NCBI GenBank assembly: GCA_021292105.1
Contig: CM037874.1
Coordinates: forward strand, 56,243,539 to 56,307,538
DNA length: 64,000 nt
Source of the DNA: Anadara kagoshimensis
Lineage: Eukaryota; Mollusca; Bivalvia; Arcoida; Arcidae
Direction: 5' to 3'
Position 1 is the first letter of the stretch. Every line of letters starts with the position of its first letter. Under the pieces are notes generated by a model. It saw only the letters and a list, made by a program, of their open reading frames with translations, was not told the origin of the DNA and made no database searches. Of the stretch, positions 1 to 64,000 are shown piece after piece. The translations under genes were made by a program, and so were the position numbers.

Positions 1-163
1 AAAAATAATATCCCAATCGCCGTTTAGTTGTATATTAATAGAAAAATGTTTGTGCAAGCAGTGCAAGTTTGGAAGCACTCTTTAAAGAGTACTTTAACCA
101 CATATCTAAGCACAACACTACATGTTGCCATCAAAACCCTTGAAAAATCGAGATTTATAACCG

Positions 164-259
164 ACTTTTCTGTTCAAGTATTAAACGTAACGAGTCAGTC
201 TTTTTTTACATTGCTTTTGAAATGTGATTTGGACATTGATAAGTATGTTTGTGTTTGAT
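164..259 (+). mobile_element. PLE 3'-tail relic (solo)
   Basis: This is a diverged copy of the 3' tail of the PLE at 22525-23682. It keeps the 'gtcag..tttttac..tgtgatttggacat' order and ends in the tail terminus GTATGTTTGTGTTTGAT. A second tail in the same orientation follows about 35 bp downstream. Confidence 0.55.
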
Positions 260-295
260 TAACTTATGATTTATTTATGAAGAAAATAACTAAAG

Positions 296-433
296 AGATG
301 GTGCTTACCAGCCTGGAGCACCCGGTCTCGCTTTTCTTATGGAAATTGAAATGTTTAACTCAACAGTTTTCAATGTTTTGGCTTTGTTTGTGTAATTATG
401 ATTTGGACATGGACCGATGTATTTGTGTTTGAT
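296..433 (+). mobile_element. PLE 3'-tail (solo)
   Basis: This tail is better preserved than the upstream one. It keeps 'gtgcttacc', 'ggagcacccgg' and the 'ttgatttggacatgga' stretch, and it terminates in GTGTTTGAT. The first hairpin of the tail is recognisable, but the second stem has decayed. Confidence 0.7.
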
Positions 434-798
434 TATAGCCTTGGCCACCGAAATCTGTTTTTTCTGATCATACTTAAGGAAAACAACGAGGTACACGTTT
501 AATGTAAACAGACCTTGCAGTTTCACTGAAACAAATATTTAACAAAATAATTAAGCATGCTTTTAACCGACATGTAAGCAGTACATCAGATATAAATGAA
601 TTAAAATAATTAAAGTTGTTACAAGTTGGGTGTTTACAATGTATAAGATGATCAGATTTATATAAACTCACTTACACAGCAGATGTCTGTAATAATAGTG
701 TTTATATATTATAGTTTGTACCATATTACCTTAAAAGGGTTATCTTAGTGCATTGGAATAAAAAGGTTTTAGTTGCAAACATGTATATACATAGCAAA

Positions 799-935
799 AT
801 CAAAAACAAACATTTTGATCCATGTCAAAATCGTAATCCTAAAAGTAAGGTTTATTTTTGAAAACTGACAAATGAACTTCCAAACGCAAAGTGAGACCGG
901 TTGTTCGGAAGGGTAGGCACCTAATGTTACGCCTA
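799..935 (-). mobile_element. PLE 3'-tail (solo)
   Basis: The minus-strand tail starts at its 3' terminus (ATCAAAAACAAACAT on the plus strand) and includes 'gtgagaccgg' and 'ggaagggtaggcacc'. It is truncated before the tagctagct segment. Confidence 0.7.
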
Positions 936-1640
936 AAAGATTCAGTTGATCCTAAATACAAACATGCAAGGCATAAAAACAGAAAAAAATTGTAAAAGCA
1001 ATGCAAAATGATATTTTTAAAAGCGTCGTTAATAAACTGGATACATCATTGTTGTGCGTATAAGTAGCGTGTTAGTATCTGGTTTCTGGTTTTATGGCCG
1101 TAATCACAAATTTGCTGATAAGCAGAATTTCTTTGTATTCAAAATTATCCTGGCTTGCATCTTTTTTACGCACATATACATCGAAAAGTCTCAGCAAAAC
1201 CATTTTACTTATAATTATAAAACGAACCTTTACAGACATAAAAGTTACGAAAGACCTTAAAATGTTAAGAACGCGATTTGGTGCATAAAAACCTAGACAA
1301 ACTATCAATTATTTTTTAAGAAAGGCAACATTACTAATTACTAGTCAAAAATTAAATGTCAATGCATTATATAGCTGAAGTTTTTTTAAGCAGAAACAAA
1401 ATACGTTTATTTGAACTTATTTCACTTAATGCAATGATTTATATTTAACGCATACGGTTTAAAATAAAAATCTTATTTACATTTGTTAAAACATGGATTC
1501 GAATAAAACGTTTTTAGAGAATATTCATAGCAAACAAGAACAGTAAACCAGCAAACATGATAAGTCAAGAAGACAGAAATAATGTAAGGTGTACTAGTAA
1601 TCACAGTGGTTTTTGACGGACAGTGTATTAATCAGTCATT

Positions 1641-1801
1641 ATCATACATACAAATCCATTTCCAAAATATGAACAACACGGACGGGAACTTTTACCAGGC
1701 AAGTGATTCTGGATGCTCCGGAAGAGTAAGCGCATCCTGCTTAGCCAGCAATCCCTGCAACATAAAACACATACACATTGAGAATGTGAGAATGAAAGGA
1801 T
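1641..1801 (-). mobile_element. PLE 3'-tail (solo)
   Basis: This copy has the segment 'atgctccggaagagtaagc', a decayed tagctagct box (ttagccagc), and 'ttgagaatg..aatgaaagga', which corresponds to the sequence just after the RT stop codon. Short open frames on both strands here come from the repeat and are not genes. Confidence 0.7.
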
Positions 1802-3166
1802 AGAGAGATATATATGCATAATAAAAATATTTTTGCTCCAGAAATATAGATACTTAAGTGCGAATTTTCTAATACATACTTGATATATAACAGAACCACG
1901 TTAAACTGAAAACAAAAAAGCTTTCCATCTCCAGTTTAATTGGAGATTTATTATTTTACTTTAATCCTGTCTCTTTGGCTTCAGTGAGTTGATCTATTAT
2001 TCTAAGAAAGGTGCACTTGCACTATTGCCACGTGTTTAAGTAAGGTAAGAACTATTGTAACATTTTTTTCATTTAATAATTTTTAAAGTACAAACTTCTC
2101 ATATTCGCGTTATATGAAAAATTTTAAAATAACAAAACGTTTTTGTAATTATCATTTTTCTCCACTATGAACTATGTATAATCTATTAATCAGAAATTGA
2201 ATGGCAACATAAATATTCAATATTACATCGAGTATTCTCTAAACATTTGAATCAGACGAAGGCTTCATAATATTTCGGTTTATTTCAATACATCACATTT
2301 AATGTTTTCCTATATTACACAAAGAGATATTGTCGAGCAATGTCAGACGAATTTATAGGTTTAATGACTTTCAATATAACACAAAGGAAACTATCAGCAA
2401 AAATTTTAGTTTTAAGAAGAGGGCTTATGAAAATGATTTCTTATATAGGAACATGTGCCTTTAGAATCTCGTGGACCTATAGTTTAATGCGTAGTTCAAT
2501 CGAGTAAAATTAATATTTCTTGTAATTTGCGTTCGACTGAGATCACATAACAAGTAATTTAAACAAATCGTTATCAAAACTTAATACTTTTTATTTGACT
2601 TACTATTTCAGTTTTTGTGGCATAATTAATAACAGTATTAATAACATGAAGTAGAGATCATCTGTTTAAGATAATTAAAGATGATACATTGTCAGAGTAA
2701 TGCATAGGTTATCAGGACCCACTTACTCTTATAGAGCTTTTAGGTGCTCTTTATAGATTCTGATCACTTTCTAAACTAGTACTGCATGTAAGAGAGGTTA
2801 CGTCAAGCGTCAAGGTTTACAAAACAATATAAAGTAGGTGGTATAGCATTACATGTTTCACACTTCCTATATTGAAGTTTTTTTAAGAAAAACTATTTGA
2901 GTAACGTGGTGTGGAGTGGGTGGATGACGTTTTACGCTCAAGTCAAATGTGAAGGATACAAGATAACCAGGAGAAAAGCATCGAACTTTGGATAAACGAA
3001 TTGGCAACTTTTCTAACACTGTCTCTGAATGGGATTCAAACATAGCCGGTAATAGCAGTTGTGATCCTTCGGTGGTTATAAGCTGGTTATAAAGCTTTCG
3101 GCACAGAAGACCCTTTAATAAATTAAAAGAGATGATAGAAATTGCATTGTTAGACGACCAGTGTTA
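1802..3166. other. No recognisable feature
   Basis: This is AT-rich sequence with frequent stops in all frames and no repeat family that I recognise. A stretch near 2905-2960 weakly resembles one near 63721-63770; see findings. Confidence 0.5.
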
Positions 3167-3360
3167 ATCATAAAAACAAACTTAACAATCCATGACCTAA
3201 TTTAAATCCCAAAGCAAAGTAAAATTTGTAACTGACAAATTAGGTTAAACACGTTAATTACCACCCAGGAAGTGAGACCGGGAGCTCCAGAATGTAAGCA
3301 CCTCCTTTTAAGCTAGCTACACCCGTCTGTGCGTAATCAAAATTGAGAATGAAAGAATTA
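3167..3360 (-). mobile_element. PLE 3'-tail (solo, nearly complete)
   Basis: This is one of the fuller solo tails. From its 3' terminus (ATCATAAAAACAAAC on the plus strand) it runs through 'gtgagaccggg', 'aagcacctcc', 'agctagctacacccg' and on to 'attgagaatgaaag'. Almost the whole 3' UTR is present but no RT codons. Confidence 0.75.
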
Positions 3361-4452
3361 CATCGTTGTTTAAACGAACAGTGTTAATCAGTGACATGTT
3401 TCATCACATTACACAACGGCAATCATAATGAATTACCTCTTTAATATGTAACTTAAATTCATTTTAAAATTGAAAGAAATTCATAGTTAACCATTGAAAA
3501 AAGTTTTTGAAATCAAATTACGGAAATATTAAAATAACTTTGTCAGCAAAATAGAATTTTGTCATTCATAATAAAATCAAATTCAAATAATGATTAAGTG
3601 TCAACTCTTACACTTTATTCGTAATGAAATAATAAATCATTATTAAATAATCAACAAACAGTAGAAGTAGAGACCTATCAAAAATTTAACGAGGTTAAAC
3701 GAAAAGGAATCGAATTAGACTATAGAAATATAGATAGCTAATGACCGAAAACTGTAGATAGAAAGATAGCTTCTGACGAAAAGCTGTTAAGATATAAGTG
3801 GGGAGAGGCAGGAATTTTCTGTCGATTTAGCTCCATTCGTTAGCTTAGTGAAAAAAAAATTGAAAGTGTGTTTACTAAACGTAATAAACGTAATGAAGTG
3901 AGGGCTTTTCGCAAAGGAATTACCAAAACATCTCTATAATTGACAGAATATTTACAAATTGATATATTTTGTAAATGAATTATTGTTGTTTATTGTAGTG
4001 ATACTTTTAAAAAAAATTCTAATTTTGCCACGCACATTTATATTCTTAATTAACTTGTCACTGTATTAAGGTTTCCGTATTATGGATTAGAAGACTTTCA
4101 CCGAATAAAGAATGACGCGATGGACTTAATGATAAAGCCATTCTAAAGCAGACGACTTCATTTTAAATAACATAGTATCTTTCAATATACCACGTAAATG
4201 AATTGTCTTTTAGAATGATCTTGATGACAGATGGAAGACCTCAAATATTTGACAACTACAGACCACACATTCCCGTAGTTGGAACATGCTATACAATAGC
4301 GTTATTTGAAAATTAATAAACCAAGCACAGGAGAAGCCGATATATTGCTGCATAGAAAAGAAAAATCGACAATAGAAAATTGCATCATGTTTGTAATACA
4401 GCTTGAACTGTAGTCTTTAGTGGGCGTCATAATTAATATATGATTAATACTT
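3361..4452. other. No recognisable feature
   Basis: AT-rich spacer. I see no open frame, RNA gene or repeat that can be supported. Confidence 0.5.
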
Positions 4453-4600
4453 GAAATGAATGAGGCTACGAATATCTGAAATATTGCTGATGAGAGGTTA
4501 AATAATATTCAATCAAACAACTTACTGAGATGAATAAGGCTACGAATAGCTGAAATATTGCCGATGAGAGGTTAAACAACATTCATTTAAACAACTTACA
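4453..4600. repeat. Tandem duplication, 74-bp unit x2
   Basis: Two adjacent 74-bp copies (4453-4526 and 4527-4600) share 'ggctacgaata', 'tgaaatattg' and 'gatgagaggttaaa' with a few substitutions. The 'gctgatgag' string resembles a hammerhead core, but no GAAA box follows, so this is not read as a ribozyme. Confidence 0.8.
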
Positions 4601-4780
4601 AGCCAGTTATACATAAATATTCAAAACAGACACATAAAGGTATGTGATATAGCATGACTGAATTGTTCATAGTTTCTGTAGATTTTAAAAATAAATTTTA
4701 ACTCAATGGTGAACCAAACACCTTTTTGAACAACGTTTTAAATTAAGTTAAGAAATTACCCTACTGAAGCAAGGCTATAA

Positions 4781-5340
4781 GAAATCACCTTAAGTTTAAG
4801 ATAAGTGTATGTAATAAATTCGAAAACATTGAAATAAATTTAAAGGGAAAACGTGCTAAATACTATTTGTTTTATAAGACCCAAAAATTTCAATAAACTT
4901 TACAATTTACAGCAGAACATCTAAAGGTTTGACTTTACCTTTAATTTCTAGTTATATCGGTAATAAAGACAGTGGTTAAAACAATAGCAACATACAGGCA
5001 ACCAACTTCCAACCACGCAATACAGAACTGCTTCAATAGGCTGGCGCTGATTATATAGAACCATTTGAAATTTACAACCTGATTTGGATGATTTATTTAA
5101 ATATATGGTCTACAGTTTTAAATACTAGCAGATTATGGATCGATGATATCATTGTTCAGCAAATATTCAAGAAATCACCTTTACCTCATTATTAGTGTAT
5201 GTAATAAATGTAAAGAAGTTAAAATTAATTCACAGAATATCGTGCTAAATACACTCTGTTTTATAAGACCCAAGTTGTCACAATTTCCATCAGCACATTA
5301 ATTGACATTACCTTAATTTGAAGTTAAATCGGTCGAAACT
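4781..5340. repeat. Diverged direct repeat, ~390-bp period
   Basis: Sequence starting 'gaaatcacct' at 4781 recurs from 5171. Shared blocks are 'gtgtatgtaataaat', 'cgtgctaaatac' and 'gttttataagaccca'. The spacer between the copies is unrelated, so this is either an old tandem duplication or two insertions of an unidentified repeat. Confidence 0.6.
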
Positions 5341-5671
5341 TGAATGATGTATAAAGGATAGTGTTGTATCGTCTTCTAGTTAGACACGAAGTCCCATGTT
5401 GAACTTTACGTAATGTATTTGAACTATCTTTATTACTCAAATAAAACTGTATGATCTCAATTTGATTTAAAATTACTGAGACATGGTAAAGTAATGGAAT
5501 CTGAAATATAGAATCATGAGACTATGACAAACATGTACTTTGCAACGAACGAAAAAGCAAAGAAAAGAAAAGCAATGAATGGTCACATCTTTTTTATGTT
5601 TTCTGTTTCATTTGTACCAGCATAACTGAAGGGGTTGTCTGCGAGGATACTAGCACTCGTAAGACCTAAAT

Positions 5672-5694
5672 AAGTGCACATCCACGGTGCACTT
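5672..5694. other. Short perfect hairpin
   Basis: An 8-bp perfect inverted repeat (AAGTGCAC / GTGCACTT) is separated by 7 nt. No function can be assigned, and it may be chance. Confidence 0.35.
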
Positions 5695-7140
5695 TTATAA
5701 AACTACTTGAAAAATTGAACTTGTGTTGAGATTATTCATTTAGATTATTTAGAAAAATGATCGTTTCGCATATCCAACAAACTGTGATGACAATGTTAAA
5801 AACATCCAGCCAACCAACCACCCATTTTTGCACACGAAACAATATGATTGATACAGTAACATGCATTCGAAACAAAGAGATTATGACACTGGCAAGTGCA
5901 GCTACATACACGAAGTTTAATAAGTGAAGAAATATTCATTGTTGTAAATGTACCGGGACTGAGACGTTGCCAGAATGGGTTGACTACACTAACACCAAGT
6001 TTGCGAACAAAAACTATTTTGACTTGCACGCCAAACTATTTTTACAATTACAGTTACATAAAACTGAATAATTAATTAAATGGATATTATTCTTCTAATA
6101 AACAACATAAAACAATCAATCTTGTATTTTTGTACTTTTGCAGTTTTTGACTAGAATAGACTATGTGTTATCATAATGCAGTTTGCAGTAAAACAGACAA
6201 AAACGACAATTTACACCCGCTGATAACATGCACTACCTTTCGTTTTTTGTAATTAGTGACATCTGTATTCCTTTTAACTAAGAATGTTGTCATGCAAAAA
6301 CACATTTTTCCAATTCTAAAATAACATCACATAGGTAACTTAGTAAAGCTAAAATTGCAACTTTTACTTAGGAATGTTGTTCAAAATTCACTTCATATTA
6401 TCCAAAGGCTTTGACGACCGAGTAGTTTAAAGCAGAAGTTAAGGATTTACCGCTTCTTTCAATACCATTTTTGCAAAGTCTTCTTTAAGAAAATTTGTCA
6501 TTTAGATTACCACATATAGGTGTTTTTTTTACTCCAATTTCTCCAGAATATTAAATTGATGGCAATTGTATTTGTGAAAGTATCTAACCGTCATAGCAGT
6601 CTATTTATCTTCTTTCTATTTATCACCTGGTTCATACAAAGTATGCGATTTTCTCCGGAAACTTCCAATTCCCAACACCAAAAGCAAAACTGATGGCACT
6701 GATAAACATGTTTGATTTGAAATGAAATGATACTATTTAAGTTTACCCTACTTTTATTTAATAAATAAACAATTAAATAAATAAATCAAACGTATTGTAT
6801 TTTTTATATTAATGAGCTTGTTTATTTATCTAACATCTATACTGCTGAGGCGTAATAAAAATTTAATTACAAATGTTACGCGGAAGAAAACATATAGGTT
6901 TTCCATTGTTATTGCTATGAAACTTATTAAACTGCTTTACATCAAGGCTTTAAGATATACGTCAGCAGACGATATAACTACATCCTGTGAAGCTTAATAA
7001 CAACGTCATTGTCGTACAACCTTAATATATTGACCTTTTCTCAATTACAGCAAATTGTACAATCATGACGTCGTTTGACATTATAAAGCCGTGATGAAAC
7101 GGCTTCTTATCAGGCGAAAGTTTGTTCAATGTATATACAG
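5695..7140. other. No recognisable feature
   Basis: AT-rich spacer. The open frames of up to 77 codons show no domain, signal peptide or repeat homology that I can recognise, and they look like chance. Confidence 0.45.
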
Positions 7141-7525
7141 TTTGTTACATTCGTATTATGAACTTAATTTTTGTATAATGTCTTGTTTATTCCACAAGTT
7201 CAATATTTGGTTTTTATCATGAAATCGACATTAAAATTGTTATGATACATTGTAAAAAGTACATATATTCTAATGCACATCAAGGTCATTTTCTAAGTAA
7301 GAACATTTGACCTTAAGAAAGAATCTGATATTTTGACCTTATGGGAAAATCAAGACAAATAGCAATAGTTCGAAGCTGGTTTATAATCTTGGTAATTCCT
7401 ATGGTGTTTGTTACATTTTTAATATGACCTTCGTTTTTGTGTTATTTCTTGTTCATTTTACAGGTTTTATATCTGCTTCTTACCGCGATGGTGGTATTAA
7501 AATTAATGTTATATATTGCAGTGAT
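7141..7525. repeat. Diverged direct repeat, ~266-bp period
   Basis: The stretch starting 'tttgttacat' at 7141 is repeated from 7407. The shared order is 'ttttgt.taatgtcttgtt', 'ttcca.aagtt' and 'attaaaattgttat'. Similarity is low, so the duplication is old. Confidence 0.45.
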
Positions 7526-8714
7526 TGCATGTACACCGAGAGCATGAAATGAAGCAAGGAAATTCGATCTTCAAAAAGACCATTACGGTATTATGACACG
7601 GGAGATTCTTAAATATTGGTAATGATTGTTTTTCTTGTGATACTGCTTGTTGCAAATGTGTAAAAGGATTGCATACTTGTCACTTCTGGTACATATTATA
7701 CAAGTTGTGTATTGTTGCCAATTATTTATAAGATTTTGTTACCATTTTCAGGGCCCAGTTTTTGGAAGCTTGATTATCCTGATCAACTTATTAGTCCAAA
7801 TTAGTTATCTGCTGGTCTCAGTTGATAAATTGTTATGAGCCCAAAGTTGTGCATGCAATATCTTATATATTTGAAATGGTTTAAGTGCATCAGTAAAACA
7901 TAAATTCAGATAATAACGATTTTGTGCACAACCCAATAACGAAATAACGGGATGAAGTAAAGGGTGCACTACTTCACATTGAAGATACTTACAAATATTT
8001 TAAGGCTGCTTTTTCAAGGTCATCAGATATAGAGATATACATATAAAGGAAAAACGCTGGATATTCATTGATCACGTTAATGCATTATCCCGTTGGATAT
8101 TCAATCACTTTCAGATCACAATAGCCATATTACTATGCATAGTATAAAGTCAAGGACATACAATCACCCATTGTAATCATCAAATGGTATCAAGGAAATT
8201 AACATGCAATGTACTAGACGCACCAGAAAACATCGTTTCTGGAAATCATCAAGCCTGTTGCTATGGTAGTATCATTCAAAAGTCCAAAATATTGACGTTT
8301 CATCAGCAAAAATAATTAACAATACTTGAGTTTCAAATAGAAATGCATATTTTAAACAAATAAATAGATGAATTTCACGCTGAAGTGCAAATTGTAAAAA
8401 TATATCAATCCTACCATTATAAAATGATAAAGCGTTATATTGAAAACGGTGAAAAGCAAACCAACGTGTTCCTATATTAAAACGTGAAAATATAATATTG
8501 TGTCAGATAAAACATTCTCCTAAAAGAAAAATGTATTTTGGAACTATACAATACACGTGCTTAGGGATTATATTGTTTCTCACAATATTGGTTTTAATCC
8601 CATTCGATCAGATCCAAGTTCGCTTGCCCAAGGTCGATGTCTTTCCATGCGTACTTAGTTTTTTTCTGTGATCCAAGCATAACCGATATCAATATATTGC
8701 TCCATCATTACTTC
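7526..8714. other. No recognisable feature; left edge of the duplicated region
   Basis: No repeat or gene is recognised. Similarity to the other S1 copies begins at about 8715-8730 ('catgtaaccgga' against 'catgtagccgga' at 29433). Confidence 0.45.
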
Positions 8715-9136
8715 ACTCACCTCCATGTAACCGGAACTCAAAGTACTATGTTGTTTTGCGCAAAGAACTTTACTGCACTCAACGACACCATTGGTGTTTA
8801 CACCATAGATTGATTACTCGATGATTGGAAATTTGTCTCTTAATCATTAAATCGTGCTGTAATTGATTTTCGTGATATTGGCAATCTTATTTTATTTGAT
8901 TTGATTTGTGATGTATAGCAAGATTTTATATCTGATCTACGTGTTATCTTAAACATTGATTAATAGCATCAATGTGGCTGAAATATCAGAGTTTTTATTT
9001 CTATACAAACAAGGTGACGAATCACATATTCTTCTATGCAAAAATATAAATATTTTTGATTAGCGTTCGCATTTTGAGTGGAATGAAGAACAAACAATGA
9101 ATTCAAATTTCTTACCGAATAACACATCAAGAAAAA

Positions 9137-9300
9137 AAGGATGCCAATTTCCGTTTGACTTTTGCTCTAAATAACCAGTGCGTTATAACTTTAAAAATGA
9201 ATGCAAATTTCCGTTTGACTTCTTATCTAATTTACATATATGTAATTTAAAAAAAAATAAATACAACTTCCCGTTTGACCTTTGACCTAATTAAGATCCG
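9137..9300. repeat. 60-bp minisatellite, ~3 units (S1 copy A)
   Basis: The unit is about 60 bp, with the conserved core 'atgcaaatttccgtttgac' followed by 'ctaat.tacca' and 'gttataactttaaa'. Copies B and C have about four units. The units here are less regular, and one has a run of A in place of 'gacttt'. Confidence 0.8.
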
Positions 9301-9600
9301 GACCATAATTTCGTTTTAACAAGTTCAAAAACGTTGTTTTCTCTCATTTTAATAGTTATTTGTTTCTGATTATAAATTTTCAAAATCTGTAGAAGAATTA
9401 AGATGTCTGCTAGGCCTTGTTCATGAATGTATTGTAGTTCATACTAGCTGACGGCATTTATGTCGTTTGATTTTTGTCAGTTTTTATCATTTTATTGAAT
9501 TTTTTGTATGATTTACATTTATGAGGTAATCAACAAGTGTAACAAGTTCAGTTTATTTGATTTATGTTGTTTTATGCCATAGTCAAAATTTTGTCACTTA

Positions 9601-9657
9601 TACCGAGGATCGGGGATAATGGAGGGAACCCAGAAAAAACCACATAACCCCGGCAAG
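9601..9657 (-). repeat. SINE central-domain-like relic
   Basis: On the minus strand the motif reads GTGGTTTTTTCTGGGTTCCC, resembling the conserved central domain (Nin-DC type) of many metazoan SINEs, usually 'tttctccgggt..tccggtttcctcc'. No tRNA-like head is visible nearby. The family assignment is from memory of the motif. Confidence 0.4.
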
Positions 9658-10344
9658 CAAGCTGTCTTTTTCTAAATTGTAATTGGTTACAGCTAATCGA
9701 TTGTGCTCAAAGTTTCAAGAAGCAAGTAGGTGATCTGTTCGATCAAATTTCTGTAATTGTGGTCAAATGTTTACCAGTTATCTAGTGTTGACCGCTTAAA
9801 ATGAAATAATCCTGATTAAAGATTGTACTGATGTAAACTTGATTGTATCCCTGCTGTATTATATAAAAGTATGCTCTATATTCTAACTGTATATTTTATT
9901 ACATTAAATAAACTTCTTTTTTATATTTTTTTTACATCCTTAATGTCAAAAACAACCAATTATTGATGACACTTTGTGTACTTAACTCTCTAAACCATTT
10001 GCTAATATCATCTTGTGTATTGAACTCTCTGAAGGATTAGCAAATATCAATGTGTGTTCTAAAACTTTCCAGAATTATCCAACATCAAAAATGAAACGTA
10101 TATAATGTTGTATCTTAAAAGATTATGCAGGTGGTGATTTATTTAAATCCAGGAACAATACACACCAGAAGTTTATTGATTTGACATTTTATAGTGCATC
10201 TCTTTCCGATAGATTGGCAATTTGAGAGGACGACTGACCTTTAGCTTCTTACGTCTTTAAGCCTCATCAAACTATGAATGTTTAATCACAATCTATGTTT
10301 GAGACTTTTCAATATAAACAATTATTACTAAATCTGTTTTAATT

Positions 10345-10460
10345 TTGTAATACTAGATGTCCGTTTTGGAATAAATTCCTCATTTGTACTGCTTTGAAAA
10401 AAATATAGAAATCCAAAATATTTTTTAAGATGTATTTTACCACATCCATCTATGAGCTGT
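10345..10460 (-). ncRNA. Degenerate hammerhead-ribozyme module (S1-A)
   Basis: This is the same module as at 24375, with a damaged core. On the minus strand CTGATGAG reads CAAATGAG and the GAAA box reads CAAAA. The stem II arms (GGAAT/ATTCC) survive. Predicted inactive. Confidence 0.6.
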
Positions 10461-10820
10461 TTAGCTAGCTGAGTTTCTTTTGTAAAATTTACGAAGCAAA
10501 TAATAATTATAAACACCTTCTATCTGACAACACACGGTTTTGTTTCCTGGGTTTTCGATATCCTCGGGGACGCTTACCACAATGGCAGACAAGTTAGTCA
10601 TACATTTAGAATTTTTACTAAAATTGTTTAATTTTATTTAATTAATAATTATATCTCTAGTTTAAATTGCCAATAGATAAAAGGAATTTGCATTTGTAAA
10701 ACAGCTGGCGCAACCAGGCAATACAAACAGCAAAACAAGTCATGGCAAAATATACAGACCTATTTTGGAGCACTAATTAATACATTTCTCCACAATATCT
10801 GATTATTCCAGTTTTCTACA

Positions 10821-10942
10821 ATTCTCAATTTTGACTTCACACCAGACGGGTGTAGCTAGCAAAACAAGAGATGTTTACTCTTTCGGAGCACCTGACTACA
10901 CTTTCCTGGTGGAAGTCCACGTTTTGTTGTTTGTCTTTGATT
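10821..10942 (+). mobile_element. PLE 3'-tail (S1-A)
   Basis: The tail begins 'attctcaattttgac', then 'gacgggtgtagctagc', 'tttcggagcacctg' and the second hairpin 'ttcctggtggaagt', ending 'gtctttgat'. The segment between the second hairpin and the terminus is deleted. The C copy is at 45806; in B most of it is removed by a deletion. Confidence 0.8.
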
Positions 10943-11790
10943 TACGTCACATTTCAGACCCAACTTCTTCATCAAATCTAAAAACTGGTCATCGATGATC
11001 AGGAGCATACTCCTAAATCAGAGTAAATGTGTCATAATAACTTTGGTTAAGACTTACCCTAGCATAAATCGATTAAAGGAAAGGGAATTGTCTGAAACAG
11101 ATTACAACAAACCAAGAAGACAGTCTTAAAATCTTGATCGTTATCCTTCATGTGTATTATCGAGTTGATTTTTGTATAATGCCATGATAATAAGGTGCAT
11201 AGAGAAAATCAAGCTAGTCAATATATGTTATTAAGTCTTTTATACGATATAATTTACTTGTTTTTCCTTCATTAGTATGGTTGCTTTTTCAAGGCTGAGT
11301 AATGATGTCTTTTACATAATATCATGATAGATTTGTGTTTCGTTTAATATAATGGTAATTAGATTTACTATCGGTTTCTATAACAAACCATTATGTATAA
11401 AAGACATATTGTAACATGTAGTAAGTACGATGTATACTTTACAAAAGTCTTGTCGGCGAGGGGAGATATTTTGTTAATATCTAGGTTAAGGGAATAATAT
11501 AAAGTGCCAGTTAAAGGATTAAAATGCGTTTGCCACATAAGTCATTCGTTCCCTGATCTCATCTACCTTCGAACATGCTATAACTCCTGATTTACGTGTA
11601 AGAATTGTGACTAGTGCATAAACCAATTATAACTCAATTTTATTCAGCTAAAATAAATTGATAAGCGCAAACACAATAAAGCATACCAGTATAAAGAGAA
11701 TATATAACAAGTTTCAGATGAAGAAAAAAACCCGATAGAATGATCAGATATTTTGATCTTAAACGAGGCCCAGTTAGATGTACCTTTTTT

Positions 11791-11932
11791 TAATTACACA
11801 AGTAGCGGTTGTAGCTAGATAAACAGGAGGCACTTATCCTTCCGGACTGTCCGGACCCACGTGTCTGACCTAACCTTAAAGTTTTTAACTTTGCTTCTGG
11901 ATTGTTATTCGGAGTTTATGAGTTTGTTTGAT
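11791..11932 (+). mobile_element. PLE 3'-tail (S1-A)
   Basis: Contains 'gtagctagataaacaggagg', 'ccttccgga', 'cacgtgtctgacctaac' and the terminus GAGTTTGTTTGAT. The second hairpin has been lost. Counterparts lie at 32421 and 46770. Confidence 0.8.
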
Positions 11933-12004
11933 TTTTATTACAATGGTATTGAAATTCCTTAATCTAAATTTGAATTACAAACTATAACAGTGTTAATTTT
12001 AAAG

Positions 12005-12120
12005 CACCAAATGGCCTATTTCCTTATCAGTAGTGCTTGGGCCAAAATTGCGAAATCTTTTTGTTCCAAAGGGTTTTAAAAAGTACTGAAACCAGAAATT
12101 GATTATTTTCTAAACAAACC
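12005..12120 (-). ncRNA. Degenerate hammerhead module (S1-A)
   Basis: The flank 'agtagtgcttgggccaaaat' matches the module at 24375. The core reads CTGATAAG on the minus strand, and the stem II/GAAA part is replaced. Relic only. Confidence 0.55.
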
Positions 12121-13653
12121 AGATTCTTGTTATTTTTTCATAAAAATTGTAATCCCCAATGGCACCGGGATAGGCCTACACGTTGTTATGCAATGTGTGA
12201 TATGGAATAAAATATAGTTGCACATATCCCGTGAGATTAATCTGTTAGTCCGTTACATATATGTTTTTTTGATATCAGTGTTGCTTATTTAGCACAATAA
12301 AGAGTGTCCAGATGCATGTGATGATATCACTACGACATTCTAGATGAGCATCTGATATTTAAATAAACAGTTATATATTTTGAACATCATACAAGGCTAT
12401 ACGTTCATTTATATTTCTCTCTTTACTGACAAAACTTTTGATGTCACACCTTATATCCATAGTATATCCATCTTCTCTCATAATTAACGATCGGGATAAT
12501 CTCTTTTTTTGAGTAGCTATATACCGCTACAGAAAGAAGCCAGCAGAAAATACCAGTGATCTTAAGTAACGCTTACTTTGACAAATCCCTAGTTACAAAA
12601 TACTTTTGCAAAACAATGGCGTTACCTAACACTACATCATTTAGTCAGGTGAAAAACGACGTGTTTCTTAAGACCATTTCACCTCAAATGCACCTTTGTG
12701 GTAGTGGATATAGAATCACTTGTAAGCAGTAAGAATAAAGAAAATAAGTAGTATTAATGCCTTTAATATTCCGTTACAAAGATATCCTCATGGATATTTT
12801 GATAATAATTACAGTAAAAATCCACCATACTACTTTGTAATACTAAACAATCAATACTTAAACGTAACACGTATCTAATTACATTAGCAAGACCAATAAA
12901 CATTAATACGGAAGAACAAAAATAATTTTACACTTAGGCCTACAGACTGCTACCAAGTAAACAAGTAAACAAGGTTGTTTATGATCAAAAGTGTAACAAA
13001 TGTTGGATAATTAAATGGATAAAACAGAATCAGGACGTATTGTCCTTGTAAATACATCCTTTATTCAATAACTGACATTTATAAGCAATCAAACTAATGT
13101 TCATTGACGTTATGGTGGTAATTTCAAACAGTTTAGAGAATGACAAAATAGAATTAAACAATCTATAGACTAGGAAGGAATTAAGATATACGCAATTAAC
13201 TATATTGACTTGTAAGAAAGTGTAAAAATAGAATTAAACGATCCAAAAAGAATAAGGAACATGAAATAAACTATGTCGTCCTACTTTCAAGAGTATTTTC
13301 CAAATTTGCTTAAGTGTTTATGTAGAGATGATTAATGAATACAGAAACTAGAGATAAGCTATGTTGACTTGTTTGTCAGAGGATTTTCTAAGTTTGTATC
13401 TAAAGTGACTATATGATGGTGACAAGAATAAAGATATTGAGACATTCATTGTTTTTATCCCTTGTTTTTCAACAATAGGGTTATTTATCCCGATGTTTGC
13501 TTCAAATGAAAGTTATCTAATATCAATTTACAAATCCGTCTCAAAGCGATTCTATCTTGCCTTTAGTTATTGCTATGTAGAGATAATGACAAACCTTTAA
13601 AATATCCGTTACCTTTACAATTCTGGCTAGGGAGAGTCTAACTAAACATAAAA

Positions 13654-14025
13654 TCAAACACAGATATATCAATCTATGTTCAGGTCTCATTCTGAAAGCA
13701 AAGTAAAATAACAAACAACAAATAAACTAATTCATGCCCAAATCACAATCCTAAAGCAATGTAAAATATTGAAACTGGCAAATTAAATGATACATCCTAA
13801 CTTCCACAGGGAAGTGACGTTGGGTGTCGAGGAAGCTAATGTTGAGCTAGTTGTATCCGTCACGTGTGTAATCAAATTTGAAAACGAAAGTAACATGGAT
13901 CTAATGTACCTTAAATATATCCAAGACAATTTTGGATACAGATACATGATGCTTTTTTTGTTGTGACCACCATAAAACCTATTGATGGTCTTCATAAGCC
14001 TATGTTGGCAATATACCAACAATTA
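13654..14025 (-). mobile_element. PLE 3' fragment with duplicated tail end (S2-A)
   Basis: On the minus strand this starts inside the C-terminal RT codons, where 'ttggcaatataccaac' is antisense to the segment around 23345, runs through the stop region into the 3' tail, and then repeats the last ~60 nt of tail (13654-13712). The RT frame is broken by indels. Counterparts lie at 34175 and 48632. Confidence 0.75.
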
Positions 14026-14323
14026 ATTTCAAAGAAGTTTTGCTTCGTAATATTTGTGTACAAACTGTACAATCGACATAGAGATGATGAAAATGAAACC
14101 AGTATGCAAAAAATTCATGTATCGATATCCTACAGAGTCTTAACTACAAATATAAACTTATTTCATTAGTGGTATTTTCTAATTTTAATTCCAGTTATCT
14201 CAATAAACTGCATATCTGAATCAAATAGAAACATATAAATTCCTACACATCTGGATAATATCAAAGTTAAGCTAAAAATATTCCATGGACGTCTTAAAGA
14301 TAAACTTTCCATGTCGGGTTGAT

Positions 14324-14400
14324 GTAAATCAAAAACAAACATACCAATCTATGTCAAAATGATAATCCTAAAACAGGAATGTGATCATTTTGCTCCGTAA
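14324..14400 (-). mobile_element. PLE 3'-tail terminus (S2-A)
   Basis: This short solo tail begins at the canonical terminus ATCAAAAACAAACATACC (plus strand) and is truncated shortly after 'gctccg'. It lacks the region between the terminus and the hairpins. Confidence 0.7.
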
Positions 14401-15240
14401 TTGTAAAATGTACCTATGTGTGAAACATTGATAAAGAACATTGAATAGCTAAGGCATGTCCAAAAGGATTCAAACAAATTAAAATAAACCTATTTATCTT
14501 TAGGAATATCAGGATAATTGAGTTGATAAGCATATTATTTCTATTTGAAATTTCGGCTATGTCAATAATCAGCATAATTAAGCTACCCAAATACAAATTT
14601 TATATACAGCGCATCTGCTTGTAATCCGCTTTATCTTCTTGTTTTATATTCTTTGAAACTTTATAAAAATAATTGGTTTTACATCAGGGTTCTTACAAAA
14701 TTGGATACTACATATTAAAAACCTCCATACAACATCAAATACATAGTACAGATGCACCTGTTGTTGCTATTTATCGCATATTCTCTTTCAGAGTCAATAT
14801 CTGCTAATAACATCTCAAGAAGATTTGAAACAAAATATCTTGTCTAAATAAAAATAGGAAGATATATCTAGTTGATGTTTTCCATATTTATTAGCAGTTT
14901 TATTGCCTCTTGATTTTGCTTATTTGGTATTTTGCTGCTTTATTAAAATGCTATACATGTACATAAACCTGCTTTTTAATATCAGAAGATAGCAAGATGG
15001 CATACTTCTTGCATTTAACGATCTTATAAAATAAGAAATTTTCCAAACAAGTAGTATCTTGACGATTAATTTCCTTAGAATGTCTAATAATGGCAATGGT
15101 GAACCATTAATAATCATTGATGCACTATTAATGGGGCATTAGATAAATTAAAGAGATTGTGTCTGTTATATATGTGGAGTTAATTAGAAGTATTAAATTC
15201 GAAAATATGGAATAATAACATTAAATATGTCTGCATATAT

Positions 15241-15350
15241 TTATATCAAAACATACATACAAATCCATGTTCAAATCACAATCTCAAAGCAAAGAAAAAA
15301 CTATGAAACTGGTAGAAAACAAAGTTTTAAACACATGAACTGTCCAAAAT
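15241..15350 (-). mobile_element. PLE 3'-tail adjoining a SINE (S2-A)
   Basis: The tail terminus (ATCAAAACATACATAC, plus strand) runs to 'acacatgaactgtcc' and abuts the 3' side of the tRNA-derived SINE. The B copy at 37637 keeps more of the hairpin region. Confidence 0.7.
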
Positions 15351-15590
15351 GGTATAATAATTACGTTATGCTTCCCAGTCTTTGTTTTATATGTATATTG
15401 TCAACTCAAGAATGGTGAAGTAAACCGGAGTACCTGGTACCTGGAGAAATCCACCGGCCTTTCACAATCACAATGCCAAATTTTCTCACTCTAGGACATG
15501 TCAGAGCGGGATTTGTACCTAACCGATTAGAGGTGTCGGGATCTATGTGTCTGTGTTTTATCCAACATGGTTACATAGCACTTTTAAGGT
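15351..15590 (-). mobile_element. tRNA-Leu-derived SINE (S2-A)
   Basis: The tRNA-like head lies at about 15505-15583. In this copy the B box is mutated (GGTTAGGTACAAATCC). The body carries a central-domain-like segment, CAGGTACTCCGGTTTACTTC on the minus strand. Homologous insertions are at 37771 and 50328. The B copy has the clearest tRNA promoter boxes. Confidence 0.7.
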
Positions 15591-16261
15591 AAAATTGGCC
15601 TGACAATGGAAAAATTGTCAAACAGATGAATTGGTATGTATATTGTATCTGAAAAGTACCATCTAAAAAATATCTAACCATTTAATTAGACATCATATAC
15701 GTTGGCATTTGCATTTTCATTTGTCAATCATACAAAAACATGCCGGGTAATGTAAAGTCTTTTAAAATGACTATGTTATACAAAAGTGATTAATTCATTA
15801 AGAATTTTACAACGTCTTATATTAACTGAATAAATACAAGAAAGCAGCATTAAGCATATTTAAATTGTCTCTTAAATGTCTGATGGATTATATAATGTCG
15901 ATGGAACATTTATATTGCCAAATGAGCGATATATAAATAAAAATCAATAAAAAGAGAAAAGGGCGATTTCTTTATTTTGCTGTTATTTGTTTTATGATTG
16001 GTTTCTTTTGTGTCGTTATCTTGGTTCTATTAGTTATCGCATGTTTTTATTTGCAAATTTTCGCTTCCTATTATAGACAAGAATTCACCATCGACGACGA
16101 CATTGAGCTGATTGACTTCTTAATATTTGGTTAATCATGTTTAAAGATTAAATTGTACACCATTGTCCTTAAAAATACTTGTATTTTTGTCTCGACCTAA
16201 TGTCTGTGTCGTTAGCTTACGAATTTTGGTAAAAAATATGTTGAAAGTACAAAGAGGATAA
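15591..16261. other. S2-A spacer carrying a lineage-specific deletion
   Basis: No gene or mobile element is seen. Near 15965 the sequence jumps from 'gagaaaaggg' to 'tgttatttgttttatgattg', which are separated by about 790 bp in copy C. Confidence 0.6.
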
Positions 16262-16395
16262 CAAACATACCAATCCATGTCCAAAAAACTCAAAATACAC
16301 AGCTAAAACTTTAAAACTAGTAAATTAAGTAAAACACACAATTTTCAATAAACAAATGAGGTCGTGTGATCCAGAAGAGTAACAACTGGTATGCA
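16262..16395 (-). mobile_element. PLE 3'-tail (S2-A)
   Basis: Begins 'acaaacataccaatccatgt' and contains 'atgaggtcgtgtgatccaga', the decayed equivalent of the gtgaggccgggtgctccgg segment. Counterparts lie at 39170 and 52029. Confidence 0.65.
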
Positions 16396-17296
16396 TGTTA
16401 TCATTCTTAGCATAAAAAACAGTTGTTTCTGATATATTGAAAAAAACAACCATACCGGTTTCAAAACGAAATAAAAGGAATAAAGTAAAAACTTTTAAAA
16501 AAAGAAAAAAAATAGTTAAACACGCGAACTTATTATTTTTTTCTGAATCCATATTGAATAAAATTTAACGATTAAATGGATTCAAACTTGTAAATGTGTA
16601 ACAGTCTGGTTTCTTTAAAATCGGGACAAAGCAGTGTCTTGCTTATATCGATCTGATAAAATGGGGAATAACGCCGGATTAATAGCATGTCAACGATTAA
16701 TTTTCTTAGACTTTTTCATAAGTGACGGATCATTATAAATCATTGACACACGCATCGTGGTGTATTAGGTAAATTGAAAACTGAGCTGACTTTAAAAGCC
16801 TTATGTAATGTGTAATGAGAGTATCGTATTCAAAAATGTTGATATTAATTCCATGTTACATTTAAATTAATTGAAATTTATTTATTTTGGTCTAAAACGT
16901 GAAATGAAAAGATCTGAAAAAAATCGAACAAAACGAGAAGATGTACTATAAAAGATTGGTACTATATTAGGGAAATCATATTAATCACTGTGAAAGGTCA
17001 AGGCATGTATTGCGATTAACGTAAGGACATTTACACCAATAAAATGCCTTAAATATTATTTATATGTAACATTGTTTGCTGCAATAACTCAGTAAGGTGT
17101 GAGCATATATTGACATCCAAAAATTTCAAGATAAAAATATAGAAATTGTACCTGAATAAAATTTACTTTTTAAAATCCAAAATGTAATGCAACCATCATT
17201 ATTTAAAGAAAAAAAAGAAACATTCACACATTAAAGAAAGAGGAGAACTGGTGTCGTCTGATAAAATCTGATATTGTGATATTTTTAATAAATGAA

Positions 17297-17446
17297 ACTC
17301 AAACAAACATAGCGTTGTATGTCCAAATGACAATCCAAACAGCAAAACTAAAACGTAAACTTAATTTAAACACGCGTATTTCCACCTAAGAAAATGAAAA
17401 TTGTTGCTCTATGAGGGTTTGAACCTCCTGCCTAGCTGGTTACACC
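17297..17446 (-). mobile_element. PLE 3'-tail, highly decayed (S2-A)
   Basis: Shows 'caaacaaacat..cgttgtatgtcc', 'acctaagaaaatgaa' and 'cctagctggttacacc', in the order of the tail. The string 'ggtttgaacc' looks like a pol III B box, but it sits where the tail has 'gggtaagcacc', so it is coincidental. Confidence 0.6.
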
Positions 17447-17732
17447 AACCATGAGGGAAATACAGTTTAGTTTTATAATAATATAAAGTTAAAAAGTTTG
17501 ACAGTAACTTAGGAAGTAGATTAAGGTTAATATTTAATGCAAATCAGAAATGGATCTAGACGCTGTCTATCCTTACGTTAAGTAGTGTTGTGAGAAATAA
17601 ATTTCCTATAAATGCTGTTGAAGCTTCTGTATCACATTATATATTATAAATTGTTTCGGAGACGGAAACCATAAAATTTTCCCTTGACGTCACATGTTCC
17701 TTTTAGTCTCAATTTTGGTTATATACGTTGAG

Positions 17733-17890
17733 GTGTAGCTAGCTGAACAGGAAATGCTTAGCCTTCTAGAACACCAGGTTTTTATTTCCCTGGTGGAAGC
17801 TCACTTGTTAAAGATCATTTGCTACCTCCTTTCAGCTAAGATTTCACATTTCTTTGCCATTGTATTGGATAGGTACGTTTGTTCTTGATT
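17733..17890 (+). mobile_element. PLE 3'-tail at the S2/S3 border (copy A)
   Basis: This tail carries 'gtgtagctagctgaacagg', 'ttccctggtggaagc' and the full terminus GGTACGTTTGTTCTTGAT. The equivalent tails at 29146 and 43533 lose the last ~18 nt at 'attggata', where they join S1. This tail is therefore the intact reference for the recombination joint. Confidence 0.85.
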
Positions 17891-18552
17891 ATTCGACATA
17901 GTGACTTAGCTTTTGACATTTAATTGAAACATAATAAATGTAATGCAATATGTAATAAATGAGCTTTATATTAAATTTACTGCAAAATTAATATTTAATT
18001 TGATTTTATTTTGCCTTTTGGCAATGGTTTGCCAATTGATGAACAAATTACATTTAGTTTAAGAGATTTCATCAGTTGCGTAAATGTCCCTCAGGCCAAC
18101 CTTAGAAGTTAGTAATCTAATCATTGATTTACTTAGACATTGTAGAAAAATGCAAGGTTTGTTATACAAGTCTTAAGTTACAAAAATATTGAAAAGTTTT
18201 ATGTTAATATAAATATCTGAGTGTAAATCTATCTTATTTGGTTTAAAACAATTGCCTTTGGTGGAATAAAATTTTGGGATTTCTATCTTTCTCATTTCAA
18301 TAGTTTAAAACCTATTTTGTGATCAGAACACTGACTAGGAATTTACATCCGAAACAGATGCCATTGCTGTTAAATTAAAACAGATTCAGAAAATTAATTT
18401 AAGCATAGTACATGTCAAATATTCGTAATCGGCTTAAAATTTTCAACAAGGGGTTGTTTTAGTATATTTATATGAATTACTTAATAGAACTCATCAATGT
18501 ATCATTGTTTAGTGTTTGTAATGAACATAATGTTACATATTTCACAGTGGCT

Positions 18553-18800
18553 TGTGTATCTAGCTTAAGCAGTCTCACTTCCCTGGTTGTAATTCGCATG
18601 TCTAACCTGACTTGTCAGTTCAATAGGATTTTACTGTGCTTCTTGATTGTGATTCGGAATACTACATTTGTTTTTGATTACCAAGAGAGATGCTTACCAT
18701 TCTGGAGCATCCAGTCTCCCTTCCTTAATCTAAGTTCACATGTTAAACTACATTAGTCAGTTTTCAAAGTTTGTTTTACTGTTTTTTTTAATTGTGACTG
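18553..18800 (+). mobile_element. Two PLE 3'-tails head-to-tail (S3-A)
   Basis: The first tail (18553-18678) ends in the canonical GTTTTTGAT. A second truncated tail starts immediately, with 'agatgcttaccattctggag' and 'cacatgttaaac'. The 94-codon open frame across them is repeat-derived. The C copy is at 54410-54660. Confidence 0.75.
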
Positions 18801-18927
18801 TAATGTTTAGAATATACATGTATCTTCAAGTGTTCATTGACATATTGTCAGTCTTGTTTTGAGTTAATCATCAATGTTGTTTTTCAGACTTAACATTCAG
18901 CGACCATGTAAAACTATTCACCCTAAC

Positions 18928-18985
18928 ATCAGCAAAATATCTGGTTGTTCATAATTTTTGTCTGAACTTTATGATGGGGGATAAA
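18928..18985 (+). ncRNA. Hammerhead-module flank relic (S3-A)
   Basis: The sequence 'catcagcaaaatatctgg..tttttgtctgaac' matches the module flank upstream of the ribozyme. The core position reads 'tatgatggggg'. Only the flank survives. Confidence 0.4.
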
Positions 18986-20021
18986 AAACTGAAAATGTAT
19001 GTTTTTTAACTTTTCACAAAAAAGTAACAGTTATCTGTTTATCTGTTTTTGTCTCAGAATGTAATACATTATATATATAAAACGTTTGTTGAATATTTGA
19101 TCAGTTTTTTGTAAAATAAGTGGACCAACATATCTACAACTGGACATTTGCTCCAGCACTTGCTCAACGTCATGCATTTTATTATCTGTTGTCGCAATAA
19201 TTGTTTATTATTTTTATTTATTGTTCTATTTGGATATTTTATTATTTACTTGCATTTAATTTGTGTCATATTTTTGTATGCTTCTCCTGTTGCCAAGTAC
19301 ACGTTTTTAAAATCTAATTTTTAAATTAAAATTATTATCAAAATTTGGGATGACAAGATTCCTAAAAATGTACTTAAATAATTTTACTTAATATCACATT
19401 TCTCTTATACGCAAACTTGTCAAATATTCAGAACATTGTAATAATCAGTTGTCTTTGTTTTTGTTTACATTGGTCTTGTTTTTTAAATACTTTCCTGTAT
19501 CCTTCATTGTTGCTTAAGGTATTGTAATCTACAAATCATAATTGAATGTAGAAATAATTGTTTACTTGCTTACCGTTTCGTCGATTTTCCGACACACACT
19601 ATCTGTTTATTATGAAATTAATCTGTTATCTTAATTACTTCCCTTTATATGTACCAGACTATTAGAAAGATAAGAATTGATTGATAGGTAAAGTCAGTGT
19701 TATTCGTGTCTGGACAAAATATAATTGATAGTCATGTCAGCGAGGCAGTATTTCAATCAATTTATGATCAATGAATGTCTCACTAAAACTACATTTTGCA
19801 TGAAATCTCTGAAGAGACTGATTAATTCACAAATGTATATAAATGAGAGATATATATTCTCACACGACGTGTGACATGGGAACCCTTATTTTTGCCCGTG
19901 TGGCACTTTCTTGTCTCACCCTAGGGTTGAGAGAGGGTACATGCTACGCCCGAAAAAAGAGCTGTTATCTGTGACCATAGAAGCTTTTAATGGATTTTTA
20001 AAGGAATAAGGTATGAAAAAA
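18986..20021. other. S3-A spacer
   Basis: No gene is recognised. A 13-nt palindrome, CACACGACGTGTG, lies near 19861, and its C counterpart is retained near 55694. Confidence 0.45.
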
Positions 20022-20147
20022 GAATCAATCGTTACTTGCCATATGTGATGGGGAAATCGCAACCATCGGTCTTATATGTTTGATCGAGAATGAGGCTTGC
20101 CTTCGGTTGCGATTTCCCTATCTCATATGACCAGTAGAAATAGATTC
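20022..20147. repeat. Imperfect palindrome 1 (S3-A)
   Basis: The core arms are 'catatgtgatggggaaatcg' (from 20040) and its inverted partner ending at 20129, with 23 of 25 positions pairing. Weaker pairing extends outward to GAATC/GATTC at 20022 and 20147. It is a hairpin-capable foldback of about 126 bp. An open frame on the minus strand here is a by-product. Confidence 0.75.
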
Positions 20148-20607
20148 TATTTTCTCGCATAGGTGACAGATTAGTCTCACGGCATAGGTGGTACAATATT
20201 TTTTTTATATCGCACCCCGCATGAGCGCGTGTAGGGTATCTCGGTACAACGGGGATTACTTTTTTAATAGTAGCAAGGGGCGTTACTCGTGATACGAAGG
20301 ATATCATAACATATTAAAACTATTTTCCTAACAACTGATTTCAATAGTTCTTTTTATATTTTATTATTATCTGTTATAAAAATATAATTTTGACCAATAA
20401 ATGTTAAAAACTAAAAATATATTTTGTTGTTATTTGTTATCGCGTAGGTCAACATTTCTGCACTGATTAAAACGTCATTGATGACGTTACAATTTTACGT
20501 AATACTTGTATTCAACGGCTGGCAAAATTTTTGTACTGTAGTAGGAAATTTTAATGTCTTTAGGCTTCAATTAGAATTTATATGCGACAAAAATAATCAA
20601 TTACTTG

Positions 20608-20718
20608 TTCCAGACCGAAGTAAGGAAATTCCAATCTCGTGGTCAGTTATTTTTATTTCAAACGGTTGAGATGAAATATCTGACCACTAGACTGGAATTT
20701 CCTTGTCTCGGTCTGGAA
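20608..20718. repeat. Imperfect palindrome 2 (S3-A)
   Basis: A ~111-bp foldback runs from 'ttccagaccgaagtaagga' to its inverted partner ending 'ctcggtctggaa'. The central part ('tggtcagttatttttatttc' against 'gagatgaaatatctgacca') carries more mismatches than the C copy at 56595. Confidence 0.8.
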
Positions 20719-21949
20719 TTCGTTATAGAGTCTCTTTCGATGACACAAATAGATGATACGCCAACGAATACAAATCAATTACAAAGGAATTATCATATAA
20801 ATGCATTCTATAATTTTATCCTATCCAATATTTAAAACGAGCGTTATTAAATTATTTCAAATAGCAGGTACCTGCGTTGCTACAAGTCCCTATATATTAC
20901 GTTATAATTTTTTCTTGTGTCCCTTTAACTTGTTATATAGTACAGACATGTCAAAAGTTTAAAACTTACTCAGGAAAAGGAGTTGACGAAAGAGATGGGG
21001 ATAACAGTTGCCGAGATATTGAGAACCAGGGGCCAATCTGAACTGTCGATTTTGTACTAGTTCGTTAGCTTAGTGTTAAACTTTCGATAGGTCTGTACTG
21101 TAGCTGTAACCCGATTCTTTTGTTACTGACTAAATGGAAATTGATTTTCATTTAAGCTGTATATCTAGTTAATCAGTCATTTATTAATTTTTTTGTTTTC
21201 TTTTACATGTAATTAAAATCTAGATTTCTGCTCTTTTAACCTTCTTTATCACAGTCTACATCATTTGCAAACAACATTGCAATGCTATAGTGCTCTTGAG
21301 GGTCATTGGTCAAGCCGGTGGAAATATATGTTATTACAGTCAATACCACAAGTGGCTTCAACTCTTTGAAATTAGATAATTATATGAAAAGCAACGTGGA
21401 GTTAGTAAAACCAGAAACAAAACCAGCTAACCATCTCATGTTATATTAAAGATGTTAATATACTTCATAATCAGTATATTGTTTTTATATTACAGCGAAT
21501 CTGGCAAATTATACAAATTATACGGCGTTTTTATTTTCGCGCCCTGGTCAACTATTGAAAAACTGCACTAAAATTAAATACAGGGGACTTAAATTAATTT
21601 GCAAAATCAGTATTGTGTTAGAATGACCTGCGGTCGTTCAATTTGTAAAGTAAAATTGCAAAAATAAATATTCGATCACAAAAATTATATGAAAAATTGG
21701 CAATTGTATGGAAATACTTGTTTAAATATATAACGTGTGTGTGCATCGGAGCCTAATATTTGGTAGTTGTTCTATTCATAATACAAAAATATTACATATA
21801 AAACAAATAAAATTTGATTTCAAGTCCTTGATAAACAGTACAGAACGCAATATTTTCAGCCATCTAAAAGATCCGGGTGTATGTTACCACGAGGATCTCA
21901 CAAACTCAGTAATAGTTGTGTATTATTGTCAGAAAAATTTACAATTGTC
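20719..21949. other. S3-A spacer
   Basis: No gene or repeat is recognised. It is paralogous to 56705-57914. Confidence 0.5.
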
Positions 21950-22132
21950 TGGTTGAAACCAAGGTATACCCCCTCATGCAAAATATTTCCTTGGCTAGAT
22001 TCGGTAATGTATATTTTGGTCATTTGTGACATCTTTTCATTATCTTGGTAAAAAAGTTTTGGTTTCACAATTTTGGTCCAAGCAATACTGTTGAGAAACT
22101 GTATTCCGAAACAGTTGACTAGTATTGTAAAA
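21950..22132 (+). ncRNA. Degenerate hammerhead module (S3-A)
   Basis: The full module is present: 'cctcatgcaaaatatttcc', 'ttttggtccaagca', then the ribozyme region with core CTGTTGAG, a weakened stem II and GAAAC present. The expected GTC cleavage triplet is GAC. Predicted inactive. An open frame on the minus strand spans the module in both S3 copies. Confidence 0.65.
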
Positions 22133-22529
22133 CTATAACTAAATAATATGTAATTACGATACATCACCACAACAGAAAAAACAAAACCGAAGAAATTCGA
22201 ATCTTCTCTGTCATTAGGGTCCATACACATTTAGATGGTTATCAGCGTTATAATTACATGAGTAAAAAATATTGCACTATGCTAACCAATAAAAAAATGC
22301 AATGGTAATCTGAAATACAACAGGAAACCGTTTTCGTCACATATATGAAAACTTTGAATTAATTGAAAAAAACTATATCGTAATCTAATATGTTTATTAA
22401 TTAACTTAAAACTGATAAGATTCGAAAAATAAATATAAAGCAAAGAAAACGATTAGGTAATAGTTAGAATGAATGTCACTCAACCCGGAAAAACTATTTT
22501 AGACAAACTATGTTTTGAATATCAATCAA

Positions 22530-23483
22530 ATGTGGATTCTCAAAAATTCTAAAGAATTACTTGAACATCTTGCTTCTAATACTTTATCTCATGTAAAAAG
22601 TATAAAAACATTTGATTTTTCTACACTATACACCACAATCCCTCATTCTAAATTGAAAGAACGTCTTAAAGAAATTATTCACTTGTCTTTCTTCTACAAA
22701 AACGGTAAGCCAAGATACAAATATCTGGTGCTGAACAGGGATTCTGGTTATTTTGTCAAGCATCATACGGATTCCAAACAAAAATATACTGAAGATACCA
22801 TCAACAAAATGTTGGAGTTTTTGATAGATAACATATTTGTTGTGTTTGGTAATATAGTTTTTCAGCAAACAATCGGTATACCAATGGGTACAAACTGTGC
22901 ACCATTGCTTGCTCATTTGTTTCTTTATTCTTACGAAGCAGAATTTATGCAGAACCTTGTTAAATCTGGAGAGAAAACTGTCGCCAAATCATTCAACTCA
23001 ACATACAGATACATAGATGACGTTCTGTCTATTAACAATCCTAAATTTGGAGACTATGTAAATGTCATCTATCCTAGTGAGCTTGAAATAAAAGACACGA
23101 CTGATTCCTCAAGTTCTGCTTCATATTTAGACTTATACCTGAATTATGACGCACAGGAAAGGATACATTTGAAACTTTATGACAAACGTGATGACTTCAA
23201 TTTTTCTTTTGTCAACTTTCCCTTTTTATGCAGCAATATACCTGCTTCTCCTGCTTATGGTGTATTTGTTTCCCAATTAATACGCTATGGTAGAGCTTGT
23301 TCCCACTACGGGGACTTTGTACAACGAAGTAGGCTGCTTGCAAATAAATTGTTGACTCAGGGATATTGCAAGCCTAGGCTTATCAAGGCCCTCAAAAAGT
23401 TTTATGGCCGTCATTGCATTATTGTTGATAAGTTTGATGTCTCTGTGTCCAGGATTGCCTTGGATATATTTGACGTCTCATAG
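22530..23483 (+). CDS. Reverse transcriptase, Penelope-like, N-terminally truncated
   Basis: Begins at the first ATG of the frame and encodes 317 residues. The RT palm motifs are in order: FDFSTLYTTIP at about residues 28-38 (motif A, first catalytic Asp), GIPMGTNCAP at 116-125 (motif B), and YIDD at 161-164 (motif C, two catalytic Asp). A conserved C-terminal block follows, with LYDKRDDF and NFPFLCSNIP. The frame stops soon after (DIFDV) with no GIY-YIG endonuclease, so the element either lacks one or carries it N-terminally in the missing part, as in domain-permuted PLEs. The fingers are incomplete, so an active enzyme is unlikely. No promoter is visible. Older fragments show that the stop and 3' UTR positions are conserved in the family. 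Confidence 0.85.
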   Translation: MWILKNSKELLEHLASNTLSHVKSIKTFDFSTLYTTIPHSKLKERLKEIIHLSFFYKNGKPRYKYLVLNRDSGYFVKHHTDSKQKYTEDTINKMLEFLIDNIFVVFGNIVFQQTIGIPMGTNCAPLLAHLFLYSYEAEFMQNLVKSGEKTVAKSFNSTYRYIDDVLSINNPKFGDYVNVIYPSELEIKDTTDSSSSASYLDLYLNYDAQERIHLKLYDKRDDFNFSFVNFPFLCSNIPASPAYGVFVSQLIRYGRACSHYGDFVQRSRLLANKLLTQGYCKPRLIKALKKFYGRHCIIVDKFDVSVSRIALDIFDVS

Positions 23484-23682
23484 TTCCATGTTCCTTTCAC
23501 ACAATTTTGATTACACACGTGACGGGTGTAGCTAGCTAAACAGGAGGTGCTTACCCTTCCGGAGCACCCGGGCTCACTTCCCTGGTGGAAGTTCACGTGT
23601 CTAACCTAACTTGTCAGTTCCAAAGTTTTTACTTTGGTTTTGGATTGTGATTCGGAAATGGATAGGTATGTTTGTTTTTGAT
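23484..23682 (+). other. PLE 3' UTR with two stem-loops (family reference)
   Basis: This is the reference for all solo tails. Hairpin 1 is GGTGCT/AGCACC (23546-23568, 11-nt loop). Hairpin 2 is ACTTCC/GGAAGT (23576-23592, loop CTGGT). They follow the box 'gggtgtagctagctaaacag'. The region ends GTATGTTTGTTTTTGAT without poly(A). Preservation of the box, hairpins and terminus in solo copies suggests recognition by the element's own RT (inference). Confidence 0.75.
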
Positions 23683-24374
23683 CACATGTGTAATACATAG
23701 CCTTTAGGATTTTTATTTATTTTTTATTATTTCATCAAAACTAATCAAAAGACATTTTTAATTGAAAACATGCAGCCAAAGCAACAAAGTAACCGACACA
23801 AATGAAACAAATGATAAAAACGGCTAAACAAGACAAGAAAGGACAAAATGAATGCATGTATCATAAGACTTTCAATGTGGTTATAATGAAAGAATATAAT
23901 CGTAGTGGCGTAAAATTAACTATCTAAAATGCTAGCCAAAACAAACACTTTTCAGAAAAAATCCAGTTTAAAACATCAAATAGTATTTATTAATGGTAAG
24001 TTTTTTATTTTATTTGTTTTTGAGGAATGTGTTATATGTGCTGGATACATTGAGCAAGGCAGAAGAAAGATATCATCAGAATAGTTAATGTGTTTTAAAA
24101 ATAGTATTAGTGTGACTTAGAGTCTTTATAGACAACATATAAAATCTGTATTGTTATACATTTTGACACCAAAATGTTTGGTTAGAATTAGGAAAAATTC
24201 CGACATTTCTTGAAAATATATTCAGATTACGCAATGACTGAATTTGATAACTTTACAAATAGATACACTCAATTACAAGAAATTAAAGAATCACGCACAA
24301 AAAAGATTAAATCGGTCACAATTATTTGAAAACTGAATTTGTTTTGTAGTATTACATATCATATCAGTTTTAAT

Positions 24375-24435
24375 TTTCCAGAACTAGACGGCCGTTTCGG
24401 AATACAATTCCTCATCAGTAGTGCTTGGACCAAAA
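24375..24435 (-). ncRNA. Hammerhead ribozyme, type I, intact core
   Basis: On the minus strand all invariant parts are present: CUGAUGA (24418-24412), stem II GGAAU/AUUCC closed by loop UGU (24411-24399), GAAA (24398-24395), palindromic stem III CGGCCG (24394-24389), and the GUC cleavage triplet ending at 24387. Stem I forms from ACUA/UAGU, an internal loop, then UCC/GGA. Predicted cleavage is between 24387 and 24386. With so short a stem III the monomer would be weak, and the palindrome favours a dimeric form, as described for PLE and retrozyme hammerheads. The surrounding module extends to about 24555. Copy C lacks this segment. Confidence 0.87.
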
Positions 24436-24704
24436 TTGTAAAATCAATATTTTTCAAGATATTGAAAAGATGCCCAATGGACCGAATTTTTACCAGATTT
24501 ACCTAACGAAATACTTGCATGAGGGAATTTACCTTTCTTTTTTAGAAATTAAAATTTTAAGATCTAAGGAACCACAAACATAACACAAATATACCCGTGA
24601 ACAAATAAAATCAAAAAGTCAGCATGCCATTACGTATTTGCTTGAAAAGCCGAAAAACCTGCAATAGCTTTTACTGATAGTAGCATTAATAAATAACAAT
24701 TATA

Positions 24705-25100
24705 CCAGTTCATTTTCAAATGACAATCCCAAGGCAAAGTAAAAACTTTGAAACTAGCAAATTATATGTTAAATATGTGCAATTCCACCAAGGAAGTGAG
24801 GCGGTTTGCTCTGAGAAGGTCAGCATCTCCCATTTAGCTAGCCTAGGCTTACAACATACCTGTGTGTCAACAATTTCTTTGTAAGCACTTTGATTCGTTG
24901 TATACAATCTTAATAGTGGGAACAAGCTCTGTCTTAGATTATTATTGGTGAAACAGATACACCATAAGCAGGATAAGTAGGTATATTGCTGCGTAGAAAA
25001 AGGAAAATAGATCGTGAAGTCATCACATTTGTCATACAGCTTTAAATGAAGCCTTTCTTGTGCCTCAAAATTGACATACGTGTCCAATATGAAGCTGCAC
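24705..25100 (-). pseudogene. PLE RT C-terminal fragment plus 3' tail (S4-A)
   Basis: The minus-strand frame encodes AQERLHLKLYDKCDDF and continues through a degenerated NFPFLCSNIP region, with frame damage, into the tail (24705-24860: 'agtgaggcggtttgctctga', 'cccatttagctagcc'). It lacks motifs A-C. A decayed hammerhead module lies on its 5' side (25525) and the intact one on its 3' side (24375), in the same orientation. Confidence 0.8.
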
Positions 25101-25524
25101 TTAAAGAATCATATATCTTGAAATAAACACATTATAAAAACTGCGGTAGAAAATAATATCAATGAAATTTCATGACAAATTGCCTCATAAAACATAATTT
25201 ATATTACTTTTATAAGATGGGTCCAAAATCATTTCATTCAAAATTTTAATTTCATTTGAATATATGACTATGTAATGGAAACATACTAGATTAATTTATA
25301 GTTTATACACCTGAGTATGAGTATAAATTTGAAAAAAGAAATAGCTGAAATTATGGTACAAAGAAGTTTCTTCGTTAATTCATGGATGCTTAGGAAAACC
25401 CCAGTTGTGGCCAGTATTTTTCAGCTTCTATGATAAGAGCATGCACTATTGTTGTAGTTTTTGTAATGAAGAATGATTTTTGACTTTTCTGACTAAAATA
25501 ATTATTACTAAACCTGCTTCAATT

Positions 25525-25690
25525 TAGCGTACTAGACGTCCGTTTCGAAATTAAATTCATCGTAAGTAGTTTTCGAACCAACATTGTTAAAATTCAAATA
25601 TTGTTAGAAGATGAATTCAAAAAAATAGAAGAACTATGCATTTTACCAAATCCACTTAAGGCAATACTTAGAACGATTAAGCATAGCTTA
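25525..25690 (-). ncRNA. Degenerate hammerhead module (S4-A)
   Basis: On the minus strand GAAACGGACGTC and the GTC site survive, but CTGATGA reads ACGATGA. The flank has 'ttcgaaccaacattgtt', 'accaaatccactta' and 'ggcaatacttagaac', matching the 24375 module. Confidence 0.65.
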
Positions 25691-26422
25691 GATTACATAT
25701 TAAAAATTCAAGACGCAGATAATATTGATGAACAATGTTTATTTGATAATACTATGTAATACCTCCTTGGTTAATAATATCGTTGAGATGCTTAGTCAAG
25801 CAGGTATCCACCATGTTTAATGAAAGAATACAACCATTTTTTGTAGTTAATTAAATGCATTTAAATTTGATCTGCGAATTATCAACTTGAACGCAAGAAT
25901 GAAAATGTTTTACGATTTTATAAAATATTCCCTAGTATTATTACATTGGTATCTATCCTTAAATAAACTATTTCAATGTTTTAACTGCATCAAAATTGCA
26001 ACAGAAAGCAGAATAAATATTATGCAATAATGCTTAGATAAAAACCTTTTATTAAAAAGCATGAATAAAACAATTTTGCTTTGATTATGTTGTTTTGGAA
26101 ACAATAATGATGAATTCATTGCAATACGACCCTACTGCACATCAATAGAAATAGCCCGAGGGAGTTGTGATTGTATTTAAAATGAATAACGACAGGCGTA
26201 CTGCTTGAAACGTTTCTATTTGTATGCAGTTTATTATTCATACACGTAGAGAGACTTGTGGATATTTTAGTTCGCTTTAAATACAAACTTTACATGACTA
26301 AGGAGTGCTTTCAGCTAAAATAGGTGTTAAAGACAAATTGTTGTGACATAAATGTCGCATTTGTTGAAAACAAAATATCATTTAATAATTATCTTGCTTT
26401 TATCCTTAAGAATAAAAACAAA

Positions 26423-27005
26423 ACTGATTCCTCAAGTTCTGCTTCATATTTAGACTTATACCTGAATTATGACGCACACTAAAGGTTACATTTGAAACTT
26501 TATGACAAACGTGATGACTTTAATTTTTCTATTGTCAACTTTCCTTTTTTATGCAGCAATATACCTGCTTTTCCTGCTTATGGTGTATTTGTTTCCCAAT
26601 TAATACGCTATGGTAGAGCTTGTTCCCACTACGGGGACTTTGTACAACGAAGTAGGCTGCTTGCAAATAAATTGTTGACTCAGAGATATTGCAAGCCTAG
26701 GCTTATCAAGGTCCTCAAAAAGTTTTATGGCCGTCATCACAGTGTTGTTGATAAGTTTGATGTCTCTGTGTCCAGGATTGCCCCGGATATATTTGACGTC
26801 CCATAGTTCCATGTTCCTTTCACACAATTTTGATTACACATATGGCGGGTGTAGCTAGCTAAATAGGAGGTGCTTACCCTTCCGGAGCACGCCGCCTCAC
26901 TTCCCTGGTGGAAGTTCACGTGTCAAACCTAACTTGTCAGTTCCAAGGATTTTACTTTGCTTCTTGATTGTGATTTGGACATGGATTAGTATGTTTGTTT
27001 TTGAT
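26423..27005 (+). pseudogene. PLE RT C-terminal fragment plus 3' tail (S4-A)
   Basis: Starts abruptly at 'actgattcctcaagttctg', equivalent to the RT codons just after YIDD, and runs to the canonical tail end. An in-frame TAA at 26480-26482 replaces a Glu codon of the AQER segment. The rest reads openly (LYDKRDDF, NFPFLCSNIP) to the normal stop. Its C4 paralogue (60862) lacks this stop but has a different one. Confidence 0.88.
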
Positions 27006-27106
27006 TATCAAATTTTTAAACTTTCAGAAACAAGAAACAGAAGGATTAAAACTTAAAAGTCACTTCAGGTATATAGGGATATTTTCTGCCATGTTGGAAT
27101 GATAAA

Positions 27107-27510
27107 ACAAGCAAAGTAAAAACTTTAAAAACGTCAAAACAAAGTTTAACACTAACTTTCTACAGAAAAATAAGACCAAGCATAAAGCATCCAACATTTT
27201 TATATTTTCGTTACGTTCACTGAATCACGGTGTATTGGTGAATGTTCCATTTTGGGTTTTTGAAAAAAATAATCCTTACCATTTCCGAGATGTTTTGGCC
27301 GGCAATAAGGATGGATCTTGCTTTAGATATAAAACAAACCCCAAAAATCAATCCAAAGTTAGAATTCCAAAGAAAAGCAAAAACTTGGAACCTTTCAAAT
27401 TAACACATGGACTTCGACAAGCGAAGTAAGACCGAGTGCTTCGAAACGATAGGCACCAAGAAATAAATTCGTTCATTAGTCATTCTGTTTAGCTAGTTAC
27501 ACCCATTTTC
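27107..27510 (-). mobile_element. Two decayed PLE tails, nested or tandem (S4-A)
   Basis: One partial tail (27107-27180, 'gcaaagtaaaaactttaaaa..gtttaac') and one longer tail (27335-27510, 'caaagaaaagcaaaaacttgg', 'gtttagctagttacaccc') share orientation and are separated by about 150 bp of other sequence. The open frame at 27235 follows the repeat and has no recognisable domain. Confidence 0.6.
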
Positions 27511-28833
27511 ATTAAATCTTATTATATCTCTTAAGTCTGGAGTTTTACATTAAGCGATTTTAATAAATGCATATTCTGATTCTCCTGTGTTTTTTGGTTT
27601 CCGGTTGCTTTGTCATCAGCTAGACATTGATTATATATGAAGTTAATCACATGTATCTATACAAAGAAAATTGTTTTTAAAAAAAACATTAGAAATGATA
27701 TTACAGATTTGGCTCTACCAAAGTAAAGATTTATACATCCCGACTTAATTAAATTTGTATAGAAATAAATTTATGTGAAATGTCAACCAAATATTGCTTA
27801 AGCAAACTATATGAAATTCGAATCTATATTCTAAATTGAATTCTATTTACGGAATCATAAATAGTCTAAAGCTAATATGATTTAGTATTTTGTGGTAATA
27901 AATATTCTAGAAGACACGATTAAATACCATATGGATGAACAAAATGAAAACAATAATAATGTGCACATATAACATCATGACATACAGGTAAATCTATCGC
28001 GAAAATAACGGCTGATTCATTTCAAAGTGGTATTAAAACGAGATTAATCATAAAACAAAATACAACTCCATGTCAAAATTATAATTCCTATTCAAATCTA
28101 TCCGTCTCTAATTTCAAAATAATTTCTTAACTAATATTTTTCTTAACTTAAATCTGATAAATCTAAAGTTTAAATAATTATGTTAGTTTAAATATATTTA
28201 TTAATATAAGTTGTCATTCAAGATCACTCAAGACTTATCAGATCTGTATTCGAATTTTGCTGAAATATTTTTTAGTTCCATCAAATAAGCAAAATTTAAG
28301 TTAAGGGCAAACTTAGTCTACAAGGAATGATTGTGAAACTGGGACCAGTATTGAAATATTCAAAAAGTATTAAAAGTTTCATTTTAAGCTTCATAAAGAT
28401 CTTTTAAGCAGTATTTTATTCGTGTAATTTAATCTAGGAGCGATGCTGTGTTTTATCTAGCTGTGGCATGATATTAGCTGTTTGATCTCTTACAACTGGG
28501 ACATAAACCTGTCGTTTAATAATGTAATTTTATCAGATAATCCCTTATGAGGCAATTGCTGAAGCAGGTGGTTTAGTGTTACAAAGTGACAATGATCTGC
28601 GCTTCTTTTGCCTTCATACTAAAGAATATCTATAGAAGAACAATTCTAATTACTTGTTTTTTTATATCTTAACGATATTTTATCATAAATAATCAACAAC
28701 ACTTTATAAATTGTATATGTGCGTCTCAATATTGCACATATTGCAACGAGGCTTTGTTATTTCTTTTAAAAATGTTTTAACTTTTACCGAATAAGTGTTG
28801 ATGGTCCCATGTTGTCATATACTATGGAATGCA
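27511..28833. other. S4-A spacer to the duplication breakpoint
   Basis: No gene is recognised. It is closely paralogous to 61951-63277, and similarity stops at 28833. Confidence 0.55.
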
Positions 28834-28865
28834 GAGTGGAATAACTAGTCATTGTAACAGCCGTG

Positions 28866-29289
28866 CATGAGGGAAATACACTTTAGTTTTATAATAATAT
28901 AAAGATTTAAAGTTTGACAATAACTAAGAAAGTATGTTGAGGTTAATATTTAATACAAAAGAGAAATGAATCTGGACGCCCTATATCCTTGCAAGTTAAG
29001 TAGTGTTGTGAGAAATAAAATTTCCTATAAATGCCGTTGAAGCTTCTCTGTCACATTATATATAATAAATTGTTTTGGAGATGACGCCTCAAAAAATTTC
29101 CTTAACATCACATGTTCCTTTTAGTCTCAATTTTGGTTAAATACGTTTCGGTGTAGCTAGCTGAACAGGAAATGCTTAGCCTTATAGAGCACCAGGTTTT
29201 TATTTCCCTGGTTGAAGTTCACTTGTTAAACATCATTTGCTACCTTCTTTCAGCTTAGTTTTTACCTTTCTTTGCGATTGTATTGGATA
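28866..29289. repeat. Extra copy of the S2 right end, joining beta-A to alpha-B
   Basis: This matches 17448-17871, from 'catgagggaaatac' onward, and ends in a plus-strand PLE tail (29146-29289). The tail stops at 'attggata' and passes directly into S1. The 32 bp at 28834-28865 between this and block S4 could not be assigned. Confidence 0.85.
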
Positions 29290-30064
29290 CAAAGTAAACA
29301 TTTTCGTCAACATTCTTAGTGTATATATTAAGTAATATTACTTGTATAACTTGTGCAAACAAATGTTTTATTTGCAAATCTATGTTCATTTTTGTAACAA
29401 GTCAAGCGACTTTTCCATAGCTTATTATGGTACATGTAGCCGGAAGCAAGAGTGTTATAAGAACGTTGCGTAACGAACTTAACTGCACTAAACGGTACCA
29501 TTGTTGTTTACACCCTGCACTGATTACGATGATAGGAAATTTGTCTCTAAATCATTAAATCGTGCTGTGATGGATTTTTGTGATATTGGCAATCTTATTT
29601 AATTTGATTTGACTTCTGATGTATAGCAACATTTTATAACTGAGCTGCGTGTTATCTTAAACATTAATTAATGGCATCAATGTGGCTGAAATATCAGAGT
29701 TTATATATCTATACAAACAAGTTTACGAAACACAAATACTTCTATAAGTAAACAATATTGACCTGTCGGCTTATCCTTTAATTTAAATACATATTATGGA
29801 CAAGTGCATCTTTGTTATGGGATCACAGGTGTTTATTTCATCAACATAAATTCAAAGTGTCAACGTCTGTAGTGAGTACCCGCTATTTTAACACTATCCG
29901 TGTATTGGTTTGTCATTCTACATGGATCTCTCTTATGAAAGGTCAAGCGGACAGGTCAATGTTGTTTGCCTTTACCACTATTATTGATTAGTTTATGCGT
30001 TTTGATTGGAATGAACCATAACAATGAATTCAAATTTCCTAAACCGAATAACACATCAAGAAAA

Positions 30065-30300
30065 AATGAATGCCAATTTCCGTTTGACTTTTGCTCTAAT
30101 TTACCAATTCGTTATAACTTTTAAAATATAAATGCAAACTTCCGTTTGACTATTGCTCTAATTAACCAATACGTTATGACTTTAAAAATGAATGCAAATT
30201 TCCGTTTGACTTTTGATCTAATTTACCAATATGTAACGACTTTCAGAAAAACAAATGTAACCTCCTGTTTGAACTTTAACCTAATTAATATCTGGAACAA
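30065..30300. repeat. 60-bp minisatellite, ~4 units (S1-B)
   Basis: Units with the core 'tttccgtttgac' are spaced about 60 bp. A 78-codon frame reads across the later units because 60 is a multiple of three. It has no flanking gene structure. Confidence 0.85.
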
Positions 30301-30596
30301 AGTTTCGTGTTTACAAAAAACGTTGTTTCCTCTCATATTGACAATTAGTCGTTTTCGATTATCTTTGTTTCAAAATCTGTAGAAAAAAGATTATGATTCT
30401 CACTTGACATTGCTCATGATAAGTTTTAGTTCTAATTAGCAGACGACACTCTATTTCGTTTGATTTTTGTCTTTTAGCGTCATTTTAATGTTTGTTTGAT
30501 GTACATTTCCGAAGTGATCACCAATTGTAACAAGTTCAGTTCATTTTGGTAATGGTGCTTTACGCGTCATTAAAATTTTTGTCACTTATACCAAGG

Positions 30597-30640
30597 CTCG
30601 GTAATGGTGAAGGAATCCCGGAGAAAACCACATAACTTCA
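30597..30640 (-). repeat. SINE central-domain-like relic (S1-B)
   Basis: The minus strand reads GTGGTTTTCTCCGGGATTCC, a closer match to the SINE central-domain motif than copy A. Copy C has lost it in an ~80-bp deletion at about 44797. Confidence 0.4.
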
Positions 30641-31149
30641 GCAAGTGAACTGACAAACTATTTGTCTGAATTGTGATTGGTTACACAGAGTTTTAAAGAA
30701 TCATATAGGTAATCTGTTCGATCAAATTTCTTCAATTTTGGTCAAAGGTTTTACTCCAGTTTTGACAGCTCAAAGTGAACCAGATTACAGATTTTATGAT
30801 GTAAATTACTTGCACTTGTATCTCTACTGTAATATATAAATACTGAACTCTCTAAAGGAATAGCAAATATCAAATATCAGTCTGTGTTCTAAATATTATC
30901 CAATATCAGAAAATGTTTCATCTTTATGACTTATGCAGGTGGTGATTTATTTGAATCCAGGAACAATACACAACAGAAGTTTATTAATTTGACATTTCAT
31001 AGTGAATCTCTTTCCGATAGATTGGCAATTTGATAGGGCGACCGATCTTTAGCTTCTTACGTCTTTAAGCCTCATCGAACTATGAATGTTTGTTATCACA
31101 ATCTATGTTCAAGACTTTTCAATATAAACAATTATTACTAAACATGTTT

Positions 31150-31270
31150 AAATTTTGTAGTACTAGACGTCCGTTTTGGAATTAATTCCTCATTATTACT
31201 GCTCTGACAAAAATATAGAAATCCAAATATTTTTTAAGATGTACTTTTACCACATCCATCTATGAGCCGT
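31150..31270 (-). ncRNA. Degenerate hammerhead module (S1-B)
   Basis: The minus strand keeps the GTC site, CGGACG and stem II GGAATTAATTCC. CTGATGAG reads ATAATGAG and the GAAA box is CAAAA. Paralogous to 10345 and 45310. Confidence 0.6.
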
Positions 31271-31512
31271 TTAGCTAGCTAAGTTTCTTTTAATGGAAGT
31301 GACAATTTACGAAGCAAATAATATTAATAAACAACTTCTATCTGACAACACAATGTTTTGTTTCCTGGGTTTTCGATATCCTCGAGGACGCTAACCACAA
31401 TGGTAGACAAGTCAGTGATACATTTGGAATTTTTACTAAATTGTTTATTTTATTTAAACAATAATTATATCTCACTTTAAAATGCCAATAGATATAAGGA
31501 ATTTGCATTTGA

Positions 31513-31589
31513 GATGTTTACTTTTTCGGAGCACCTGACCACACTTCCCTGGTGGAAGTCCACGTTTTGTTGTGTGTCTTTGATTCACG
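31513..31589 (+). mobile_element. PLE 3'-tail, truncated by deletion (S1-B)
   Basis: Retains 'ttcggagcacctgacc' and hairpin 2 (ACTTCC/GGAAGT) but lacks the upstream tagctagct box present in copies A and C. Confidence 0.7.
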
Positions 31590-32420
31590 TCACATTTCAG
31601 ACCCAACTTCTTCATCAAATCTAAAAACTGGTCATCGATGATCAGGAGCATACTCCTAAATCAGAGTGAATGTGTCATAATAACTTTGGTTAAGACTTAC
31701 CATAGCATAAATCGATTCAAGGAAAGGAAATTGTCTGAAACAGATTACAACATACCAAGAAGCCAGTCTTAAAATCTTGATCGTTATCCTTCATGTGTAT
31801 TACCGAGTTGATTCTTGTATAACGTCATGATAATAAGGCGCATAGAAAACATCAAGCTAGTCAATATATGTTATTAAGTCTTTTATACGATATAATTTAC
31901 TTGTTTTTGTTCATTAGTATGGTTGCTTTTTCAAGGCTGAGTAATGATGTCTTTTACATAATATCATGATAGATTTGTGTTTCGTTTTATATAATCGTAA
32001 TTAGATTTACTTTCGGTTTCTATAACAAACCATTATGTATAAGATAAAATATTGTAACATGAAGTAAATACGATGTAGGCTTTACAAAAGTCTTGTTGAC
32101 GAGCGGAGATATTTTGTTAATATCTAGGTATATCTAGGGAATAATGTAAAGTGCCAGTTAAAGGATTACAATGCGTTTACCAAAAGTCCTTCCTTCCCTG
32201 ATGTCATCTATCTTCGAACATGCTATAACTCCTGATTTACTTGTAAGATTTGTGACTAGTGCATAAAACAGTTATTACTCAATTCTAATCAGCTTAAATA
32301 ATTTGATAAGCGCAAACACAATAAAGCATACCGATAGAAAGAGAATATATAACAAGTTTCAGATGAAGAAAAAAATCCGATAGAATGATCAGACATTTTG
32401 ATCTAGATATAACGTTTTTT

Positions 32421-32550
32421 TATTACACAAGTAGCGGTTGTAGCTAGATAAACAGGTGGCACTTACCCTTCCACAGCGTCCGGCCTCACGTGTCTGAACT
32501 TACTTGTCAGTTTCAAAGTCTTTAACTTTGCTTCTGGATTGTGATTTTTA
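32421..32550 (+). mobile_element. PLE 3'-tail (S1-B)
   Basis: Contains 'gtagctagataaacaggtgg', 'cacgtgtctgaacttactt' and 'ggattgtgat'. The terminal TTTGAT is deleted. Confidence 0.75.
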
Positions 32551-32616
32551 TTCCAATGGTTAATAATTCCCTAATCTAAATTTGAATTACAAATTAAAAC
32601 AGTGTTAATTTTAAAG

Positions 32617-32720
32617 CAATTAATGGCCTTATCAGTAGTGCTTGGGCCAAAATTGCGAAATCTTTTTTGTTCGAAAGGGTTTTAAAAAGTACTGAAGCCA
32701 AAAATATTGATTATTTTCTA
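32617..32720 (-). ncRNA. Degenerate hammerhead module flank (S1-B)
   Basis: The core region has shrunk to 'tggccttatcagtagtgctt'. Stem II and the GAAA box are gone. Paralogous to 12005. Confidence 0.5.
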
Positions 32721-34174
32721 AAAAACCAAGGTTCTTAGTATTTTTTCATAAAAATTGTAATCCCCGTGGTACTGAGATAAGCCTACGAGTTGTTATGCAA
32801 TGTGTGATGTGGAATAAAATATATATAGTTTCACCTATCCCGTGAGATAAATCTGTTAGTCCGTCACATATGTAATTTCGATATCAGTTTTGCTTATTTA
32901 GCAAAATAAAGAGTCTTGATTCAGGTGATGATAGCACTACGGAAACTAGACGATCATTTAATATTTAAATGAGACAGTTATATATTTTGAACATCATACA
33001 AGTATATCCGTTCATTTATATTTCTCTATTAACTAAATAACTTTTGATGTCACACCGTATATCAATAGTATATTCATTCTCTCTTGGAATTAACGATCGG
33101 GAAAATCTAATTTCTTGAGTAGCCATATACCGCTACAGAAAGGAACCCCCAGAAAATACCAGTAATCTTAAGTGACGCTTACTTTGACAAATCCCTGGTT
33201 ACAAAATATTTTTGCAAAGAATTGGCATTACCTAACACTACATCATTTAGTCAAGTGAGAAACGACGCGTTTCACAAGACCATTCCACCTCCAATGCACC
33301 TTTGTGGAAGTGGAGATCGAATCATGTGTAAGCAGCAGGAATAAACAATATTAGTAGTACCAATGTCTTTAATTTTCCGTTACAAAGATATCCTCATCAA
33401 TATTTTGATAATAATAATAGTGTAATATATCCTACTACTGTGTAATATTAAACAATCCATGCTTAAACTAACACGTATCTATTTACATTAGCAAGACCAA
33501 TAAACATTTATACGGAAGAACAAAAATAATTTTACCCTTAGGCCTACAGACTGCTGCAAAGTAAACAAGTTGTTTATGATCAAAAGTGTAATCGAATGTG
33601 TGGATAATTAAATTGTTAAAATAAAATCAGGACCTATTGTCCTGGTAAATACATCCTTTATTCAATAACTGGCAATCAAACTAATGTTTATTGACGTTAT
33701 AATGTTAATTTCATGCAGTTTAGAGAATGACAAAATAGAATTACACGATCTAAAACCAGAAAGGAATGAAGATATACGAAAGAAACTATATTGACTTGTA
33801 AGATAGTGTCAAAATAGAATTAAATGATCTACAGACTAGCAAGGAAAAATGGAATACGAAATCAACTATGTTGTCCTGCTTTCTTGAGTATTTTCCAAAT
33901 TGGCTAAAGTGTTTATGTTAGATGATTAATGAATACAGAAACTTGAAATAAGCTATGTTGACTTGTTTGTCAGATAATTTTCTAATTTGCATGAGGAGTT
34001 ACTATATGTTAGTGACAAGCGTAAGGATGTTGAGATACTCTGTTTTATCCATTATTCGTCAGCAATAGGGTTATTTTTCCCCGGTATTTGCTTGAAATGA
34101 AATTACAAACTACCGAATAAAAGGCCCATGATGGAGTTTTATCATTTGACCGACATGTTAACGCAAAGTAAAAT

Positions 34175-34460
34175 AATAAAAAAAACCAAATAAACCAATT
34201 CATGCCAAATCCATATCCCAAAGAATAGTAAAAACTGAAACTGGCAAATTAAATGATACATGTGAACATTTAATAGGGAAGTGGGGTTGGGTGCTGAGAA
34301 ATGCATCCGTGTCTCCGTAATCTAATGGAACATGAAACAAAGAGACCTCAAATATATCCAAAACAATTTTGGATACAGATACACCATATATACGTTTGTG
34401 TTATGACGACCATAAAACCTTTTGATAGTCTTCATAAGCCTATGCTGGTAATATACCCGA
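34175..34460 (-). mobile_element. PLE 3' fragment (S2-B)
   Basis: The tail segment 'gggaagtggggttgggtgct' is followed by antisense RT C-terminal codons ('cttcataagcctatgctgg'). Compared with A and C it lacks about 40 bp around the tagctagct box. Confidence 0.7.
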
Positions 34461-34769
34461 GTCAAAAATTAATTTCAAATTAGCTTAGCCCATAGTATAT
34501 GAGTAAAGACTGTGCGATGATATAGAGATGATGTTTATGAATTAAGTCATGTAATTCAATATATCGATAACCTTCAGAGTCTTAACTACACATATAAAAT
34601 TATTTCATGTCTGGTATTTTCTCATTTTAATTTTAGGTGTGTCAATAAACTGTCTATCTGAAACAAATTGAAACATATCAATTCTAAAATATCTGCATTA
34701 GATCAAAGTTAAGTTTTAAATATTCCATGGACGTCTTAAACATAAATTGTCCATGTAGACTTGCTGTTT

Positions 34770-34862
34770 GTTTAAAAACAAACATACCAATCCATGTTGA
34801 AATCACAATCTTAAAACAGGGAAGTGAGGTCGGGTTTCTGGAATGAAAAGCACGAAAAATAA
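34770..34862 (-). mobile_element. PLE 3'-tail (S2-B)
   Basis: Better preserved than its A and C paralogues: 'caatccatgttgaaatcaca' and 'gggaagtgaggtcgggt'. Confidence 0.7.
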
Positions 34863-34954
34863 GCACTCGAATTTGTTAAATGTACATATGTGTAAAACAT
34901 TGCTTAAATCAATGAATATGTAGGTATTCAGTAAGAATTTAGTCAAGAAAGTTA

Positions 34955-35890
34955 TCTGTCACGAGCAAAGCTGGACTGGGGTCTCCATTAAGACATGTAC
35001 CTCCTCTTAAGCTAGTTACAACATTTTCAGGCGGTTCATTTAAACATGAAACATAAGTTTGTTTTTGTACCAGTTCTTGTTAAATTGTTTTTCTATTGCA
35101 AGTAGTTTGTTAAAGAATTCAGAACACACGTAAGACCTTTAAATGTTTATCCGAAAGAACCTTAGCTTAAGCTACTCTGTATTATACGTCAGTGCCCCCC
35201 CCCCCGAACGCGAGAGGGAATTGCGCAGTACCCTAACTTTATTTTATGCAATATTCACTTCTTTTTCTATACGTAGTGTGGAATATGAGATATTATTACA
35301 GTCTACATATTTGTAAGAGGTCATCTTTGAGTCTTCTAATTCATATCATTCAATTAAGTTCAATGATACAGCATGGCTTATTTAAATTCCAATTTTTCCA
35401 ATTAATTGACTTATTTACCGACGGTTCATTTACATCCAACAAGTTCAATTACGTTACTATTCTCCTTACATTGTTTTTATGTATATATCAATCTGGATAT
35501 GGTAAGGTGTGTTTTGTAACACGCTCTGATAGACTCATTTTTGGAGTTCTTGTTCTTTATTTCTCTATTTATATTTCCTGTCCTTACATGTAATTGTTTG
35601 TCTTATCTTGTTTAGCGTGAAGTTTATATCCTTGGTGCCATTGCCAAAAAATATATATTTTAATTTCAAATTCCTTTCATGATCTTTAACTTTATATTAA
35701 TAATGAATATCAACAAATTTCTGAGATTATAAAAAGACCTGCATATTTATTTTTAATAATGGACATGTCAATGATCTATAAAATCTGTTCAATTTATTTG
35801 ATAAATCAATTAAACGTCTAAACTATCTGCTCCGAATCTATGATAATATTGTCGACAATCTATGAAACGGAATGATGACGATGCATACAA
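34955..35890. other. B-only insertion with decayed PLE tail and poly-C
   Basis: This segment is absent from S2-A and S2-C. It starts with a minus-strand PLE-tail-like stretch (34955-35035, 'gtacctcctcttaagctagt') and contains an 11-bp C run (35195-35205) next to a CG-rich patch. A 115-codon frame (35246-35593) has no domain that I recognise. It is rich in Ile, Leu, Phe and Tyr, as chance frames in AT-rich DNA often are, and I do not call it a gene. Confidence 0.55.
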
Positions 35891-36629
35891 AATATTTAAC
35901 CTATTTATCTTGAGGAATATCAGAAGAATTCAGTTGATAAGCATATCATTTCTATTTTTAATTTCGGCTAAGTCAATAATTCGCAAAATCAAGCAACACC
36001 AATACAAATTGATATAGAGTACACCTGCTTGTTATCCACTTAATTTTATGGTTTTTTTTCGAAAAAATAAATTTACAATGTAACAATATTTACAATATAA
36101 TTGATTTTACATCAAGGTATTGTTGCCACTCATAAAATTGCATCTACAAAATGTGTGTGTTTTAAGATTGGTATGTTTATTTTTAATATGTCAGTGTTTT
36201 GTTGTTTTTGTTTATGAAAATACAGACGTTTTTCTGTTTAATGAAGATGTCCTGCATGCATATCGACATGTGTCTTCGTCGTCTCAACTTTCAGAAAAAT
36301 CTTGCTTCTTGTCAATATCGATGAGATAAAATGAATAATTACCCTAAGGTAGTGTTATAACAATGATTTGTCAAAATTACCCATATACCAGTTAAAGAAG
36401 AATAGGTCATTATTGTCGATGCCACACATATAATGGAGAATAATCGTATACAAACATAGCATAGAGCAAAATGAAAGCAACGATTTAACAAATCAGATTT
36501 CACTGGAAACATGAAACTAAGTATAAAACATTAGAAGTATCAGCTAGATAGCACATAGTTAGTACGAGAAATGTAATATGAGGTGTATGTAGTTACATCC
36601 TATTTGGGCAAGTCATACCTCAATAAGGA

Positions 36630-37118
36630 CACTCAAGGCTACATTTGAAGCTGTATGGCAACGTGATGACTTGACTGTTTCCAATTTTCCTTTTAGTTGA
36701 AGCAATAAAAGTGCAACTTCTATTGTGTATTTATTTAACAGGTAATTTACAATGATCGAGTCTATTCCCACTATAGTTTGCAAATAATTGTTAGCACAGG
36801 GACATTGCAAATCTAGGCTTCGAAAGACCCTTAAAAGTCGTATGGCCGTCATGGCAATATTAATGACAAGTATGTCTCTGTAGCAAAAATTACCTTAGGT
36901 GTATATGACGTTCCGTAGTTTAATATTCCTTTCATTCTCATATTTAATACACACATGGGGAGTGTAGGTACCTAACAAGACGGATCCTACTCTGTCGGAA
37001 TACAAGACCTCTCTCTCTTGGTGGAAGTTCACATGTTTAACTTAATTTAGTTTTTAATGTTTTTACTTTCCTTTGGTATTGTAAGTCGACTGTAGATTAA
37101 TATGTTTGTTTTTGATTT
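36630..37118 (+). pseudogene. Decayed PLE RT C-terminal fragment plus tail (S2-B only)
   Basis: Recognisable order: 'ctacatttgaagctgtatgg', 'aacgtgatgac', 'ttgcaaatctaggctt', 'tatggccgtcat', 'gacgttccgtag', the tail hairpins in mutated form, and the terminus AATATGTTTGTTTTTGAT. Many indels break the frame. It has no counterpart in S2-A or S2-C. Confidence 0.8.
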
Positions 37119-37636
37119 AGAAAACAGGTCTTAATATATTACGATATATAATATATTAACTATTCAATCTGCCTACTATCAACGATATCTAGATTATTGG
37201 AAAGAAATTAATTGTCTCAATAAAAAGAGGTACATCAATATTCAGTTAATGTTTTAACTGTATTTATCAGAATTATTGTTGCCTCTTTTAGAATTGATTT
37301 TACATGTTTTGGTATTTATTATAGAACAGTAAAGCCTTTGCTACTTTATCAAAATGTCTTAGATGTACATAAACCTGATTTTAACTACAAGGAGATGGGA
37401 TACTTCTTGCAATTATCGATCTAATATTTTTATGATTTTTCTTTTAAAAGTAGCATATTGACGATTAATTTCCTTAGAATGTTTAATAAAGGCAATGACG
37501 AACCATTATTAATTATTGATGCACTATTAATGGAGCATTAGATAAATTGAAGAGATTGCGTTTGTCATACATGTCGAGAGGGTTAGACGTATCAAATATT
37601 GAATAATAACATCAAATATGTCTGCAAATATATATA

Positions 37637-37770
37637 TCAAAAACAAACGTACCAATCTATGTTTGAATCCCAATCTCAAAACAAAGAAAAAAACCTGAAA
37701 CCTGTGACAAACGAAGCTTTTTCAATACGTGAACTTTCACCGGGAAATGAGTCCAAGTGCTCTCCATAAA
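37637..37770 (-). mobile_element. PLE 3'-tail adjoining the SINE (S2-B)
   Basis: Extends from ATCAAAAACAAACGTACC (plus strand) to the 'gtgaactttcaccgggaaat' hairpin-2 region and 'ccaagtgctctcc'. It is the longest of the three paralogous copies. Confidence 0.75.
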
Positions 37771-38030
37771 CGGATCCTTGAGGTATTCTAATGCCCTTAT
37801 ACAATGTACTTTCCAGTCACGATACTTCCTTTTATATGTATGTTGGCAACTCAAGCTCAAGGATGATGGAAGAAACCTGAGTACCTGTGAAATAAACCGG
37901 CCTTCTACAAACACAGTAACGAATTTTCTAATTTTAGATAATACTCGAGTGGGATTTGAACCTAACCGATTAGATGTAACAGGATCTAAATGTCGGTGCT
38001 TTAGACCACATGGCCACATACCATTCGTAG
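37771..38030 (-). mobile_element. tRNA-Leu-derived SINE (S2-B, best copy)
   Basis: The minus-strand head (about 38022-37944) folds like a class II tRNA. The A box TGGCCATGTGGTCTAAAGC and the B box GGTTCAAATCC (plus-strand complement 37952-37962) are spaced as in tRNA-Leu. The anticodon loop would read TTTAGAT (UAG). Downstream is a body with a central-domain-like segment ('caggtactcaggtttcttcc'). It is a retroposon, not a functional tRNA: the acceptor stem is poor and no CCA context exists. Its orientation opposes the strand order of most plus-strand PLE tails nearby. Confidence 0.78.
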
Positions 38031-38344
38031 GTAAATTGTGCCCGACAATGGAATGATCGTCGAACAGATAATTTTTAATGTATCTGTAATAAGCCTTCTC
38101 AAAAACGTCTCATCAGTCATCTAGGGATAATAAACCTTTGTATTTCCATCATTCGTCAATCATAAAAAAATATCATCCCAAGTGCATGCACAGTCCTCGT
38201 TAACCAATGTTTTAAAGTCTGCTATTATCATTTACTCAAAAAATAATAAAGCAGCACTAAGCATGTTGATATTGTTTCTTAGAAAGTCTGATGGATTACA
38301 TAATTTCGATGGAACATATTGCCATATGACCGATAGATACATAA

Positions 38345-38500
38345 AATTCTTCTTGAACTTACACCAGGGTAGTGAGGCCGGGTCATCGGGAAAGGTTAGC
38401 ACCTCCTGTTTAGCTAGCTACAACCGCCACGTGTAAAATCAAAATTGAGTGAAAGGATCGTGGAACTCTATGGACGTCAAATACATCCAGGGCAAATGAA
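38345..38500 (-). mobile_element. PLE 3'-tail (S2-B only)
   Basis: Well-preserved internal part: 'caccagggtagtgaggccgg', 'ttagcacctcctgtttagct' and 'caaaattgagtgaaagg'. It also includes the sequence just after the RT stop and a few antisense RT codons ('acgtcaaatacatcc'). The terminal ~80 nt are missing, so it did not end at the canonical terminus or was later truncated. Not seen in A or C. Confidence 0.8.
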
Positions 38501-39169
38501 TAAAAGACAATAATTTGAATGTTAGATCGCAGGTATGTGTTTTGACATAAACAGTCAAAATTCAATGTTATTTTCAACCGTGATAAATATATTTAAATTG
38601 ATGGTTTTTTGGTATTTAAATCAGAATATAGTTTTTGTATTTGGACTGATTCCACATAAAAGCGTGCAATGTCAAGGTTTTGCTGTTACTGTAGGACTTT
38701 TGCAATTATGCAAATTCATTGTCTGAACAATGTCCATTTCTAAATGTAGCAAGAAGAAGCATGTTTATTGCCAATATCGATTAATATGGCGAAAACACCA
38801 TACAATATGTTAACGATTAATTTCCACAAAATGACATTGGAACAATATTAATGATCTTTGAATGAATTAAAATATTGTAATAGGTAAATTTAAAGACTGA
38901 GCTAGTTATATATATTCTTATATATATAGTAGTTATATATAGTTTTGTATAATATAAAGTAACGTTTAATGTGAATACCGTGCTCAACAATGTTCACATA
39001 AATTTTGAGTTCCCTACAAATGTTACATGTTTTAATGGATGAAATGCACGTGTAAGCATTGCTGGTTCAGTTAGTAAAATAAGGATTTCTTTAGATTTTA
39101 AAGTAGGAGTATTTATGTAAAATATGTAACATCTTTGGGATCTATATAAAAATTAAGACCAATGCTCAC

Positions 39170-39240
39170 CAATTTTCAACCAGAAAGAAAATGAGATCAA
39201 GTGATCCAGAAGAGTAAGAACTGGTATACATTTTATCATT
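39170..39240 (-). mobile_element. PLE 3'-tail fragment (S2-B)
   Basis: 'atgagatcaagtgatccaga' aligns with 16360 and 52125. The terminus present in A and C is missing. Confidence 0.55.
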
Positions 39241-40082
39241 CTTATCATACTTGTGTCTGATATATTGTAAAAAAAATCATACTGGTTTAATTTCAAAACA
39301 AAATGAAAGGATCAAAGTAAAAACCTTAAAAAAAGCAAATTTAGTTAAACACGCGAACTTTTATTTTGTTCAGAATCCATGTTAGATAAATCTTAACGAA
39401 TAAATGGATTCAAATTTGTAAATGTGTGATGGTCAGGGATAAAACGAGGAATAACACCGGATTAGTAGCATGCGACGAATAATTTTCTTAGACTTTTTCA
39501 TAAGTGACATTGACGGATCATTATAAATCATTGACACAGGCATTGTGGAATAATAGGTAAATTGAAATCTGAGCTGACTTTAAAAGCCTTGTGTAATGTT
39601 TAAAGGGAGTATCGTATTCAAAAATGTTGATATTAATTTCATGTTACATTTAAATTAATTGAAAGATATTTATTTTGGCCTAAAACGTGAAATGAGAACA
39701 TCAGAAAAAAAATTAAATCGAACAAAACGAGCAGATGTACTATAAAAGATTGATACCATATTTGGGAAATCTTATTATTTACTGTAAAATGTCAAGGTAT
39801 GCATTGTGATTAACATATAGACATTTAAACTAATAAATTGCTTTAATATTATTTATATGTAACGTTGTTTATTGCATTAACGCAGCAAAGTGTAAGCATA
39901 TATTGATATCCAAAAATGTTCAAGCTGAAAAAGATAGTAATTGTACCTGAAAAAATTACTTTTCAAAATCGAAATGAAATGCAGCTAACATTATTTAAAG
40001 AAAAAAAGAAACATACACAAAGGAAGAAAAGTACTATTGTCGTTTGATAAAATCCGATATTGTGATATTTTTAATAAATGAA

Positions 40083-40230
40083 ACTTAAAACAACATAGCG
40101 TTGTTTGTCCAAATGGCAATCCAAACAGCATAACAAAAACGTAAAATTACTATAAACATCTGAATTTTTACCATGAAAAATAAAAATTTTTGCTCTAGAA
40201 GGGTATGAACCTCTTACCTAGATGCTTACA
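40083..40230 (-). mobile_element. PLE 3'-tail, highly decayed (S2-B)
   Basis: 'caatccaaacagcataac' and 'cttacctagatgcttacac' follow the tail order. A second copy of exactly this subtype is embedded in S2-C at 53311. Confidence 0.55.
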
Positions 40231-40776
40231 CAAACTATGAGAAAAATACAGTTTAGTTTTAAATTAATATAAAATTTAAAAGTTTGACAGTAACTAAGAA
40301 AGTAGGTAGAGGTTAATATTTAATGCAAAAGAGAAACAAATCTGAACGCTCTCTATCCTTGCAAGTTAAGTAGTGTTGTGAGAAATAAAATTTCCTATAA
40401 ATGCTGTTGAAGCTTCTCTATTACATTATATATAATAAATTGTTTCGGAGACTGAAACCATACAAATTTTTCCTTGACGTCACTTGTTCCTTTTAGTCTT
40501 AATTTTGGTTAAATACGTTGCGGTGTAGCTAGCTGAAGAGAAAATGCTTAGCCTTATAGAACACCAGGTGTTTATTTCCATGGTGGAAGTTCACTTGTTA
40601 ACCCTTTCCCGTTCTGGATAAAATGCAAGGTTTTCATGGGATTTTAGGTGCGGTTTAATAAATGTAAATAACAAGGGACAGTGCTATGGTGTGTTGTACC
40701 ATTGTAGAGCATTTATGTCTGGCAAGATTTTAAAATGATCGCCGATTCAAAAAATTGAAAATATGTCACTGATCTG

Positions 40777-41347
40777 GGATCAAAGGTCAATCTAAATCAC
40801 GGTTTTTACCCGAAAATAAGCTTTTTTCGTAACAAATATCTCAATTCTGTCAACTCTTTGTACAAATAGGGTGAAGTGACTCTTGATTCTTAAAGAATAT
40901 TTAGTCCTTAAATTAATGCTTATGATATTTTGAAAATGAGACATTGCCCATAGCAACTAGAAGGTCAAGGTCACGTGTACTTTTTACCAAATTTCATGCT
41001 TAAAATTTGTTACAATCAGCGTAAAGTTACCTGTTAACTAAAACCAACATTTACTGTGATAATCTTATGTAGAGACTGAATGTTGAGTTTCAGGAGACTC
41101 TCATGCCGAAATTAGTCTTTCTAAAAATAGCATAAAAGGTCACGTGACCTTGGGTCAAAGGTCAAACTTAATCAAGACGTTAAGAGAAAATCACTCTGTC
41201 TTGCTGCTTATTTGTCATTTGTTACACCAAAGAGTAAAGACAAGACCAGATTACTTGTAGGTAATCAACAAGAATGAGTATTGAAGAATTTGGGGTGTTA
41301 TTTCATAATAACTCGATTCTCATGGCAACCAGAAGGTCAAAGGTCAA
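40777..41347 (+). promoter_or_regulatory. Cluster of AGGTCA half-sites inside the transposon
   Basis: Direct repeats of the nuclear-receptor half-site lie at 40962-40973 (no spacer), 41152-41164 (GGGTCA-A-AGGTCA) and 41335-41347 (AGGTCA-A-AGGTCA, a perfect DR1). A looser one is at 40777-40789. A 16-bp palindrome, AAGGTCACGTGACCTT (41136-41151), includes a CACGTG E-box. These could be receptor-binding sites or a decayed internal repeat. Binding is inference only. Confidence 0.45.
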
Positions 41348-41991
41348 AGTCTATGTTGTTGAAAAACTGCTGAGCTTGAATGGGAAATCGGGTGGGCAAT
41401 TTGAATAATCAATGGACAATTTGAATAATTAATTAATTACATTGTTATACCTGTATCAAGCGCACGGTATCATATTTTAGAGGTAAGGCAGATAAATTGT
41501 TGTTTCTAAAAGTAGCATGAAATCAAATATATCATGCATTTGTACATAAAGATACATTGCATTTTGTTCATCTGGCTCTTTACAAAATTACACAGCAATG
41601 CGTCTCTAATGGATATCTAATATGCAGACATTTGTTTCAGTATACGGCCTCTTATTTATATAACTGGATATAAGGTAGGACCTATACTAAAGCAATAATC
41701 TGCTGTGATGGATCTGGGGGCATACATACACTTCTACATGATTTGAAATTAGAACTTAATTTTCTAAATTCTATAGACCATATGAATTACGTTTTCCATG
41801 AATCTTTTAGTAACATAAGTCGATAGTTCAAATCTCTAGCCGCACCAATTTGGTACTAAAATATAAAACACTCGTTCAAAGTTGGAAGTAGAACTTTGCG
41901 AACCAGTAGTTTGATTGAAGTTTCAAATTTCCGGATAAAGCAACTGATTTTCCACGTGTAGTTTATAAAGTTACCCAGTCAGAGCAGGTTT

Positions 41992-42106
41992 GTACTTCAG
42001 ATGGTTTGTAAATCGAAAAAAAAATCCTCACACCGGGAGCGTACTTCTGACGGTTTGTGTATCGAAAAAAATTCTCACACCGGGTTCGTACTTCATATGG
42101 TGTCTC
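41992..42106. repeat. 47-49-bp tandem repeat, ~2.4 units, inside the transposon
   Basis: Units start 'gtacttc' at 41992, 42041 and 42088. They share 'atcgaaaaaa', 'ctcacaccggg' and 'ggtttgt'. The third unit is partial. Opposing frames of 61-80 codons here derive from the repeat. Confidence 0.85.
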
Positions 42107-43434
42107 TCGAATCATCATACACAAGGATAAATTTCTTTTACAGCACTTGTTTGGACCATCGAACCCACAGTAGTGAGATGTACTAAGTGTAAAGGCTAAC
42201 GCCATGACCTCCTCGACCGCAACACCATAAGCATATTCATGTGTGTGATTTTTTTCCTACCGTTTAAATTACTCTAACTGATGGTGACTTTGATATGACA
42301 GTTTGTCATGAATAATGAACACAAAATCTTTTCAAATAAAGGTCTTATATTTGACCCCTATTTTTGTTTATTTATAAATATGTTACGGACGTAGTAGAAT
42401 ACATGTGATCGACATAGTGAATATTTTGACCGTACGGTGACGGTATGCTCAGAGTATCGGTTTTTTTTCACGTAATGCCATCAAAACAACATTATATTCT
42501 TGTCATTATTTAAGGACTTTTATTATTTTTTGTTATTGGATTGTATTTATTTTTATTTTCACCCGAATGACACACGACTAGTATCCGTTTCTTAGACAAA
42601 TACCGATGTGTACCCAGCAAGTTCTATACTGAAATTATGGTTCATTTTCTTTTCAATGAACTGTCTCAAAAGTGATCGGAGATCGACATTTTCTTTACAT
42701 ACAATGATACTGTAATAACTTTTGTTTATTGTGATGTGAATTTTTCCAAGATTTATGGAATAAATTGTGGTAATCTTAAAGTAACGCGATAAGCCGCATA
42801 TACAATAAAGTTGCATAACGTAAATGGGTCATCTTTTCTCATATTTTCTGAAAATGTTGCGTTAGGGTCGCAACTTCACACGGCGATTAAACATATACAA
42901 AATTCTATCAAATGAAAGAGAAAATGATGAAGTTTCTGTAACTGGATTTTGTTTTCCCTATTTGAGGTTTTAGTTATGAGAAAAATTCAACAGAAGAATT
43001 TTTTTTTCATTTATCGACTGTGTAACCTAAAATTTCAACCTTGGAAAATATGACCGTTCTATAATTCGGTTGTTATGACCCGGCTGATGAATTTTTACAA
43101 TAAAAATTATATTGTTTAAACCCGTAATTTTTTGTAAATACCGTGACATACCAAGTTATTGATATCTGTCTTTTAATTTTGGTAAAATGACAAAGTGAGT
43201 AATCTCTTTCTAAATCTATGTAAATTACGACTCTATCATGACAAGTGAAGAAAATATTTCTTTGTCGGCGTTTTGAACTGAACTTATTTAAAATGAAATT
43301 GCTTCATTTTGAAAATTATATCATTGTTTTTTGTATGTTATGCAGTTTCAAATGAGATATCCCGCGAAAAACTCGCTTCAAAAATTTCCAAATTATCGCA
43401 GTTTTTCCATGACGCATATGCTAAAAATATGCTT

Positions 43435-43454
43435 ACCGGTACAATTGTACCGGT
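43435..43454. repeat. Perfect 20-bp palindrome near the transposon's right end
   Basis: ACCGGTACAATTGTACCGGT is fully self-complementary and sits 15 bp inside the right terminus. The left end has no matching copy, so the subterminal regions are asymmetric. It could be a transposase-binding or structural element (inference). Confidence 0.7.
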
Positions 43455-44301
43455 AGGAACGGGAAGGGGTTAAACATCATTTGCTACCTTCTTTCAGCTA
43501 AGTTTTTACCTTTCTTTGTGATTGCATTGGATAAAAAGTAAACATTTTCGTCAACATTCTTAGTGTATATAAGTAATATTACTTGTATAACTTGTGCAAA
43601 CGAATGTTTTATTTGCAAATCTATGTTCATTTTTGTAACAAGTCAAGCGATTTTCCATAGCTTATTATGGTACATGTACCCGCAAGCAACAGTGCTATAA
43701 GAACGTTGCGTAATGAACTAAACTGCACTAAACGGTACCATGGTTGTTTACACCCTGCACTGATTACGATGATAGGAAATTTGTCTCTAAATCATTAAAT
43801 CGTGCTCTGATGGATTTTTGTGATATTGGCAATCTTATTTAATTTGATTTGACTTCTGATGTATCACGAGATTTTATAACTGATCTGCGTGTAATCCTAA
43901 ACATTAATTAATAACATTAATATGACTGAAATATCAGAGTTTATATATCTATCCAAACAAGTTTACGAAACACAAATACTTCTATAAGCAAACAATATTG
44001 ACCTGTCGGCTTATCCTTTAATTTAAATACATATTATGGACAAGTGCATCTTTGTTATGGGATCACAGGTGTTTATTTCATCAACATAAATTCAAAGTGT
44101 CAACGTCTGTAGTGAGTACCTGCTATTTTAACACTATCCGTGTATTGGTTGTCATTCTACATGGATCTCCTTATGAAAGGTCAAGCGGACAGGTCAATGT
44201 TGTTTGCCTTTACCACTATTATTGATTAGTTTATGCGTTTTGATTAGAATGAACCATAACAATGAATTCAAATTTCCTAAACCGAATAACACATCAAGAA
44301 A

Positions 44302-44530
44302 AAATGAATGCCAATTTCCGTTTGACTTTTGCTCTAATTTACCAATTCGTTATAACTTTCAAAATATAAATGCAAACTTCCGTTTGACTATTGCTCTAAT
44401 TAACCAATACGTTATGACTTTAAAAATGAATGCAAATTTCCGTTTGAATTTTGATCTAATTTACCAATATGTAACGACGTTCAGAAAAACAAATGTAAGC
44501 TCCCGTTTGAACTTTAACCTAATTAATATC
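44302..44530. repeat. 60-bp minisatellite, ~4 units (S1-C)
   Basis: Same array as 30065. Here a 138-codon plus-strand frame (44204-44620) stays open across all units and gives a ~20-residue repeat with the core NANFRLxxxLIxQYV. No start context, splice signal or domain supports a gene, but the open frame is longer than in copy B. Confidence 0.85.
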
Positions 44531-45309
44531 TGGAACAAAGTTTCGTTTTTACAAAAAACGTTGTTTCCTCCCATTTTGACAATTAGTCGTTTCCGATTAT
44601 CTTTGTTTCAAAATCTGTAGAAAAAAGATTATAATTCTCACTTGACATTGCTCATGATAAGTTTTAGTTCTAATTAGCAGACGACACTCTATTTCGTTTG
44701 TTTTTTGTCTTTTAGCGTCATTTTAATGTTTGTTTGATGTACATTTCCAAAGTGATCACAAATTGTAACAAGTTCAGTTCATTTTGGTAATAGTGCTCCA
44801 GCAAGTGAACTGACAAACTATTTGTCTGAATTGTGATTGGTTACACAGAGTTTTAAAGAATCATATAGGTAATCTGTTCGATCAAATTTCTTCAATTTTG
44901 GTCAAAGGTTTTACTCCAGTTTTGACAGCTCAAAGTGAACCAGATTACAGATTTTATGATGTAAATTACTTGCACTTGTATCTCTACTGTAATATATAAA
45001 TACTGAACTCTTTAAAGGAATAGCAAATATCAAATATCAGTCTGTGTTCTAAAAATTATCCAATATCAGAAAATGTTTCATCTTTATGACTTATGCAGGT
45101 GGTGATTTATTTGAATCCAGGAACAATACACAACAGAAGTTGATTAATTTGACATTTCAAAGTGAATCTCTTTCCGATAGATTGGCAATTTGAGAGGACG
45201 ACTGACCTTTAGCTTCTTACGTCTTTAAGCCTCATCGAACTATGAATGTTTTTTATCACAATCTATGTCCAAGACTTTTCAATATAAACAATTATTACTA
45301 AACATGTTT

Positions 45310-45430
45310 AAATTTTGTAGTACTAGACGTCCGTTTTGGAATTAATTCCTCATTATTACTGCTCTGACAAAAATATAGATATCCAAATATTTTTTAAGAT
45401 GTACTTTTACCACATCCATCTATGAGCCGT
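45310..45430 (-). ncRNA. Degenerate hammerhead module (S1-C)
   Basis: Carries the same damaged core as 31150 (ATAATGAG, CAAAA), as expected for the B-like half of this S1 copy. Confidence 0.6.
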
Positions 45431-45805
45431 TTAGCTATCTGAGTTTCTTTTAATGGAAGTGACAATTTACGAAGCAGATAATATTAATAAACAACTTCTA
45501 TCTGACAACACAATGTTTTGTTTCCTGGGTTTTCGATATCCTCGAGGACGCTTACCACAATGGTAGACAAGTCAGTCATACATTTAGATTTTTTACTAAA
45601 TTGTTTAATTTTATTTAAATAATAATTATATCTCTACTTTAAATTGCCAATAGATATAAGGAATTTGCATTCGTAAAACAGCTGGCGCAACCAAGGACAT
45701 GAGGCAATACAATCAACAAAACAAGTCATGGTAAATATACAGACACATTTTGGAGCACTAATTAATACATTTCTCTAAAATATTTGTTTATTCTATTTTC
45801 CTTCA

Positions 45806-45928
45806 ATTCTCAATTTTGACTTCACACGAGACGGATGTAGCTAGGATAACAAGAGATGTTTACTCTTTCGGAGCACCTGACCACACCTCCCTGGTGGAAG
45901 TCCACGTTTTGTTGTTTGTCTTTGATTC
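45806..45928 (+). mobile_element. PLE 3'-tail (S1-C)
   Basis: 'gagacggatgtagctagg' and 'ccctggtggaagtcc' are present. It retains the 5' part that copy B lost, so the B-like half of C predates or escaped that deletion. Confidence 0.75.
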
Positions 45929-46769
45929 ACGTCACATTTCAGACCCAACTTCTTCATCAAATCTAAAAACTGGTCATCGATGATCAGGAGCATACTCCTA
46001 AATCAGAGTGAATGTGTCATAATAACTTTGGTTAAGACTTACCCTTGCATAAATCTATTCAAGGAAAGGAAATTGTCTGAAACAGATTACAACAAACCAA
46101 GAAACCAGTCTTAAAATCTTGATCGTTATCCTTCATGTGTATTATCGAGTTGAGTCTTATATAACGTCATGATAATAAGGCGCATAGAGAAAATCAAGCT
46201 TGTCAATATATGTTATTAAGTCTTTTATACGATATAATTTACTTGTTTTTTCTTCATTGGTATGGTTGCTTTTTCAAGGCTGAGTAATGATGTCTTTTAC
46301 ATAATATCATGATAGATTTGTGTTTCATTTTATATAATCGTAATTAGATTTACTATCGGTTTCTATAACAAACCATTATGTATAAAAGACATATTGTAAC
46401 ATGTAGTAAGTAAGATGTAGGCTTTACAAAAGTCTTGTTGACGAGGGGAAATATTTTGTTAATATCTAGGTTAAGGGAATAATATAAAGTGCCAGGATTA
46501 AAATGCGTTTGCCACATACGTCCTTCGTTCCTTGATCTCATCTACCTTCGAACATGCTATAACTCCTGATTTACGTGTGAGAATTGTGACTAGTGCATAA
46601 GCCAATTATAACTCAATTTTATTCAGCTAAAATAAATTGATAAGCGCAAACACAAAAAAGCATACCAGTATAAAGAGAATATGTAACAAGTTTCAGATGA
46701 AGAAAAAACCCGATAGAATGATCAGATATTTTGATCTTAAACGAGGCCAAGTTAGATATAACTTTTTTT

Positions 46770-46921
46770 AATTACACAAGTAGCGGTTGTAGCTAGATAA
46801 ACAGGTGGCACTTACCCTTCCAGAGCGTCCGGCCTCACGTGTCTGAACTTACTTGTCAGTTTCAAAGTTTTTAACTTTGCTTCTGGATTGTTATTCGGAC
46901 ATGCATGAGTATGTTTGATTT
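46770..46921 (+). mobile_element. PLE 3'-tail (S1-C)
   Basis: 'gtagctagataaacaggtgg' and 'cagagcgtccggcctcacgt' resemble B, while the terminus 'gagtatgtttgat' follows A. It therefore lies close to a switch in ancestry. Confidence 0.75.
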
Positions 46922-46984
46922 TTATTACAATGGTATTGAAATTCCTTAATCTAAATTTGAATTACAAACTATAACAGTGTTTTT

Positions 46985-47095
46985 TTAAAGCACCTAATGG
47001 CCTATTTCCTTATCAGTTGTGCTTGGGCCAAAATTGCGAAATCTTTTTGTTACAAAGGGTTTTAAAAAGTACTGAAACCAGGAATTGATTATTTT
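46985..47095 (-). ncRNA. Degenerate hammerhead module flank (S1-C)
   Basis: A-like version: 'cctatttccttatcagttgt' and 'gcttgggccaaaattgcg'. No stem II or GAAA box. Confidence 0.5.
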
Positions 47096-48631
47096 CTAAA
47101 CAAACCAGGTTCTTGTTATTTTTTCATAAAAATTGTAATCCCAAATGGCACCGGGATAGGCCTACACGTTGTTATGCAATGTGTGATATGGAATGAAATA
47201 TAGTTGCACATATCCCGTGAGATTAATCTGTTAATCCGTTACATATATGTATTTTCAATATCGGTTTTGCTTATTTAGCACAATAAAGAGCGTCCAGATG
47301 CATGTGATGATATCACTACGACATACTAGATGAGCATCTGATATTTAAATAAACAGTTATATATTTTGAACATCATACAAGGCTATACGTTCATTTATAT
47401 TTCTCTCTTTACTGACAAAACTTTTGATGTCACACCTTATATCCATAGTATATCCTTTATAATTAATGATCGGGAAAATCTAATTTTTTGAGTAGCCATA
47501 TACCGCTACAGAAAGAAGCCAGCAGAAAATACCAGTGATCTTAAGTAACGCTTACTTTGACAAATCCCTAGTTACAAAATATTTTTGCAAAACAATGGCA
47601 TTACCTACCACTACATCATTTAGTCAGGTGAGAAACGACGTGTTTCTTAAGACCATTTCACCTCAAATGCACCTTTTTGGAAGTGGATACAGAATCACTT
47701 GTAAGCAGTAAGAATAAAGAACATAAGTAGTATTAATGTCTTTAATATTCCGTTACAAAGATATCTTCATGAATATTTTGATAATAATTACAGTAAAAAT
47801 CCACCATACTACTTTGTAATACTAAACAATCAATACTTAAACGTAACACGTATCTAATTACATTAGCAAGACCAATAAACATTAATACGGAAGAACAAAA
47901 ATAATTTTACACTTAGGCCTACAGACTGCTACCAAGTAAACAAGTAAACAATGTTGTTTATGACAAAAGTGTAATCAAATGTTGGATAATTAAATGGATA
48001 AAACAGAATCAGGACGTATTGTCCTTGTAATACATCCTTTATTCAATAACTGACATTTATAAGCAATCAAACTAATGTTCATTGACGTTATGGTGGTAAT
48101 TTGATACAGTTTAGATATTGACAAAATAGAATTAAACATCCTATAGACTAGGAAGGAATTAAGATATACGCAATTAACTATATTGACTTGTAAGAAAGTG
48201 TCAAAATAGAATTAAACGATCCAAAAAGAATAAGGAACACGAAATAAACTATGTCGTCCTACTTTCAAGAGTATTTTCCAAATTTGCTTAAGTGTTTATG
48301 TAGAGATGATTAATGAATACAGAAACTAGAGATAAGCTATGTTGACTTGTTTGTCAGATCATTTTCTAAGTTTGTATCTAAAGTGACTATATGATAGTGA
48401 CAAGAATAAAGATATTGAGACATTCATTGTTTTTATCCCTTGTTTTTCAACAATAGGGTTATTTATCTCCGATGTTTGCTTCAAATGAAAGTTATCTAAT
48501 ATCAATTTACAAATCCGTCTCAAAGCGATTCTATCTTGCCTTAAGTTATTGCTATGTAGAGATAATGACAAACCTTAAAAATATGCGTTATCTTTACAAT
48601 TCTGGCTAGGGAGAGTCTAACTAAACATACA

Positions 48632-49005
48632 ATCAAACACAGATATATCAATCTATGTTCAGGTGTCATTCCGAAAGCAAAGTAAATAACAAACAACAAA
48701 TAAACGAATTCATGCCCAAATCACAATCCTAAAGCAATGTAAAATATTGAAACTGGTAAATTAAATGATACATGCTAACTTCGACAGGGAAGTGACGTTG
48801 GGTGTCGAGGAAGCTAATGTTGAGCTAGTTGTATCCGTCACGTGTGTAATCAAATTTGAAAACGAAAGTAACATGGATCTAATGTACCTTAAATATATCC
48901 AAGACAATTTTGGATACAGATACATGATGCTTTTTTGTTGTGACCACCATAAAACCTATTGATGGTCTTCATAAGCCTATGTTGGCAATATACCAACAAA
49001 TAATT
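48632..49005 (-). mobile_element. PLE 3' fragment with duplicated tail end (S2-C)
   Basis: Near-identical to 13654-14025, including the repeated terminal ~60 nt, so the tail duplication predates the block duplication. Confidence 0.75.
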
Positions 49006-49303
49006 TCAAAGAAGCTTTGCTTCGTAATATTTGTGTACAAACTGTACAATCGACATAGAGATAATGAAAATGAAACAAGTATGCAAAAAAATTCATGTAT
49101 CGATATCCTACAGAGTCTTAAATACAAATATAAACTTATTTCATTAGTGGTATTTTCTAATTTTAATTCCAGGTATCTCAATAAACTGCATATCTGAATC
49201 AAATAGAAAGATATAAATTCCTACACATCTGGATAATATCAAAATTAAGCTAAAAATATTCCATGGACGTTTAATGATAAACTTTCCATGTCGGGTTGAT
49301 GTA

Positions 49304-49380
49304 AATCAAAAACAAACATACCAATCTATGTCAAAATGATAATCCCAAAACAGGAATGTGATCATTTTGCTCCGTAACTG
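49304..49380 (-). mobile_element. PLE 3'-tail terminus (S2-C)
   Basis: Paralogue of 14324 with only a few substitutions. Confidence 0.7.
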
Positions 49381-50217
49381 TAAAATGTATTTATGTGTGA
49401 AACATTGATAAAGAACATTGAATAGCTAAGGCATGTCCAAAAGGATTCAAACAAATTAAAATAAACCTATTTATCTTGAGGTAATCAGGATAATTGAGTT
49501 GATAAGCATATTATTTCTATTTGAAATTTCGGCTATGTCAATATTCAGCATAATTAAGCTACCCAAATACAAATTTTATATACAGCGCATCTGCTTGTAA
49601 TCCGCTTTATCTTCTTGTTTTATATTCTTTGAAACTTTATAAAATATAATTGATTTTACATCAGGGTACTTACAAAATTGGATACTACATATTAAAAACC
49701 TCCATACAACATCAAATACATGGTACAGATGCATCTGTTGTTGCTATTTGTCGCATATTCTCTTTCAGAGTCAATATCTGCTAATAACATCTCAAGAAGA
49801 TTTGAAACAAAATATCTTGTCTAAATAAAAGTAGGAAGATATATCTAGTTGATGTTTTCCATATTTATTAGCAGTTTTATTGCCTCTTGATTTTGCTTAT
49901 TTGGTATTTTGCTGCTTTATTAAAATGCTATACATGTACATAAACCAGCTTTTTAATATCAGAAGATAGCAAGATGGCATACTTCTTGCATTTAACGATC
50001 TTATAAAATAAGAAATTTTCCAAACAAGTAGTATCTTGACGATTAATTTCCTTAGAATGTCTAATAAAGGCAATGGTGAACCATTAATAATCATTGATGC
50101 ACTATTAATGGGGCATTAGATAAATTAAAGAGATTGTGTCTGTTATATATGTGGAGTTAATTAGAAGTATTAAAATCGAAAATATGGAATAATAACATTA
50201 AATATGTCTGCATATAT

Positions 50218-50327
50218 TTATATCAAAACATACATACAAATCCATGTTCAAATCACAATCTCAAAACAAAGAAAAAACTATGAAACTGGTAGAAAACAAA
50301 GTTTTAAACACATGAACTGTCCACCAT
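50218..50327 (-). mobile_element. PLE 3'-tail adjoining the SINE (S2-C)
   Basis: Paralogue of 15241. 'acatgaactgtccaccatgg' keeps the hairpin-2 relic. Confidence 0.7.
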
Positions 50328-50575
50328 GGTATAATAATGACGTTATGCTTCCCAGTCATGATTCTTTGTTTTATATGTATGTTGTCAACTCAAGGATGGT
50401 GAAGTAAACCGGAGTACCTGGTACCTGGAGAAATCCACCGGCCTTTCACAACCACAATGCCAAATTTTCTCACTCTAGGATATGTCAGAGCGGGATTTGT
50501 ACCTAACCGATTAGAGGTGTCAGGATCTATGTGTCTGTGCTTTATCCCACATGGTCACATAGCACTCTTCAGGTA
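50328..50575 (-). mobile_element. tRNA-Leu-derived SINE (S2-C)
   Basis: The head is at about 50484-50566. The B box carries the same GGTACAAATCC change as copy A, so that mutation predates the A/C split and post-dates separation from B. The central-domain-like 'caggtactccggtttacttc' is intact. Confidence 0.72.
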
Positions 50576-50949
50576 AAATGGGCCTGACAATGGAAAAATT
50601 GTCAAACAGATGAATTGGTATGTATATTGTATCTGAAAAGTACCATCTAAAAATATGTTACCATTTAATCAGAGATCATATACGTTAGCATTTGCATTTT
50701 TATTTGTCAATCATACAAAAACATGCCGGCTCATGTAAAGTCTTTTAAAATGACTATGTTATACAAAAGTGATAAGTTCATTAAGGATTTTACAAAGTCT
50801 TATATTTTCATTACCTAAATAAATACAAGAAAGCAACACTAAGCATATTTAGATTGTCTCTTAAATGTCTGATGGATTATATAATGTCGATGGAACATTT
50901 ATATTGCCAAATGAGCGATATATAAATCAAAATCAATAAAAAGAGAAAA

Positions 50950-51750
50950 GGGAGTTTTATTTATTTTTTTACCAGTGATGGCAAAAGACCAAAAGAAAAA
51001 ATATAATTGAAAGAAAATTATTTGAATGTTAGCTCACAAGTATGTGTGGTGACATACTACAGAAACATAAAAAAGAAAACATCCCATGTTATTTTCCACC
51101 GTGATGAAGATATTTAAATCAATTGGTTTTCTGGTATTTAAATCAGAATATCCGTGATTTATTTGTAATTTGAACCGATTTCACATAAAAACTTGTCAGA
51201 TAAAGACTTTGCTGTAACATTATGACTTTTTGCAATCATAATAAATTAAAGCCTGAACAATGTTCATGTTACTATATTTCTCAATGCAGCAAGGAAAACA
51301 TGTATCGATAGTTATTGCGAAGTCATGCTAAAAGTAGTATATGAATGATAATTTTTTACACAAATTTATAATCTTTGAAGCAATTAAAATGGTGTAGTAG
51401 GTGAACTTAAAGACTAAGTTAGTTATATATATTCTTATATAACATAGAGTAGTTATATATAGTTTCATATAATATAAAGTAACGTTAAATGTGAATCACG
51501 TGCTCAACAGCGTTCATATAAACTTTATGTTCTAAAAAATTGTTATATGATTTACATGTTTAATGGATGCCATACACGTGTAAGCATTATTGGTTCAAAT
51601 GTTAGTAACATAAGGATTACTTCGGATTTTAAAATGGGCTTATTTATGTAAAATATGTAGAATGTTTGGGACTTTCATGAGAATTTAGACCAATATCCAT
51701 AGGGATGTTTATATCTAGTGACTTTAATGTGAGTTTGTTTTGTGTTGTCT
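50950..51750. other. S2 segment deleted from copy A
   Basis: Present here and in part in copy B (38510-39160: 'ggtatttaaatcagaatat', 'agttatatatattcttatat'), so A carries a deletion rather than C an insertion. It contains a TA-rich stretch at 51420-51480 and no gene. Confidence 0.75.
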
Positions 51751-52028
51751 TGTTATTTGTTTTATGATTGGTTTCTTTTGTGTCGTTATCTTGGTTCTAT
51801 TAGTTATCGCATGTTTTTATTTGCAAATTTTCGCTTTTTATTATAGACAAGAATTCACCATCGACGACGACATTGAGCTGATTGACTTCTTAATATTTGG
51901 TTAATCATGTTTAAAGATTAAATTGTACACCATTGTCCTTAAAAATACTTGTATTTTTGTCTCGACCTAATGTCTGTGTCGTTAGCTTACGAATTTTGGT
52001 AAAAATATGTTAAAAGTACAAAGAGGAT

Positions 52029-52162
52029 AACAAACATACCAATCCATGTCTAAAAATTCAAAAACACAGCTAAAACTTTAAAACTAGTAAATTAAGTAAA
52101 ACACACAATTTTCAATAAAAAAATGAGGCCGTGTGATCCAAAAGAGTAACAACTGGTATGCA
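52029..52162 (-). mobile_element. PLE 3'-tail (S2-C)
   Basis: Paralogue of 16262. 'atgaggccgtgtgatccaaa' is slightly closer to the family sequence than copy A. Confidence 0.65.
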
Positions 52163-53066
52163 TGTTATCATTCTTAGCATACAAAACAGTTGTTTCTGAT
52201 ATATTGAAAAAGCAACCATACCGGTTTCAAAACGAAATGAAAGGAATAAAGTAAAAACTTTAAAAAAAAGAAAAAAAATAGTTAAACACGCGAACTTATT
52301 ATTTTTTTCAGAATCCATGTAAAATAAAATTTAACGATTAAATGGATTCAAACTTGTAAATGTGTAACAGTCTGGTTTCTTTAAAATCGGACAAAGCACT
52401 GTCTTGCTTATATCGATCTGATAAAATGGGGAATAACGCCGGATTAATAGCATGTCAATGATCAATTTTCTTAGACTTTTTTATGTGGCATTGACGGATC
52501 ATTATAAATCATTGACACACGCATCGTGGTGTATTAGGTAAATTGAAAACTGAGCTGAAAAAAAGCCTGTAATTTAATGTGTAATAGGAGTATCGTATTC
52601 ACAAAGGTTGATATTAATTCCATGTTACATTTAAATTAATTGAAACATATTTATTTTGGTCTAAAACGTGAAATGAAAAGATCTGAAAAAATAAATCGAA
52701 CAAAACGAGAAGATGTACTATAAAAGATTGGTACTATATTAGGGAAATCATATTAATCACTGTGAAAGGTCAAGCCATGCATTGCGATTAACGTAAGGAC
52801 ACTTACACCAATAAAATGCCTTTAATATTATTTATATGTAACATTGTTTGCTGCAATAACTCAGCAAAGTGTAAGCATATATTAATATCCAAAAAGTTCA
52901 AGATAAAAATATAGAAATTGTACATGAATAAAATTTACTTTTCAAAATCCAAGATGTAACGTAACCATCATTATTTAAAGAAAAAAGAAACATTCACACA
53001 ATAAAAAAAGAAAAGTACTAGTGTCGTCTGATAAATGCGATATTGTGATATTTTTAATAAATGAAA

Positions 53067-53440
53067 CTCAAACAAACATGGCGTTGTATGTCCAAATGAC
53101 AATCCAAACAGCAAAACTAAAACGTAAAATTGATTTAAACATGTGAGCTTCCACCAAAGAAAATGGAAGGGAAGGAACCTCCTACCTAGCTGGTTTCACA
53201 AACCATAAGGGAAATAATAGTTTAGTTTATAATAATATAACAATATAAAAGTTTGACAGTAACTTAAGAAGTATTTAATGCAAAAGAGAAATGAATCTGG
53301 ACGCCCTCTATCCAAATGGCAATCCAAACAGCATAACAAAAACACAAAATTACAAAATGACAATATACATCTGAATTTTTACCATGGAAAATAAAAATTT
53401 TTGCTCTAGAAGAGTAGGAACCTCTTACCTAGATGCTTAC
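53067..53440 (-). mobile_element. Two decayed PLE tails in a chimeric duplication (S2-C)
   Basis: The first tail (53067-53210) is A-type ('acagcaaaactaaaacgt') and the second (53311-53440) is B-type ('acagcataacaaaaac'). The joint at about 53313 reads 'tatccaaatggc', with a 3-bp overlap (TCC) between the two source sequences. Confidence 0.75.
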
Positions 53441-53730
53441 ACAAACTATGAGAAAAATACAGTTTAGTTTTAAATTAATATAAAATTTAAAAGTTTGACA
53501 GTAACTAAGAAAGTAGGTAGAGGTTAATATTTAATGCAAAAGAGAAACAATCTGAACACCCTCTATCCTTGCAAGTTAAGTAGTGTTGTGAGAAATAAAA
53601 TTTCCTATAAATGCTGTTGAAGCTTCTCTAATACATTATATATAATAAATTGTTTTGGAGACAGAAACCATACAAATTTTCCCTTGACGTCACATGTTCC
53701 TTTTAGTCTCAATTTTGGTTTAATACGTTG

Positions 53731-53887
53731 CGGTGTAGCTAGCTGAACAGGAAATGCTTAGCCTTCTATAGCACCAGGTTTTTATTTCCCTGGTGGAAGC
53801 TCACTTGTTAAAGATCGTTTGCTTCCTCCTTTCAGCTAAGATTTCACCTTTCTTTGCCATTGTATTGGATAGGTACGTTTGTTCTTG
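53731..53887 (+). mobile_element. PLE 3'-tail at the S2/S3 border (copy C)
   Basis: Complete to GGTACGTTTGTTCTTGAT, like 17733. The border with S3 is the same as in copy A. Confidence 0.85.
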
Positions 53888-54409
53888 ATTATTCGACATA
53901 GTGACTTAGCCTTTGACATTTAATTGAAACATAATAAATGTAATGCAATATGTAATAAATGACCTTTATATTAAATTTATTGCAAAATTAATATTTAACT
54001 TGATTTTATTTTGCCTTTTGGCAATGCTTTGCCAATTGATGAAAAAATTACATTTAGTTTAAGAGATTTCATAAGTTGCGTAAATGTCCCTCAGGCCAAC
54101 CTTAGAAGTTAGTAATCTAATCATTGATATACTTAGACATTGTAGAAAAATGCAAGGTTTGTTATACAAGTCTTAAGTTACAAAAATATTGAAAAGTTTT
54201 ATGTTAATATAAATATCTGAGTGTAAATCTATCTTATTTGGTTTAAAACAATTGCTTTAAGCATAGTACATGTCAAATATTCGTAATCGGCTTAAAATTT
54301 CGACAAGGGGTTGTTTTAGTATATTTATATGAATTACTTAACACAACTCATCAATGTATCATGGTTTAGTGTTTGTAATGAACATAATGTTACATATTTC
54401 AAAGTGGCC

Positions 54410-54660
54410 TGTGTATCTAGCTTAAGTGGCCTCACTTCCCCTTGAAATTCAAGTGTTTAGCCTGACTTGTCAGTTCGAAAGGTTTTTACTTTGCTTCTTG
54501 ATTGTGATTCGGATAACTCTATTTGTTTTGGATTACCAAGAGAGATGCTTACCATTCTGGAGCATCCAGTCTCCCTTCCTTGATCTAAGTTCACATGTTA
54601 AACTACATTAGTCAGTTTTCAAAGATTGTTTTACTGTTTTTTAATTGTGACTGTAATGTT
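54410..54660 (+). mobile_element. Two PLE 3'-tails head-to-tail (S3-C)
   Basis: Paralogue of 18553. The first tail here keeps 'ggtttttactttgcttcttg' and has lost part of its terminus (TTTGTTTTGGAT). Confidence 0.75.
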
Positions 54661-54779
54661 TAGAATATACATGTATCTTCCAGTGTTCATTGACATATTG
54701 TCAGTCTTGTTTTGAGTTAATCATCAATGTTGTTTTTCAGACCTAACATTTAGCGACCATGTAAAACTATATATCCTTA

Positions 54780-54835
54780 CATCAGCAAAATATTTTGATT
54801 TTCAAAATTTTGGTCCAAACTTTATAATGAGGGAT
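54780..54835 (+). ncRNA. Hammerhead-module flank relic (S3-C)
   Basis: 'aaaattttggtccaaac' is a clearer match to the module flank than copy A. The core reads TATAATGAGG. Confidence 0.45.
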
Positions 54836-55855
54836 ATAAAAGTGTATTTAAACTTTTCACAAAATAGTAACAGTTATCTGTTTATCTGTTTTTGTTTTGT
54901 AATACATTATATATATAAACTGTTTGTTGAATATTTGATCAGTTTTTGTAGAATAAGTGGACCAATAGATCTACAACTGGACATTTGCTCCAGCATTTGC
55001 TCAACGTCATGCATTACATTATCTGTTGTCGCAATAATTGTTCATTATTTTTATTTATTGTTCTATTTGGATATCTTATCATTTACTTGCATTTAATTTG
55101 TGTCATATTTTTCTATGCTTCTCCTGTTGCCAAGTACACGTTTTTAAAATCTAATTTTTTAATCAAAATTATTATCAAAATTTGGGATAACAAGATTCCT
55201 AAAAATGTACTTAAATAATTTTACTTAATAGCACATTTCTCTTATACGCAAACTTGTCAAATATCCAGAACATTGTAGTCATCAGTTGTCTTTGTTTTTG
55301 TTTACATTGGTCTTGTTATTTAAATTATTTCCTGTATCTCTCATTGTTACTTAAGGTATTGTTATCTACAAATCATAATTGAATGTAAAAATAATTGTTT
55401 ACTTGCTTACCGTTACGTCGATTTTCCGACACACACTATCTGTTTATTATGAAATTAATCTGTTATCTTAATTACTTCCCTTTATATGTACCAGACTATT
55501 AGAAAGATAAGAATTGATTGATAGGTAAAGTCAGTGTTATTCGTGTCTGGACAAAATATAATTGATAGTCATGTCAGCGAGGCAGTATTTCAATCAATTT
55601 ATGATCAATGAACGTCTCACTAAAACTACATTTTGCATGAAATCTCTGGAGACTGATTAATTCACAAATGTATATAATGAGAGATTTATATTCTCACACG
55701 ACGTGTGACATGGAAACCCTTATTTTTGCCCGTGTGGCACTTTCTTGTCTCACTCTTGGGTTGAGAGAAGGTACATGCTCCGCCTGAAAAAGAGCTGTTA
55801 TCTGTGACCCTAGAAGCTTTTAATGGATTTTTAAAAGGCATAAGGTGTGAAAAAA

Positions 55856-55981
55856 GAATCAATCGCTACTGACCATATGTGATGGGGAAATCTCAATCCT
55901 CGGTCTTATATGTTTGGCCAAGAACGAGGCTTGCCTTGGGTTGCGATTTCCCTATCTCATATGACCAGTAGCAATAGATTC
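55856..55981. repeat. Imperfect palindrome 1 (S3-C)
   Basis: The outer arms (GAATC..ACCATATG against CATATGACC..GATTC) pair at about 20 of 24 positions, better than copy A. The inner arm is slightly worse (tctcaatcc in place of tcgcaacc). Symmetric about 55918/55919. Confidence 0.78.
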
Positions 55982-56411
55982 ATTTTCTCGCATAGGTGAC
56001 AGATTAGTCTCACGGGATAGGTGGTACGATATTTTTTCATATCGCACGCCGAATGAACGCGTGTAGGGTATCTTGGTACAACGGGGACTACTTTTTTAAT
56101 AGTAGCAAGAGGCGTTACTCGTGATACGAAGGATATCATAACATAATAAAGCTATTTCCCCAACAACTGATTTCAATAGTTCTTTTTATATTTTATTGTT
56201 ATCTGTTATAAAAATATAATTTTGACCAATAAATGTTAAAAACTAAAAATATATTTTGTTGTTATTTGTTATCGCGTAGGTCAACATTTCTGCTCTGATT
56301 GAAACGTCATTGATTACGTTACAATTTTACGTAATACTTGTATTCAACGGCTGGCAAAATTTTTGTACTGTAGTAGGAAATTTCAATGTCTCTAGGCTTC
56401 AATTAGAGTGT

Positions 56412-56566
56412 ATCAAAAACAAACATACTTATCCATTTCCGAATCACAATCCAGAAGCAAAGTAAAAACTTTGGAACTGACAAGTTAGGTTAGACACGTG
56501 AACTTCCACCAGGGAAGTGAGGCCGGGTGCTCCGGAAGGGTAAGCACCTCCTGTTTAGCTAGCTAC
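56412..56566 (-). mobile_element. Recent solo PLE 3'-tail insertion (C only)
   Basis: The 155-bp insert runs from the canonical terminus ATCAAAAACAAACATAC (plus strand) to TAGCTAGCTAC. The empty site lies in copy A near 20579 ('gaatttatatgcgac'). It keeps both hairpins and is among the best-preserved tails, so it is young. No target duplication longer than 2-4 bp is evident. Confidence 0.88.
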
Positions 56567-56594
56567 ATATGTGACAAAAATAATCAATTACTTG

Positions 56595-56704
56595 TTCCAA
56601 ACCGAGATAATCAAATTCCAATCTCGTGGTCAGATATTTCATCTCAAACGTTTGAGATGAAATATCTGACCACTAGACTGGAATTCTCTTATCTCGGTCT
56701 GGAA
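56595..56704. repeat. Long palindrome 2 (S3-C)
   Basis: A 110-bp foldback is centred at 56649/56650. The central 48 bp (56626-56673) are perfectly self-complementary, from GTGGTCAGATATTTC through CAAACGTTTG to the mirror end. The outer arms carry about seven mismatches in 31 bp. There is no loop, so it could extrude a cruciform or form a long RNA hairpin. Confidence 0.88.
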
Positions 56705-57914
56705 TTCGTTATAGAGTCTCTTTCGATGACACAAATAGATGATACGCCAACGAATACATATCAATTGCAATGAAATTATCATATAAATGCATTCTATAAT
56801 TTTTATCCTATCCAATATTTAAAACGAGCGTTATTAAATTATTTCAAATAGCAGGTACCTGCGTTGCTACAAGTACCTATAGAGAAAATATATTACGTTA
56901 TAATTTTTTCTTGTGTCCCTTTAACTTGTTATATAGTACAGACATGTCAAAAGTTTAAAAATTACTCAGGAAAAGGAGTTGACGAAAGAGATGGGGATAA
57001 TAGTTGCCGAGATATTGAGAACCAGGGGCCAATCTGAACTGTCGATTTGGTACTAGTTCGTTAGCTTAGTGTTAAACTTTCGATAGGTCTGTACTGTAGC
57101 TGTAACCCGATTCTTTTGTTACTGACTAAATGAAAATTGTGTTTTATTTAAGCTGTATATCTAGTTAATCAATCATTTATTAATTATTTTTGTTTTCTTT
57201 TACATGTAATTAAAATCTAGATTTATGCCCTTTTAACCTTTTCTTTCACAGTCTACATCATCTGCCTGCAAACAACATTGCAATGCTATAGTGCTCTTGA
57301 GGGTCATTGGTCAAGCAGGTGGAAATATATGTTATTACCGTCAATACCAAGAGTGGCTTCAACTCTTTGAAATAAGTTGATTATATGAAAAGCAATGTGG
57401 AGTTAGATAAAACCAGAAACAAAACCAGCTAACCATATCGTTTTATATTAAAGATGTTAATATACTTCATAATCAGTATATTGTTTTTATATTACAGCGA
57501 ATCTGGCAAATTATACGAATTATACCGCGTTTTAATTTTTTGCGCCCTGATCAACTAATGAAAATTTGCACTAAAATCAAATACAGGGGACTTAAATTAA
57601 TTTGCAAAAACAGTAAAGTAAAATTGCTAAAATAAATATTTGATCACAAAAATTATATGAAAAATTGGCAATTGTATGGAAATACTTGTTTAAATATATA
57701 ACGTGTGTGTGCATCGGAGCCTAATAAATTGTAGTTGTTCTATTCATAATACAAAAATATTGAATGTAAAACAAATAAAATTTGATTTCAAGTCCTTGAT
57801 AAACAGAACAGAACGCAATATTTTCAGCCATCTAAAAGATCCGGGTGTATGTTACCACGAGGATCTCACAAACTCAGTAATAATTGTGTATTATTGTCAG
57901 AAAAATTTACAATT

Positions 57915-58122
57915 GTCTGGTTGAAATTGGAAATTCTTAAAAAACTAAGGTATACTCCCTCATGCAAAATATTCCCTTGGCTAGATTCGGTTATGTATAT
58001 TTTGGTCATTTGTGACATCTTTTCATTATCTCGGTAAAAAAGTTTTGGTTTCACAATTTTGGTCCAAGCAATACTGTTGAGAAATTGTATTCCGAAACAG
58101 TTGTCTAGTATTGTAAAACTAT
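57915..58122 (+). ncRNA. Degenerate hammerhead module (S3-C)
   Basis: Closest to intact among the plus-strand copies. It has GAAA, a GTC site, stem III CAGTTG and stem II GAAAT/ATTCC with one mismatch. The invariant core reads CTGTTGA (A to T), which should abolish cleavage. Copy A at 21950 has the same core change, so it predates the duplication. Confidence 0.7.
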
Positions 58123-59154
58123 AACTAAATAATATGTAATTACGATACAACACCACAACAGAAGAAACAAAACCGAAGAAATTAGAAGCTTCTCTGTCAA
58201 TAGGGCCCCTACACATTTAGATGGCTATCAGCGTTATAATGACATGAGTAAAAAATATTGCAATATGCTAACCAATAACAAAATACAATGGTAATCTGAA
58301 ATACAACAGGGAACAGTTTTCGTCAGATAAATGAAAACTTTGAATTATTTGAAAAAAACTATATCGTAATCTAATATGTTTTTTAATTAACCTAAAACTG
58401 ATAAGTTTCCAAAAATAAATATAAATCAAAGAAAACGATTAGGTAATACTTAGAATGAATGTCATTCAACCCGGAAAACTATTTTAGACAAATTGTGTTT
58501 TGAATATCAATCACATGTGTCATACATAGCCTTAAGGATTTTTTTATTTTTTATTTATTTCATCAAAACTAATCAAAAGACATTTTTAATTGAAAACATG
58601 CAGCCAAAGCAACAAAGTAACCGAAACAAATGAAACAAATGATAAAAACGCATAAACAAGACAAGAAAAGACAAAATGAATGCATGTATCATAAGACTTT
58701 TAATGTGGTTATAATAAAAGGATATAATAAATCGTAGTGGCGTAAAATTAACTATCTAAAATGCTAGCCAAAACAAAAACTTTTCAGAAAAAATCCGGTT
58801 TAAAACATCAAAACGTATTTATTAATGGTAAGTTTTTTATTTTATTTGTTTTTGATGACGGTGTTATATGTGCTGGAAACATTGTTGAGCAAAGCAGAAG
58901 CAAGATATTATCAGAATAGTTAATGTGCTTTAAAAATAGTATTAGTGTGACTTTAGAGTCTTTATAGACAACATATAAAATCTGTATTGTTATACATTTT
59001 GAGAAATTAAAATTTAAAGTTCTAAGGAACCACAAACATAACATAAATATACCCGTGAACAAATAAAATCACAAAGTCAGCATGGAATAACGTATTTGCT
59101 TGAAAAGCCGAAAAACCTGCTATCGCTTTTACTGATAGTAGCATTAACAATTAT

Positions 59155-59535
59155 ACCAGTTCATTTTCAAATGACAATACCAAGGCAAAGTAAAAACTTT
59201 CAAACTAGCAAATAATATTAAATATGTGCAATTTCACCAAGGAAGTGAGGCCGTTCGGCCTGAGAAGTTAAGCATCTCCCATTTAGGTAGCCTAGGCTTA
59301 CAATATACTTGTGTGTCTTTGTAAGCACTTTGATTCTTTGTATACAATCTTAATAGTGGGAACAAGCTCTGTCTTAGCTTATTCTTGGTGAAACAGATAC
59401 ACCATAAGCAGGATAAGTAGGTCTATTGCTGCGTAGAAAAAGAAAATAGATCATGAAGTCATCACATTTGTCAAACAGTTTTAAATGAAGCCTTTCTTGT
59501 GCCTCAAAATTGACATACGACTCCAATATGAAGCA
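59155..59535 (-). pseudogene. PLE RT C-terminal fragment plus tail (S4-C)
   Basis: Paralogue of 24705 with an extra ~11-bp deletion near 59315 ('cttgtgtgtctttgtaagc'). Confidence 0.78.
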
Positions 59536-59964
59536 GCACTTAAAGAATCATATATCTTGAAATAAACACATTATAAAAACTGCGGTAGAAAATAATATCA
59601 ATGAGATTTCATGACAAATTGCCTCATAAAACATAATTTATATTACTTTTATAAGATGGGTCCAAAATCATTTCATTCAAAATTTTAATTTCATTTGAAT
59701 ATATGACTATATAATGGAAACATACTAGATTAATTTATAGTTTATACACCTGAGTATGAGTATAAATTTGAAAGAAGAAATAGCTGAAATTATGGTACAA
59801 AGAAGTTTCTTTGTTAATTCATGGATGCTTAGGAAAACCCCAGTGGTGGCCAGTATTTTTCAGCTTCTATGATGAGAGCATGCACTATTGTTGTAGTTTT
59901 TGTAATGAAGAATGATTTCTGACTTTTCTGACTAAAATAATTATTACTAAACCTGCTTCAATTT

Positions 59965-60125
59965 AGCGTACTAGACGTCCGTTTCGAAATTAAATTCATC
60001 GTAAGTAGTTTTCGAACCAACATTGTTAAAATTCAAATATTGTTAGAAGATGAATTCAAAAAAATAGAAGAACCATGCATTTTACCAAATCCACTTAAGG
60101 CAATACTTAGAACGATTAAGCATAG
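59965..60125 (-). ncRNA. Degenerate hammerhead module (S4-C)
   Basis: Paralogue of 25525 with the same ACGATGA core defect. Confidence 0.62.
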
Positions 60126-60861
60126 CTTAGATTACATATTAAAAATTCAAGACGCAGACAATATTGATGAACAATGTTTATTTGATAATACTATGTAATA
60201 CCTCCTTGGTTAATAATATCGTTGAGAGGCTTAGTCAAGCAAGTATCCACCATGTTTAATGAAAGAATACGACCATTTTTTGTAGTTAATTAAATGCATT
60301 TAAATTTGATCTGCGAATTATCAACTTGAACGCAAGAATGAAAATGTTTTACGATTTTATAAAATATTCCCTAGTATTATTACATTGGTATCTATCCTTA
60401 AATAAACTATTTCAATGTTTTAACTGCATCAAAATTGCAACAGAAAGCAGAATAAATATTACGCAATAACGCTTAGATAAAAACCTTTTATTAAAAACCA
60501 TGAATGAAACAATTTTGCTTTGATTATGTTGTTTTGGAAACAATAATGATGAATTCATTGCAATACGACCCTACTGCACATCAATAGAAATATCCCGAGG
60601 GAGTTGTGATTGTACTTAAAATGGATAACGACAGGCGTACTGCTTGAAACGTTTCTATTTGTATGCAGTTTATTATTCATCTACGTAGAGAGACTTGTGG
60701 ATATTTTAGTTCGCTTTAAATACAAACTTTACATGACTAAGGAGTGCTTTCGGCTAAAATAGGTGTTAAAGACAAATTGCTGTGACATAAATGTCGCATT
60801 TGTTGAAAACAAAATATCATTTAATAATTATCTTGGTTTTATCCTTAAGAATAAAAACAAA

Positions 60862-61444
60862 ACTGATTCCTCAAGTTCTGCTTCATATTTAGACTTATAC
60901 CTGAATTATGACGCACACGAAAGGTTACATTTGAAACTTTATGACAAACGTGATGACTTTAATTTTTCTATTGTCAACTTTCCTTTTTTATGCAGCAATA
61001 TACCTGCTTTTCCTGCGTATGGTGTATTTGTTTCACAATTAATACACTATAGTAGAGCTTGTTCCCACTAAGGGGACTTTGTACAACGAAGTAGGCTGCT
61101 TGCAAATAAATTGTTGACTCAGAGATATTGCAAGCCTAGGCTTATCAAGGTCCTCAAAAAGTTTTATGGCCGTCATCACAGTATTGTTGATAAGTTTGAT
61201 GTCTCTGTGTCCAGGATTGCCCCGGATATATTTGACGTCCCATAGTTCCATGTTCCTTTCACACAATTTTGATTACACATATGGCGGGTGTAGCTAGCTA
61301 AATAGGAGGTGCTTACCCTTCCGGAGCACGCAGCCTCACTTCCCTGGTGGAAGTTCACGTGTCAAACCTAACTTGTCAGTTCCAAGGATTTTACTTTGCT
61401 TCTTGATTGTGATTTGGACATGGATTAGTATGTTTGTTTTTGAT
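60862..61444 (+). pseudogene. PLE RT C-terminal fragment plus tail (S4-C)
   Basis: Paralogue of 26423. The AHERLHL codons are intact here, but a TAA at 61069-61071 replaces Tyr in ACSHYGDF. The 102-codon frame from 60763 begins in non-PLE flanking sequence and reads into the fragment, so its first ~34 residues are not element-encoded. Confidence 0.88.
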
Positions 61445-61546
61445 TATCAAATTTTTAAACTTTTAGAAACAAGAAACAGAAGGATTAAAACTGAAAAGTC
61501 ACTTCAGGTATATAGGGATATTTTCTGCCATGATGGAATGATAAAA

Positions 61547-61950
61547 AAGCAAAGTAAAAACTTTAAAAACGTCAAAACAAAGTTTAACACTTTAACTTTC
61601 TACAGAAAAATAAGACCAAGCATAAAGCATCCAACATTTGTATATTTTCGTCACGTTCACTGAATCACGGTGTATTGGTGAATGTTCCATTTTGGGTTTT
61701 TGAAAAAAAATAATCCTTACCATTTCCGTGATATTTTGGCCGGGAATAAGGATGGATCTTGCTTTAGATATAAAACAAACCCCAAAAATCAATCCAAAGT
61801 TAAAATTCCAAAGAAAAGCAAAAACTTGGAACCTTTCAAATTAACACATGGACTTCGACAAGCAAAGAAAGACCGAGTGCTCCGAAACGATAGGCACCAA
61901 GAAATAAATTCGTTCATTAGTCATTCTGTTTAGCTAGTTACACCCATTTT
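61547..61950 (-). mobile_element. Two decayed PLE tails (S4-C)
   Basis: Paralogous to 27107-27510. 'gaccgagtgctccgaaac' is closer to the family sequence than the A copy ('gcttcg'). Confidence 0.6.
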
Positions 61951-63289
61951 CATTAAATCTTATTATATCTCTTAAGTCTGGAGTTTTACATTAAGCGATT
62001 TTAATAAATGCATATTCTGATTCTCCTGTGTTTTTTGGTTTCCAGTTGCCTTGTCATCAGCTAGACATTGATTATATATGAAGTTAGTCACATGTATCTA
62101 TACAAAGAAATTTAAAAAAAAAAACCATTAGAAATGATATTACAGATTTGGCTCTACCAAAGTAAAGATTTATACATCCCGACTTAATTAAATTTGTATA
62201 GAAATAAATTTATGTGAAATGTCAACCAAATATTGCTTAAGCAAACTATATGAAATTCGAATCTATATTCTAAATTGAATTCTATTTACGGAATCATAAA
62301 TAGTCTAAAGCTAATATGATTTTAGTATTTTTGTGGTAATAAATATTCTAGAAGACACGATTAAATACCATATGGATGAAGAAAATGAAAACAATAATAA
62401 TGAGCACATATAACATCATGACATACAGGTAAATCTATCGCGAAAATAACGGCTGATTCATTTCAAAAGTGGTATTAAAACGAGATTAATCATAAAATAA
62501 AAATACAACTCCATGTCAAAATTATAATCCCTATTCAAATCTATCCGTCTCTAATTTCAAAATAATTTCTTAACTAATATTTTTCTTAACTTAAATCTGA
62601 TAAATCTAAAGTTTAAATAATTATGTTAGTTTAAATATATTTATTAATATAAGTTGTCATTCAAGATCACTCAAGACTTATCAGATCTGTATTCGAATTT
62701 TGCTGAAATTTTTTTTTAGTTCCATCAAATAAGCAAAATTTAAGTTAAGGGCACATTTAGTCTACAAGGAATGATTGTGAAACTGGGACCAGTATTAAAA
62801 TATTAAAAAAGTATTAAAAGTTTCATTTTAAGCTTCATAAAGATCTTTTAAGCAGTATTTTATTCGTGTAATTTAATCTAGGAGCGATGCTGTGTTTTAT
62901 CTAGCTGTGGCATGATATTAGCTGTTTGATCTCTTACAACTGGGACATAAACCTGTCGTTTAATAATGTTATTTTATCAGATAATCCCCTATGAGGCAAT
63001 TACTGAAGCAGGTGGTTTAGTGTTACAAAGTGACAATGATCTGCGCTTCTTTTGCCTTCATACTAAAGAATATCTATAGAAGAACGATTCTAATTACTTG
63101 TTTTTTTATATCTTAACGATATTTTATCATAAATAATCAACAATACTTTATAAATTGTATATGTGCGTCTTAATATTGCACATATTGCAACGAGGCTTTG
63201 CTCTTTCTTTTAAAAATGTTTTTACTTTTACCGAATAAGTGTTGATGGTCCCATGTTGTCATATACTATGGAATGCACTTATTATTATT

Positions 63290-63470
63290 GTATCAAAACA
63301 AAAATATGCCAATCCATGTTTAAATCACAATGCAAAAGCAAAGTAAAAATACTTTGAAACTGAGAAACGGAAGTGAGGCCGGGTCTCAGGAAGAGTAAGC
63401 TAGCTACATCCGCCATGTGTTTTATCAAAATTGAGAATGAAAGGATCATGGAACTATATTCAGAATGTAT
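63290..63470 (-). mobile_element. PLE 3'-tail at the right breakpoint of block beta-C
   Basis: Starts at 'atcaaaacaaaaatatgcc' 13 bp after the last base shared with copy A. It contains 'ggaagtgaggccgggt', 'gctagctacatccgccat' and 'attgagaatgaaagg'. Its position links a PLE tail to this duplication border too. Confidence 0.8.
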
Positions 63471-64000
63471 CTTCATTGTATTGAAATATCGTTTTGACGA
63501 AATAGACAAATATATTGAATGATAAAGGGGATCGATTTACAATTTAGGAATGTATCTATATTTTCTATAACATTCTTCAAACAATGTACTATGATTGCCA
63601 TCGATAAAGTACAGAGTTCAATGACTTACAAGATATACATGTGAAAGACTACCTTATAAAGAATCATGCGCGTGGGCTTGTCCAAAGTTGATCAGTTTTG
63701 TTCAATATTTATATGTCATATGTAGTTCAAAGTGGAGTGGGACTAATGATGTTTCACGCCCCTGTCAAGATTCTGTGATATAAGTTGACAATCAATTCTA
63801 GGGTGGTTAAGAAAACTTAAATTCCATGAAGAAGCCCTGGAATCTGTAAATGATGTGATACGTTAGGGCACGTTCTAGACCGTTCCGTCACGAAGATATT
63901 ATATATATATGTAAATATTATCTTCCAAACCACGAAGCCTCATTTCCTTGAATTACCTGTGCTAAATTTAAAGTTTTCTCGTACTTTTGATCTTTTAATT
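63471..64000. other. Single-copy flank on the right
   Basis: No gene is seen. It holds a short (TA)n run near 63900. Part of 63721-63770 weakly resembles 2905-2960. Confidence 0.5.

What the first reader, a model, noticed from the sequence alone, without database searches (positions are those of the whole stretch)
24375..24435. Hammerhead ribozyme with complete catalytic core on the minus strand
All invariant elements occur in order: CUGAUGA, a 5-bp stem II with a 3-nt loop, GAAA, a 6-nt palindromic stem III (CGGCCG) and GUC, plus complementary stem I strands. That is seen directly. Established knowledge: Penelope-like elements and animal retrozymes carry type I hammerheads with minimal stem III that work as dimers. 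Inference: this locus, or a recently active relative, could yield self-cleaved or circular RNA.
Basis: partly seen in the sequence, partly recalled or inferred. Interest (0 to 1): 0.85.

Follow-up and report, generated by a model that had tools for sequence, protein, structure and literature searches.

The report
Truncated retrozyme fragment with intact ribozyme
The motif is real: it is one old, cut-short copy of an abundant animal mobile RNA element whose transcripts are expected to cut themselves, and sampled copies of the family elsewhere in this genome mostly end at one fixed point, which hints at how such elements are copied into DNA.

Summary
The hammerhead is at the stated place with all core elements; about 0.0007 are expected per window by chance. 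A window-wide Rfam search misses it; a focused one finds type I hammerhead RF00163 below the curated score (23.0 vs 34 bits, E 6e-4). The genome holds 7,233 matches to the core pattern against 11 reversed. The family is a ~338-bp AT-rich non-coding repeat that also forms head-to-tail arrays: an animal non-LTR retrozyme, a kind described in mussel, coral and axolotl (PMC7229834). The copy here is a 210-bp, 5'-truncated fragment (24351-24560) with one hammerhead, 88% identical to consensus and older than the surrounding duplication, so it should not make circles alone. It is not part of the nearby reverse-transcriptase pieces. Among 100 copies chosen by a 16-base tail, 88 stop near one point, 82 of them 35-42 nt past the cut site, while 5' ends scatter and at least 11 exceed one unit. 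That fits target-primed reverse transcription from a fixed internal start on circular or multimeric RNA. The helper enzyme is unidentified; cleavage is untested.

The parts
24351..24560 (-). 5'-truncated retrozyme copy: unit phases 158-338 then 1-36 (phase 1 = first base after the cut site), 0.64 unit, 88% identical to the consensus of copies sampled elsewhere
   Evidence: (row FOC)
24372..24437 (-). hammerhead domain including distal stem I (AATTTT 24437-24432 with AAAATT 24377-24372)
24387..24418 (-). hammerhead core CTGATGA..GAAACGGCCGTC; cut predicted 3' of 24387
24166..24350 (-). 185 bp beyond the retrozyme 3' end; not retrozyme; one other genome match (96%), next to the same retrozyme at C18:55.43 Mb; missing together with most of the retrozyme in the second duplicate
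58997..59002 (.). matching point in the second duplicate, where about 24166-24543 is absent; read as a deletion because a third paralogue keeps both parts
21961..22154 (+). older retrozyme relative, core broken (CTGTTGA); its duplicate is at 57938-58150
10332..10431 (-). older relative, core broken; duplicates at 31146-31240 and 45306-45400
25531..25669 (-). older relative, core broken; duplicate at 59970-60108
12020..12057 (-). short older relative, core broken; duplicates at 32627-32662 and 47006-47043

Best explanation
The site is a dead, 5'-truncated copy of a high-copy non-LTR retrozyme of about 338 bp. Shown by sequence: type I hammerhead, high copy number, tandem arrays, a common 3' end at about phase 37 and scattered 5' ends. 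Inferred: an array is transcribed; the hammerhead cuts the multimer; monomers are closed into circles (shown for mussel by others, PMC7229834); a reverse transcriptase supplied in trans is primed at the target DNA, starts at the fixed point about 37 nt past the cut site, reads back through the ribozyme and stops at random, sometimes after more than one lap, leaving 5'-truncated or tandem copies. A Penelope-like enzyme is the likeliest helper but was not identified.
For: Pattern count 7,233 vs 11 reversed. Five 338-339-bp units in L009, 99% identical to its first unit. Hammerhead-selected sample: 77 of 99 aligned segments end at phase 34-43; 12 of the 77 exceed 1.05 units; lengths of 63 single-lap copies over 70 nt do not differ from uniform (KS p 0.18). 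Tail-selected sample: 88 of 100 end near one point (84 of the 88 at phase 34-44, 4 at 47-56), 12 run on past it (9 to the limit of the comparison, 3 to phase 71-97), and 11 of the 88 exceed one unit, a lower bound because flanks were short. Genome-wide exact 16-mers: 9,115 just before the end point (phases 18-33), 1,464 just after (36-51), 1,897 at 88-103 (that 16-mer has a common variant base, as in L009). Copies that start at phases 45-104 carry at their 5' side the sequence that the 3' end lacks, so the end is a junction, not divergence.
Against: Clear target-site duplications were not found: 4 of 69 reach a score of 8 (control 0.84), and the one long case (L015) lies in a target that is itself repeated; a looser measure is only slightly above its controls (mean 5.04 vs 4.68, highest of 200 controls 5.0). 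No helper sharing the tail was found in the endonuclease-bearing loci examined. Stems I and II show no covariation beyond column make-up (93.7% vs 93.6% paired after shuffling). The hammerhead is not the minimum-energy fold of this copy or of the consensus, and a circular consensus folds no better than shuffled sequence (z -0.7), with stem II at probability 0.23-0.31. RNA, cleavage and circles were not tested. 22 of 99 hammerhead-selected segments end elsewhere.
Confidence: 0.82

Rival explanations
1. The hammerhead belongs to a Penelope-like retroelement whose reverse-transcriptase pieces lie on both sides of it in the window.
For: A reverse-transcriptase open frame (RVT_1, E 1.3e-5, 25.5 bits, below Pfam's cut-off of 29.6) lies at 22503-23483 and a minus-strand piece at about 24687-25111. 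Penelope-like elements carry hammerheads (PMC11167929).
Against: The 22.5-23.7 kb piece is absent from two paralogues, one of which (L090) keeps the retrozyme; the 24.7-25.1 kb piece is kept in the second duplicate, which lacks most of the retrozyme. Two joined consensus units hold no open stretch over 51 codons in six frames.
Confidence: 0.05
2. Chance occurrence of a hammerhead-like string.
For: Sub-threshold in Rfam; not the best predicted fold.
Against: 0.0007 expected per window; 7,233 genome matches vs 11 reversed.
Confidence: 0.005
3. A SINE-like repeat with a fixed 3' end, spread by an ordinary LINE-type enzyme from linear transcripts; the ribozyme is a passenger.
For: Fixed 3' end with 5' truncation is also the mark of SINEs and LINEs (general knowledge). 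The fixed end lies past the cut site, and 93 of 100 tail-selected rows extend at least 1 nt across it, so most templates were uncut or re-joined there. No convincing excess of 5' ends at the cut site.
Against: Copies over one unit with a continuous length range and the arrays need a circular or multimeric template; the core is intact in thousands of copies.
Confidence: 0.13

Closest known systems
Mussel (Mytilus galloprovincialis) non-LTR retrozymes, PMC7229834
   Same: Type I hammerhead, AT-rich repeat of similar size (about 350-390 bp there, 338-339 here), thousands of genome copies (about 5,000 there, 7,233 pattern matches here).
   Different: No mussel sequence was available, so sequence kinship is untested; the host here is unnamed. 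The paper notes target duplications larger than 4 bp when present; here they are mostly not seen. Its text has no occurrence of 'truncat' or 'junction'.
Penelope-like elements, e.g. Poseidon of Anolis, PMC11167929
   Same: Hammerhead upstream of an internal reverse-transcription start; tandem copies. From the paper's numbers the start lies about 85-92 nt past the cut (111-118 minus 26; my subtraction).
   Different: Here the end lies about 37 nt past the cut; no protein is encoded; no tail shared with the GIY-YIG loci examined.
Plant LTR retrozymes, PMC4918200 (search listing only; features taken from passages of PMC7761336 and PMC7229834)
   Same: Non-autonomous, hammerhead-bearing, proposed circular RNA life cycle.
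   Different: Plant ones carry type III hammerheads in long terminal repeats with 4-bp target duplications; here type I. Terminal repeats, primer site and polypurine tract were not searched for here.

Membership tests
Animal non-LTR retrozyme | type I hammerhead with intact core | tested here: met
   (RF00163, below its curated cut-off)
Animal non-LTR retrozyme | repeat unit of about 170-400 nt | tested here: met
   338-339-bp spacing in L009, 338-nt consensus
Animal non-LTR retrozyme | low G+C (<45%) | tested here: met
   34.3% in the consensus
Animal non-LTR retrozyme | tandem copies, dimers to multimers | tested here: met
   met in the family (L009 5 units; 9 of 100 tail hits run at least 195 nt into a next unit); not met by the copy in the window (0.64 unit)
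Animal non-LTR retrozyme | no protein coding | tested here: met
   longest open stretch 51 codons in two joined consensus units, six frames
Animal non-LTR retrozyme | lack of long terminal repeats, primer binding site and polypurine tract | not tested
   no search was made
Animal non-LTR retrozyme | linear and circular RNA with self-cleavage | not testable with these tools
   no RNA data
Penelope-like element | reverse transcriptase (and GIY-YIG endonuclease) frame within the element | tested here: not met
Rfam Hammerhead_1 (RF00163) | score at or above the gathering cut-off of 34 bits | tested here: not met
   23.0 bits here, 28.1 bits for one of five units of L009

The most novel reading that the evidence does not exclude
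Animal retrozymes are copied into the genome by target-primed reverse transcription that starts at one fixed internal point about 37 nt past the hammerhead cut on a circular RNA and may lap the circle several times; the fixed point is the recognition site of a Penelope-like helper, which would answer how and by whom these elements are mobilised.
Probability: 0.4. Interest if true: 0.75.

Novelty: new member of a known kind. Interest (0 to 1): 0.5.

Why it matters
A review of these elements says that metazoan retrozymes show no conserved motif that would reveal the machinery they borrow (PMC7761336, passage seen). A sharp common 3' end with scattered 5' ends and over-one-lap copies gives such a mark: it defines the sequence that a helper must recognise and makes the question testable in vitro and by genome comparison.

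Tried and rejected
Recent-insertion reading: the gap at 58997-59002 looked like an empty site; rejected because the paralogue L090 keeps both the retrozyme and the 185-bp neighbour and the copy is 12% from consensus while the duplicates differ by about 3-9%.

Evidence of cleavage from 5' ends at the cut site: patterns with three mismatching bases before phase 1, 5 and 9 gave 50, 11 and 73 matches. Of 31 of the 50 that I fetched, 14 had no retrozyme upstream; of 9 of the 11, 2 had none; binomial p 0.002 at nearly equal exposure (exposures worked out by hand from base composition, flank factors confirmed). But the phase-9 control has the highest raw count and could not be sorted for want of letters, and in the tail-selected set 8 of 100 rows (7 loci, one an internal deletion, L126) start at phases 336-2 against 5 of 100 at phases 3-13. 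Inconclusive.

Helper search: 50 GIY-YIG matches among 150 scored of 248 candidates; 30 loci compared with the retrozyme (retrozyme copies near L095 and L109, a 28-nt piece in L106, a 19-nt match of E 0.03 in L116); three longer stretches: only weak matches of E 0.18 or worse, no hammerhead core. The shared-variant test of 14 multi-unit copies was mostly uninformative (L009 has 7 variants common to its repeated sites and 13 not shared). Viral and prokaryote collections: 0 exact matches to the 32-base core with one free base.

Calls to the genome search left unanswered because the machine was busy: 10, 15, 41, 43, 46, 52, 56, 58, 60, 62, 65, 67, 70-73, 76, 78, 80, 83, 87, 89, 92, 94, 97, 98, 103, 105, 107-109, 112, 113, 117, 120, 122, 124. 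The requests behind most of them were repeated until answered (from then on with loci 20 instead of 0). Never answered: the phase-185 16-mer (last tried), the phase-296 16-mer and the phase-331 control. Some repeats came sooner than a few minutes, and other questions were put to the tool in between; scripts were used wholly or partly to wait. Two papers were not held.

Full report
What is there. The minus strand at 24418-24387 carries a complete type I hammerhead core. It is not chance: 26 matches to a full descriptor in 4.98 Gb of simulated sequence, 0.0007 expected in the window. Rfam does not report it at curated scores nor in a 301-base stretch at E<=10, but does as RF00163 at 23.0 bits in an 81-base stretch. 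A consensus-like array, L009, gives a single hit of 28.1 bits for one of its five units, so the Rfam cut-off is strict for this family.

What it belongs to. The window is part of a 1,115-Mb genome in 36 contigs. The core pattern occurs 7,233 times there against 11 for the reversed pattern. At C1:309800-312600 five units of 338-339 bp follow head to tail, 99% identical to the first full unit. A 338-nt consensus from sampled copies has 34.3% G+C and no open stretch over 51 codons. These features match the animal non-LTR retrozymes of PMC7229834 (abstract, two named sections and passages seen). The host is probably a bivalve; this is my guess from the size and base composition of the genome and the mussel parallel, not a test result.

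The copy in the window. It covers 24560-24351, phases 158-338 then 1-36, at 88% identity to consensus; the median of 70 segments of at least 150 aligned bases, this one included, is 95.7%. Window stretches 10018-28833 and 45001-63277 are duplicates in pieces at about 91-97% identity. The second duplicate lacks about 24166-24543, but a third paralogue at C18:55.43 Mb has the retrozyme with an intact core and the 185-bp neighbour, so the second duplicate lost them and the copy predates the duplication. At least four other loci in the window hold older relatives with broken cores. With one ribozyme and 0.64 unit, the copy should not release a monomer by itself (inference).

Not part of the neighbouring reverse-transcriptase pieces. 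The 22.5-23.7 kb piece is absent from the second duplicate and from L090, which has the retrozyme; the 24.7-25.1 kb piece is in the second duplicate, which lacks most of the retrozyme.

How copies end. Number the unit from the first base after the cut. All copies sampled for this come from the first 13.7 Mb of contig C1. In 80 stretches chosen by an intact core (nine of the roughly 100 places listed, the greater part with diverged cores, were left out and L075 missed its target), 77 of 99 aligned segments, the window copy included, end at phase 34-43, while starts are scattered. To avoid choosing by ribozyme, I took the first 100 genome matches to the 16-mer of phases 18-33: 88 end near one point (84 at phase 34-44, 4 at 47-56) and 12 run on (9 to the limit of the 200-base comparison, 3 to phase 71-97); 11 of the 88 exceed one unit, a lower bound. 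Some of these 100 look like duplicates of one another (same start and flank, e.g. L136 and L141), so they are not 100 independent events. Genome-wide, exact 16-mers fall from 9,115 before the end to 1,464 after it, with 1,897 at phases 88-103. Five of the 100 (L132, L134, L140, L150, L181) are inserts of only about 25-32 nt, and L155 is one of about 37.

Mechanism. A fixed 3' end with random 5' loss is the signature of reverse transcription primed at the target (established for LINEs and R2). The start lies past the cut site, so a linear monomer made by two cuts would give inserts of at most about 37 nt; longer ones need an uncut, multimeric or re-closed circular template, and over-one-unit copies need a multimer or more than one lap. 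Internal initiation downstream of a hammerhead is known in vitro for a Penelope-like element (PMC11167929, abstract and the section 'Main text' read). The genome has GIY-YIG and reverse-transcriptase-like frames of that kind by motif, for example a 762-aa frame at C15, but none shown to share the retrozyme tail. Target-site duplications are mostly absent or short.

Activity. Substitution rates in stems I and II (0.034-0.060) are below those of the flanks (0.126-0.129), but the 71 sequences were chosen for an intact core and the pairs show no covariation beyond shuffling. Thermodynamic folding does not favour the hammerhead, linear or circular. Whether any copy cleaves is untested.

Literature. 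The listings show no title or abstract start on fixed insertion ends of animal retrozymes; I opened only three of the listed papers (PMC7761336 by passages only), and most subscription papers are not held, so this is not proof of absence.

Noticed in passing
window 22526-23681: Insert with a reverse-transcriptase frame (22503-23483 stop to stop), absent from two paralogous sites, so young; shorter copies with the same 3' end at 26411-27005, 60850-61444 and, reversed, about 56413-56567: another family with a fixed 3' end and 5' truncation. From memory it resembles Naiad-type Penelope-like elements; not tested.
   Followed up: partly
window 23505-23682: Parts of the last ~200 bp of that reverse-transcriptase insert recur at more than ten other places in the window at 66-97% identity, perhaps many short truncated copies.
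   Followed up: no
window 10018-28833 and 45001-63277, partial third copy from about 29225: Tandem segmental duplication with insertions and deletions between copies; a further paralogue of part of it at C18:55.43 Mb (L090).
   Followed up: partly
window 30062-30243 and 44300-44469: Tandem repeat of about three 60-62-bp units, itself duplicated.
   Followed up: no
L123 (G000:C15:59519500-59524600): Inverted repeat covering nearly 5 kb at 99% identity, each arm with frames of 497 aa (bearing the GIY-YIG match) and 248 aa.
   Followed up: no
G000:C2:10.7-12.6 Mb: Many same-strand retrozyme 16-mer matches, those at 10.73-10.90 Mb spaced about 14-23 kb apart, suggesting a retrozyme copy carried along in a large tandem array.
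   Followed up: no
L126 and L143: Retrozyme copies with internal deletions of ribozyme sequence ending at or next to the cut site.
   Followed up: no
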